Of a DNA stretch of 64,000 bases, positions 1 through 64,000 are shown in pieces. The notes below the pieces were generated by a model. The model was not told the origin of the DNA, did no database searches, and saw only the letters and a list, made by a program, of their open reading frames with translations. Made by a program: the position numbers and the translations under genes. This DNA comes from Arbacia lixula (taxonomy: Eukaryota; Echinodermata; Echinoidea; Arbacioida; Arbaciidae), in contig OZ022593.1 in the NCBI GenBank assembly GCA_963669155.1, positions 13,325,120 to 13,389,119 on the forward strand. The letters are read 5' to 3'. Within the stretch, counting starts at the first letter, position 1, and every line of letters starts with the position of its first letter.

Positions 1-719
1 GCTCTTTGTGATACGGGGCCCAGGAACATTATTGACTTGATAAAGAGACAGTTAAGGAAAAGGGAAGCAGGTGACCACTCCAACATCTGAGGTAAATGAA
101 GAAACAAACTGTAGTGGCTGTCAATGGTTTTAGTGCATGCGTCAATGTTAATATGGGCTCCAGACGGGGTGTACGGTGCAAAATATAGATGGGTCCCAGA
201 GTGGGCCAAATGGGGTCTTTAACATTTTTGCAACTGACCAACAGGAAAATGATGCACATGGACTCATATCATTTGACCTTTTGACCCGTAGATGACTTGT
301 GACTCCATCATCCTCATAACGCCACATGTCGTATTACCCAAGGATCATTTGTACCAAGTTTGATCACAATTGATGCAGAAATTAAGATATGGGAGCAAGT
401 TAAACAAAAACATTTTTGTAACAGGAAAAGTGATTACATGTATTCGACAAGTATCAAATGAAATGAAACAAACGTTGATTCTCATAAGTCGGCACAGTCT
501 TAGATAAAATAGCCTTTATATGTCGTTAAAATAATAGGGTTTCCTTACAATTATATTGTACATCGTTTAGTGAGTGTTTTACCTCCATGGAATAAACCTC
601 AATTTTGTGTCCGGACGTGTCCGAAAAAGTTACGGACCGAATTCTTTTTACAATTTCATCAAAATTTCCCTTCGCTCATCCCCAAAATAACAGACCATTT
701 CATTATGTATCAAATTTTA

Positions 720-1765
720 TTCACGTCGTTCAAACAGAACGTTACTAATGGTAACCCCAAAGCTTGTCCGAGGTTTGTCCGCGTAGCAAAGACTAATTAG
801 ATTCAGAGTGCGTTCCCTCTATTGAAACTGAATCACGAAATACATGTAAATATAATAACGCAACACCAGGCAGTAAGGGGGAAAATTATTGTAAATACAT
901 TACGAAAAAGGCTTACTCACAGTGTGTGCACAGCTTTGCACTCCCAGCGAAGACTGCACGGTTGACATATTTCTCGAAACAGATGTTATTTTGTTATTCA
1001 GTGAAAGGCATTGCCTAATCAGAAATACAGCGTATTGTCATGATTGTTTAAAACACCTGAAAGTCTGGTAGTTTGATGAGGCTTTGGTCATCATAGACCA
1101 AAGGAAAGTCCATTCATAATAGGTTGATTCTTTAATAGACCAATTTTGTAATGTATGCACATCCCCACACTAACAGACCAGTTTCATTATGTAATCAAAT
1201 GTTGTTCACGTCGTTCAAACAATACGTTACTAATGGTAGCCCCAAAGCTTGTTCGAGGTTTGTCCGAGTAGCAACAACCAATAAATTCAGATTGCGTTCC
1301 ATCCATTGAAACTGAATCACGGAACACCATACAAGGCAGTATAAAGAGGGAAAGTTGTGAATACATTAGGAAAACGGATTATTGGCAAGGGCCAGGGTTG
1401 ATGTTCATGTCACCAGACAAGAGCAGCAAGAGCAAGCTCAGGTGTTTATTTCGAGACTGCTTAAAACTTATAATTACAAAGATCTTCTCAATTCTGCAAG
1501 AAGAGTTGTAGATGATATGGAATAAGCTCAACGGCATATCAGCATGAAGGTTCAAACCAGTTGCACAGAAAGTCACACATGACCAGTTTCCTTGATTGAA
1601 ACATGCGTATCCGAAACGACTCTTAAGGTGGCGGATAGCGGGAAAATTGATGAGTACCAACAACTAATATGCATTCCACCAATTTAAACTGAATCACCAG
1701 ATACAGGCGAATATCATAGCGTCTTAGGTATAAAGTTATGCATACATTGCGAAAACGGCTTATTC
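720..1765. repeat. Diverged internal repeats of about 120 bp
   Basis: A motif running from CACGTCGTTCAAACA through the AACGTTACTAATGGTA-like part to TTGAAACTGAATCACG occurs at about 722-840, again at 1207-1325, and more weakly near 1645-1765. The same family recurs in copy 2 (about 6976, 7430 and 7880) and once alone at 10246-10368. It is a dispersed repeat of unknown class. Confidence 0.7.
1379..1663 (-). pseudogene. Non-LTR retrotransposon ORF remnant with 2A-like motif
   Basis: On the minus strand a short open frame ends in a Leu-rich run followed by SGDMNINPGP (positions 1386-1421), then a stop. A Leu run plus SGD-x-x-x-NPGP resembles the 2A-like (D-x-E-x-NPGP) translational-recoding motif found in the N-terminal part of some CR1/L2-type non-LTR retrotransposon ORFs in sea urchins and other marine animals. 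The canonical Glu before xNPGP is not present here. No reverse transcriptase follows, so this is a fragment. The paralogous segment at 7611-7888 has a frameshift in the Leu run. The family assignment is inferred from the motif alone. Confidence 0.5.
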
Positions 1766-1939
1766 AAAAGCCCTGTTCGATGGCATATGTGCAACACTTA
1801 AATAACACCATTATAACATCCACCGTATATCGTCGTACAATACAACGTTAAACCAGCGATAAGCTACACGTTGAACTTAGCATGTACTCTGAATACGTAC
1901 GGTCATGACTCTGTGTGTACCAAGGGTCTGTGTGTATTA

Positions 1940-2666
1940 CCAGGGATGTGTTATGGAAGGATATGAATCAACTTTCTTCCTTTGAACCCATGTGCCAAGC
2001 CGCTGAAAAGTTATGTGTTCTCAACAGGTGCTGTTCAAGTGTTTGAACAATTATGAACATGATTGTGTGGCAACGGCTTCTCAGAGAAAACAAAAGAAAT
2101 GTACAGTCTCATTTCGCTTGTCCCGTTCTGTTAATGGCCTTAATACTTCCATGAGCATTATCAGGTATCAGCAAACACAAATAAACAAGTTTTTCAAGTG
2201 AAATATCTCTGTTTCACGCAAATACACACAAATGCCGTTAATGATAATACACAGCTTGATATATCATTTTGAGAGTTGTTGAATCCCCCAAATGCACAAG
2301 TTGTCGGAAAGTGAAGAAATTGGTCAATTTTGTAAGTAGTACAAATAGCTTATATCTCCGATTTTTAATGATTCCTCAATACTTTTCGAAACAAAAGCAG
2401 AGTATTAGGATCTGTCATTATCTGCCGTTAACTTCCTTATAGTTTGCAAACAAATTTGTCAAAAACAAAACTTCTACAGACACATGGAAAATTAAAGAAA
2501 TTTCTTTTCAAGTTGACATCAGCTAAATGTCGGCCCGGCACATGGAACATCAAAGCATTGTCATGATTATGGGATGCTTTTGACATTCATGAGCACGCTT
2601 TAGAACCCATACAGATGTTTGAATATATTATGCTCGAGTTTCTACTCCTTCGTAACACCTCCCTGG
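1940..2666. mobile_element. 727-bp non-autonomous DNA transposon, copy A
   Basis: The ends form an imperfect terminal inverted repeat: CCAGGGATGTGTTATGGAAG at the left, and the reverse complement of the right end reads CCAGGGAGGTGTTACGAAGG. The element is flanked by a direct TATTA at 1935-1939 and 2667-2671. The duplicate block (near 8161) has a single TATTA there and no element, so this is an insertion with a 5-bp target duplication. A related 727-bp copy lies at 35922-36648. It has no transposase; superfamily is unassigned. Confidence 0.88.
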
Positions 2667-2691
2667 TATTACTGACACTACGGACACGATC

Positions 2692-2748
2692 TTTTCTTAT
2701 GCGGACAAAATTTCAAAGGGTCCCTTTGAAATGTCCGCATAACAAAAG
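2692..2748. repeat. Near-perfect hairpin, copy 1
   Basis: Inverted repeat with arms TTATGCGGACAAAATTTCAAA and its near reverse complement meeting at GGGTCCC, able to form a stem of about 27 bp with almost no loop. The duplicate is at 8184-8241. Confidence 0.8.
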
Positions 2749-2883
2749 ACCATGCTCATAGTGTATGAATGATTTCGGGCACGATACATTCACAGCTTAG
2801 GGTCGCTCAAACATTCATGGTGGAGGAATGCAAACATAAACATAAACACCATGTAGCGGCTAAATTCTCCCGGTTGAGCACCG

Positions 2884-3190
2884 ACGCTATTATGGCCGAG
2901 AGGTCTAATACGCCGGCAGTAAGCTCACACTCGTGCGCCTCGCACGGGTTCGAATCTCGTCTGACGCTAATATAGGTTCAAGGATTTTTGCGGTTTGGCA
3001 CCGTGTGATTGGGATCAGCCTTGTTTCCTCCCCTAAATCGTCAGGGCCTCGGCTAGAGTTCCAGGAGTTTACGAAGAGACATGCTTTGGGCCGATCGCCA
3101 TATCAGAAGGGCACTAATGGTAGTCGGTAAAAGGTCATTGATTTGGCCCATAAATCACGACACCTGAACGCCTGGCAACCATTGCGTAAT
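2884..3190 (+). mobile_element. tRNA-derived SINE, copy 1
   Basis: Contains an RNA polymerase III A-box-like TGGCCGAGAGGTCTAA at 2893 and a B-box GGTTCGAATCT at 2947, the spacing and sequence expected of a Leu/Ser-type tRNA head. A non-tRNA body of about 200 bp follows, then a T-rich/CT tail near 3190-3270. The tRNA part does not keep a full cloverleaf acceptor stem, so I call a SINE rather than a functional tRNA. The identical family member at 8379-8683 belongs to the duplicated block. Confidence 0.72.
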
Positions 3191-3235
3191 CTTTTGATTT
3201 TTTTTTATTTGTTTTGATTAGTTGTTTTCCCTCTA

Positions 3236-3266
<31 letters not shown>

Positions 3267-3427
3267 TGTTTTTGTTTTTGTTTTTTTCTTTTTGAAATCC
3301 ACTTTGATTTGTTTTCTATCCTTATCTCTAATAACAATAAGCTTGGATGATGCGAATCAAAATTAAACAACAGCATATCACTAATTAAAGGCCCAACCCG
3401 TAAAATTGACTAAAAAGTATACCATTA

Positions 3428-3650
3428 AAATATAGCTAGAGTTCGATATTCCGAAGGTTCGTTTATTCCGGAGGTTTGTTATTTCGAAAATATTATAAAA
3501 AATACAAAAAAATACCGAAACCCGTAAATTGCCTATACCTCGATTCTCGTTAGTCCGAAAACGAAAAAGGGCTCGTTAATCCGAGCATTTGTCGTGCAAC
3601 GTTCGGAATAACGAACATTTGGAGCAACGAGTGCTTTCCTAAAATATAGG
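3428..3650. mobile_element. MITE-like repeat with TTCGTTATTCCGAA words
   Basis: Several words of the type GTTCGATATTCCGAAGG, TTAGTCCGAAAACGAAAAAG and, inverted, GTTCGGAATAACGAAC occur within 200 bp, giving partly inverted ends. The second copy is at about 8934-9140. The class is unknown; it looks like a short palindromic non-coding element. Confidence 0.45.
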
Positions 3651-3765
3651 ATTTCGTTCAATAGAACATTTAGAAGTATAATGCGCACTCACCCTCATGC
3701 TTTGCCGAGAGTTGAACAAAACCAACCCAAAACAAATTCCAGTGATTAGAAGAAACTAGTAATTG

Positions 3766-4012
3766 GAACCCAGATAGCAAAGTATCTGGGGCAGATATGG
3801 GAATCATGTGGGTCTACTGGGGCCCATATGTGCTATGTTCAACCCATATGGGGCCCATATGGTTTGTGCCACCTAGAACCCAGATAACAAAACCATATGG
3901 GGCCCCATGTGGTATGAATATGAGTAATGTGGTCTTATTTCTGGGTCGATTGAGCCATATAAAACCCATATGGGGCCCATATGGGCTTTTCCACCTTGAA
4001 CTACCCACATGA
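3766..4012. repeat. CCCATATGGGG palindromic repeat cluster
   Basis: Many overlapping copies of GGGCCCATATGGG, CCATATGGGGCC and related palindromic words. The same type is at 9262-9503 (duplicate block) and, in a different arrangement, at 9860-10046. Translations rich in GP, HMGP and YG from this DNA are by-products of the repeat. Confidence 0.8.
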
Positions 4013-4062
4013 TAACTGAGATGCTTATGAATATTCATGCATGTATTAGGCCTATTGACTTC

Positions 4063-4290
4063 CCTCCTCCTCCTCCCCCTCCTCCTCCTCCTCTTCCCTC
4101 CCCCCCCCCCCCTCCTCCTCCTCCTCCTCCTCCTCCTCCTCCTCCTCCTCCCCCTCCTCCTCCTCCTCTTCCCTCCCCCCCCCCCTCCTCCTCCTCCTCC
4201 TCCTCCTCCTCCTCCTCCTCCTCCTCCTCCTCCTCCTCCTCCTCCTCCTCCTCCTCATTTTCTTAACCATTCTCCTCCTCCTTCTCTCCG
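4063..4290. repeat. (CCT)n microsatellite with C tracts
   Basis: About 200 bp of CCT/TCC triplets interrupted by two poly-C tracts. It lies immediately after the end of duplication copy 1. Poly-Pro, Ser and Leu frames here are artefacts. The 400 bp that follow (4290-4690) show nothing recognisable apart from the presumed intron end. Confidence 0.95.
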
Positions 4291-4692
4291 CCGCCCCATC
4301 CCTTACTCCTTCCCTTCCTGCGCCTCATCATCTATCACAGTAGATTTCACCTCAAAATATTCAATGCAGGTTTGAAAAAAGGCATCAAATTCTAAAGCAT
4401 TTTTAAGACACCTTTAAACCAATCCTTGCATAAACCCTTACTACAATGTCTAACTTACCGAGAACAGAATATCAGAACATTGTACGGCGTATGCAAACGC
4501 ATACACCATTATTTTACAGTGAACAACCCCTTTAACTACATTGCCCACACAGCACAAATTATGTCGTGTTTATCTCGTTTAGCTCATTAACGGGGGTAAT
4601 TATCAGTCTTTTGGGATCAGAAATATTGATCAGAAATATTCAACAGCATGGAAGCCAGGTTAACTCTCTGTGTGTATCACCCCCACTCACAG

Positions 4693-4870
4693 GTACATCA
4701 AGCAAGACACAGCGGAGGCTCTGTCACTCCTCCCCGCTACTATCGGCGCGCTGAAGGGTGTGCACTCGCTGATGGAGGCCTCGTTCGTCAAGAACGATCT
4801 CATGAATGAGGCGCAGGAGCAAGCTGCCAAGAACAAGGAGGAGGACGCCGCACAGCCCCCGATCGAATAA
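4693..4870 (+). CDS. 3'-terminal coding exon of an unidentified gene
   Basis: A GC-rich segment follows a good 3' splice site (CCCCACTCACAG, ending at 4692). It reads YIKQDTAEALSLLPATIGAL from the first full codon and continues through a charged, Ala/Glu/Lys-rich C-terminus ending QPPIE and TAA at 4868-4870. Composition and codon usage differ sharply from the AT-rich surroundings and the frame is clean, so it looks like real coding sequence. The intron would be phase 2. I see no upstream exons in 1-4692; they may lie left of the window, or the exon may be a stranded fragment. The sequence looks helical and hydrophilic towards its end. I do not recognise the family. Confidence 0.6.
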
Positions 4871-5190
4871 TCGCATTCCCCGGCCAAATAAACACAGCTC
4901 CCGTCCAAAAAATTATCGCATCCCGCGGTCGAAAAGTCGCATCCCCCGGTCGAATAATCAGAGCTCCCGGTCGAATGATCATATTCCCCGGCTGAATAAT
5001 CACAGCTCGCGTTCAAATAATCACTACCCGTGGTCGAAAAGTCGCATCTCCCGGTCGAATAATATTGCTTCTCAGGTGGAATAATCAGAGCTCCCGGTCG
5101 GATAATGGAAACCCCAAGCCGGATGATAACAGTTCCCACTACGATAAGTGTAGCCCCGGCCGAATTACCACAGACTCCGGTCGAAACCAT
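4855..5190. repeat. 21-bp minisatellite seeded on a stop codon
   Basis: About 15 diverged copies of a 21-bp unit typified by CAGAGCTCCCGGTCGAATGAT. The first unit overlaps the last codons and stop of the exon at 4693-4870 (CCCCCGATCGAATAATC). Because 21 is a multiple of three, the reverse strand shows an artefactual open frame with a 7-residue repeat. Downstream, 5190-5690 contains nothing I can name. Confidence 0.85.
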
Positions 5191-5688
5191 ATTGTGATCC
5201 TAGCGAATGTTTGGATGCGAATATAGCGCTTAATATGTATGTGGTAACATACTGTTGCCATATGAAATGCAATGATGTCCAAAGTAAGATGCTAACTTTC
5301 ACTGATGCGTGATGCATAATCATCTCCCAGGACTTATAAGTAAATCGCTGGTAAATATCTTTATTCGGTAGGCTTATTACGTGCAATCCCATACATGTAA
5401 GACATGTACCCAACTGTCAGGATTTAAAGGCCTGTTTTACATGGAATAATGTGTTTTTCTCATTGAAATAAAATGGTTAGAAAATGACGAGAGACTAATA
5501 TATAGCAACTAAGAAATGTGCATTCCATTTTTTTTTAATGAAATTATCATCACAATGGTGCCGATTTTCATCCTGTTCATGATTGTATGTTTTTAATGAA
5601 AATTTGCAAATATATAATGCAAAACTAAACACGAATCCAGATGAAATATGTATCGGTCATTATTTCTTTAAATCACATTTTGGGTTAC

Positions 5689-5689
<1 letters not shown>

Positions 5690-5755
<66 letters not shown>

Positions 5756-6165
5756 AGAGAAACACATGGGTGTGTGTGAGGGGGGTGGGGGGTGGAGGGG
5801 GCGACAGGGGGTAGTGAGATAGAGGTGGTAGTGAGGGAGAGAGAGAATAGACAGAGTGGACGTGAAAGAGAAAAGGGGAGAGTAAGAGGAAGAGAAAAGG
5901 AGAAAGAGAGAGAGGGGAAGAAGACAGAGAGAATGAGGCCAATTAATATTGTGTGCACCTTAGTAAACAAAATTGGCGGCACATCAAGAGTTGTGGACGA
6001 GATCTCTAAAGTTGAATTTAGTTCCACACCATCGTCATCCTTCTTACCATCGTCGTTATCAACCTCTTTCTCTCTCTCTCTCTCTCTCTCTCTGCCCCCC
6101 CCCCCCCCCTCCCGCACAAACATACACGCTCTCTCTCTCTCTCTCTCTCTCTTGCTCATAACATT
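5690..6165. repeat. GA and CT microsatellites in opposite orientations
   Basis: (GA)n from 5692 to about 5760, purine-rich sequence to about 5935, then (CT)n runs at 6068-6095 and 6130-6152 around a poly-C tract. The opposed GA and CT runs could pair with each other. This is the right end of the spacer before duplication copy 2. Confidence 0.93.
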
Positions 6166-7610
6166 AAAAAGAGAGAACAACCCATTTCTGGCGAATTCTG
6201 ATCAGACCATTATATGCATGGGATGTATTACAAGTCAATAAGGTTTCGTAGCTCTTTGTGATACGGGGCCCAGGAACATTATTGACTTGATAAAGAGACA
6301 GTTAAGGAAAAAGGGAAGCAGGTGACCACTCCAACATCGTAGGTAAATGAAGAAACAAACTGTAGTGTCTGTCAATGGTTTAAGTACATGCATCTATGTT
6401 GATATGGGCCCCAGATGGGTTGTACGGTGCAAAATATAGATGGGTCCCAGAGTGGGCTAAATGGGGTCTTTAACATTTTTGCAACTGACCAACAGGAAAA
6501 TGATGCACATGGACTCATATCATTTGACCTTTTGACCCGTAGATGACTTGTGACTCCACCATCCCCATGACGCCACATGTGGTATAACCCAAGGATCATT
6601 TGTACCAAGTTTGATCGCAATTGATGCAGAAATTAAGATATGGGAGCAAGTTAAACAAAAACATTTTTCTAACAGGAAAAGTGATTACATGTATTTGACA
6701 AGTATCAAATGAAATGAAACAAACATTGATTCTCATAAGTCGGCACAGTCTTAGATAAAATAGCCCTTTATATGTCGTTAAAATATTAGGGTTTCCTTAC
6801 AATTATATTGTACATCGTTTATTGAGTGTTTTACCCCCATGGAATAAACCTCAATTTTGTGTCCGGACGTGTCCGAAAAAGTTACGGACCGAATTCTTTT
6901 TACAATTTCATCAAAATTTCCCTTTGCTCATCCCCAAAATAACAGACCATTTCATTATGTAATCAAATTTCATTCACGTCGTTCAAACAGAACGTTACTA
7001 ATGGTAACCCCAAAGCTTGTCCGAGGTTTGTCCACGTAGCAAAGACTAATTAGATTCAGAGTGCGTTTTCTCTATTGAAACTGAATCACGAAATACATGT
7101 AAATATAATAATGCAACACCAGGCAGTAAGGGGGAAAATTGTAAATACATTACGAAAAAGGCTTACTCACAGTGTGTGCACAGCTTTGCACTCCCAGCGA
7201 AGACTGCACGGTTGACATATTTCTCGAAACAGATGTTATTTTGTTATTCAGTGAAAGGCATTGCCTAATCAGAAATACAGCGTATTGTTTAAAACACCTG
7301 AAAGTCTGTTAGTTTGATAAGGCTTTGGTCATCATAGACCAAAGGAAAGTTCATTCATAATAGGTTGATTCTTTAATAGACCAATCCCCACACTAACAGA
7401 CCAGTTTCATTATGTAATCAAATGTTGTTCACGTCGTTCAAACAATACGTTACTAATGGTAGCCCCAAAGCTTGTTCGAGGTTTGTCCGAGTAGCAACAA
7501 CCAATAAATTCAGATTGCGTTCCATCAATTGAAACTGAATCACGAAACACCAGACAAGGCAGTATAAAGAGGGAAAGTTGTGAATACATAAGGAAAACGG
7601 ATTATTGGCA

Positions 7611-7888
7611 AGGGCCAGGGTTGATGTTCATGTCACCAGACAAGAGCAGCAAGAGCATGAGCTCAGGTGTTTATTTCGAGACTGCTTAAAACTTATAATT
7701 ACAAAGATCTTCTCAATTCTGCAAGAAGAGTTGTAGATGATATGGAATAAGCTCAACGGCATATCAGCATGAAGGTTCAAACCAGTTGCACAGAAAGTCA
7801 CACATGACCAGTTTCCTTGATTGAAACATGCGCATCCGAAACGACTCTTAAGGTGGCGGATAGCGGGAAAATTGATGAGTAGCAACAA
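7611..7888 (-). pseudogene. Frameshifted second copy of the 2A-like remnant
   Basis: Duplicate of 1379-1663 in copy 2. Two extra bases in the Leu-coding run move SGDMNINPGP out of frame with the upstream residues, so this copy cannot make the motif in the same polypeptide. Confidence 0.55.
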
Positions 7889-8183
7889 CTAATATGCATT
7901 CCACCAATTTAAACTGAATCACCAGATACAGGCGAATATCATAGCGTCTTAGGTATAAAGTTATGAATACATTGCGAAAACGGCTTATTCAAAAGCCCTG
8001 TTCGATGGCATATGTGCAACACTTAAATAACACCATTCTAACATCCACCGTATATCGTCGTACAATACAACGTTAAACCAGCGATAAGCTACACGTTGAA
8101 CTTAGCATGTACTCTGAATACGTACGGTCATGACTCTGTGTGTACCAAGGGTCTGTGTGTATTACTGACACTACGGACACGAT

Positions 8184-8241
8184 CTTTTGTTATGCGGACA
8201 AAATTTCAAAGGGTCCCTTTGAAATGTCCGCATAACAAAAG
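8184..8241. repeat. Near-perfect hairpin, copy 2
   Basis: Same inverted repeat as at 2692-2748. In this copy the outer stem is better paired (CTTTTGTTATGC against GCATAACAAAAG). Confidence 0.8.
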
Positions 8242-8378
8242 ACCATGCTCATAGTGTATGAATGATTTCGGGCACGATACATTCACAGCTTAGGGTAGCT
8301 AAAACATTCATGGTGGAGGGATGCAAACATAAACATAAGCACCATGTAGCGGCTAAATTCTCCCGGTTGAGCACCGAC

Positions 8379-8683
8379 GCTATTATGGCCGAGAGGTCTA
8401 ATACGCCGGCAGTAAGCTCACACTCGTGCGCCTCGCACGGGTTCGAATCTCGTCTGACGCTAATATAGGTTCAAGGATTTTTGCGGTTTGGCACCGTGTG
8501 ATTGGGATCAGCCTTGTTTCCTCCCCTAAATCGTCAGGGCCTCGGCTAGAGTTCCAGGAGTTTACGAAGAGACATGCTTTGGGCCGATCGCCATATCAGA
8601 AGGGCACTAATGGTAGTCGGTAAAAGGTCATTGATTTGGCCCATAAGTCACGACACCTGAACGCCTGGCAACCATTGCGTAAT
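8379..8683 (+). mobile_element. tRNA-derived SINE, copy 2
   Basis: Duplicate of the SINE at 2884-3190, with its A box near 8386 and B box near 8440. Nearly identical, because the whole block was duplicated. Confidence 0.72.
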
Positions 8684-8728
8684 CTTTTGATTTTTTTTTA
8701 TTTGTTTTGATTAGTTGTTTTCCCTCTA

Positions 8729-8759
<31 letters not shown>

Positions 8760-9859
8760 TGTTTTTGTTTTTGTTTTTTTTCTTTTTGAAATCCACTTTA
8801 ATTTGTTTTCTATCCTTATCTCTAATAACAATAAGCTTGGATGATGCGAATCAAAATTAAACAACAGCATATCACTAATTAAAGGCCCAACCCGTAAAAT
8901 TGACGAAAAAGTATACCATTAAAATATGGCTAGAGTTCGATATTCCGAAGGTTCGTTTATTCCGGAGGTTTGTTATTTCGAAAATATTACAAAAAATACA
9001 AAAAATACCGAAACCCGTAAATTGCCTATACGTCGATTCTCGTTAGTCCGAAAACGAAAAAGGGCTCGTTAATCCGAGCATTTGTCGTGCAACGTTCGGA
9101 ATAACGAACATTTGGAGTAACGAGTGCTTCCCTAAAATATAGGCCTTCGTTCAATAGAACATTTAGAAGTATAATGCGCAGTCACCCTCATGCTTTGCCG
9201 AGAGTTGAACAAAACCAACCCAAAACAAATTCCAGTGATTAGAAGAAACTAGTAATTGGAACCCAGATAGCAAAGTATCTGGGGCAGATATGGGAATTAT
9301 GTGGGTCTACTGGGGCCCATATGTACTATGTTCAACCCATATGGGTCCCATATGGTTTGTGCCACCTAGAACCCAGATAACAAAACCATATGGGGCCCCA
9401 TGTGGTATGTATATGAGTAATGTGGTCTTATTTCTGGGTCGATTGAGCCGTATAAAACCCATATGGGGCCCATATGGGCTTTTCCACCTTGAACTACCCA
9501 CATGATAACTGAGATGCTTATGAATATTCATGCATGTATTATGCCTATTGACTTGTGTAATATTTTTTTTTAAATTATTTTTGTAAATTTGAATAGACAA
9601 CCGGTATATGATTAGATAGAAGGAATATTTAAGCAAAAATTCCAATAACTGTTTTATCAAAAAATAAATAAATGCCACCTAATTGAATCCAGACAACAAT
9701 AATTACGACAAAATGAAGTAAATTTCCGTAGTGCGAAATATATGAAAGTGAGTATACTGAGGAATACGATAGGATCGAGTAGGATCGAATAAGATAAGAT
9801 TATGTGTTCGCATTTTGCCTATCCAAGTATGATATATTATCCATCAATTTGTTTTGGCC

Positions 9860-10046
9860 CATTTTGCCCATATGGGCTCCAGATGGGGAGTACGGTGCAA
9901 AATATAGATGGGTCCCAGATGGGTCAAATGGGGCCCATGTGGGCCCAGATGCTCCCCATATGGGCAGCCCATATTGGGCCCATATCCAGGCCCAGATCAA
10001 CCCATATCTAGCCCATATGCGCCCCAGATATTTTGCTATCCGGGAA
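9860..10046. repeat. CCCATATGGG-type repeat cluster, third site
   Basis: Tandem words such as GGGCCCATATGGG, GGGCCCAGAT and CCCATATGGGC. Part of it (GTACGGTGCAAAATATAGAT, near 9890) matches 170-200 and 6423-6450, so the three clusters share ancestry. Confidence 0.75.
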
Positions 10047-10379
10047 GTAACAACATGGCGCGTGTTGCTTTGTTGGGCAAGCAGCGGACAACAACATTAG
10101 ATGCGCCATGTTGTTACCTATTGTTACCATGTTGTGATGTATTAAAATCGAGTTGGCCAAGCTTTACTCATATTTTTAATCTCTCTCAATGATCGTACTA
10201 TTTTGAAAGTTGCAAGGCGTACACCATGTCTGATGTGTATGCATATTCACGTCGTTCAAACAATACGTTATTAATGATAATCCGATGCTTGCCCGAGGTT
10301 TGTCCCAGTAGCAACAACTAATAAATTCGGAGTGCGTTCTACCCATTGAAACTGAATCACGAAGTAGAGTGAACATATT

Positions 10380-11040
10380 TACGCGTTACTCCATAGTTAG
10401 CAAACGGCTTATTGAATGGCGGATATAAGGTGAAGTAAATATAGGCCTGAGTATGATTTAGATAGATTGAAGACTCTACGATGTGGTGGTTGATATGCAG
10501 GTACAGACCTCTGGCAGTGAGTCTGAAATGGTAGACTAGCTATCATTTGTTTGCACGTGCCTCCAAACATGATATATAACGGGCGAATCAATCTCGCAGA
10601 CACATATTTTGAGAAAGTCGATGCACGCATGCAGACTGCGCAGTTGGGAACACGTCATGACCCCTTACCCTTTCGTCCGACTATTGTCACGTGATCAATT
10701 GTGTAAGCTTCTTAAGTGAGCTTGATATGAGTGGAAGAACCTGTATCAAATTTGTTTTTGAGTGAAGAATAAAACCAGTTTGAGCAAAACAATTATAGTA
10801 TCGTCCCATAGCTTGATTCCCTCATTACCGTTGGCATGGAATTGTCTAGTAAAACCAGTAGAGTTTTTAAAGTCTGGTAAAGAAAGGGTGCTAAGCAAGA
10901 AGATGAACGGGAATGGCAATGTATCCAGAGCCTTTTACACATGTAGATAAGGGCTCTGAATGTATCCATCTCTCTCTTTATACATGTATAATGATATATA
11001 TAACGATACTATAATGATATAAACAAACATGCATGGGAAT
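10380..11040. other. No feature recognised
   Basis: AT-rich sequence without a convincing exon, RNA gene or repeat on either strand. Short open frames here show no family signature. Confidence 0.5.
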
Positions 11041-11044
11041 GTAA

Positions 11045-11596
11045 CCACCCCCCCCCCCCCCCTCTATCTCTCTCTTCCTCCCACTCTCGCTATAGTATAT
11101 CCATCTCCCTCTCTCCCTCACCCCCTCCCCTCTCTCTCGCTACAGTATATCTCTCTCGCCCCTCCCCCCACCTCTCTCTCGCTACAGGAGAGTACCCCCA
11201 ACCCCTCTCTCTCTTTCACTACAGGGGTATACCCTCGCCCCCCCCCCCCATCTCTCTCTCCCTCCCCCTCTCGCTATAGTATATTCATTTCCCTCTCTCC
11301 CTCACCCCCCCCCCCCTCTCTCGCTAGAGTATATCTCTCTCGCGCCCCCCCCCCCCCTTTCTCGCTACAGTTTATCTCTCTCGCCCCCCCCCCTTTCTCT
11401 CGCTACAGGAGTATACCCCCCCCCCTCTCTCTCTCTCTTTCTCTCTCTCTCGATACAGGAGTATATCCCCCCTCTCTCTCGCTATAGGAGTGTAGTCTCC
11501 CTCCCCCTACCTCTCCCTCTCTCGCGGTAGGAGCATCCCTCTTCCCCCCCCCCCCCCCCTCTCGGTATAGGAGTATATTCCCCCCCCCCTCTCTCC

Positions 11597-11641
<45 letters not shown>

Positions 11642-11667
11642 GGAGTGTATCCTTCTCCCCCCCCCAC

Positions 11668-11719
<52 letters not shown>

Positions 11720-11790
11720 TACACACACGCGCTCTCACGCTCTTCCTCACTTTCTCTCTCTCTCTTTCTTTTTACATTTCCGTATCCATC
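11045..11790. repeat. C/CT-rich minisatellite with repeated TCGCTACAGGAG word
   Basis: A pyrimidine-rich tract of about 750 bp built of irregular 50-65-bp units: a C run, a CTCTCTCT run, then TCGCTACAG, TCGCTATAG or TCGATACAG and a GTATA word. It ends in long pure (CT)n from about 11600. The opposite strand yields only Arg/Glu-repeat frames. Confidence 0.9.
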
Positions 11791-11799
11791 GATCATATC

Positions 11800-13150
11800 T
11801 CTTTCGACTGTTTGTCTAGTATATCTATGTAATCCTTTATGTCCTTTGTATCGTGCTCATTAATGCTTCATGCAAAGTCATGGACAAACGTCCAGCTTTT
11901 CTAGCTGGAATGTCAATAATCTAGGGATTCTAAGCAATCTAGGGCTTTCCAGTCAATGTTACTTTTATGCTACATAAAAGTTTTATGCTGGAACGTATCA
12001 CTGAGAATTCGAAAGGGAAAGTACTACTTTCGCCTTTTGACCATATTATTCATTACGTCTATCGGTTAATGTCAATCAGTTATTATTCAATAGAACCATA
12101 GACGTTATGATAGCAAAGTTGAATAATGATTGAGCATAATATACTTTAATCAATATCAATCATGTACATATAAAAAACGTAAACAGGAAATCGAGTTTGA
12201 ATCACTTAAACATGAAACTTAAACGTTGAAACAATTTTAATGTAATAAATAGACATAATCTATCTATTACATATTAAAATTCAAGTTCAATAATTATTGA
12301 CGAGGTGTACTTATCATTTTTTTCAACAACAAGAAGAATATAATATTTGACAAATAAAGTTACAGAAACGTAATTAAATGGAATGTATATAGTAGTACGA
12401 CCAATGACAAGCTTGAAACCAACCTTTTCAACATGATTAATTGAGTGAACAGGCATAACCCAAATCCCGGAACACGGACCCATAAATGCTATAAGACGTT
12501 TCAGAGAAAAACCCTCTCGACTCCATTTTAAACTTCGAACTGCGCAAGAAAAGTGCAGTCCTGAGTTCACGAACAAAACTATTCATCCAGGAAAGTTGAC
12601 CTATATAAGTCCTTGTGTGGTCACACGTATACGAAGTGCACATTATATTAAGGCCGTACACTAAAGGACTTCTCCCATCTTCATATCATCATTGAAAAAC
12701 GATATTGATATAAAATAGGTTTACATTTTACATACATGTATTTCACTAAAGGAGACATCGCGGCGATTCATGAGACCGTAATATGTGCTGCTGACTTGCG
12801 CTCTCACCAAGGCTACGTCGCTGCAACTTTTTCCTGTCTCAATTTGTGTAATTATCTACATAGTCATCTATCATACAGTTTTCTCCTCAGTCTTCTTGGT
12901 CTCAAGCCGGGTCTCAAGCAGATTCGGAGACGTCACCCCAGTCTTGGTACAGACTTGGTAGAGACTAACATCTCCGAAGACTTGACCCGGGAAGGTAGCA
13001 GTGGCGTAGAATAGAGAGGTTTGTGGTAGTCTGCATTGGTAAGAAAGACTTTAAAAAGTTTAGAGTGATTGTATCATGGTGGCAGCTGCTCCTTATTGTT
13101 CCCACACAAAGGAGCGCGCCCCGTGTTACCTTCACGGTGGCGACAATTAT
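11800..13150. other. No gene recognised
   Basis: AT-rich, with occasional open frames of 70-100 codons on both strands that lack recognisable motifs. At about 12900-13010 the words GGGTCTCAAGCAGATTCGGA and GACTTGACCCGGGAAGG are more GC-rich, but no splice-bounded exon could be supported. Confidence 0.45.
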
Positions 13151-13154
13151 CTTT

Positions 13155-13400
13155 GCAGAGGGAGAGCGAAGGGGAAGGGGAGTTAGAGGGGAAGAGAGAG
13201 AATGGGAGAAAGGGTGAGAGAGAAAGAGAGAGACAGAGAGAGAGACAGAGAGAGAGACAGAGACAGAGAGAGACAGAGACAGAGACAGAGAAAGAGAGGG
13301 GGTGTCAGAGAGATAGAGCGAGATAGGGTGTAGATAGGTAGATGGAGGGGGTAGGGAGGGGGGAGCAGTACAGGAGGGAGGGGTAGGGGGCAGAGAAGCA
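13155..13400. repeat. GA-rich purine tract
   Basis: Irregular GAGAGACAGAGA repeats followed by G-rich sequence. Simple sequence, no coding potential. Confidence 0.9.
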
Positions 13401-13611
13401 GAAGTATATGGACATAATACATATAATGAGAAAGGAGGAGAAATATAGAAAAGATGTGCCCACTCGGCTGACTTATTGACTGGAAACGTCTGTGCTTCAA
13501 AACTAGGCCCATGACGCTGATGATTCGGGAATTATTAAGGGAATACCATGAAACTATTACCCACGTATACTAAAACCTCCATGGTATTACCAAGGATGTA
13601 TGGCCGAGTAG

Positions 13612-13651
13612 AAGCACCCCCCCCCCCCTCTTCTTTCTCTCCCCCCCCCCC

Positions 13652-13700
<49 letters not shown>

Positions 13701-13735
13701 GTCCCTCTCACTATCTCACCCAGTCTCTCTCTCCC
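13612..13735. repeat. C tract plus (CT)n
   Basis: Two poly-C runs followed by about 60 bp of (CT)n. From 13740 to 14640 I see no feature. Confidence 0.93.
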
Positions 13736-14653
13736 CTTTGTGCACGTGCGAGGGTCAGAGTCCCGTGGCCATTATAAACTTCCCATTCAATTCAGAGCGA
13801 GATAACTCGATCTCCAAACAGTTTATTTTCCCGTTGTTCCCAGGTCCCCCTGCGTAGTATACATAACGAGTTAGATATATGCATGTGCATGGCAGGTCGG
13901 GGTTGAACATCGACGTATTACACGCTCTCGGGATGCCGATAATTCACTGTGTGGACTGCGCTTTTTTGTTCAATTTGCAACACTCGGGATTTTATCCACA
14001 TTCAGTGAGCAGAATACATCGTGGAGACTGAATGGTTACACCATGGACCCTATGGTTACACTGACAATTAAGCAGTGTGGTTGATCCTCATCGCTTTCTA
14101 GTTAACATTTGAGCGTTACAGTGTATATATTGCATTTCTTTGATGAGGGTCTACCAAGATAGACGACTTGAACTATATAATGCAGTATTGATATGTGCTC
14201 GACGGCTAAGAGGAAGTATGAATGGCTTCATCAAAGATCGTCCAAATAATTGATTGCGAAACATGCGTAATATGTGATAAAGTGATGATTTCACATATGC
14301 GCTGAGAGAACGACAACGAGATCAGCTTGCTATCAACGGAGTCAAGGTCCGTTCAGACGTATACGCTTATACCGCTTGTGAAACTGTCACTTCTAGTATC
14401 GGACCATCCAGGTAACCGACGAATCGCTTTGACATTTGTACACATTGTGACAAGCAGCCGGTTTCTTGCCTTGTCTAATGTTCAAAGTGCACGCGGCAAA
14501 TGGCAGCGCGGCAAACTGATTCCGCGTGTACGTGCCTTTATCATTCTTATCTGATACTGAAGGATGCTTGTTTCTTTTTGAACGGAAACGAGAGCTGTCT
14601 GGGAAGTCCGATGCTTGAACAGTGACTCACACGATAAGGGACAAACCCCTTGG

Positions 14654-14768
14654 TGACGTCAGACGAGCTGATCAAGAGAGCCGGGAGCCTACAGGACCTA
14701 CGGCTTACTTTCACGATTTTGCCACGGTTATGTAGGCGTAAGGGCCTACGAATGGAAGTGTGACGTCA
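14654..14768 (+). promoter_or_regulatory. Two perfect CRE palindromes upstream of the P450
   Basis: TGACGTCA occurs at 14654-14661 and again at 14761-14768, 485 and 378 bp before the P450 start codon. TGACGTCA is the full consensus site for CREB/ATF proteins, and steroidogenic P450 genes are commonly cAMP-responsive. A TGCATAAAT word at about 14774 could be a weak TATA-like element, and CATTCATGTAAGGAT near 14895 could be the donor of a non-coding first exon. Only the two palindromes are certain; the promoter role is inferred from position. Confidence 0.45.
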
Positions 14769-15138
14769 CCTTTTGCATAAATCCATGAATAACCGGGTTC
14801 TGCGATTCGTCCAGTCGCAGAGCCGTACGACTCATCGGATCGTGTGGTGGCGATGGTTGCACTCTAGCTCTTCCAAATCGGCATCACGCAACATTCATGT
14901 AAGGATACTTGATTTTTCTCTCTAAACATCGTTTGCCAAGAAGATTTACTCTATCATTTTGAATTAAGAGTAAACACAACCAGCCATTACAACCGTTCTC
15001 CATCATTATCATCTCATCGTTTGGCCTGATGACTGAGCAAGGGCACTGTATCATTTAAACATGACTCATGTTCCATCATGGGACGTTGATGGACTTTCGG
15101 ACACCCTCGTATATTTCTGGTAAATTATCCAGTTAATA

Positions 15139-15313
15139 ATGATGGCAATGATGGATTCCTTCTTGGAAGGCGTGGTCCCTCTTACGGTCACCATGACAAC
15201 TACGGCCCTCCCACTCATCTTGATTGTAACCCTAGTTTGGTGGTGGGGCACCGCCAGACCGCCTGGATTCCCGCCCGGACCCCGGGGGCTGCCACTCCTA
15301 GGCAGCATACTGT
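15139..15313 (+). CDS. P450 exon 1: membrane anchor and proline hinge
   Basis: Starts at ATG and ends CTG T before GTGAGT (phase 1). Encodes residues 1-58: a hydrophobic anchor with a WWW end, then the [11 protein letters not shown] hinge diagnostic of microsomal P450s. Confidence 0.9.
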
Positions 15314-15464
15314 GTGAGTCGTTCGAGTTGTTTATTGTATTATTGTTAAGATCTTAGTGATGATGATGACGATGATGAGACGGTGGTGATGCTGATGGGG
15401 AAAAAGATAGTGCCGACGGTGGTGACGACAACGACGTTGATGGTAACAATAATGATGATAATGG

Positions 15465-15501
<37 letters not shown>

Positions 15502-16457
15502 AATGATGGTGATAATGATGATGATTTTGATGGTGATAGTGAATGACGGTTATGATTATGAACAGAAGAAAAAAAGACATTTAAGGGAGAAGGGAAATGA
15601 TAGAGAATAGTAATCAGAAGACGGATACACGGAGGAGGACAAACGGAACAAAACAGAAAAAGAAGAAGAAACAAGGGATGAAAATGGGAGAGGGGAAGAA
15701 AGTAATCAACTGTATCCTAAACAGGGAAAGAGACTAACAATGTCAGAAAAAAAAATTGTACATAATCTTTATGATCTATTTTTGTTACATTTTCATCATG
15801 CTCATCAATTGGCTTGCTGTAGCCATGACTGCGAGTCCTGAAGAGATATTTTCTAGGTGGTCGAAGCTGTACGGCGACGTGATCGGGTTTCGAGCGGGAC
15901 AACGCTGGATGGTCGCTATCAACCACGAGGAGGCAATCAGAGAGGCCCTGATCAAACACGGGCTCGACTTCGCTGGGAGACCAGATTTCTTCTCGTGTGA
16001 GTTCATGACTGTTTTTGACTTATGATTGCCTGGTGTTCATCACTTTGCCTTTTCACAAGGTTCCACTTCATTTCTCATCTTCTCCGCCATCTTCCATCTC
16101 TTCCTTTGTCGTCTTCTTAGCCTTCTTAAACTCGTCTACCTTTAAATCCCTTTCACTTCCTTCTTCTTTCCTTCTCTATCAGTGTTCTTGTTCTTCCTCC
16201 ACTCCTTCTTTGTTTTCTTCTCCAACCTCTTCTTTTCTTCTTCATTTGGATTTTCTCGTTCTTCTTCATATTCGTCTACTGCCATATCTGTACCTTGTCC
16301 TTCGTTAATATCCTCTTCACCAACGAACACTCGTCAATTCTCACTCTGCTCCGTCCCTTCTCTCTTTCTTCCTTTATCACACTCTTCTTGTTCTCTTATT
16401 CTCTCTCTTTCCTCCTTGTATCTTTCTGCCCCCCCCCCCATATCTCCCTCCCCCCCC

Positions 16458-16507
<50 letters not shown>

Positions 16508-18122
16508 TCTCTCCGTCTGTTCCTCTTTTTCGTCTGAACATCTCACTTCCTTTTCCGTATCTCCATCCCTATTGTACTCCCTGCTCTTTTCATTTTGCTG
16601 GTTCAAATTCAACAATCTTACCCACTCCCTGTAAAGTATGTACAAACTTTTTTGTTAAGGTATCGCAGATCGCTAAAAAAAAAAAAAAAAGCAGGACAGT
16701 CGTTCCCAAATGAAAAGTGCGTTGGCATAGTAATTACAAACATGATTGGGTCATTAACTGCTGTCATACTGTTTGGGCAAACAATCGGATGCGCATACAC
16801 ACGGTTCGGTAATCTTCGTACTAACAGAGGAATATCAAGCAGTAAAGAGATCGCAGTTGACTGCGGTAAAGTACACTGAACTTTCTTAACACTTTGCTAT
16901 TGTTCGTTGGCCTTATTGGAGCACAGTTCATTACAGCCCCCTTTTCAACTCCTCAATCATTTTTCACGCAAAACATTTTTTCTGTAAATCTCGTAAATAT
17001 TTGAGTTAAAGAAATCTTCCGGATGTAAGGTTTTTAGGTATATAAACATTTTCTTCCCTCTTTTGTCATGGTGTCACGCATCACGTATCATCTTCCTACG
17101 GCCTCGTCTCCTTCCTTTTTTGGTATTTATTTATATAATTTTAATGAAACTCCTCACTCATTAGCTGTCGTGTTGTTTTCATGTAATAATATGGTTTATT
17201 GCTTTTGTTTTATTCTTTGTAATATGCTCCATGACATTGGCGTGTTTGGATAACTAACACGAAATTAAATTACCCCTTTTTTCTGTCTCATGATACGTTC
17301 ACACGAAGGCGGGTTTCAGCTGCTTTGCCAGAATGCACAAACCCTGCAAAAGGCCCAATAATATTTTTGCTTCCGTGTCAACGTGCCCTTATGTGTTTTT
17401 TCCTTTTTAATGTTCTCTCGTCAGTTGATGTCTTCACGTATGGGTTCAAGGATCTCATCTTCAGCACGTATTCAGATACATGGAAGGTGCACCACAAGCA
17501 CGCATGCGCAGCCCTGAGGTATATTATGACGTCATTTTCATTTTCTGTGGTATGGCTTCAAGGGAAACTCTGGTCAGCAAAAAAGTAGCTGTCATTGAAC
17601 AAAGAGAAAACATATCAAAAATAGTTTGAACAAGAATAACAGAAACAATAAGAGCTGATATTGGCAACATTCATTCCTAATTTCTGTATTACTTCTCTGA
17701 AATAATCTCCGAAACCTCGCTTTTATGTATTTGTCGGGAGATTTGTCCTTTTATTGTAAGCAACTAATTTTTTGCGGGGGTTGCAAAATGCATTGAAAAA
17801 GAACGTACCATAATCGCAAGTCTAGGACGTAGGCTACGTCCTTCTGTAAACAAAATTGTAGTCAAGAACATGAATTTGTGAAATCTTTGCACAGACAATT
17901 TGCTTCTGGTAAGCGGCTGGAGGTCCTCCTACACTCCTCCATCAGCAAGCTCGATGACTACCTCTCGGTTCGCCAGGGCAATCCCGTAGATCCCAAGCTC
18001 ATGATCACTCTCCTACTGTACAACATCATGTCGACCATGTGTTTCGGCAAAGAGTACGTTTTGCATTTATCTTTTTGTGGAAACGATGTGTGCTGAGGGA
18101 GAGAAAGGGAGAGAGGGGGTGG

Positions 18123-18186
<64 letters not shown>

Positions 18187-18221
18187 GAGAGAGACAGACA
18201 GACAGAGAGACAGAGAGAGAC

Positions 18222-18253
<32 letters not shown>

Positions 18254-18847
18254 ACACAGAGAGAGAGACAGAGACAGAGACAGAGACAGAGACAGAGGGA
18301 GAGACAGAGAGAGTTGAAGAAAGAAAGAAAGAGAGGGAGTGGCGTAGGGAAGGGGAGAAAGTGAAAGTGAGAGACAGAAAGAAAGAGACAGAGACAGATA
18401 CATAAAGAAAGCGATAGATTCAGAGACAGAGACAGAGCGAGCGCTAGAGAGAGAAAATAGAGAGTAGGGAAGGGGAAGGGAGAAAGTGATAAAGACAGAC
18501 AGAGAGAAAGACACGGAGAGAGAGACAGAGAGAGAGAGATTTTGAGAGACAGAGTGAGAGAATGTAAGAGAGCACGAAAGAAAGAGAGAGAGAGAAAGAG
18601 AGAGAGAGGGAGGGACAGAGAGTAGGAGCAAAGAGATGGCGGAAGAAAGAGAGAGAGGAGGGTAGAGGTAGAGATAAAGAAATAGAGATACGGGATAAAC
18701 GAAGGGGGAGGAGAAGAAGAAGAAGAAGAAGAAGAAGAAGAAGAAGAAGAAGAAGAAGAAGAAGAAGAAGAAGAAGAAGAAGAAGAAGAAGAAGAAGAAG
18801 AAGAAGGAGAAGAAGTAGAAGAAGAAGAAGAAGAAGAAGAAGAAGAA

Positions 18848-18879
<32 letters not shown>

Positions 18880-18934
18880 AGAAGAAGAGTGAGGAGGAGG
18901 AGGAGGAGAAGAAGAAGAAGAAGAAGAAGAAGAA

Positions 18935-18966
<32 letters not shown>

Positions 18967-20168
18967 TGGAGAAGAAGAAGAAGAAGAAGAAGAAGAAGAA
19001 GAAGCATTATAAGGAGGATAAGGAGAATAGAAATATAGACATGAAGGAAAGGCTTACATGTACAAAACGTTCCGTGTTATGATAAACATCGCATCCAACT
19101 TGTCCTTTCCTAGATACGACTTTCTCGATAAGAATCTGGTGTCTTGGATGGAAGACAATGAGCGACTGAACAAGGAGTTTGGAATGGGCGTGGCTGCAGA
19201 CTTCTTCCCCTGGGCCAGGTTCATTCCTTCCCCGGGGGTTAAGATGGTACACAGAATGAGGGACGAACTACATCGCTTTGTATGGGAGGAAATGGGCAGG
19301 CATAAGGAAAATTTTAATCCAGGTACAGCATAGAAAGCAACATTTCGAGGCAACCGTAACGATACATTGTCTCCATAATGTCTATATTTACACACATTCC
19401 GTGTCATATTTCAAACCTTACCATTTCAATGAAAAGTTTGTGTAATTCATGTTTCATGGAAGAACCCGCTTAAGCTATTTAGTCGAAGCTTCTCTTTTTT
19501 GGTCGAATGATGTTATAGCTTTGCCTAACAAACTTTTAGTAATCACGTTAAATAACATTATCTGCGAGCTTATGTTTTGCATTTCGTTACAATTTTGTTA
19601 GTCTACGCTTACTCTTGTCATTCGGTGTGACTTGGCAATTTTGAAAGGTTATTCTTTATTCTTCATGCAACTATTTGTGATGTAAAGAACCGTTTTATCC
19701 TATTTTATAGACAACTTGACAGACTTTTTCGACATGCTGCTATTAGCTCAGAAGGAAGCGAACGAGGACGTGACGTCACAGGCACATCAGTGGACGGACA
19801 CTCATATCGTCCTGACCGTCAGCAACATGTTTGCAGGTACACGGGACTTGATTAACCTTTCCATGGCCAGGCTAGGGCGTGCTCCATCGAATTTCCTGTA
19901 TAACTGGCGTGAGAATATCTCATCGGCACATAAAGGTTAATTAGGGGAAGGGGGGGGGGTATCACAAAGCGTTAACAGTAAAGAGTAATAAACGCTCCTG
20001 CCCAAATTACCTCATACCAGTAATATACATGTATATTTTGTTCAGATTTTGTCTGGCCACAGATGTACACAATGCGTTAGTGTTTGAATTACAGCTACAT
20101 AAGAAGTATAACTGTAGTGGCTGTATCGGTAGTAAAAGTAGTAGACATAGTAGTACTTGCAGTAGAAG

Positions 20169-20217
<49 letters not shown>

Positions 20218-23200
20218 GTAGTAGTCGTAGTAGTAGTAGTAGAAGAAGGAGTAGCAGTACTGATGTTGTTGATAACGTTGGGTATGGTGGTGACGACGAT
20301 AAAGTACGGGCATTAGTGTGTATATTAGTGATAATTATTTCCATTTCCGTTCTTCATTTATTGTCTTTGTCCTACCCCCCCCCCCCCCCTCTTCAGCTGG
20401 GATCCAAACCACGACCGAGACCCTGTACTGGGGTCTCGCCTTCATGGCCGAGTATCAAGACATCCAAAGCAAGGTCCAAGTCGAGATCGACTCCGTGATC
20501 GGAGCTGATCGCTTCCCCGTGCTCGCTGACCGCGGCAGCCTGCCGTACACGGAGGCCACGGTGAATGAAATCATGCGGTTCAGCTCCATTCTGCCCGTCG
20601 CGGTTCCCCACGCAACCACGGGTAACGTGGACTACAGTGAGTGCTCGTGATCAATGTACAGTAGTACCGAAGCGGTGTCGTCGTAGCCTTTGTTACGCAG
20701 GTTTCTAGTTATAAGCAACATCACTCAAACGAGAGACTCGCTAGTCCGTTATTGTCTAGCGGGCTGGTGTCGGGCATTCCTAATGAGGGTCCCCGCTATG
20801 ATTACCGCTGTTTGCTCTACCCATATAGTTTAGACCCGGTTATCTTGACAACATGCTCATACGACGTCACACTTTGGCATTCTTTACTCCTGCGATATGT
20901 TGCCTTCCTTTTGTTCGCGCGATTACACATTGTAGACTTACAAGATACTCGCCCAAACAACACCCATTTTCGTATCTCCTACAGGAGGGACTAGTCTGTG
21001 GAACTATTACCAACTATCCTATACAAACAAATTATGCGAAAATGGGGAATTAATAAGCAACTAGACGCCGATCAATCTCTGACCTACCATTAGCTGAACG
21101 ACCAGTCGTTTTTCCAGACGGCAATCAAACAGCGATTCGTAAATTCCTTTGTTTTGGTTGGCAGTTGGTGATATGCCAATATGCCGGTTTACTCACGTAG
21201 TCAAATTTATGGATGTTTCTACCCTCGGGGCTTAGTAACGAGCTATTCCATTATTTCAGTATTTGGATTCCACTTTGCATACATTAGTTGTTGCTATATC
21301 GGGCGAACCTCGGGCAAGCTTTCCGGTTGTCAGGGGCAACATTTGTTGAATTGGTATGCATACAATTTCAATATGTTAGTAAACCGGTCTATTGCATCAA
21401 ACTGTGGTTGGTAACCATATTTTATTATGCCCACAGCAATGAGATTCATATTAGTGGGGCGGTTAAGCTCAAAATATTGGCCGGATTGTGCACTTAATGA
21501 CTAAAGCATGAAATTTTCACCACATCATCGTTATGATCTAAGCTTCGATTTAAGCTATGGAAGCACTTTGGACTTGACCTCTGGTGACCTCTGGTGACCT
21601 TGAAAGGTCATTGGCGTCAAAATCATGTTTTTTCCAATTCAGCACTAGCTAACTTCATTAAAATTATATATTTATTTGCTAAATGTCATCGTTATGACCT
21701 AAGCTTTGATTTAAGCTATGGAAGCATTTTGTACTTGACCTCTGGTGACCTCTGGTGACCTTTAAAGGTCATTTGTGTCGAAATCATGTTTTTTTTCCTA
21801 TTTAGCACTAGCTAACTTGATTAAAATTATATATTTCTTTGGTAAATGTCATCATTATGACCGAATCTTCGATTTAAGCTATGGAAGAACTTTGGACTTG
21901 ACCTCTGGTGACCTCTGGTGACCTTGAAAGGTCATTGGCGTCAAAATCACGTTTTTTCCAATTCAGCACTAGCTAACTTCATTAAAATTATATATGTCTT
22001 TGTATCATCGTTATGACCTAAGTTTCGATTTAAGCTATGGAAGCACTTTGTACTTGACCTCTGGTGACCTCTGGTGACCTTTAAAGGTCATTTGTGTCAA
22101 AACCATGCTTTTTTTTTCTATTCAGCACTATCTAACCTGATTAAAATTATATATTTCTTTGGTAAATGTCATCATTATGGCCTAAGCTTCGATTTAAGCT
22201 ATGAAAGCTCTTTGTACATGACCTCTGTTGGCCTCTGGTTACCTCTGGTGACCTTGAAAGGTCATTGGCGTCGAAATAATGTTTTTTCCTATTTAGCACT
22301 AGCTAACTTGATTAAAATTATATGTTTCTTTGCTAACTGTCATCGTTATGACCTAAGCTTCGATTTAAGCTATGGAAGCACTTTTTATTTGACCTCTGGT
22401 GACCTCTGGTGACCTTTAAAGGTCATGGACGTCAAAATCATTTTTAAGGCCCCATTTTGCTTACTATCCATGGGTAAAGCGACACTACTGACCACTTAGT
22501 CGGTTTGCATGCCCATATGTCACATTTATTGTGCACAACTTTAATAAATTTCCCTTTCTAGAATGAACAAAGATTTCTGTAGAGTTGTTTGTGTCAAAGT
22601 AAAGGGGTAGGAAGTACCCTATCATGTAGCCCTACCCCTAATCGGGATATCTGGGAATGTTAGTCCTATGCAATGAAAGAGGCACATATATTTATCTATA
22701 TTAATCAATATATAACGTATTACTGTATTTCTGAAATGGACTTGGTATTTAGGGTTGTCAGTGAATCAAATAGGTAGCCATTTACACCCCACTTCACAGC
22801 ATTTACAATAGTTAGCTACGTAGCAATACTTTATACTGGATACTATCACTTTAGGTATAATTCAGTTTACTAATAAGAATTATTTTTGGGATGGGTGGGG
22901 TGAGGGGTTGTGTGTGGCAAAAGGTACAAACCCCCAACCCTTCCTTACTTCAGGATTTTGTAAATGGATATTGACATGGTCATCGACATTATCAATATTT
23001 ACCAAGCAGGTATTAGGATGATGAGTAAAAAGCCTGATAAATGCTAAATAATTAGCAATGAGTCAATTAAAATCATGTACATGTATATTTTCTCTCCTTG
23101 AAGCACCAAAAAGGGCAAGATATACCCTTGCTATGACCCATTTGAAGTGGAACAACACTGTCAAAATCTGTATTCATAGCTCTCAGTTTATCCAACTTTT

Positions 23201-26200
23201 GACTGATATTTTCAATCATGTGGAAGAGTACGTTCAGAGGCATATTGTGCTTGGGAGCTCAGGGAGCGGAAATCGAATAGTTCAGATTTGCTTTCATGAA
23301 CACGCAAGAAGTCTTTCCAAGTCTTTTTATCGCAGTGGTGAGATGCACCAACACACCACTTTATCTCTTATCATGCTTATGTCAGCTTGTGCTTTCCAGA
23401 ATGACATCGATGTAAACATCCAACACGATATCAAAAAGTCTCAAATTTAAAACTTCACATATTGTAGAAAGACATCACCGACATAGTCCCGAAAGGCCTT
23501 TGCAACTCCTGGATTCAGGATCTGGACCTCTATTAACCATGCGTGCAATGGATGCATCCATGAGTGAGGTATCAGAAGATCATTGATCTCTTCAAGGAAA
23601 GAGTTTCCCATCTCTTCAGTTATTAGTTGCTGCTCATTGCGGCAGCTTTCCTGGCTAATTTGATGGGCTGGTGACCTAAAAGTCTGCAGCAATTCTGAGC
23701 AGCAGAGTTAATATCATGCAAGATTACGAGGTAATAAGGTAAAAATTTATGTTAGAATTTTTGATTGCCGCACGTCATCATGGGAGGTGGATCATGAAAC
23801 ACAAGCCTTGTGCTTTTGGTGATCTCCCTATACAGCTTCCAGCTCGTCATAAATCACGCCCTGGTCTGGTACAGCCTGTAAATCCATGGTTCAGCTAGAT
23901 ATTAGTTCCATGAGACAAGTTAATTGATAATAAAAATCTATATTTTCAACAGCTTCTTTTGTGAAGAGAACATTTTCAATTCTCAGCCACTGCGCTCAAT
24001 TTGAAATGACTGGCGATCTCTTTACAATGTTTGCTATTCTAACTAAGTCTGTGGCAACACCATCATGGTCACAACCTTTCTGAAGAGCACCTGTGATGTC
24101 AAGAATCTATCTCTTCCCTGATAATATGTAATTTAGTCCGGTAATATAGTCTTTATTCTCTGGTCGTGTGGATACAGTAGCAGCAGAAAAGAAGGGTGAG
24201 CAAATGAAGGCCTAAAAGTATGGTTTTCTACAGGCTCGAGGACTATGTTAGTCTTCTACCACCATTACTGACCGATACAATTACAAAGCAGGACATCTTT
24301 GGAATCATGAAGCAGAGGTAGAGCATTGAATCTGGATAGCACTGTTAATTCAGATTGAGAGATAACGATCAAGGTTAAGTCACAGTACATTACAATGTAG
24401 CATGTGATGGAAAGAAAATAGATGTTGATTCCAGATAGATTCGTATGAAGATAATACACCAATTGAAAGGGAAAAAGTGTTTATTTCAAGTAAATTACCT
24501 TACAAGGGTGCCAAATGTTAAATGCATTTTGTATTCGGTATACCACAGAAACATATTGCTTGAAATCAATCTGGAATTTCAAAGAAAGGCGCATGTTTTC
24601 TGGAAAATGCACATCATATCAGAATCAGCGTTTGCGAGGGAAAAACGAATTATTTCAATATTATTATCAATAACCTCTCAAGGTCACCAAATGGCAAATA
24701 AATGATGTCACTCATCTGAAAAATATCCCCTAAACCAATTAACTAGATAGGAAAGTGAGCTTTCTGAGATAAAGTGCATATGTTACTAAAGAAACTCAAG
24801 GTTTATGTAAAGGGTCACATGGCAAAGGTGTGAAATGGGGCTTTTGAGATCTCTCAAGTTCGGCAAAGATTAGGCATACACTGAATTTAATTCCTCGGAA
24901 TGAACACATATGCATTTGGGGTACCTTAAATTTTTTTAAATGAAGAAGAGTACACATTTGCACATGAAACACACTCATATTATGAAGTTGAATGTGTCAA
25001 AATGTAAAAAACACACATTTTGAGGAAAATTGTCTCAGGGTCATAGAAGATCAAATATTTTCATTCCTTGGAGTTTTACGGTTATCAAAACATCTTCATA
25101 ACAAAATAAATTGACATATACCAAAGAAATATACAATTTTGATGACGTTAACAGGTGCTAAATTGAAAAAAAAAACATGATTTTGACATCAATGACCTTT
25201 CAAGGTCACTAGAAGCTTAGGTCATAACAGTGACATTTACCAAAGAAACACACCATTTTCATGAAGGTAGCAGGTGCTAAATTGAAAAAAGCATGATTTT
25301 GACGTCAATGAAGATTGAAGGTCACAGGAGGTCACGAGAGGTCAAGTACAAAGTGCTTCCATAGCTTAAATCGAAGCTTAGGTCATAACGATGACATTTA
25401 CCCCAAAATACACAATTTTCATGAAGTTAGCTGGTGCTAAATTGAAAGAAAATGACGTCAATGACCTTTCAAGGTCACCAGAAGTTACCAGAGGTCACCA
25501 GAGGTCAAGTTCAACGTGCTTCCATAGCTTTAATCGAAGCTTAGGTCATAACGATGACATATACCAAAGAAATATATAATTTTAATGAAGTTACCTTGTG
25601 CCAAAGTGAAAAAACATGATTTTGACGTCAATGACCTTTCAAGGTCACCAGAGGTCACCAGAGGTCAAGTACAAAGTGCTTCCATAGCTTTAATCGAAGC
25701 TTAGGTCATAACGATGACATATACCAAAGAAATATATAATTTTAATGAAGTTACCATGTGCCAAAGTGAAAAAACATGATTTTGACGTCAATGACCTTTC
25801 AAGGTCACCAGAGGTCACCAGAGGTCAAGTCAAAAGTGCTTCCATAGCTTAAATCGAAGCTTAGGTCATACCGATGACATATACCAAAGAAATATATAAT
25901 TTTAATGAAGTTAGCTTGTGCCAAAGTGAAAAAAGCATGATTTTGACGTCAATGACCTTTCAAGGTCACCAGAGGTCACCAAAGGTCAAGTCCAAAGTGC
26001 TTCCATAGCTTAAATGAAAGCTTGAGTCACAAAGATGATATGGTGAAAATTTCATGCTTTAGTCATCAAGTGCACAATCGTTGTGGTTAACTGCCTAACT
26101 ATATCAAAGAATGCTTTCAAATCCCAACTGGTAAAAATTTCACTAAAAACACGCGCTGATGTAGATTCGGATACTGATGAAATATTGTTAAATGAATAAG

Positions 26201-27476
26201 ATTTAGGGGGTTACACCAGCTTTGATTGGAAGTGTGTTCTTGACATTTTTATGGTAAATTTTAACATATTTATCGGCGGTATTTAAATCAGATTGTCTGC
26301 TCACATGCCTCCGCCACAAAGTGATATGGTCGGGGGGGGGGGGGGGGGGGGAGGGGGGGGGGCATATTTTCGGGTTGTCCATACGTCCGTCCGCAATAAC
26401 CCAATACATAATTGACCGAATTTCATCAATCTTGGTACAACTATAGTATACGACAGGACAATTAACTAATCAGATTTTGGGGTCAGAAAGTGTAGAGGTT
26501 AAACATCACGGGTCAAATTTAAATCCTAACATTTTTTTTTTACTATTTTTGATCCAGGAGGTTATCGAATCCCTAAAGGTACGGTGGTGATGCTCAACAC
26601 ATACTCCATGCACTTCGACCCGAGAGTCTGGGAGAGTCCAGAGCTCTTCAAGCCAGGTCAGATTCTGGCATAGTCATATGGATGAATGGATGGATGGATG
26701 AATAGCCAAATAGATATAGACAAATGTACAATTATATATTCATAGCTAGGTGGATAGATATATAAATAGATGGTAAGATGGATATAAATATATATATATA
26801 TTAAAAGAGAGAGAGAGAGAGAGAGAGGTGGATAGATAGATGGATATATACATATTGATTTACAGAATACGGATGGATCATCAAAATATAGATAGATATA
26901 TGTAGATATTTACAAATATATTGAAAGATGGATTTATACATATACAAGAAGAAAATGGTAAGGTTAATGATGACTCATAGAAAGATGAAAAATAGAAATA
27001 TATCTAAACAACGACAGTTGAAAAGACGTGTACAATAAATGAAGGGGAGAAAGAGTGAACAGTTAAGAAACCCAAGTAGGTTCACAACAAGAAGAAGAAC
27101 TTGTCATATCAATGGTACATATTTCATTTTAAATGAGATTTAACAGATCTAATGACCTCATATGGATCGTGTCTTTTAATCAATCATAGAACACTTCTTG
27201 GACGAGAGCGGCACAGTGGGTCAGCACCCTCCAAGCTTTATGCCCTTCGGGGCGGGTCGGCGCAGCTGCCTGGGAGAGTCCGTAGCCAAGGCAGATCTCT
27301 TCCTCATCTTCACCTGGCTGATGCAGAACTACACCTTCAGCAAGGTGCCCGCCGATGGGTCGGCCGACAGCGGGCCGGAGCAGCCCAATACTAGAGATCT
27401 TCTACGAGTCATCAAAAACTCCGCTGTCGGACGGAATCTCGAGAACTACAAGTTGATAATTCAAAAACGGGTTTGA
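15139..27476 (+). CDS. Microsomal cytochrome P450, clan 2 (CYP1/CYP17-like), complete gene of nine exons
   Basis: Haem-thiolate mono-oxygenase predicted to sit on the ER membrane and to use NADPH-P450 reductase. Exons: 15139-15313, 15823-15996, 17425-17518, 17895-18053, 19114-19322, 19711-19836, 20397-20636, 26558-26656, 27190-27476. All junctions are GT-AG with matching phases and give 520 codons plus a stop, a normal family length. Visible landmarks are an N-terminal membrane anchor (about 20-36), the Pro-rich hinge [15 protein letters not shown] (41-55), helix C TWKVHHK (135-141), helix I AGIQTT (313-318), the K-helix ExxR motif E370-R373, the meander PELFKPEHF, and the haem loop [14 protein letters not shown] with thiolate Cys452. 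Oddities: the acidic residue before the helix-I Thr is Gln316, and the WxxxR Arg is His140. The ATG at 15139 is the first of several close Met codons. The haem loop and intron-rich structure fit clan 2 vertebrate-type CYP1/CYP17 relatives; the substrate cannot be read from sequence. Confidence 0.93.
15460..15540. repeat. (GAT)n microsatellite in P450 intron 1
   Basis: GATGATGAT runs with a few TAATGATGG interruptions, from about 15455 to 15535. Simple repeat without coding meaning. Confidence 0.9.
15823..15996 (+). CDS. P450 exon 2
   Basis: Acceptor TTGCTGTAG, donor TCGT before GTGAGT, phases 1-1. Contains [19 protein letters not shown], the beta-1 sheet region typical of clan 2, and ends GRPDFFS. 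The donor at 15997 rather than 15995 is required to stay in frame with exon 3. Confidence 0.92.
16020..16610. repeat. Polypyrimidine region in P450 intron 2
   Basis: About 600 bp of CT-rich sequence, mostly on one strand, with a pure (CT)n core at 16462-16503 and C tracts at 16430 and 16450. Confidence 0.85.
17425..17518 (+). CDS. P450 exon 3: helix C
   Basis: Acceptor TCTCTCGTCAG, donor CTGAG before GTATAT, phases 1-2. Encodes [20 protein letters not shown] and the start of helix C. The haem-propionate Arg of the WxxxR motif is His140 here, with Lys141 next to it. Confidence 0.9.
17895..18053 (+). CDS. P450 exon 4
   Basis: Acceptor TTTGCACAG, donor AAAGA before GTACGT, phases 2-2. Encodes [20 protein letters not shown] and onward to [12 protein letters not shown], the helix D/E segment ending in the usual FG-x-x motif. 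Confidence 0.92.
18085..19055. repeat. Homopurine tract of about 0.97 kb, including (GAA)n, in P450 intron 4
   Basis: Starts 30 bp after the exon 4 donor with (GA)n, then GAGACAGA-type sequence, then an interrupted (GAA)n block of about 290 bp at 18712-19003. The strand is almost entirely purine, with scattered C and T. It ends about 60 bp before exon 5. Long Leu/Ser or Arg/Glu frames here are artefacts. Confidence 0.95.
19114..19322 (+). CDS. P450 exon 5
   Basis: Acceptor TTTCCTAG, donor CCAG before GTACAG, phases 2-1. Encodes [20 protein letters not shown] through [16 protein letters not shown], the F-G region with the expected D-x-x-P pattern. Confidence 0.93.
19711..19836 (+). CDS. P450 exon 6: start of helix I
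   Basis: Acceptor ATTTTATAG, donor GCAG before GTACAC, phases 1-1. Encodes [20 protein letters not shown] and ends VLTVSNMFA, the first half of helix I. Confidence 0.93.
20166..20252. repeat. Self-complementary compound microsatellite (ACT)n(AGT)n
   Basis: (ACT)n from 20166 to about 20217 switches directly to (GTA)n to about 20245. The two halves are reverse complements and can fold into a hairpin. It lies in P450 intron 6. Confidence 0.9.
20397..20636 (+). CDS. P450 exon 7: helix I centre to helix K
   Basis: A poly-C/CTTCAG acceptor and a TACA donor before GTGAGT, phases 1-1. Holds the oxygen-binding motif AGIQTTTET and the K-helix NEIMR (ExxR). GC content is much higher than in the introns. 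Confidence 0.94.
20745..20890. repeat. Dispersed repeat, copy in P450 intron 7
   Basis: GCGGGCTGGTGTC, TGTTTGCTCTACCCA, TCTTGACAACATG and ACTTTGG words occur in the same order at 35778-35905. The family is unknown. Confidence 0.7.
21535..22440. repeat. Left array of about 160-bp units with AGGTCA half-sites
   Basis: Six units (cores near 21575, 21735, 21898, 22055, 22225, 22390). The typical core is TGACCT-CTGG-TGACCT-CTGG-TGACCT followed by TTAA or TGAA and AGGTCA. In the first unit the half-sites are at 21575-21580, 21585-21590, 21595-21600 and 21605-21610. The unit near 22225 is degenerate. Confidence 0.92.
25180..26050. repeat. Right array of about 160-bp units with AGGTCA half-sites
   Basis: Inverted counterpart of the left array. 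Cores near 25190 (truncated), 25310, 25460, 25630, 25790 and 25950 read TGACCT-TTCA-AGGTCA-CCAG-AGGTCA followed by CCAG and AGGTCA. The spacing of adjacent direct half-sites is four bases. Confidence 0.92.
26330..26362. repeat. Poly-G tract
   Basis: About 30 G with one A, in P450 intron 7. Also in introns 7-8 are a GATA/GGAT-rich stretch at 26680-27000 and a short (GA)n at 26805-26826. Confidence 0.9.
26558..26656 (+). CDS. P450 exon 8: meander
   Basis: Acceptor TTTGATCCAG, donor CCAG before GTCAGA, phases 1-1. Encodes [20 protein letters not shown] followed by [12 protein letters not shown]. The preceding intron is 5.9 kb. Confidence 0.94.
27190..27476 (+). CDS. P450 exon 9: haem-binding loop and C-terminus
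   Basis: Acceptor TCAATCATAG, phase 1 entry, stop TGA at 27474-27476. Contains the haem signature [11 protein letters not shown] (Cys452 as thiolate ligand) and ends IIQKRV. Confidence 0.96.
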
Positions 27477-27762
27477 ACGTCGTACTGGCGGAGTTTCGTT
27501 ACGCGGAAAGCAAATAGAATGGATGAACTGTAACGATTACCCGTAATACCTCATTTGGCCTGCATGAAACTCGATACTCTTCGGATGGCCTTTCAATTTT
27601 ACTTTTGTTTTTAGAATAGGCTTTTCGTTACCATGGTTACGTAAGTCCAGTTTTGACTTAAGCATTTGTATTACTCGAGCTTTATGATAACGTCTTTTCG
27701 AAAGATAACAGCGTGGGCATACAGGTCGAAGTGGCGCTGTCTGATTTGGCTGAAGAAATGTA

Positions 27763-27768
27763 AATAAA
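27763..27768 (+). terminator. Candidate poly(A) signal of the P450
   Basis: AATAAA lies 287 bp after the stop codon, in a plausible 3' UTR. The cleavage site cannot be seen directly. Confidence 0.4.
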
Positions 27769-27869
27769 CCCTTTAAAAATTGAAAGTAATTGTTATCATT
27801 GTGTATTTCTATCCTTAACTTAGTCAGTACGCCCCGAACGAGACAGAAATACTCTCTCTCCAACAAATG

Positions 27870-29840
27870 ATTCTACTCTCTCAGACCTACGGATGTACTG
27901 CTGAGCGTTCATTAACACACATGTAGAGCTCTATGATATACCCCACCAGCTCTATCTATAACGAGAAGCATAAACGTCAACTTACACGTCGAATGTCTGG
28001 AGAAGCTAATTACAGATCCAGTTACCAAAAGCTTATAATACCTATACAACAGATGAATTTCTTAGAGCAAGGATCAGATGGTCTTTGAAAGTTGAACCCT
28101 AAATTGAGTGTAGTAAAAGTGGTGAAAGTATATCGGTGAAGAGGGTTGCAATGATGTTTTTCATTGGACAAAAGCACAAGTATTAGATATGTTATTGAAT
28201 AATTCTACCGCATCATCTGGTCATGAATGAGAACTATGTGATCGCAGTGCTGCGCTATATATCATCCACATATTGCTAAAAACACGTTTAAAGATGATAT
28301 TCATAGAAAATCTAAAAATATGAGGATATTCATCTAAAGAAAGCTTATAAGCCATACAATGAGCTCGGATGACATTCAAACAATATATCACTTTCCAAAA
28401 AGCGAAATTAAGGTCAAACAATCACCGTATTCTCGGGGACAAATTTGCCCTACTGTCATCCGAAACGGCCTTTAGGTCTGACGTAAGAAAAGGGATGCGT
28501 TATTTTGCATCAAACATGCCAATCCGCATGTTCTTTTCCGCCAGAAGCATCATGCATTGTTAATGAAACTGTGATGGCAGTTGCTAGTGGATTAACAGGT
28601 GTGATACACAATGGTCATTGTGAAGCGTATCCCGGCTGTGACGGACACACAACGCCACTTTCCCTGAGGCGATTTCGTAGGTCAGGAAGAGAGTCAATTT
28701 AGTAAAAATTTTACTTTCATTAAACACAAAACTGAACACTTTCATGGCATGTTAGCTGCATAAATTTCTTTAATAACTCATTCAATTATAAAATAAACTA
28801 TATTTATTTGATTTTATTTCCTATGAATATCACCTTTAAGAAGTTCGGTGGCATTTGAAATGCCTGAGCACAAACTCCGCCTGAAAACAAACGATTTAAG
28901 AAGAAAGGAGAGGGTGGAGAGGAGGAATATAAAGGAGTATAAAGGAATAAGAGCTAGCAAGAAAGGAGGATAAATAAGAGGATAAACGGTACGAATGAAA
29001 TACGAAACTGAGGAGAAGGGAGCAGTGGGACGACAATAAGCCAGTTCATAGTTACATCATGGTCGGACATTCCACTGAATCAAGAACGACTAGGGATTTG
29101 ATCATGAAGCTGTGTAGGAGTGTTATTTTATAGCATGTCCATACCAACCATAGAAGCAGGTGCATATGGTGGATGTTCTTTCACTACCTTCTCAGAGCTG
29201 AATCGCTGTTGTCATATCTGCATTATTATGGGTATAAATGTGGTCCACTATCTATGTAATATCCATTTTACTCTGTGAGTGGTACAATTGGCCCGAGGTC
29301 ATTCGTACCAGTAATAATCTACTCATGCGCACATTGCAACTATGAACTCTCTTATTGCAACCATTTCGACATAATCCACCAAGCAATATATCTTTTTCAT
29401 CTACTGCAAATATTTAATCAGAATATACATTAAATTAAGTTATTTACGCAATATTTCACATTGATGACAGCATGACACTTAAAATTGCACATCAAACTAC
29501 GTGTACATGTAATGAATAAAACATTTGTTCAACGTTACACCGGAGCGGGGGCGCTATGCTACCATTCTAAGCGATACCGAGTCAGGATATAAAGCACAAA
29601 GGCAACGTGAACACTGTAATGCAGAATACAATAAACATACCATAAATGTGACTCCCATGTGATTAATGATAATATACATTTTCCATTTCAAGACAATTAC
29701 GAAGAAAAACTGGCATAGTAATTAATGTCCTCAAGCATGTAGAATTTGGTGCTAAAATAAATTATATTGATGTGTATTACATGTTTACGGTTAAAACACG
29801 AAATCAGTAGTTTTTACGAATGAAGAAAAGGATAGCTCCT
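27870..29840. other. Intergenic sequence between convergent genes; nothing recognised
   Basis: AT-rich, with no splice-bounded exon or RNA gene on either strand. The P450 (plus) and the YWTD gene (minus) are tail to tail across 27477-32219. Confidence 0.5.
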
Positions 29841-29929
29841 AACCTATTTAAAAGGTATCATTTTTAACGTAATTTCATGATGTACACATATCACACGGTG
29901 TACCCACTCAAATTTCATGTATGTTGTTA

Positions 29930-30600
29930 CGATATGATCGGAAAACATTTGAAATCTTACATGCAAGTCCCCCCAGTGACACTCTACTTTAACTACCTGT
30001 ACAATAATGACAATATTCACAAATGAAGGTGAAAATTCAAACGCATGTGAATCAAAATATCGCACAAAAATATTGCTTAAAATCACAAAAATTACTTCCA
30101 AAAGCTCATATACATTCAAAAGCAATACATGTACATGTATGCATTATATTTTATACTTATGAATTAATTGCGTGTTTATTATCTTATCACAATAAAGCAA
30201 AACAGTTTTTGAAGTGGTGAGAGTGACTGTCTACTTAAACCTCATCTACAATAACGACAAATTCAACATATGGTAGGGTTACAATTTAAATGCGTACCTC
30301 TCACAAAACCATGAAACGTCTTCTTGAAATTTTACTCTCAAGTCATCAAAATTGGTTGTTTATTTAGACTAAATTTTCAGTACCGAAAATATTTACAATC
30401 TTTTAGGGTTAAGATTTAATTGCGTATAAATCACAATATCACAGAAACACTCTCTTTAAGCCTTAAAATCAAGTCACAAAAAATAACTGCCTACTTAAAC
30501 GACAAATATTCACTGTATTTCAGATAAATTATTTTATTTGAACGCGTGCATATCAAAATATCACCGAAAAAAGGTTTAACAAAGTGTTCTACCCAGAAAC
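29930..30600. repeat. Degenerate tandem repeat
   Basis: Words like CTACTTAAAC, ACAATAATGACAA, ATTCAAACGCATGTGAATCA and ATATCGCACAAAAATATTGC recur in the same order three or four times with heavy divergence (starts near 29985, 30225, 30380 and 30490). Period is roughly 130-240 bp. Class unknown. Confidence 0.5.
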
Positions 30601-31228
30601 GGAAACTGGGCATACCCGGTTCCCAGTAAGGCATCAATGTCAGCTTGTTTTAACTATTTTTTCATTATGATTTAAAAAAATTGATGTGTGCAATCAGTAG
30701 TCGAATTGTTGTGCTACCGTACAAGATAAATGCTTGTCGAAATTCCTTGGAGAAATGTTGTGTGAGAAGGATTCTACTAGAAGTTGTTTATCTGTCTTTG
30801 AAAGGATTATTCATACCACTGTACACATTGCATGCACTTGCGGCGCCTTTAAGGTACAATGCAAACGTTCCAATGGACACGCAATGGCAATGCATGCAAG
30901 CAACCAGTTAGGATCGATATTCACCTTTTTTTTTGTCAATATTGCGACACATGCTGTACATGTGCACAGTTGCTGGGTACCCCAAAATAATCTCGTTTTA
31001 CGTTGTCAGCGCCGGTTTTAACATTTCCAAGGAAAGGGGTTCAGCTGTACTCAGGCGAAAACAATTTGTTTGGATTTAGAAACATCATTTCAATCTAGTG
31101 TCTATGGTCTTTTATGTAATTCCAAGAGAAATTGCAGAGTTTTATGTCATTTGTTATATCATCATTATCATATTTAACGATATGTTACACTTCTTTCCAT
31201 TTATTTCAATTATTATCAATAATAAGGG

Positions 31229-31281
31229 AGAATGGAAAGAAAGAGAGAGAAAAAGAGAGAGAGAGAGAGAGAGATAGAGAA

Positions 31282-31315
<34 letters not shown>

Positions 31316-31529
31316 AAGGGGTGGGGTGGGAGACAGAGACAGGCGAGGTGGGATATAATTATGAGGAAGGTAGGGGCGGAAGGGGGAGGGTGGGGACGAA
31401 TAGAAATTCAAGAGAGGTTGAGACAGAGAGTGGGTGGTATATGAGAAAGACAAGCAGAGATAAATGAGGATCATTCATTTATACATGTGATACATGTATA
31501 AAGAGGCATAGGGAGAGAACAGGACAGAG

Positions 31530-31579
<50 letters not shown>

Positions 31580-31580
31580 G
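31229..31580. repeat. GA microsatellites
   Basis: (GA)n at about 31237-31305 and 31531-31576, separated by G/A-rich sequence. Confidence 0.93.
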
Positions 31581-31599
31581 CAAGGGGATTAGGGAGGAG

Positions 31600-31872
31600 A
31601 ACAGGGGAGGGAGAACGAAGGAGAGATTATTAATAGTTTATAAATATGTCCACCAATTTACGAAATCCAATCGGATTAGTGGGGTCGCCTGCCCGTTTAA
31701 GCTCTTGCGTCTTCCCCAGATATCTCTTAATCACACCACCGTAGCCTGTACTACACGCATGGGCCACGTTTCAGCCATTGGACCAGTAGAGGACGGGCTC
31801 ACACATGATTGCTTTTCTCCCGGTTCCTCCAATAACCCCGTGCGGAATTTTACCGCGGACTGCTCGCTAGAA
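31600..31872 (-). pseudogene. Decayed duplicate of the terminal YWTD exon
   Basis: Minus-strand copy of the 3' part of the exon at 32220-32536 (matching 32190-32462), about 590 bp further downstream. Translation recovers DKDSSEQS, YWSNG-stop-NV, YLGKTQELKRA and FINY-stop, in more than one frame. There is a frameshift before YWSNG and an in-frame TGA inside it. The 5' part of the exon and its splice site are missing, so this is a dead tandem duplicate. Confidence 0.82.
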
Positions 31873-32026
31873 TCCTTGTCCGCGTATCAGTCCCGCGCCG
31901 CACTCCCCCTGCTATTTTGCGGATGCAGTTTCGCTTACCGCAATATTGCGGCATTGTTACTAGGTCTCGATCTGCTAAAAAGCAGCAAAATAAGCGGGAA
32001 AAAGGAGGAAGCAAATAGCGAATAAT

Positions 32027-32131
32027 TGAGTGGTTCCCATTCATATACGCAGCTATCGGTAATGCATCAGCAACATTGCCGCAAATGTTGCGCCTTTTTT
32101 GCGGATAGGCGGTGTATATGAACGGGGTTTA
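32027..32131. repeat. Short inverted repeat
   Basis: AGTGGTTCCCATTCATATAC and, inverted, GTATATGAACGGGGTTT flank a segment with CCGCAA/TTGCGG words. Possible small MITE; not assigned. Confidence 0.35.
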
Positions 32132-32219
32132 AGATTCAGTACATCCAAGAAAGCAACAGGATGAAACACGGGGTAGTAAAGAGTGAAATGAGTAGAGGGT
32201 AGGGAGAACGAAAGATAGA

Positions 32220-32536
32220 TCAATAATAGTTTATAAACATGTCCTTCAGTTTTCTAAATTCTATTGGATTATTGGTCTCGTTTGCCCGTTTGAGCTCTTG
32301 CCTCTTCCCGAGATATTTACCAACCGTATCATAGGAGGTTAAAGTGCGGGTACCATATGCATGGAGCACATTCCCGCCATTGGACCAGTACACAACGTGT
32401 TCATACATGGTTAGACTTCCGAGGGTTCCTCCGTTAATCCCGTAGAGTCTTATGCCGGACTGCTCGCTAGAATCCTTGTCCGTGAGGGCTGTATATACCG
32501 CGCTGTTCTCGGTGTCAGCCATGTATATGTGCCCCT
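32220..32536 (-). CDS. YWTD propeller exon 4, terminal
   Basis: The only AG acceptor available for 1.4 kb is GGATCTTAG (AG at 32537-32538), giving phase 1 entry. Joined to exon 3 it reads GLAVYPC-EGHIYMADTENSAV, which aligns without a gap to the usual GLA-D-W-x-x-G-I-Y-W-x-D blade spacing. It continues through YEHVVYWSNGGNVLHAYG to FINYY and TGA at 32220-32222. Immediately upstream, inside the presumed intron, the same frame reads LDWIL, which looks like an alternative blade start. The last residues are hydrophilic, so the protein seems to end after the propeller. Confidence 0.78.
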
Positions 32537-35500
32537 CTAAGATCCAGTCCAGTAGAGAGAGAGAGAGAGAGAGTAGACGGGTTAGGGGTGGTGAGGTAGA
32601 GGTGGTGAGGTAGAGGTGGTGAGGTAGGGATGGTGAGGTGGGGTGGTGAGGTGGGGATGGTGAGGTAGGGATGGTGAGGTGGGGTGGTGAGGTGGGGATG
32701 GTGAGGTGGGGGTAGTTAGGTGGGGGTGGTGGGGAGGGGGTGGTGAGGTGGGGTTGGTGAGGTGGGGTTGGTGAGGTGGGGTTGGTGAGGTGGGGTTGGT
32801 GAGGTGGGGTGGTGGGGTGGGGTGGTGAGGTGGGGTTGGTGAGGTGGGGTTGGTGAGGTTGGGTTGGTGAGGTGGGGGTGGTGAGGTGGGGGTGGCGAGG
32901 TGGGGGTGGTGAGGTGGGGGTGGTGAGGTGGGGGTGGTGAGGTGGTGGTGGTGAGGTAGGGATGGTGAGGTGGGGTGGTGAGGTGGGGATGGTGAGGTGG
33001 GGGTAGTTAGGTGGGGGTGGTGGGGAGGGGGTGGTGAGGTGGGGTTGGTGAGGTGGGGTTGGTGAGGTGGGGTTGGTGAGGTGGGGTTGGTGAGGTGGGG
33101 TGGTGGGGTGGGGTGGTGAGGTGGGGTTGGTGAGGTGGGGTTGGTGAGGTTGGGTTGGTGAGGTGGGGGTGGTGAGGTGGGGGTGGCGAGGTGGGGGTGG
33201 TGAGGTGGGGGTGGTGAGGTGGGGGTGGTGAGGTGGTGGTGGTGAGATTGGGGTTGTGGGGTGGGGGTGGTGGGGTGGGGGTGGTGAGGTGGGGGTGGTG
33301 AGGTGGGGTTGGTTAGGTGGGGTTGGTGAGGTTGGGTTGGTGAGGTGGGGGTGGTGAGGTGGGGGTGGTGAGGTGGTGGTAGTGAGATTGGGGTGGTGGG
33401 GTGGGGGTGGTGGGGTGGGGGTGGTGAGGTGGGGGTGGTGAGGTCGGGGTGGTGAGGTGGTGGTGGTGAGATTGGGGTGGTGGGGTGGGGGTGGTGAGGA
33501 GGGGGTAGTGAGGTGGGGTTGGTGAGGTGGGGTTGGTGAGGTGGGGTTGGTGAGGTGGGGTTGGTGAGGTGGGGTTGGTGAGGTGGGGTGGTGAGGTGGG
33601 GATGGTGAGGTGGGGATCGCGAGGTGGGGTAGTCAGGTGGGGGTGGTGGGGTGGGGGTGGTGAGGTGGGGTAGTCAGGTGGGGGTGGTGGGGTGGGGGTG
33701 GTGAGGTGGGGGTAGTTAGGTGGGGGTGGTTGGGTGGGGGTGGTGAGGTGGGGGTAGTGAGGTGGGGTGGTGAGGTGGGGGTGGTGAGATGGGGATGGCG
33801 AGATGGGGTGGTGAGGTGGCGGTGGTCAGGTGTGGGTGTTGAGGTGGGCGTTGAGATAATTGAACAAGAGAGAGAGAGAGGGGGAGAGAAAGAGAGAGAG
33901 AGTAGGGGTGCGGAAAAAATGGATTTAAAACATGAGTATGGTGAAATTGTGTGTGTGTGTGGGGGGGGGGGGGTTATTGGCATTTTGCGCATCAAAAAGG
34001 GAGAGAGCTTTATATTTCCACGTCCATTGTGACGATCTTCTGCGACGAAAGGCAGCATATTAGTGAAGGTTGGACTCAAATCCGTCAATTTGTAACTTGC
34101 TTCCTTTTGTCGATTTAGGGCAGAGATTTTTTTCAAGTCGACTTGATTTGTACAAGGAGAGGACGTACAATATATCTTTAGGTTTATATCGTTATGGCAA
34201 CAAAGCGACTTTATACAGTTATACAAAGTCGATTCCCCGAGAAGAATATGTCGCCATGAAGATAATTTCTGTTTTTAGACATAGTCTTGGCAAGATGATT
34301 TTTTTTTCGCCATGTCGACTATTGAAAATTGATACGTGTCGACATGATGTGGATATCAACTAGAGTACAGGAGATGAAATTTGTCGTCACGTCGTCAAGT
34401 AGAATGACACTTTTGCACTTCCCTATAGATTTCGTCAAGTCGACTTGATTTGGACAAGAAAGCAAGATACCTGGGCCCTGTTGCATAAAACTTACCATTG
34501 AATGTAACTTTGCTACCAATGACAATTTCTATGGTAATCTTGAATTTGATTGGCTGTTGAGCGATGTTACCTTAGTAGTTACCTTTGGTGACAGAGATAC
34601 AATTAAGAGTAAGTTTTATGCAACGGGGCCCAGATCTCTTCAAGTCGACCTGATTTGGACAAGAAGGCGAGATACCAGATCTTGTAAAATGTTGCCTTGA
34701 TTTGGGCAAAAAAGACGAGGAGACGTTAAACTAGATCGCGTCTTTTCGTCTGCATTTGTAAGATTCTATAATTACAATTTACTGACAAAATACTGACCAC
34801 ATGGGTAGACGGCTAAGCCCGTGATTTCGGAAGTGGTCATCTCCACCATACGTTGCTTAACGGGTGCCTCGCTGTCAACATGTATCCTCGCAATAGAAAC
34901 TACTCCGTCTCTCTCAATGTCCGCATAATACAAGTACCTACATAACACAATGAGAGCATTTCGTGAGAACAATATAATACACGTAAACGGATTTCCTCGT
35001 GTTATACCTCATTTGAATTAACATTACAAAAGTATTGTACACATGATATTTATAGAAAAAATGTTTAGCGGAATTTTACCAAAGGTTAAATGAGCTTGTA
35101 AATAATTAATGAAAACAATAACGAGAGACGAGCGTGAAACCTTTTTTGACATTTTAATACGAAAATTCTTGTTGTACAATATATTCTAGTTAAAAGAGTT
35201 TAAAGAGATGTTCATCTAATACAAAAAAATATATATCTATTATCTATACCACATAGTATGGAAAGTCGTCCATTAATGCACTGCGCAGCCGCATTCGGAT
35301 CTTGTATACGGTCATGTCCGTTTCCGGTCTAGTGAACTAGTGCGTGAGACCAGACGTGGAAATGACTGGAAAAAGAAACAATGTAGCTGCACTGTGCATT
35401 ATGCGCGGTTTTTCCCCCGATGTGCGGTAAAGAGAATTGCTAAAGTAGCATTCGGTCAGATTTGACACAAGTCATTATAAGTTTTTACCTTTCAGTTAAT

Positions 35501-38500
35501 TCAAAGAAAACGAGACAGGGGTGTGTCACATTTTCAAAAAAGACGTTAGCCCTCACTGCGCTAGTAACATCCATTCCTCTCATGTCAGCTATACCGATGT
35601 GGGCAGGGGGAGAATTGGTGGTTTCTGGCAACGCCAGGTAGATCTTACGGTCTCTGGGATCCAGGGCAAAATCAATTGCACCTGTGAATAGAGCACGAAA
35701 GCGATGCCATCATGTATATTGTGATGCAGGTTTCCGGTTCTAAAGAACATCGCAAAAGTTCTACTTGTCCAGCGTTGCCTGGCGGGCTGGTGTCAATGAG
35801 GGTATCAGCTATGATCACAGGTGTTTGCTCTACCCACATAGCTTAAAACCAGCTGTCTTGACAACATGATCATGATGTTAAACTTTGGTGCCGTATTGGG
35901 AGGAGCTGTTTCACAGTTACACCAGGGATGTGTTATGGAAGGATATGAAACAACATTCTTTCTTTGAGCCCATGCGTGGCACCGCCGAAAAATTATGTGG
36001 TCTCAGCATGTGCTTTTCACGTGTTTTAACAATAGCGAACAGGATTTCCTAGCAACGGTTTCTCAGAGAGAACAAAAGTAATGTAGAGTCTTATTTCGCT
36101 TGTCCACTTCTGTTGGATTGCATCAATACTTTTGTGAGGAAACGAGATATCAGCAAACAAAAAAAACATTTTTTTTTTAGTAAAATATCTGAGCTGCACG
36201 CAAATTTCCGCAAACTCTGTTAATGAAAATACACAGCTTCAGATATAATTTTGATAATGATTGAATCCCACATTTGCGGAAATCTGCGGAAAGTGAAGAC
36301 ATTTGTTAATTATGTAAGTAAGAATGTTATCTTTTATCTCCGTTTGTGCATCATTCAACAATTATTTAGAAGAAAATCGAATGCAGGATCTTTAGTGGTG
36401 TTGCCCCTAACTTTCTTGAAAATTACAAAAAAAAAATGTGATAAGAAACACAGCTTCGAGAAACAACAGAGAATTAAAGATATTGCTTTCCAAGTTGACG
36501 GCAGCAAAATAACGGTGCCGCGCATGGGACATGAAAGCATTGCAGTGATTGTGGAATGCTTTTGAAATTCATTAGCACGCTTTAGTATCCATACAGATGT
36601 TTGAATATATTATGCTCGAGTTGTCCCTCCTTCCCAACACATCCCTGGTTACACCATCATTGGGGTAGACATGTTTGGCCTCCTTAGGGAGTGAGGGGTG
36701 GGGGGGGGGGCGTAGAGGGTAAGCTAAGAGGACACAACTCAGGGTCAGAGTATAAACACACGATTGAGAGGGGCAACATTTGACTGGAATGAACGATTTT
36801 ATGGCACCTTCTTTAGGGTATGCAATTATTTCAAATACTCCATCATGTGTGGGTCTCAATACATCTTTTAAGTCATGTGCCATATTTATATTACTCTTGT
36901 AAGCATGCATCAAAGACGTATCAGTAATTGTTGTCAAAAGTGCAAACATGATACGCAAATGTTTATTTTTACCTCTCGCTCCCTTCACGACCTTCATCTC
37001 GTTTTGTCCATCTTTATCTATTCGGTAAATAGAGTTTCCCGCAAGGTAGTAGATGTGTTCGTTCACTGGATCGTAGGAGACAGCATCTGGTCCGTTGCTA
37101 ACGGCGATCACGTGATACTCCAGGTCAGTTATGAGAGTCCCAGGAATAGTGTAACCAAGGAAGATGGCTTTCAGTGTATTCCCAGCCATCACTACTTCAG
37201 TTTGTACTGAGCAAAAACAAACAGAGAGGAAAAGATGGATACAGCGAAGGCTATACTGCCCTAATCTGGCAAAAAGAAGCAACTATCAAAAGAGACCTTT
37301 CTTGTTAATAAGCAAAATGTGTCTGTCTGTCACTTGCATTGGCATCAGTGCAACACCACATCATGCTAGATTGAATATTTCGCAGCAAGATTGATATCTC
37401 TTGTCCAGATTTTGGCCGTAAGTAGGGAATGCTGGGTATAATCTAAGAATACTAATAACCCAGATTTGAGCGATTTGTCACTTGCTTCCTTATGTCAGAG
37501 TAGGGCAGTATAGAGTACCGAAGTGTGACGTCATATGGGCATGTTGTCAAGTTGTCATGTTGGTAGACAGGGTGGAGAACAGAAGTGATCCCATCATGAA
37601 CTCTCATTGGGATGGCCCAACAAAAGTATGTTGTCTAGAACCACAAGCAATGGATATGACAACACCACTCTGTTTATATGTGGTTTAGTGGAGGGAGCTC
37701 TTGCAGAAGGATCCAGGCTTCGAGCCTTGCCCGGTGTGTACACCCTTGGACAATGTGTGTTTTGCTCAGGTTTGTCCCTTTCAACCAAGGTTTATCAAGT
37801 GTGTCTCAAGCAGGATTTATTCCCGATCCAATGAAATCAACCAGTTTTTATCAGGCTGCTTTACTCAGTCCATAATAATCAAGCGCTGTACAAAAATTAA
37901 ATATTTTGTTAATATTTATAGTTCTAGGGAGACAAGAAACATGGTATATATAAAAGCTGGTGATTTTCGCGTCATGTGGTTACAATATGTACTGGCTGAA
38001 ATACATTCACGAAATTTGCATGCAAATCACAATTGCCTATTGTTTTGGCATATTTCATTATTTATATTTCAATTTACGTCCCAGTCGTCCCATGATGCAC
38101 CACGCAGCCACATTTGGATTTTGTTTGCAGTCCGCTTCCGGCGTAGAGTACTGTAGTGTGTGAGAACGGAAGCGGAGATGACTGAAAAACAAATCCAGAT
38201 GACACTACATCGTGGGACAACATTCCTCTATGCGTTGTGGATAATTTGTATCGAGTTATTCTTTACCATACACGCAGTGTGTTCCATTGTCACTCTGAAC
38301 GCATGGGCACTCGGTCGTAAAATCTTCACCAATTGATGTAGAGGTGGGTGGCCCGCTTGTTATCGGATCTTCGCCAGTAGTTATAGTGGTGGGCGTCTCA
38401 CTTGTTGGCGAGTCCGCGCTTGTACTCACGGTGTGGGGCGGCCCGGTTGCACCCGGGGTAGCGCCATCAAACACTGAAACACAACCAGGATATTTGAAGG

Positions 38501-38594
38501 CGTCTTATGTGCGTAATACGAGTGCACAATCACTTTGAATCATTATAAATGGATGATTTTTATCAATGCAAAGTGCGACGATTCTGCTTCTGTC

Positions 38595-38629
<35 letters not shown>

Positions 38630-41600
38630 GGGGGGGGGGCATTACAACTCATTGTCGTAGTCGGATCTTGGAGGTGATTTCTACAAAGTGTTTCAGTGGA
38701 TATGTGTTTAAGTCAGTGTGAAGGTCCATTTGCTTTCTACATACTCACTGCATACATTTTCATTCGCTTTTGAATAATGTAAACTGCAATTTTATTTCAG
38801 ATTTTTTTTTAATTATAATTCCACCTGGAATATAACACCAACACAAGAAAGTATGTAGTTTTTCATCAGAGGCCTGTATAATCGTTCACAACACTACTGG
38901 ACATGAAATGTGAGCATGCTATATCAATATGATATCTTAACCACTATCTTATAAAGGACTGGTAATAACAGAATTATTATACAAAGTAATTGAAGCGATG
39001 GAGCTAAGTAGTAATACATGGGAACGCGAATTATCGAAGACAAGGAGAGAAAGGAGGCGCCCCAACTTTTAGCGCGTAATACTTTCGGACTCAGCCAAAA
39101 GAAAAAAAAAATCGCTGACTCCTAGATAACATCATTCCCACGGGGACCACCTTCTTCTCATACGCTAATGTTAAGGCTGTTAGATCAATTTAACAGGCTC
39201 ACATCATAGCTTTTTATGATTATCCAGGCATTTGATGAATATTCCAGATTGAATTATTATACATTTTTGTTCAATAAACAGTTATATTTATTTGTTTAAT
39301 GTTTGCATTCTAAATGTACGCAGTTCGTATAAGGAACACGGTTTGATCGTCACAATGACTTTTAAATATTACCTATCATCAACACTATATAATTGCAATG
39401 GGCTTTAATGTCACAAAAGACATGATAGAAGTAAGAAGTATCAGCAACCTTTGCATCGTGACATTTGCAAGCATCATGCCCCTTCACCGCTTCGCCTTCT
39501 CTCATCATAACCACGAGATACTGTTGAAGGAGCTGATTGAGTGACGATTCATCACTTATTCATAATCACGGTCGACCTACATCATTTGATTATCAAAGGG
39601 GTGCAGGGAGATTGAACGTGGTTTTTCCAGCTTTACAACGTTAGTAACTCGGCATGCTTTGATTTATAATTCATCTGCAGAGTGTCAAATATGTTGCTGT
39701 CGCGTGCACTTTTACTAGATTGAAGCCATTACTACTTTGGAGTCATGTCGTTGCTATGGTCAAGTATCAATTTCATCTTGTATTGTCATTTGGAAAAAGA
39801 CTCACGAAAAAAACTCACAAAAAAGACTCACAAAAAAGGGGACAGAGAGTTCTAATGAGATTTTATTTTTTATATTTAGTCGTGGACCACAGTGCAACAA
39901 TTAACACTAAACGACACCGAATACTATATTTACATGTGTATAGTATGTGACTTCTCTAAATGCCAAAATGTACATTACCGGACGACTTTTCTGTTAGCTG
40001 CACGCCTGTAATTGTTTATTGGGGAAACCCCAAAAGCGATCTAAAAGATACATCAACATTGATAAAATATTAATTTAAAATTAACCTTGAGCAACTTGTT
40101 TTCATACGCGTATAAAGAGTGACCTGCATTCGCCCAAGCACCAGGAAATTTGAGCAAATTGGTTTGTAGCCTCAGGTTTCAGGCTTTCAACAAAATATTT
40201 CGCTGAAGACTTTCAAACGTTCATGATGCACATATAGATGAAAAGCTTCCTGTGATAAAACTATGTACATCCTCATTATCAGCATCTGATTCTTGTTTTT
40301 ATCCTCATTCCAACACATAAGCTTATCAAGAAATTATTAGAAGTGTGTAGCCTTATAAGCGGTAAGGAGACTTCGTACACAATAAACCTCAAAGATTAAA
40401 GATTTAGACAAGAGTGCTGACTTTAAAAAAAACTTACCTGTAGCACACTGCTCATCGGTAGGTCCGGCCGGGGACTCGCAGGAATGGCCGTCTAGTGTTT
40501 CCTTGCAGACCGTCCCGTTCGGACACCGCATTGACCAGCAATCTCAAAAATATTAATGAGAAACACATGTTACATTCTTGTTGTTTTATTGCAATTTCTC
40601 TACTCTTATGCAAAAAAGGGCCTTGCATTTACCATGAATGAAAACAAATTAAAATTGAATAAATAATAGTGCACGATCAATTTGTCATTTTCATTGATCA
40701 CATTTACGATCATTAACTTGACGAACTTTGATACCGTATTTATTGAAAAGTGACATCGATGTATTTGCAGTAAATAATTTTGTGGTCCACGATAATCATT
40801 GTTGAAAAGTATTTGAATTGAATTTCCGTGTTTTAACGCAATGGCCGAGAGATGTCTTCACTAAATCGTATGTGTTTCTGATTTACCATTATGATATCCA
40901 CGATAGTTCGATGCACGCTCAAATCAATTAGATCACGCTTTAAAGCGTTGAGCTACGTTTACACCTGCCGTTCGTCGCCTTCTGAGTGACACGTGCGATT
41001 TTCCGCACGGGTACGAACGAAGGTCGCTAAAATTGCTAATTTGCTTGTTAAGTAGATCAGACCGCCATATCCTCGCTGAATGCAAGGATATCAAAACACT
41101 CAAACCTTCGGTCATCGCTCTAATTGTGGGAGCAATTTTGGTCACCATCTTGATTCATATGTAAACCATGCACCTATTTTAACATTTACTCTCTCAGTCC
41201 CATCAGTAATTATGTTGCCAAGTCGATTAAATCACGCTTTAAAGCGTTGAGCTACGTTTACACCTGATGCTCGTCGCCTTCTGAGTGACACGTGCGATTT
41301 TCCGCACGGGTAACGAACGTAAGTAATTCTGTAGTCATTGAAACGGTCCTATCAAACTATCAATGGTCGGTGCTGAGATGGTTAACCTAAACTTAATTAT
41401 GCAGTTTAAATCATCAAAAACAGATGATAGATTTGTCACTTCAACAGAGCTTAGATGAGAATTTACAGAAGAAACATTAAAAAAAGAAGATGATCCCCTT
41501 ACCCGGAATTAAGCAGACCAAATGGACTTCTGTCTGGAACCCACCAAGTAACACCGGACTCCTCATGAATTTCTTAACTAGTTGAATCACGTTACCGTCC

Positions 41601-44600
41601 GGGAGAGCAATATTTGAACAAGGCGGATTGTTGCCAACTTCAAAACCCGATCGATCTGTTTATATTTTTAGAAACATATGTTTGAAATCTAAGCCACGGA
41701 GAGAAGTGATGGTTCAAGAAGTTCCATAATTAACAAAATACAGTTTCGATAAAATATAAATCTAACTCACAGAGAAGTTGCAAGCATTGTAATGTGCTAT
41801 TGAAAGGGCTTGGTTGTCAATAGCACGGATTTCCCCTTCTTTTTTCCCTTTGCTATTCTAAAGTGTGATTAAGGATATGTCATTCCAACAAAATATTTGG
41901 TGCAGAGATATTAACCATAACACAAAACTTAATCTATCTATCAGGTTGGCTAATCTGGAGTCGTTAAATATGATTAACTCTTTATCTGCCACATGTTTTT
42001 TTTTGTTGTTGTTCTTTTGCAAATGCACAAAGTTCCATGAAATGACATTTACCACATTTCCACACGTGATACGTATTGGGGATAACTCATCAACTTGCAT
42101 ACCATATATTTGGCTGGGCGTCAAGTCTGTGGCAGTCTCATCTATATAGGAGAGGTTGAGAGAATGAAAGTCCAAGTTCTGATTGATTTGTATTTGAAGA
42201 CGCTTATTTTTCTTCAAACATTGCATCATATATTTTGAACACAGCAGAACAATGAAATCATAAATTAATGACTCTTGTCACATATATTGACAATGTTGAA
42301 TATGATTACAAAGTGAAACTTGATATTTATTCATACCTTAGCAAATGATACAGTATAAGTCATTAAAATGTGAAGGAAGGCGAAGATTCCTGAAAAAGGA
42401 TCAAACAACATGAACAAAGGGGAAGAAATCTTCCAAACATAATACATACTGTTATGGTATAGAGGAGCCAACGACTTATGTTCGGTACTATATACACGAT
42501 GGTATTTATCATATAATGATAATTTAACTCTTTGTTCCATGTGAGTAGGTAACATGTGTATTTTTCGCAAGTAATATGCAAATTCCATATAAAGGCTTAG
42601 GAGCTTGATTATACCTGTTTTACATTTTGCTTAACATTTCTGCACGTGACATATTGGATTAATCCAAGAACTTGCATACCATATATTTGGCACTAATTTT
42701 GAGGCAGTTTTGTTGAATATCAATCATGTTTTAGATGAAGAACACTTTAAGGTATTCAACTTTAAGGTTTTTTAAATTGCATTTCACCCCCATACTTATA
42801 ACTATTGGAACATTCATTGTGTTTGAATTATGTCCCATGTATACAATTTGATAGCGAGGATTTATTCTTGTTTTTGCCTTGCAATTATAAAGTGTAAATT
42901 TGGATTTGTTATCAATGTAAACAACTGCGTCCTAACCAAATGACTGGTTGCAGAAATAGTATAGCTTGACGAAAAAATTTATATAACCATTTGGTTGGCT
43001 AATCTAGAGTGCACCTTTTGCACAGGTAGTACACACAAATCCCTTACAACAGCAGTTTATCTGGAACCCGAGGCTTATACAGCCTACGAATACTTTTTTT
43101 TTTTACTTTTTACCGCAGAGATATTAACCATAACACAAAACGTAATCTATCTATCAGGTTGGCTAATCTGGAGTCGTTAAATATGATTAACTCTTTATCT
43201 GCCACATGTTTTTTTTTGTTGTTGTTCTTTTGCAAAAGCACAAATTTCCATGAAATGACATTTACCACATTTCCACACGTCATACGTATTGGGGATAACT
43301 CATCAACTTGCATACCATATATTTGGCTGGGCGTCAAGTCTGTGGCAGTCTCATCTATATAGGAGAGGTTGAGAGAATGAAAGTCCAAGTTCTGATTGAT
43401 TTGTATTTGAAGACGCTTATTTTTCTTCAAACATTGCATCATATATTTTGAACACAGCAGAACAATGAAATCATAAATTAATGACTCTTGTCACATATAT
43501 TGACAATGTTGAATATGATTACAAAGTGAAACTTGATATTTATTCATACCTTAGCAAATGATACAGTATAAGTCATTAAAATGTGAAGGAAATCGAAGAT
43601 TCCTGAAAAAGGATCAAACAACATGAACAAAGGGGAAGAAATCTTCCAAACATAATACATACTGTTATGGTATAGAGGAGCCAACGACTTATGTTCGGTA
43701 CTATATACACGATGGTATTTATCATATAATGATAATTTAACTCTTTGTTCCATGTGAGTAGGTAACATGTGTATTTTTCGCAAGTAATATGCAAATTCCA
43801 TATAAAGGCTTAAGAGCTTGATTATACCTGTTTTACATTTTGCTTAACATTTCTGCACGTGACATATTGGATTAATCCAAGAACTTGCATACCATATATT
43901 TGGCACTAATTTTGAGGCAGTTTTGTTGAATATCAATCATGTTTTAGATGAAGAACACTTTAAAGTATTCAACTTTAAGGTTTTTTAAATTGCATTTCAC
44001 CCCCATACTTATAACTATTGGAACATTCATTGTGTTTGAATTATGTCCCATGTATACAATTTGATAGCGAGGATTTATTCTTGTTTTTGCCTTGCAATTA
44101 TAAAGTGTAAATTTGGATTTGTTATCAATGTAAACAACTGCGTCCTAACCAAATGACTGGTTGCAGAAATAGTATAGCTTGACGAAAAAATTTATATAAC
44201 CATTTGGTTGGCTAATCTAGAGTGCACCTTTTGCACAGGTAGTACACACAAATCCCTTACAACAGCAGTTTATCTGGAACCCGGGGCTTATACAGCCTAC
44301 GAATACTTTTTTTTTTACTTTTTACCGCAGAGATATTAACCATAACACAAAACTTAATCTATCTATCAGGTTGGCTAATCTGGAGTCGTTAAATATGATT
44401 AACTCTTTATCTGCCACATGTTTTTTTTTGTTGTTGTTCTTTTGCAAATGCACAAAGTTCCATGAAATGACATTTACCACATTTCCACACGTGATACGTA
44501 TTGGGGATAACTCATCAACTTGCATACCATATATTTGGCTGGGCGTCAAGTCTGTGGCAGTCTCATCTATATAGGAGAGGTTAAGAGAATGAAAGTCCAA

Positions 44601-47600
44601 GTTCTGATTGATTTGTATTTGAAGACGCTTATTTTTCTTCAAACATTGCATCATATATTTTGAACACAGCAGAACAATGAAATCATAAATTAATGACTCT
44701 TGTCACATATATTGACAATGTTGAATATGATTACAAAGTGAAACTTGATATTTATTCATACCTTAGCAAATGATACAGTATAAGTCATTAAAATGTGAAG
44801 GAAGGCGAAGATTCCTGAAAAAGGATCAAACAACATGAACAAAGGGGAAGAAATCTTCCAAACATAATACATACTGTTATGGTATAGAGGAGCCAACGAC
44901 TTATGTTCGGTACTATATACACGATGGTATTTATCATATAATGATAATTTAACTCCTTGTTTCATGTGAGTAGGTAACATGTGTATTTTTCGCAAGTAAT
45001 ATGCAAATTCCATATAGAGGCTTAAGAGCTTGATTATACCTGTTTTACATTTTGCTTAACATTTCTGCACGTAACATATTGGATTAATCCAAGAACTTGC
45101 ATACCATATATTTGGCACTAATTTTGAGGCAGTTTTGTTGAATATCAATCATGTTTTAGATGAAGAACACTTTAAGGCATTCAACTTTAAGGTTTTTTAA
45201 ATTGCATTTCACCCCCATACTTATAACTATTGGAACATTCATTGTGTTTGAATTATGTCCCATGTATACAATTTGATAGCGAGGATTTATTCTTGTTTTT
45301 GCCTTGCAATTATAAAGTGTAAATTTGGATTTGTTATCAATGTAAACAACTGCGTCCTAACCAAATGACTGGTTGCAGAAATAGTATAGCTTGACGAAAA
45401 AATTTATATAACCATTTGGTTGGCTAATCTAGAGTGCACCTTTTGCACAGGTAGTACACACAAATCCCTTACAACAGCAGTTTATCAGGAACCCGAGGCT
45501 TATACAGCCTACGAATACTTTTTTTTTTACTTTTTACCGCAGAGATATTAACCATAACACAAAACTTAATCTATCTATCAGGTTGGCTAATCTGGAGTCG
45601 TTAAATATGACTAACTCTTTATCTGCCACATGTTTTTTTTTTGTTGTTGTTCTTTTGCAAATGCACAAAGTTCCATGAAATGACATTTACCACATTTCCA
45701 CACGTGATACGTATTGGGGATAACTCATCAACTTGCATACCATATATTTGGCTGGGCGTCAAGTCTGTGGCAGTCTCATCTATATAGGAGAGGTTGAGAG
45801 AATGAAAGTCCAAGTTCTGATTGATTTGTATTTGAAGACGCTTATTTTTCTTCAAACATTGCATCATATATTTTGAACACAGCAGAACAATGAAATCATA
45901 AATTAATGACTCTTGTCACATATATTGACAATGTTGAATATGATTACAAAGTGAAACTTGATATTTATTCATACCTTAGCAAATGATACAGTATAAGTCA
46001 TTAAAATGTGAAGGAAGGCGAAGATTCCTGAAAAAGGATCAAACAACATGAACAAAGGGGAAGAAATCTTCCAAACATAATACATACTGTTATGGTATAG
46101 AGGAGCCAACGACTTATGTTCGGTACTATATACACGATGGTATTTATCATATAATGATAATTTAACTCTTTGTTCCATGTGAGTAGGTAACATGTGTATT
46201 TTTCGCAAGTAATATGCAAATTCCATATAAAGGCTTAGGAGCTTGATTATACCTGTTTTACATTTTGCTTAACATTTCTGCACGTGACATATTGGATTAA
46301 TCCAAGAACTTGCATACCATATATTTGGCACTAATTTTGAGGCAGTTTTGTTGAATATCAATCATGTTTTAGATGAAGAACACTTTAAGGTATTCAACTT
46401 TAAGGTTTTTTAAATTGCATTTCACCCCCATACTTATAACTATTGGAACATTCATTGTGTTTGAATTATGTCCCATGTATACAATTTGATAGCGAGGATT
46501 TATTCTTGTTTTTGCCTTGCAATTATAAAGTGTAAATTTGGATTTGTTATCAATGTAAACAACTGCGTCCTAACCAAATGACTGGTTGCAGAAATAGTAT
46601 AGCTTGACGAAAAAATTTATATAACCATTTGGTTGGCTAATCTAGAGTGCACCTTTTGCACAGGTAGTACACACAAATCCCTTACAACAGCAGTTTATCT
46701 GGAACCCGAGGCTTATACAGCCTACGAATACTTTTTTTTTTACATTTTATCTCAGAGATATTAACCATAACACAAAACGTAATCTATTTATCAGGTTGGC
46801 TAAACTGGAGTCGTTAAATATGATTAACTCTTTATCTGCCACATGTTCTTTTTTGTTGTTGTTCTTTTGCAAATGCACAAAGTTCCATGAAATGACATTT
46901 ACCACATTTCCACACGTGATACGTATTGGGGATAACTCATCAACTTGCATACCATATATTTGGCTGGGCGTCAAGTCTGTGGCAGTCTCATCTATATAGG
47001 AGAGGTTGAGAGAATGAAAGTCCAAGTTCTGATTGATTTGTATTTGAAGACGCTTATTTTTCTTCAAACATTGCATCATATATTTTGAACACAGCAGAAC
47101 AATGAAATCATAAATTAATGACTCTTGTCACATATATTGACAATATTGAATATGATTACAAAGTGAAACTTGATATTTATTCATACCTTAGCAAATGATA
47201 CAGTATAAGTCATTAAAATGTGAAGGAAGGCGAAGATTCCTGAAAAAGGATCAAACAACATGAACAAAGGGGAAGAAATCTTCCAAACATAATACATACT
47301 GTTATGGTATAGAGGAGCCAACGACTTATGTTCGGTACTATATACACGATGGTATTTATCATATAATGATAATTTAACTCCTTGTTCCATGTGAGTAGGT
47401 AACATGTGTATTTTTCGCAAGTAATATGCAAATTCCATATAGAGGCTTAAGAGCTTGATTATACCTGTTTTACATTTTGCTTAACATTTCTGCACGTGAC
47501 ATATTGGATTAATCCAAGAACTTGCATACCATATATTTGGCACTAATTTTGAGGCAGTTTTGTTGAATATCAATCATGTTTTAGATGAAGAACACTTTAA

Positions 47601-50600
47601 GGTATTCAACTTTAAGGTTTTTTAAATTGCATTTCACCCCCATACTTATAACTATTGGAACATTCATTGTGTTTGAATTATGTCCCATGTATACAATTTG
47701 ATAGCGAGGATTTATTCTTGTTTTTGCCTTGCAATTATAAAGTGTAAATTTGGATTTGTTATCAATGTAAACAACTGCGTCCTAACCAAATGACTGGTTG
47801 CAGAAATAGTATAGCTTGACGAAAAAATTTATATAACCATTTGGTTGGCTAATCTAGAGTGCACCTTTTGCACAGGTAGTACACACAAATCCCTTACAAC
47901 AGCAGTTTATCTGGAACCCGAGGCTTATACAGCCTACGAATACTTTTTTTTTTTACTTTTTACCGCAGAGATATTAACCATAACACAAAACGTAATCTAT
48001 CTATCAGGTTGGCTAATCTGGAGTCGTTAAATATGATTAACTCTTTATCTGCCACATGTTTTTTTTTGTTGTTGTTCTTTTGCAAAAGCACAAATTTCCA
48101 TAAAATGACATTTACCACATTTCCACACGTCATACGTATTGGGGATAACTCATCAACTTGCATACCATATATTTGGCTGGGCGTCAAGTCTGTGGCAGTC
48201 TCATCTATATAGGAGAGGTTGAGAGAATGAAAGTCCAAGTTCTGATTGATTTGTATTTGAAGACGCTTATTTTTCTTCAAATATTGCATCATATATTTTG
48301 AACACAGCAGAACAATGAAATCATAAATTAATGACTCTTGTCACATATATTGACAATGTTGAATATGATTACAAAGTGAAACTTGATATTTATTCATACC
48401 TTAGCAAATGATACAGTATAAGTCATTAAAATGTGAAGGAAGGCGAAGATTCCTGAAAAAGGATCAAACAACATGAACAAAGGGGAAGAAATCTTCCAAA
48501 CATTATACATACTGTTATGGTATAGAGGAGCCAACAACTTATGTTCGGTACTATATACACGATGGTATTTGTCATATAATGATAATTTAACTCCTTGTTC
48601 CATGTGAGTAGGTAACATGTGTATTTTTCGCAAGTAATATGCAAATTCCATATAGAGGCTTAAGAGCTTGATTATACCTGTTTTACATTTTGCTTAACAT
48701 TTCTGCACGTGACATATTGGATTAATCCAAGAACTTGCATACCATATATTTGGCACTAATTTTGAGGCAGTTTTGTTGAATATCAATCATGTTTTAGATG
48801 AAGAACACTTTAAGGTATTCAACTTTAAGGTTTTTTAAATTGCATTTCACCCCCATACTTATAACTATTGGAACATTCATTGTGTTTGAATTATGTCCCA
48901 TGTATACAATTTGATAGCGAGGATTTATTCTTGTTTTTGCCTTGCAATTATAAAGTGTAAATTTGGATTTGTTATCAATGTAAACAACTGCGTCCTAACC
49001 AAATGACTGGTTGCAGAAATAGTATAGCTTGACGAAAAAATTTATATAACCATTTGGTTGGCTAATCTAGAGTGCACCTTTTGCACAGGTAGTACACACA
49101 AATCCCTTACAACAGCAGTTTATCTGGAAGCCGAGGCTTATACAGCCTACGAATACTTTTTTTTTTACTTTTTACCGCAGAGATATTAACCATAACACAA
49201 AACTTAATCTATCTATCAGGTTGGCTAATCTGGAGTCATTAAATATGATTAACTCTTTATCTGCCACATGTTTTTTTTGTTGTTGTTCTTTTGCAAATGC
49301 ACAAAGTTCCATGAAATGACATTTACCACATTTCCACACGTGATACGTATTGGGGATAACTCATCAACTTGCATACCATATATTTGGCTGGGCGTCAAGT
49401 CTGTGGCAGTCTCATCTATATAGGAGAGGTTGAGAGAATGAAAGTCCAAGTTCTGATTGATTTGTATTTGAAGACGCTTATTTTTCTTCAAACATTGCAT
49501 CATATATTTTGAACACAGCAGAACAATGAAATCATAAATTAATGACTCTTGTCACATATATTGACAATGTTGAATATGATTACAAAGTGAAACTTGATAT
49601 TTATTCATACCTTAGCAAATGATACAGTATAAGTCATTAAAATGTGAAGGAAGGCGAAGATTCCTGAAAAAGGATCAAACAACATGAACAAAGGGGAAGA
49701 AATCTTCCAAACATAATACATACTGTTATGGTATAGAGGAGCCAACGACTTATGTTCGGTACTATATACACAATGGTATTTATCATATAATGATAATTTA
49801 ACTCCTTGTTCCATGTGAGTAGGTAACATGTGTATTTTTCGCAAGTAATATGCAAATTCCATATAGAGGCTTAAGAGCTTGATTATACCTGTTTTACATT
49901 TTGCTTAACATTTCTGCACGTGACATATTGGATTAATCCAAGAACTTGCATACCATATATTTGGCACTAATTTTGAGGCAGTTTTGTTGAATATCAATCA
50001 TGTTTTAGATGAAGAACACTTTAAGGTATTCAACTTTAAGGTTTTTTAAATTGCATTTCACCCCCATACTTATAACTATTGGAACATTCATTGTGTTTGA
50101 ATTATGTCCCATGTATACAATTTGATAGCGAGGATTTATTCTTGTTTTTGCCTTGCAATTATAAAGTGTAAATTTGGATTTGTTATCAATGTAAACAACT
50201 GCGTCCTAACCAAATGACTGGTTGCAGAAATAGTATAGCTTGACGAAAAAATTTATATAACCATTTGGTTGGCTAATCTAGAGTGCACCTTTTGCACAGG
50301 TAGTACACACAAATCCCTTACAACAGCAGTTTATCTGGAACCCGAGGCTTATACAGCCTACGAATACTTTTTTTTTTACTTTTTACCGCAGAGATATTAA
50401 CCATAACACAAAACGTAATCTATCTATCAGGTTGGCTAATCTGGAGTCGTTAAATATGATTAACTCTTTATCTGCCACATGTTTTTTTTTTGTTGTTGTT
50501 CTTTTGCAAAAGCACAAAGTTCCATGAAATGACATTTACCACATTTCCACACGTCATACGTATTGGGGATAACTCATCAACTTGCATACCATATATTTGG

Positions 50601-53600
50601 CTGGGCGTCAGGTCTGTGGCAGTCTCATCTATATAGGAGAGGTTGAGAGAATGAAAGTCCAAGTTCTGATTGATTTGTATTTGAAGACGCTTATTTTTCT
50701 TCAAACATTGCATCATATATTTTGAACACAGCAGAACAATGAAATCATAAATTAATGACTCTTGTCACATATATTGACAATGTTGAATATGATTACAAAG
50801 TGAAACTTGATATTTATTCATACCTTAGCAAATGATACAGTATAAGTCATTAAAATGTGAAGGAAGGCGAAGATTCCTGAAAAAGGATCAAACAACATGA
50901 ACAAAGGGGAAGAAATCTTCCAAACATAATACATACTGTTATGGTATAGAGGAGCCAACGACTTATGTTCGGTACTATATACACGATGGTATTTATCATA
51001 TAATGATAATTTAACTCCTTGTTCCATGTGAGTAGGTAACATGTGTATTTTTCGCAAGTAATATGCAAATTCCATATAGAGGCTTAAGAGCTTGATTATA
51101 CCTGTTTTACATTTTGCTTAACATTTCTGCACGTGACATATTGGATTAATCCAAGAACTTGCATATCATATATTTGGCACTAATTTTGAGGCAGTTTTGT
51201 TGAATATCAATCATGTTTTAGATGAAGAACACTTTAAGGTATTCAACTTTAAGGTTTTTTAAATTGCATTTCACCCCCATACTTATAACTATTGGAACAT
51301 TCATTGTGTTTGAATTATGTCCCATGTATACAATTTGATAGCGAGGATTTATTCTTGTTTTTGCCTTGCAATTATAAAGTGGAAATTTGGATTTGTTATC
51401 AATGTAAACAACTGCGTCCTAACCAAATGACTGGTTGCAGAAATAGTATAGCTTGACGAAAAAATTTATATAACCATTTGGTTGGCTAATCTACAGTGCA
51501 CCTTTTGCACAGGTAGTACACACAAATCCCTTACAACAGCAGTTTATCTGGAACCCGAGGTTTATACAGCCTACGAATACTTTTTTTTTTACTTTTTACC
51601 GCAGAGATATTAACCATAACACAAAACGTAATCTATCTATCAGGTTGGCTAATCTGGAGTCGTTAAATATGATTAACTCTTTATCTGCCACATGTTTTTT
51701 TTTGTTGTTGTTCTTTTGCAAAAGCACAAATTTCCATGAAATGACATTTACCACATTTCCACAAGTCATACGTATTGGGGATAACTCATCAACTTGCATA
51801 CCATATATTTGGCTGGGCGTCAAGTCTGTGGCAGTCTCATCTATATAGGAGAGGTTGAGAGAATGAAAGTCCAAGTTCTGATTGATTTGTATTTGAAGAC
51901 GCTTATTTTTCTTCAAATATTGCATCATATATTTTGAACACAGCAGAACAATGAAATCATAAATTAATGACTCTTGTCACATATATTGACAATGTTGAAT
52001 ATGATTACAAAGTAAAACTTGATATTTATTTATACCTTAGCAAATGATACAGTATAAGTCATTAAAATGTGAAGGAAGGCGAAGATTCCTGAAAAAGGAT
52101 CAAACAACATGAACAAAGGGGAAGAAATCTTCCAAACATAATACATACTGTTATGGTATAGAGGAGCCAACGACTTATGTTCGGTACTATATACACGATG
52201 GTATTTATCATATAATGATAATTTAACTCTTTGTTCCATGTGAGTAGGTAACATGTGTATTTTTCGCAAGTAATATGCAAATTCCATATAAAGGCTTAGG
52301 AGCTTGATTATACCTGTTTTACATTTTGCTTAACATTTCTGCACGTGACATATTGGATTAATCCAAGAACTTGCATACCATATATTTGGCACTAATTTTG
52401 AGGCAGTTTTGTTGAATATCAATCATGTTTTAGATGAAGAACACTTTAAGGTATTCAACTTTAAGGTTTTTTAAATTGCATTTCACCCCCATACTTATAA
52501 CTATTGGAACATTCATTGTGTTTGAATTATGTCCCATGTATACAATTTGATAGCGAGGATTTATTCTTGTTTTTGCCTTGCAATTATAAAGTGTAAATTT
52601 GGATTTGTTATCAATGTAAACAACTGCGTCCTAACCAAATGACTGGTTGCAGAAATAGTATAGCTTGACGAAAAAATTTATATAACCATTTGGTTGGCTA
52701 ATCTAGAGTGCACCTTTTGCACAGGTAGTACACACAAATCCCTTACAACAGCAGTTTATCTGGAACCCGAGGCTTATACAGCCTACGAATACTTTTTTTT
52801 TTACATTTTATCTCAGAGATATTAACCATAACACAAAACGTAATCTATTTATCAGGTTGGCTAAACTGGAGTCGTTAAATATGATTAACTCTTTATCTGC
52901 CACATGTTCTTTTTTGTTGTTGTTCTTTTGCAAATGCACAAAGTTCCATGAAATGACATTTACCACATTTCCACACGTGATACGTATTGGGGATAACTCA
53001 TCAACTTGCATACCATATATTTGGCTGGGCGTCAAGTCTGTGGCAGTCTCATCTATATAGGAGAGGTTGAGAGAATGAAAGTCCAAGTTCTGATTGATTT
53101 GTATTTGAAGACGCTTATTTTTCTTCAAACATTGCATCATATATTTTGAACACAGCAGAACAATGAAATCATAAATTAATGACTCTTGTCACATATATTG
53201 ACAATGTTGAATATGATTACAAAGTGAAACTTGATATTTATTCATACCTTAGCAAATGATACAGTATAAGTCATTAAAATGTGAAGGAAGGCGAAGATTC
53301 CTGAAAAAGGATCAAACAACATGAACAAAGGGGAAGAAATCTTCCAAACATAATACATACTGTTATGGTATAGAGGAGCCAACGACTTATGTTCGGTACT
53401 ATATACACGATGGTATTTATCATATAATGATAATTTAACTCCTTGTTCCATGTGAGTAGGTAACATGTGTATTTTTCGCAAGTAATATGCAAATTCCATA
53501 TAGAGGCTTAAGAGCTTGATTATACCTGTTTTACATTTTGCTTAACATTTCTGCACGTGACATATTGGATTAATCCAAGAACTTGCATACCATATATTTG

Positions 53601-56600
53601 GCACTAATTTTGAGGCAGTTTTGTTGAATATCAATCATGTTTTAGATGAAGAACACTTTAAGGTATTCAACTTTAAGGTTTTTTAAATTGCATTTCACCC
53701 CCATACTTATAACTATTGGAACATTCATTGTGTTTGAATTATGTCCCATGTATACAATTTGATAGCGAGGATTTATTCTTGTTTTTGCCTTGCAATTATA
53801 AAGTGTAAATTTGGATTTGTTATCAATGTAAACAACTGCGTCCTAACCAAATGACTGGTTGCAGAAATAGTATAGCTTGACGAAAAAATTTATATAACCA
53901 TTTGGTTGGCTAATCTAGAGTGCACCTTTTGCACAGGTAGTACACACAAATCCCTTACAACAGCAGTTTATCTGGAACCCGAGGCTTATACAGCCTACGA
54001 ATACTTTTTTTTTTTACTTTTTACCGCAGAGATATTAACCATAACACAAAACGTAATCTATCTATCAGGTTGGCTAATCTGGAGTCGTTAAATATGATTA
54101 ACTCTTTATCTGCCACATGTTTTTTTTTGTTGTTGTTCTTTTGCAAAAGCACAAATTTCCATAAAATGACATTTACCACATTTCCACACGTCATACGTAT
54201 TGGGGATAACTCATCAACTTGCATACCATATATTTGGCTGGGCGTCAAGTCTGTGGCAGTCTCATCTATATAGGAGAGGTTGAGAGAATGAAAGTCCAAG
54301 TTCTGATTGATTTGTATTTGAAGACGCTTATTTTTCTTCAAACATTGCATCATATATTTTGAACACAGCAGAACAATGAAATCATAAATTAATGACTCTT
54401 GTCACATATATTGACAATGTTGAATATGATTACAAAGTGAAACTTGATATTTATTCATACCTTAGCAAATGATACAGTATAAGTCATTAAAATGTGAAGG
54501 AAGGCGAAGATTCCTGAAAAAGGATCAAACAACATGAACAAAGGGGAAGAAATCTTCCAAACATTATACATACTGTTATGGTATAGAGGAGCCAACGACT
54601 TATGTTCGGTACTATATACACGATGGTATTTATCATATAATGATAATTTAACTCCTTGTTCCATGTGAGTAGGTAACATGTGTATTTTTCGCAAGTAATA
54701 TGCAAATTCCATATAGAGGCTTAAGAGCTTGATTATACCTGTTTTACATTTTGCTTAACATTTCTGCACGTGACATATTGGATTAATCCAAGAACTTGCA
54801 TATCATATATTTGGCACTAATTTTGAGGCAGTTTTGTTGAATATCAATCATGTTTTAGATGAAGAACACTTTAAGGTATTCAACTTTAAGGTTTTTTAAA
54901 TTGCATTTCACCCCCATACTTATAACTATTGGAACATTCATTGTGTTTGAATTATGTCCCATGTATACAATTTGATAGCGAGGATTTATTCTTGTTTTTG
55001 CCTTGCAATTATAAAGTGGAAATTTGGATTTGTTATCAATGTAAACAACTGCGTCCTAACCAAATGACTGGTTGCAGAAATAGTATAGCTTGACGAAAAA
55101 ATTTATATAACCATTTGGTTGGCTAATCTAGAGTGCACCTTTTGCACAGGTAGTACACACAAATCCCTTACAACAGCAGTTTATCTGGAACCCGAGGTTT
55201 ATACAGCCTACGAATACTTTTTTTTTTTACTTTTTACCGCAGAGATATTAACCATAACACAAAACGTAATCTATCTATCAGGTTGGCTAATCTGGAGTCG
55301 TTAAATATGATTAACTCTTTATCTGCCACATGTTTTTTTTTGTTGTTGTTCTTTTGCAAAAGCACAAATTTCCATGAAATGACATTTACCACATTTCCAC
55401 AAGTCATACGTATTGGGGATAACTCATCAACTTGCATACCATATATTTGGCTGGGCGTCAAGTCTGTGGCAGTCTCATCTAAATAGGAGAGGTTGAGAGA
55501 ATGAAAGTCCAAGTTCTGATTGATTTGTATTTGAAGACGCTTATTTTTCTTCAAATATTGCATCATATATTTTGAACACAGCAGAACAATGAAATCATAA
55601 ATTAATGACTCTTGTCACATATATTGACAATGTTGAATATGATTACAAAGTGAAACTTGATATTTATTTATACCTTAGCAAATGATACAGTATAAGTCAT
55701 TAAAATGTGAAGGAAGGCGAAGATTCCTGAAAAAGGATCAAACAACATGAACAAAGGGGAAGAAATCTTCCAAACATTATACATACTGTTATGGTATAGA
55801 GGAGCCAACAACTTATGTTCGGTACTATATACACGATGGTATTTGTCATATAATGATAATTTAACTCCTTGTTCCATGTGAGTAGGTAACATGTGTATTT
55901 TTCGCAAGTAATATGCAAATTCCATATAGAGGCTTAAGAGCTTGATTATACCTGTTTTACATTTTGCTTAACATTTCTGCACGTGACATATTGGATTAAT
56001 CCAAGAACTTGCATACCATATATTTGGCACTAATTTTGAGGCAGTTTTGTTGAATATCAATCATGTTTTAGATGAAGAACACTTTAAGGTATTCAACTTT
56101 AAGGTTTTTTAAATTGCATTTCACCCCCATACTTATAACTATTGGAACATTCATTGTGTTTGAATTATGTCCCATGTATACAATTTGATAGCGAGGATTT
56201 ATTCTTGTTTTTGCCTTGCAATTATAAAGTGGAAATTTGGATTTGTTATCAATGTAAACAACTGCGTCCTAACCAAATGACTGGTTGCAGAAATAGTATA
56301 GCTTGACGAAAAAATTTATATAACCATTTGGTTGGCTAATCTAGAGTGCACCTTTTGCACAGGTAGTACACACAAATCCCTTACAACAGCAGTTTATCTG
56401 GAACCCGAGGCTTATACAGCCTACGAATACTTTTTTTTTACTTTTTACCGCAGAGATATTAACCATAACACAAAACTTAATCTATCTATCAGGTTGGCTA
56501 ATCTGGAGTCATTAAATATGATTAACTCTTTATCTGCCACATGTTTTTTTTTTGTTGTTCTTTTGCAAATGCACAAAGTTCCATGAAATGACATTTACCA

Positions 56601-59600
56601 CATTTCCACACGTCATACGTATTGGGGATAACTCATCAACTTGCATACCATATATTTGGCTGGGCGTCAAGTCTGTGGCAGTCTCATCTATATAGGAGAG
56701 GTTGAGAGAATGAAAGTCCAAGTTCTGATTGATTTGTATTTGAAGACGCTTATTTTTCTTCAAACATTGCATCATATATTTTGAACACAGCAGAACAATG
56801 AAATCATAAATTAATGACTCTTGTCACATATATTGACAATGTTGAATATGATTACAAAGTGAAACTTGATATTTATTCATACCTTAGCAAATGATACAGT
56901 ATAAGTCATTAAAATGTGAAGGAAGGCGAAGATTCCTGAAAAAGGATCAAACAACATGAACAAAGGGGAAGAAATCTTCCAAACATAATACATACTGTTA
57001 TGGTATAGAGGAGCCAACGACTTATGTTCGGTACTATATACACGATGGTATTTATCATATAATGATAATTTAACTCCTTGTTCCATGTGAGTAGGTAACA
57101 TGTGTATTTTTCGCAAGTAATATGCAAATTCCATATAGAGGCTTAAGAGCTTGATTATACCTGTTTTACATTTTGCTTAACATTTCTGCACGTGACATAT
57201 TGGATTAATCCAAGAACTTGCATACCATATATTTGGCACTAATTTTGAGGCAGTTTTGTTGAATATCAATCATGTTTTAGATGAAGAACACTTTAAGGTA
57301 TTCAACTTTAAGGTTTTTTAAATTGCATTTCACCCCCATACTTATAACTATTGGAACATTCATTGTGTTTGAATTATGTCCCATGTATACAATTTGATAG
57401 CGAGGATTTATTCTTGTTTTTGCCTTGCAATTATAAAGTGGAAATTTGGATTTGTTATCAATGTAAACAACTGCGTCCTAACCAAATGACTGGTTGCAGA
57501 AATAGTATAGCTTGACGAAAAAATTTATATAACCATTTGGTTGGCTAATCTAGAGTGCACCTTTTGCACAGGTAGTACACACAAATCCCTTACAACAGCA
57601 GTTTATCTGGAACCCGAGGCTTATACAGCCTACGAATACTTTTTTTTTACTTTTTACCGCAGAGATATTAACCATAACACAAAACTTAATCTATCTATCA
57701 GGTTGGCTAATCTGGAGTCATTAAATATGATTAACTCTTTATCTGCCACATGTTTTTTTTTTTTTGTTCTTTTGCAAATGCACAAAGTTCCATGAAATGA
57801 CATTTACCACATTTCCACACGTCATACGTATTGGGGATAACTCATCAACTTGCATACCATATATTTGGCTGGGCGTCAAGTCTGTGGCAGTCTCATCTAT
57901 ATAGGAGAGGTTGAGAGAATGAAAGTCCAAGTTCTGATTGATTTGTATTTGAAGACGCTTATTTTTCTTCAAACATTGCATCATATATTTTGAACACAGC
58001 AGAACAATGAAATCATAAATTAATGACTCTTGTCACATATATTGACAATGTTGAATATGATTACAAAGTGAAACTTGATATTTATTCATACCTTAGCAAA
58101 TGATACAGTATAAGTCATTAAAATGTGAAGGAAGGCGAAGATTCCTGAAAAAGGATCAAACAACATGAACAAAGGGGAAGAAATCTTCCAAACATAATAC
58201 ATACTGTTATGGTATAGAGGAGCCAACGACTTATGTTCGGTACTATATACACGATGGTATTTATCATATAATGATAATTTAACTCCTTGTTCCATGTGAG
58301 TAGGTAACATGTGTATTTTTCGCAAGTAATATGCAAATTCCATATAGAGGCTTAAGAGCTTGATTATACCTGTTTTACATTTTGCTTAACATTTCTGCAC
58401 GTGACATATTGGATTAATCCAAGAACTTGCATACCATATATTTGGCACTAATTTTGAGGCAGTTTTGTTGAATATCAATCATGTTTTAGATGAAGAACAC
58501 TTTAAGGTATTCAACTTTAAGGTTTTTTAAATTGCATTTCACCCTCATACTTATAACTATTGGAACATTCATTGTGTTTGAATTATGTCCCATGTATACA
58601 ATTTGATAGCGAGGATTTATTCTTGTTTTTGCCTTGCAATTATAAAGTGTAAATTTGGATTTGTTATCAATGTAAACAACTGCGTCCTAACCAAATGACT
58701 GGTTGCAGAAATAGTATAGCTTGACGAAAAAATTTATATAACCATTTGGTTGGCTAATCTAGAGTGCACCTTTTGCACAGGTAGTACACACAAATCCCTT
58801 ACAACAGCAGTTTATCTGGAACCCGAGGCTTATACAGCCTACGAATACTTTTTTTTTTACTTTTTACCGCAGAGATATTAACCATAACACAAAACTTAAT
58901 CTATCTATCAGGTTGGCTAATCTGGAGTCGTTAAATATGATTAACTCTTTATCTGTCACATGTTTTTTGTTGTTGTTGTTCTTTTGCAAATGCACAAAGT
59001 TCCATGAAATGACATTTACCACATTTCCACACGTGATACGTATTGGGGATAACTCATCAACTTGCATACCATATATTTGGCTGGGCGTCAAGTCTGTGGC
59101 AGTCTCATCTATATAGGAGAGGTTGAGAGAATGAAAGTCCAAGTTCTGATTGATTTGTATTTGAAGACGCTTATTTTTCTTCAAACATTGCATCATATAT
59201 TTTGAACACAGCAGAACAATGAAATCATAAATTAATGACTCTTGTCACATATATTGACAATGTTGAATATGATTACAAAGGGAAACTTGATATTTATTCA
59301 TACCTTAGCAAATGATACAGTATAAGTCATTAAAATGTGAAGGAAGGCGAAGATTCCTGAAAAAGGATCAAACAACATGAACAAAGGGGAAGAAATCTTC
59401 CAAACATAATACATACTGTTATGGTATAGAGGAGCCAACGACTTATGTTCGGTACTATATACACGATGGTATTTATCATATAATGATAATTTAACTCCTT
59501 GTTCCATGTGAGTAGGTAACATGTGTATTTTTCGCAAGTAATATGCAAATTCCATATAGAGGCTTAAGAGCTTGATTATACCTGTTTTACATTTTGCTTA

Positions 59601-62600
59601 ACATTTCTGCACGTGACATATTGGATTAATCCAAGAACTTGCATACCATATATTTGGCACTAATTTTGAGGCAGTTTTGTTGAATATCAATCATGTTTTA
59701 GATGAAGAACACTTTAAGGTATTCAACTTTAAGGTTTTTTAAATTGCATTTCACCCCCATACTTATAACTATTGGAACATTCATTGTGTTTGAATTATGT
59801 CCCATGTATACAATTTGATAGCGAGGATTTATTCTTGTTTTTGCCTTGCAATTATAAAGTGTAAATTTGGATTTGTTATCAATGTAAACAACTGCGTCCT
59901 AACCAAATGACTGGTTGCAGAAATAGTATAGCTTGACGAAAAAATTTATATAACCATTTGGTTGGCTAATCTAGAGTGCACCTTTTGCACAGGTAGTACA
60001 CACAAATCCCTTACAACAGCAGTTTATCTGGAACCCGAGGCTTATACAGCCTACGAATACTTTTTTTTTTTTTACTTTTTACCGCAGAGATATTAACCAT
60101 AACACAAAACTTAATCTATCTATCAGGTTGGCTAATCTGGAGTCGTTAAATATGATTAACTCTTTATCTGCCACATGTTTTTTTTGTTGTTGTTCTTTTG
60201 CAAATGCACAAAGTTCCATGAAATGACATTTACCACATTTCCACACGTCATACGTATTGGGGATAACTCATCAACTTGCATACCATATATTTGGCTGGGC
60301 GTCAAGTCTGTGGCAGTCTCATCTATATAGGAGAGGTTGAGAGAATGAAAGTCCAAGTTCTGATTGATTTGTATTTGAAGACGCTTATTTTTCTTCAAAC
60401 ATTGCATCATATATTTTGAACACAGCAGAACAATGAAATCATAAATTAATGACTCTTGTCACATATATTGACAATGTTGAATATGATTACAAAGGGAAAC
60501 TTGATATTTATTCATACCTTAGCAAATGATACAGTATAAGTCATTAAAATGTGAAGGAAGGCGAAGATTCCTGAAAAAGGATCAAACAACATGAACAAAG
60601 GGGAAGAAATCTTCCAAACATAATACATACTGTTATGGTATAGAGGAGCCAACAACTTATGTTCGGTACTATATACACGATGGTATTTATCATATAATGA
60701 TAATTTAACTCCTTGTTCCATGTGAGTAGGTAACATGTGTATTTTTAGCAAGTAATATGCAAATTCCATATAGAGGCTTAAGAGCTTGATTATACCTGTT
60801 TTACATTTTGCTTAACATTTCTGCACGTGACATATTGGATTAATCCAAGAACTTGCATACCATATATTTGGCACTAATTTTGAGGCAGTTTTGTTGAATA
60901 TCAATCATGTTTTAGATGAAGAACACTTTAAGGTATTCAACTTTAAGGTTTTTTAAATTGCATTTCACCCCCATACTTATAACTATTGGAACATTCATTG
61001 TGTTTGAATTATGTCCCATGTATACAATTTGATAGCGAGGATTTATTCTTGTTTTTGCCTTGCAATTATAAAGTGTAAATTTGGATTTGTTATCAATGTA
61101 AACAACTGCGTCCTAACCAAATGACTGGTTGCAGAAATAGTATAGCTTGACGAAAAAAATTATATAACCATTTGGTTGGCTAATCTAGAGTGCACCTTTT
61201 GCACAGGTAGTACACACAAATCCCTTACAACAGCAGTTTATCTGGAACCCGAGGCTTATACAGCCTACGAATACTTTTTTTTTTACTTTTTACCGCAGAG
61301 ATATTAACCATAACACAAAACTTAATCTATCTATCAGGTTGGCTAATCTGGAGTCGTTAAATATGATTAACTCTTTATCTGCCACATGTTTTTTTTTTTT
61401 GTTGTTCTTTTGCAAATGCACAAAGTTCCATGAAATGACATTTACCACATTTCCACACGTGATACGTATTGGGGATAACTCATCAACTTGCATACCATAT
61501 ATTTGGCTGGGCGTCAAGTCTGTGGCAGTCTCATCTATATAGGAGAGGTTGAGAGAATGAAAGTCCAAGTTCTGATTGATTTGTATTTGAAGACGCTTAT
61601 TTTTCTTCAAATATTGCATCATATATTTTGAACACAGCAGAACAATGAAATCATAAATTAATGACTCTTGTCACATATATTGACAATGTTGAATATGATT
61701 ACAAAGGGAAACTTGATATTTATTCATACCTTAGCAAATGATACAGTATAAGTCATTAAAATGTAAAGAGAGGCGAAGATTCCTGAAAAGGATCAAACAA
61801 CATGAACAAAGGGGAAGAAATCTTCCAAACATAATACATACTGTTATGGTATAGAGGAGCCAACGACTTATGTTTGGTACTATATACACAATGGTATTTA
61901 TCATATAATGATAATTTAACTCCTTGTTTCATGTGTGAGGAGGTAACATGTGTATTTTTCGCAAGTAATATGCAAATTCCATATAGAGGCTTAAGAGCTT
62001 GATTATACCTGTTTTACATTTTGCTTAACATTTCTGCACGTGACATATTGGATTAATCCAAGAACTTGCATACCATATATTTGGCACTAATTTTGAGGCA
62101 GTTTTGTTGAATATCAATCATGTTTTAGATGAAGAACACTTTAAGGTATTCAACTTTAAGGTTTTTTAAATTGCATTTCACCCCCATACTTATAACTATT
62201 GGAACATTCATTGTGTTTGAATTATGTCCCATGTATACAATTTGATAGCGAGGATTTATTCTTGTTTTTGCCTTGCAATTATAAAGTGTAAATTTGGATT
62301 TGTTATCAATGTAAACAACTGCGTCCTAACCAAATGACTGGTTGCAGAAAAAGTATAGCTTGACGAAAAAAATTTATATAACCATTTGGTTGGCTAATCT
62401 AGAGTGCACCTTTTGCACAGGTAGTACACACAAATCCCTTACAACAGCAGTTTATCTGGAACCCGAGGCTTATACAGCCTACGAATACTTTTTTTTTTTA
62501 CCATTACGTGAATCCTGTGTTTAAAAAATACCCCATTAGCTTATAACACAGGAACCCCAATGCCCTGCGTGTTATGTCAATGGGAGGTCAGGTGGGGAAT

Positions 62601-63827
62601 CTGAAACCCCAATTTCAGATTTTTGGAGAGCTTCAATTCTCTCGTTTAAACTTGGTTGGGGTTCATTTGACTGCTGATAAGGCCTTGCGTGTAAGTCAAT
62701 GGGAATTCAAGTGGGGTATCGACATCCCATCTTCAGTTTTGGGGGAAAGTTGAGTTTTTCTCGTTTAAACTGGGGTGGGGTCGACTGCAGCTGCTGATAA
62801 GAGCCGAACAAACACCGCACTGGAAACCGCAACAGGCTGATGAACAGCGTGGAGTGAGATTGCAGCTGTCCTCCTTACGTAATAGGATAAACAAACTATT
62901 AAGAGCTTCCTGGCTGGAAGTAATCTTGAAATAATGACTTTGTATTATATTAGTTTTAGGACATTAGCATGTCGAAAAACGATTCAAAAATTTGATGAAG
63001 ATTGAAATAAAATTTTGAACGATGCAAAATGACCCACAATATCAGGGTTAATCCATTAACCTTGCATACCATATATTTGGCTGGGTGTTACGTCTTTGGC
63101 AGTCTCGTCTGTATGATGCATTTGGAAGTACCAGTTCTGATTAATTTTGTATATGAAAATATTCATTTTCCTTCAAACAAACATTGAATTATAAAATATT
63201 CCGATGATTCCCGAAACAGGTTCAACAAGGGATATACATCTCCCAGACATACAACACACTGTTATGAAATAGTTGGGCGAGGATGTAAATTTAAGAATGG
63301 CATTTGGCGGAATATACTGTTATGACAGAAAACGCTCTTCGTCCGTATTTAAGAGCTTATCCCAGATGCTCATGATTAAATACACTACGCTGAGAATAGG
63401 GGAATTTTAATTCGTTTAAATGTGTGTAGGAGACAAATGAGTTTCTTAGGACATACAAAAAGAAAGGACGTTTTGGAAAATCTAGTACATGTACTGGCCA
63501 GAAAGATAAACGAAACGAGGGGTAGAAGAAGGAAATGAATTAATTGGATGACCAGTCCAAATTAATGGATTGCAGAGAGAAATGCAGATGAGCAGATTAA
63601 GGTGGAGCTAATCCAAAAGGCTAGGAACAGAGATTTTTGGCACACAATGATCGTCTAATTCTCCAAATGCAATTGTGCGAACGGGTGTTTAGGGGGGGCG
63701 GACATCGTCTTACCTATTTGGCACTGAAGGCCCCCATACCCTCTTTGGCACGTGCAGTTGAATCGACCATCATGCACCGCGCACAACCCTCCATTACGAC
63801 AAGGGTTACTATCGCACTCGTCGAGCT
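32220..63827 (-). CDS. Mosaic extracellular gene: EGF, microexon array, EGF-like, Thr/Ser-rich, YWTD propeller (partial at 5' end)
   Basis: Minus-strand gene whose 5' exons lie beyond the right edge. Supported exons in transcription order: 63714-63827 (Ca-binding-type EGF), candidate 39-nt microexons at 63070-63108 and in each of 17 array units, 41503-41655 (two Cys), 40438-40542 (EGF-like), 38267-38473 (Thr/Ser/Pro-rich), 36973-37206, 35489-35681, 34798-34937 and 32220-32536 (YWTD propeller, stop at 32220). Down to the first propeller exon every intron is phase 1, the rule for shuffled extracellular modules; the last ones are 1, 2, 1. The propeller has YWTD-like blades IYYLAG, IYLALP, YLYYAD, IYMAD and VYWSNG. 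LDL-receptor class B propellers are ligand-binding or pH-release modules in LRP, nidogen and EGF-precursor proteins. No transmembrane segment was seen after the propeller, so a secreted or matrix product is plausible. Orthology is unknown. Confidence 0.78.
32571..33860. repeat. G-rich GTGGTGAGGTGGGG minisatellite in the last intron
   Basis: About 1.3 kb of units such as GGTGGTGAGGTGGGGTT, period mostly 16-18 bp. A larger segment (about 32660-32950) is repeated at about 32955-33245, a 294-bp higher-order duplication. Frequent G runs give quadruplex potential on the plus strand. It is bounded by short (GA)n blocks at 32553-32571 and 33868-33901. Confidence 0.95.
34130..34730. repeat. CAAGTCGACTTGATTTGGACAAG dispersed word cluster
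   Basis: TCAAGTCGACTTGATTTG with a following ACAAG(A)AGGCGAGATACC recurs near 34132, 34436 and 34640, with a partial copy near 34690. The middle copies are separated by an inserted MITE (34473-34631). Confidence 0.75.
34473..34631. mobile_element. MITE with GGGCCC ... GGGCCC terminal inverted repeats
   Basis: 159-bp element whose left end GGGCCCTGTTGCATAAAACT is mirrored at the right as AGTTTTATGCAACGGGGCCC. It lies in the intron after the YWTD exon at 34798-34937 and is inserted in the dispersed repeat at 34130-34730. It has no coding capacity. Confidence 0.85.
34798..34937 (-). CDS. YWTD propeller exon 3
   Basis: Acceptor TGTTATGTAG, donor CCATGTG before GTCAGT, 140 nt, phases 2-1. Reads YLYYADIERDGVVSIARIHV and ends SEITGLAVYPC, leading into the next blade. 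Confidence 0.83.
35268..35370. repeat. Dispersed repeat pair, copy 1
   Basis: GTCGTCCATTAATGCACTGC, CGCAGCC, TTCCGGT and GTGTGAGA-like words match 38083-38190 in order and orientation. Both copies lie in introns of the minus-strand gene. Confidence 0.65.
35489..35681 (-). CDS. YWTD propeller exon 2
   Basis: Acceptor TATTCACAG, donor CTGAAAG before GTAAAA, 193 nt, phases 1-2. Reads AIDFALDPRDRKIYLALPET, followed by HIGIADMRGMDVTSAV and CLVFFELTE. A clear class B blade. Confidence 0.88.
35778..35905. repeat. Dispersed repeat, copy in the minus-strand gene
   Basis: Second copy of the repeat at 20745-20890, same orientation. It lies between the YWTD exon at 35489-35681 and the 727-bp transposon at 35922. 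Confidence 0.7.
35922..36648. mobile_element. 727-bp non-autonomous DNA transposon, copy B
   Basis: Same terminal inverted repeats (CCAGGGATGTGTTATGGAAG at the left, TCCCTGG at the right) and exactly the same length as the element at 1940-2666, but with many internal substitutions. It is flanked by direct TTACA at 35917-35921 and 36649-36653, again a 5-bp duplication. It sits in an intron of the minus-strand YWTD gene, between the exons at 36973 and 35681. Confidence 0.87.
36973..37206 (-). CDS. YWTD propeller exon 1
   Basis: Acceptor TTTTTGCTCAG, donor GCGAGAG before GTAAAA, 234 nt, phases 1-1. Reads VQTEVVMAGNTLKAIFLGYT, then DAVSYDPVNEHIYYLAGNSI, then YRIDKDGQNEMKVV. The SYDPVNEHIYY motif is a standard class B blade (x-x-D-P-x-x-x-x-I-Y-W). 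The open frame continues past the donor into the intron by chance. Confidence 0.88.
38083..38190. repeat. Dispersed repeat pair, copy 2
   Basis: Counterpart of 35268-35370: GTCGTCCCATGATGCACCAC, CGCAGCCACATTTGGAT, CTTCCGGCGTAGAG. Confidence 0.65.
38267..38473 (-). CDS. Thr/Ser/Pro-rich exon (mucin-like linker)
   Basis: Acceptor TTGTGTTTCAG, donor TGTATG before GTAAAG, 207 nt, phases 1-1. Reads VFDGATPGATGPPHTVSTSA, then three diverged repeats of the SPTSETPTTITTGED type, then ECPCVQSDNGTHCVY. High Thr/Ser/Pro content suggests an O-glycosylated stalk; NGT is a potential N-glycosylation site. It precedes the propeller exons. Confidence 0.8.
38598..38640. repeat. Poly-T then poly-G tract
   Basis: About 30 T followed by 10 G. 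The intron sequence from 38640 to 40430 is otherwise AT-rich and shows no supported exon or named repeat. Confidence 0.93.
40438..40542 (-). CDS. Short EGF-like exon
   Basis: 105 nt, phases 1-1, donor CTACAG before GTAAGT. Reads CWSMRCPNGTVCKETLDGHS, then CESPAGPTDEQCAT. The C-x4-C-x5-C-x8-C pattern is like the N-terminal half of an EGF module. The acceptor TTTTTGAG is weak (GAG rather than CAG/TAG), which is the main doubt. Confidence 0.65.
40926..41325. repeat. Direct repeat of about 100 bp
   Basis: ATCACGCTTTAAAGCGTTGA through TTCCGCACGGGTA occurs at about 40930-41014 and again at 41226-41312, almost identical, 296 bp apart. It includes the palindrome CGCTTTAAAGCG. It lies in the intron between the 41503 and 40542 exons. 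Origin unknown. Confidence 0.85.
41503..41655 (-). CDS. Two-cysteine extracellular exon
   Basis: Acceptor TATAAACAG, donor TTCCGG before GTAAGG, 153 nt, phases 1-1. Begins with AT, so a preceding G makes Asp, and reads RSGFEVGNNPPCSNIALPDG, then a basic stretch and LLGGFQTEVHLVCLIPG. The C-x(n)-LPDG ... V-x-L-V-C-x-x-PG layout resembles the first half of a sushi/CCP module, but the second cysteine pair is absent. Domain call uncertain; exon call fairly firm. Confidence 0.65.
41902..62499. repeat. Array of 17 tandem units, about 1212 bp each
   Basis: Seventeen consecutive direct repeats, counted from the phase of the GCAGAGATATTAACCATAAC word (41902, 43115 and so on). Unit lengths are 1209-1214 bp, the differences coming mostly from T-run length. 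Units differ by a few substitutions. The left edge shows diverged homology back to about 41790, and the right edge stops abruptly after the T run at 62499. The array lies within one intron interval of the minus-strand EGF/YWTD gene. Minus-strand frames of 85 and 110 codons recur in most units but are not splice-coherent as a whole. Confidence 0.97.
42103..61534 (-). CDS. Candidate tandem microexons (17 copies of 39 nt)
   Basis: In every unit the minus strand has a pyrimidine-rich acceptor (CTCTCAACCTCTCCTATATAG), 39 nt, then ATATATG before GTATGCAAG. Positions: 42103-42141, 43316-43354, 44528-44566, 45741-45779, 46953-46991, 48166-48204, 49377-49415, 50590-50628, 51802-51840, 53014-53052, 54227-54265, 55440-55478, 56649-56687, 57858-57896, 59070-59108, 60284-60322, 61496-61534. 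Each begins with two bases and ends with one (phase 1-1), so any number can be spliced in without shifting frame. The G left by the previous exon plus AT gives Asp, so each adds DETATDLTPSQIY. All 17 encode the same 13 residues; the copy at 50590 has a silent TTG-to-CTG change. The flanking EGF and two-Cys exons have matching phases. Not proven: the 39-nt length and weak donor could also occur by chance in a satellite. Confidence 0.5.
62555..62800. repeat. Two tandem copies of a 120-bp repeat
   Basis: CCTGCGTGTTATGTCAATGG through TCTCGTTTAAACTTGG at about 62562-62680 recurs, diverged, as CCTTGCGTGTAAGTCAATGG through TCTCGTTTAAACTGGG at about 62682-62800. It lies just outside the right edge of the 1212-bp array. 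The sequence from 62810 to 63030 holds nothing recognised. Confidence 0.75.
63030..63320 (-). repeat. Diverged single copy of the array unit, with candidate 39-nt microexon
   Basis: Homologous to part of the 1212-bp unit (from the CTTGCATACCATATATTTGG word through CTTCAAACA to CATACTGTTATG-like sequence), but with many substitutions and internal deletions. The segment 63070-63108 on the minus strand has acceptor CATCATACAG and donor ATATATG before GTATGC. It reads DETAKDVTPSQIY when the D codon is completed by a preceding G. Length and phase are the same as in the array. Five of 39 bases differ; two of the changes are silent. Confidence 0.7.
63714..63827 (-). CDS. EGF exon, calcium-binding type
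   Basis: Acceptor CCCGTACAG, donor CAAATAG before GTAAGA, 114 nt, phases 1-1. Reads LDECDSNPCRNGGLCAVHDG, then RFNCTCQRGYGGLQCQI: six cysteines with EGF spacing, D-E-C at the start, and an aromatic-Gly pattern near the end. The upstream exon is outside the window. Confidence 0.93.
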   Translation of the reverse strand, partial: SSTSAIVTLVVMEGCARCMMVDSTARAKEGMGAFSAK

Positions 63828-64000
63828 CTGTACGGGTGCAAATAGGTTCAGATTAATCTTTTCGTTTTTACCAAGCCTTGACATTTAAATTGGCTTTCCA
63901 CATATTTTCATAAAAATGGGAATACAAGGGTTTACGGGGAAAGAAATCTTAAAGTAAAATTTAATTGAAAAAAAAAGATGACAACTCACAGAAACAGATT

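Follow-up and report, generated by a model that had tools for sequence, protein, structure and literature searches.

A gene on the minus strand of the window (the whole stretch of 64,000 nucleotides analysed here) contains a tandem array of 17 unit-lengths, and we propose that it is probably a genuine intragenic array of symmetric 39-nt coding exons, which would encode a stalk that is acidic, rich in Thr and Ser and up to 18 repeats long. A predicted, frame-preserving exon lies in each head-to-tail unit, between two unique predicted exons of the one gene, and an 18th, diverged copy of the exon (ME0) stands alone outside the array.

The array, its exons and the surrounding gene

When one 1,212-bp unit was used as a BLASTN query, 16 full copies and end pieces of 299 bp and 905 columns were found, which sum to 17.0 unit-lengths placed head-to-tail over 20,596 bp (41903–62498); this bears out the array of 17 units of about 1212 bp that had been claimed in the earlier note. 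The array is absent from the Tandem Repeats Finder output because the longest period of that output is 500. The features, with array exons counted from the first base after the AG, are listed in the direction of the gene:

63714–63827, minus strand, EGF-like exon upstream of the array, phase 1-1, Pfam EGF at cut-off
63070–63108, minus strand, ME0, single 39-nt exon, diverged, located after the EGF exon and before the array, DETAKDVTPSQIY
41903–62498, minus strand, tandem array, 17 unit-lengths of ~1,212 bp, each unit with a 39-nt exon plus a decayed exon copy
61496–61534, minus strand, array exon 1, DETATDLTPSQIY
60284–60322, minus strand, array exon 2
59070–59108, minus strand, array exon 3
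57858–57896, minus strand, array exon 4
56649–56687, minus strand, array exon 5
55440–55478, minus strand, array exon 6
54227–54265, minus strand, array exon 7
53014–53052, minus strand, array exon 8
51802–51840, minus strand, array exon 9
50590–50628, minus strand, array exon 10, with the synonymous TTG to CTG change
49377–49415, minus strand, array exon 11
48166–48204, minus strand, array exon 12
46953–46991, minus strand, array exon 13
45741–45779, minus strand, array exon 14
44528–44566, minus strand, array exon 15
43316–43354, minus strand, array exon 16
42103–42141, minus strand, array exon 17
52379–52413 (bounds approximate), minus strand, one instance of the decayed exon copy, with its donor side retained, a gap of 5 nt and an exon start that lacks an acceptor
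41503–41655, minus strand, exon B, phase 1-1, with a diverged duplicate (B') that lies upstream of the window
40438–40542, minus strand, exon C, cysteine-rich, 50% identity to the EGF exon that lies immediately upstream of the window
38267–38473, minus strand, exon D, Thr/Ser/Pro-rich linker
36973–37206, minus strand, exon E, propeller-like
35489–35681, minus strand, exon F, propeller-like
34798–34937, minus strand, exon G, propeller-like
32220–32536, minus strand, exon H, propeller-like, frame open as far as a TGA stop, possible donor at 32321

Each of the 17 units carries on the minus strand an AG acceptor, 39 nt and a GTATGC donor, as the earlier note had described (acceptor, 39 nt, GTATG). 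The segment is in phase 1-1, gives the same 13 residues, DETATDLTPSQIY, in all 17 copies and is followed in every copy by an identical GGTATGCAAGTT. One of its 39 columns varies among the units (TTG to CTG, both Leu), and the acceptor region has a single base change in two of the 17 copies. Ranked among all AGs on the minus strand, the acceptor reaches the 97.9th percentile; the donor, ranked among all GTs, reaches the 96.2nd. Both are inside the range of the other exons of the gene. The EGF exon ends with a split I|G in phase 1 and exon B starts in phase 1, so that the frame would be kept at any copy number, again as claimed before. The units are alike along their whole length, introns included, as in a homogenised, exon-bearing coding tandem repeat: mean identity of the unit cores is 99.0% (17 units compared), with SNPs in 49 of 1,160 core columns. 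The single variable exon column compares with about 1.7 expected at the 4.3% intron rate, a non-significant difference, and purifying selection inside the array was not adopted as an argument.

All 17 units also carry a decayed copy of the exon end with its donor, which gives a picture of what loss of the exon looks like, in contrast with ME0. The earlier note lists neither ME0 nor the decayed copies. One explanation for these data, to which we give a minor share of the probability, is that only ME0 and perhaps a few array exons are used, most array exons being skipped, so that the array would be a largely neutral intronic expansion carrying an exon. As whole units are alike, intact exons in 17 copies need no selection on each copy; the decay of one exon in every unit and the ordinary strength of the array donor would also fit such an expansion. 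It accounts less well for an array acceptor that is better than that of ME0 (92.7th percentile) and for the intact frame and phase of all 17 array exons, and we prefer the reading in which the array is coding.

The unique exons of the gene are 105–317 bp long, and the introns from the EGF exon through exon F are in phase 1. Exons B and C, both of which a transcript of the array would have to include, have diverged homologues further upstream in the gene; the homologue of B agrees with it in phase. A context of EGF modules and a Thr/Ser-rich linker had been claimed and is supported by exon D and by Pfam, with 21.5 bits for the EGF domain in the window (cut-off 21.5) and 34.3 bits for that upstream of it. 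The 'YWTD propeller' of the earlier note is retained as propeller-like by the appearance of the sequence: Pfam gave only DUF5050 (E 2.1e-5), whose 24.3 bits are below the cut-off of 27, and a phmmer comparison with PDB sequences gave no match at E <= 1. The repeat stretch also matched Lysostaphin_N (E 1.1e-4), but with 22.7 bits where the cut-off is 60, and none of the matching stretches passed by itself; membership was rejected and the match ascribed to a composition effect of the 13-residue repeat. No Rfam family reached its gathering threshold in the window and no tRNA was found there by ARAGORN.

A solitary diverged copy and the chance expectation

The agreement of 17 peptides had been presented as a property of all copies, which it is; it does not amount to 17 independent observations, and counting it as such was rejected. 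Because the units are about 99% identical, the 17 array exons are closer to one observation. Nor is the array alone decisive, since comparable mini-exons arise by chance at 0.15–0.20 per unit, or about one in five to seven unit-lengths. This rate, scored with approximate splice weights, comes from the 41.5 kb of non-array minus strand, where five chance mini-exons were as good as an array copy and seven open, phase-1 candidates of 9–57 nt were as good as ME0, none of the latter being 39 nt long. The 39-nt segment could alternatively be a fortuitous open AG..GT segment in a non-coding intronic satellite; the chance rate and the dependence of the copies would allow this.

It is ME0, not the array, that lifts the predicted exon above chance. 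ME0 keeps the length, phase, frame and both splice sites of the array exon, and its flanks have changed more: 34 of 39 exon positions are identical in a gap-free alignment, and 112 of 161 aligned flank positions are identical in one that needs gaps (the first 9 bases of the intron left out). Flank identity is 68–71% across four gap settings, and the difference between exon and flanks gives binomial P values of 0.004–0.015 and Fisher P values of 0.018–0.042, statistics that are modest and alignment-dependent. An earlier flank count of 78/109 (binomial P 0.018, Fisher P 0.054, simulation 0.4%) was superseded, as it held only 28 downstream columns, a product of free end gaps. Among 10,000 simulated neutral copies, 0.1–0.5% had at most two amino-acid changes and no stop, as ME0 has, and no 39-column window outside the ME0 exon scores above 30, compared with 34 for the exon. 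Homology of the flank extends further upstream of ME0 (alignment score 33, where 100 shuffles reached at most 19.5); its whole downstream flank, aligned with the unit, scored 17.5 and so did not exceed the shuffles, which reached 21.5.

In the 314 kb that contain the window, the unit had only 38-bp and 22-bp matches outside the window at E <= 1e-3, which argues against a satellite, and no similar 13-residue exon was found elsewhere, the upstream 40 kb included. Of 550 open, phase-1 AG-39-GT candidates on the minus strand of these 314 kb, 18 reach a score of 67 against the peptide, and none of the others exceeds 12. A fortuitous segment is an improbable reading, and the coding exon remains the preferred one. 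A whole-genome search with three joined repeats as protein gave no scored match at E <= 0.001, a result that is uninformative as introns split the query; the same search listed 17 first-look candidates, equal to the number of array exons. Protein homologues were absent at E <= 0.001 among the best 8,000 candidates (those sharing most words) and, in a second search, among 1,656 candidates. The exact pattern had no match in viral and prokaryote contigs, as expected for an animal gene.

That the true copy number is not 17, the repeat having been collapsed or expanded in assembly, is very improbable: assembly is difficult for 1.2-kb units that are nearly identical, a single column separates units 8 and 13, and the similar SmPoMuc repeats are described as not assemblable from trace records (PMC2576457), but most units have distinct variant combinations over 27 informative columns, as in a resolved array, and the window lies within a 21.4-Mb contig.

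A possible origin and role

We propose that a short exon between the EGF module and exon B was duplicated together with its intron, that one old copy may have remained single as ME0, and that the 1,212-bp unit would derive from an adjacent two-exon segment with one exon decayed. This unit would then have been amplified to 17 copies, their near-identity perhaps maintained by unequal exchange or gene conversion. Spliced together in a single frame, the EGF exon, ME0, all or part of the array exons, and exon B would give a stalk outside the cell that is acidic, rich in Thr and Ser and at most 18 x 13 residues long. With 17 copies and an older one, the length of this stalk could be adjustable in a protein that would be secreted or lie on the cell surface. 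More tentatively, the stalk might be O-glycosylated and perhaps tyrosine-sulfated, its size differing between individuals by copy number and between tissues by exon inclusion; it would be SmPoMuc-like and of independent origin, in a modular EGF gene. If its exons are spliced in, the array would add to the rare genes whose protein length depends on how many near-identical tiny exons they have. It would also allow two things to be tested: how the splicing machinery deals with about 18 consecutive exons that have almost identical splice sites, and how, of two twin exons in a homogenised unit, one can decay and the other survive intact.

Comparison with known systems

The earlier note knew of no described system of this form, but the SmPoMuc genes of Schistosoma mansoni come close to it (PMC2576457). 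There, a 27-bp exon of nine residues forms with its introns tandem units of ~1 kb, at most ~20 per gene and >93% identical, for which concerted evolution is invoked; the repeats encode predicted Ser/Thr glycosylation sites (PMC2576457). The predicted exon here is likewise very short and lies with its introns in near-identical tandem units, of ~1.2 kb. The present exon differs in its 39 bp, 13 residues and peptide, one locus is seen, and no GA microsatellite is listed between the units by Tandem Repeats Finder. SmPoMuc is moreover a mucin gene whose repeats adjoin the signal peptide and whose transcripts are known (PMC2576457), whereas the context here is EGF and propeller-like and the exons are predicted. 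On this evidence the array would work like SmPoMuc and is not assigned to that family, which has 27-bp exons of nine residues.

Chicken BG genes and human LPA are of a related kind. In chicken BG genes, 13–36 small exons of 21 or 24 nt in a row form the tail, their number differs between genes, and copy-number variation of the exon repeat in BG1 is ascribed to crossing-over; as described, these exons encode cytoplasmic heptad repeats and fall into 57 sequence groups among 358 (PMC4046983, PMC5043582). The present 39-nt, 13-residue exon in a homogenised 1.2-kb unit is unlike such 21- or 24-nt heptad exons. The kringle IV-2 coding VNTR of human LPA resembles the array in its tandem exon-plus-intron units within a gene; its 5.6-kb unit has two exons and encodes a kringle domain, and 1 to ~40 copies make protein length differ between people (PMC11462820). 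Here each unit has one 39-nt exon for a 13-residue linker, and no kringle was among the six Pfam families listed at E <= 1 for the spliced protein.

Strict definitions of a microexon are set at about 27–30 nt. With 39 nt the present exon exceeds these, and the earlier label of microexon holds in the wider sense of the schistosome micro-exon genes, which are described as having 10–20 very short exons of 3–81 bp, mostly multiples of three and most of them 15 bp, with introns of 0.1–5 kb (PMC10526429). The 18 predicted 39-nt exons, most of them ~1.2 kb apart, share this arrangement of short exons and introns, but they differ from the typical 15-bp exons and are near-identical copies gathered at a single place in a gene that is otherwise modular.

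Predicted exons of the gene

The window lies on a contig of 21.4 Mb, from an assembly totalling 607 Mb. The predicted gene extends on the minus strand from beyond 64000 down to approximately 32220; its EGF modules and introns in phase 1 suggest that the DNA is animal.

Predicted exons, in gene order (window positions)
63714-63827, minus, EGF exon
63070-63108, minus, ME0, a solitary 39-nt exon outside the array
between ME0 and exon B, minus, 17 array exons of 39 nt each
41503-41655, minus, exon B
40438-40542, minus, exon C
38267-38473, minus, exon D, Thr/Ser-rich
36973-37206, minus, exon E
35489-35681, minus, exon F
34798-34937, minus, exon G
32220-32536, minus, segment H, open to a stop

As read from the sequence, every intron between the EGF exon and the start of F is in phase 1, and the one that follows F is in phase 2. 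Acceptor strength was uneven, with B at the 54th and C at the 75th percentile of all AGs by splice-weight scoring; these percentiles, and the mini-exon scores below, were computed with approximate splice weights. The YWTD label for the predicted protein is putative. Immediately before H on the gene's strand, a 14-bp unit repeated about 91 times forms a minisatellite whose plus strand is G-rich (32585-33848), and a decayed H duplicate with an in-frame stop lies at 31597-31882 (73% over 295 bp to 32190-32482).

Upstream of the window are diverged duplicates of C (C', contig positions 13389477-13389584; 50% over 36 residues) and of B (B', 13390626-13390760, BLAST extent; 47% over 45 residues), through which the gene is predicted to extend past the window. 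An AG ahead of B' would yield the same phase as B and, given these duplicates, the gene seems to have been enlarged previously through exon duplication.

The 39-nt segments as candidate exons

The earlier note's reading of the 39-nt segments as exon-like was borne out: in 17/17 copies they are phase 1-1 inside a phase-1 gap, with an open frame, an AG and GTATGC. Chance mini-exons of equal quality occur at 0.15-0.20 per 1,212 bp of the non-array minus strand and, as the array units are copies of one another, independent support has to come from ME0. Its exon matches the array exon at 34 of 39 positions, gap-free, compared with 112/161 for its flanks in a gapped alignment (62/81 from the 90 bp upstream; 50/80 downstream, leaving out the first 9 intron bases). 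This difference gave a binomial P of 0.009 and a Fisher P of 0.027 (0.004-0.015 and 0.018-0.042, respectively, across four gap settings). The five base changes in ME0 produce two residue changes (K/T and V/L), and an equally conservative, stop-free outcome arose in 0.1-0.5% of 10,000 simulated neutral copies. When a 39-column window was slid along ME0 and the unit, the exon scored 34 and windows outside it 30 at most, with windows displaced a few columns into the donor reaching up to 35. The ME0 flank farther upstream also aligned with the unit (score 33; maximum of 100 shuffles, 19.5), and exon and intron were therefore probably duplicated as one piece. The downstream stretch 62499-63069, taken whole against the unit, scored 17.5, below the shuffle maximum of 21.5, and no homology was found there.

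Every unit contains a second exon-like stretch about 550 bp ahead of the intact exon, 79-80% identical to the exon end and donor over 61 bp in 17/17 units. In a three-way alignment it shows a gap of 5 nt, and no acceptor is present where the exon would begin. From this single alignment we infer that the unit may once have been a pair of exon-bearing segments, one exon being lost prior to amplification.

Near-identity of the array units

BLASTN with one unit placed the array at 41903-62498, where 16 complete copies plus a piece at either end add up to 17.0 unit-lengths. The array ends at unit positions 914 and 902, and a run of A adjoins the upstream end. Mean identity of the unit core was 99.0%, with SNPs in 49 of 1,160 core columns. 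Differences between units showed only a weak correlation with their separation along the array (r 0.19). Units 8 and 13 differed at one column; private differences were most numerous in the upstream edge unit (11 of its 16 differences), with none in the downstream edge unit. This pattern is consistent with unequal exchange or conversion in which only one end shows an edge effect. Within 314 kb of contig (7,700 N), unit matches beyond the window were of 38 and 22 bp, which speaks solely against a locally dispersed satellite.

Other repeats occur in the window. A large direct duplication pairs 1-1940 with 6251-8165 (96%) and 2666-4061 with 8159-9554 (98%); the first copy has about 725 extra bases (1939-2667) that look like an inserted repeat and are 76% similar to 35921-36649 in an intron of the predicted gene. 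Two opposite-orientation arrays of an approximately 160-bp tandem repeat (21525-22445 and 25112-26041), about 3 kb apart, are around 84-86% alike as inverted copies.

A proposed stalk and known exon arrays

Transcripts would join the EGF exon, ME0, n array exons and then B, and the proposal that any copy number n keeps the frame holds for this order. Thr/Ser-rich stretches are potential O-glycosylated stalks, and Tyr beside acidic residues is a potential sulfation site. Each predicted repeat, D-E-T-A-T-D-L-T-P-S-Q-I-Y, has three acidic residues and four Thr/Ser; its plainest role would be an extended, possibly O-glycosylated stalk, and the repeat junctions, Tyr then Asp-Glu, would also suit sulfation.

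No report of the gene or peptide itself was found in searches of the literature by features of the gene. The suggestion that no system of this form had been described was not supported, as several papers make the design a known one. In SmPoMuc of Schistosoma mansoni, a 27-bp exon is part of a genomic unit of about 1 kb repeated in tandem; a gene has about 20 such units at most, >93% identical, and the 9-residue repeats that they encode differ in number among transcripts (PMC2576457). Chicken BG genes have rows of 13-36 exons, each of 21 or 24 nt, and BG1 exon-repeat copy-number variation is attributed to crossing-over (PMC4046983, PMC5043582). In LPA KIV-2, a 5.6-kb unit is present 1 to about 40 times (PMC11462820). 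The SmPoMuc paper further cites concerted evolution of both exons and introns that are repeated in spider silk genes and in one gene of Coccidioides (PMC2576457). The predicted array would work as SmPoMuc does but is not classed as a member of that family.
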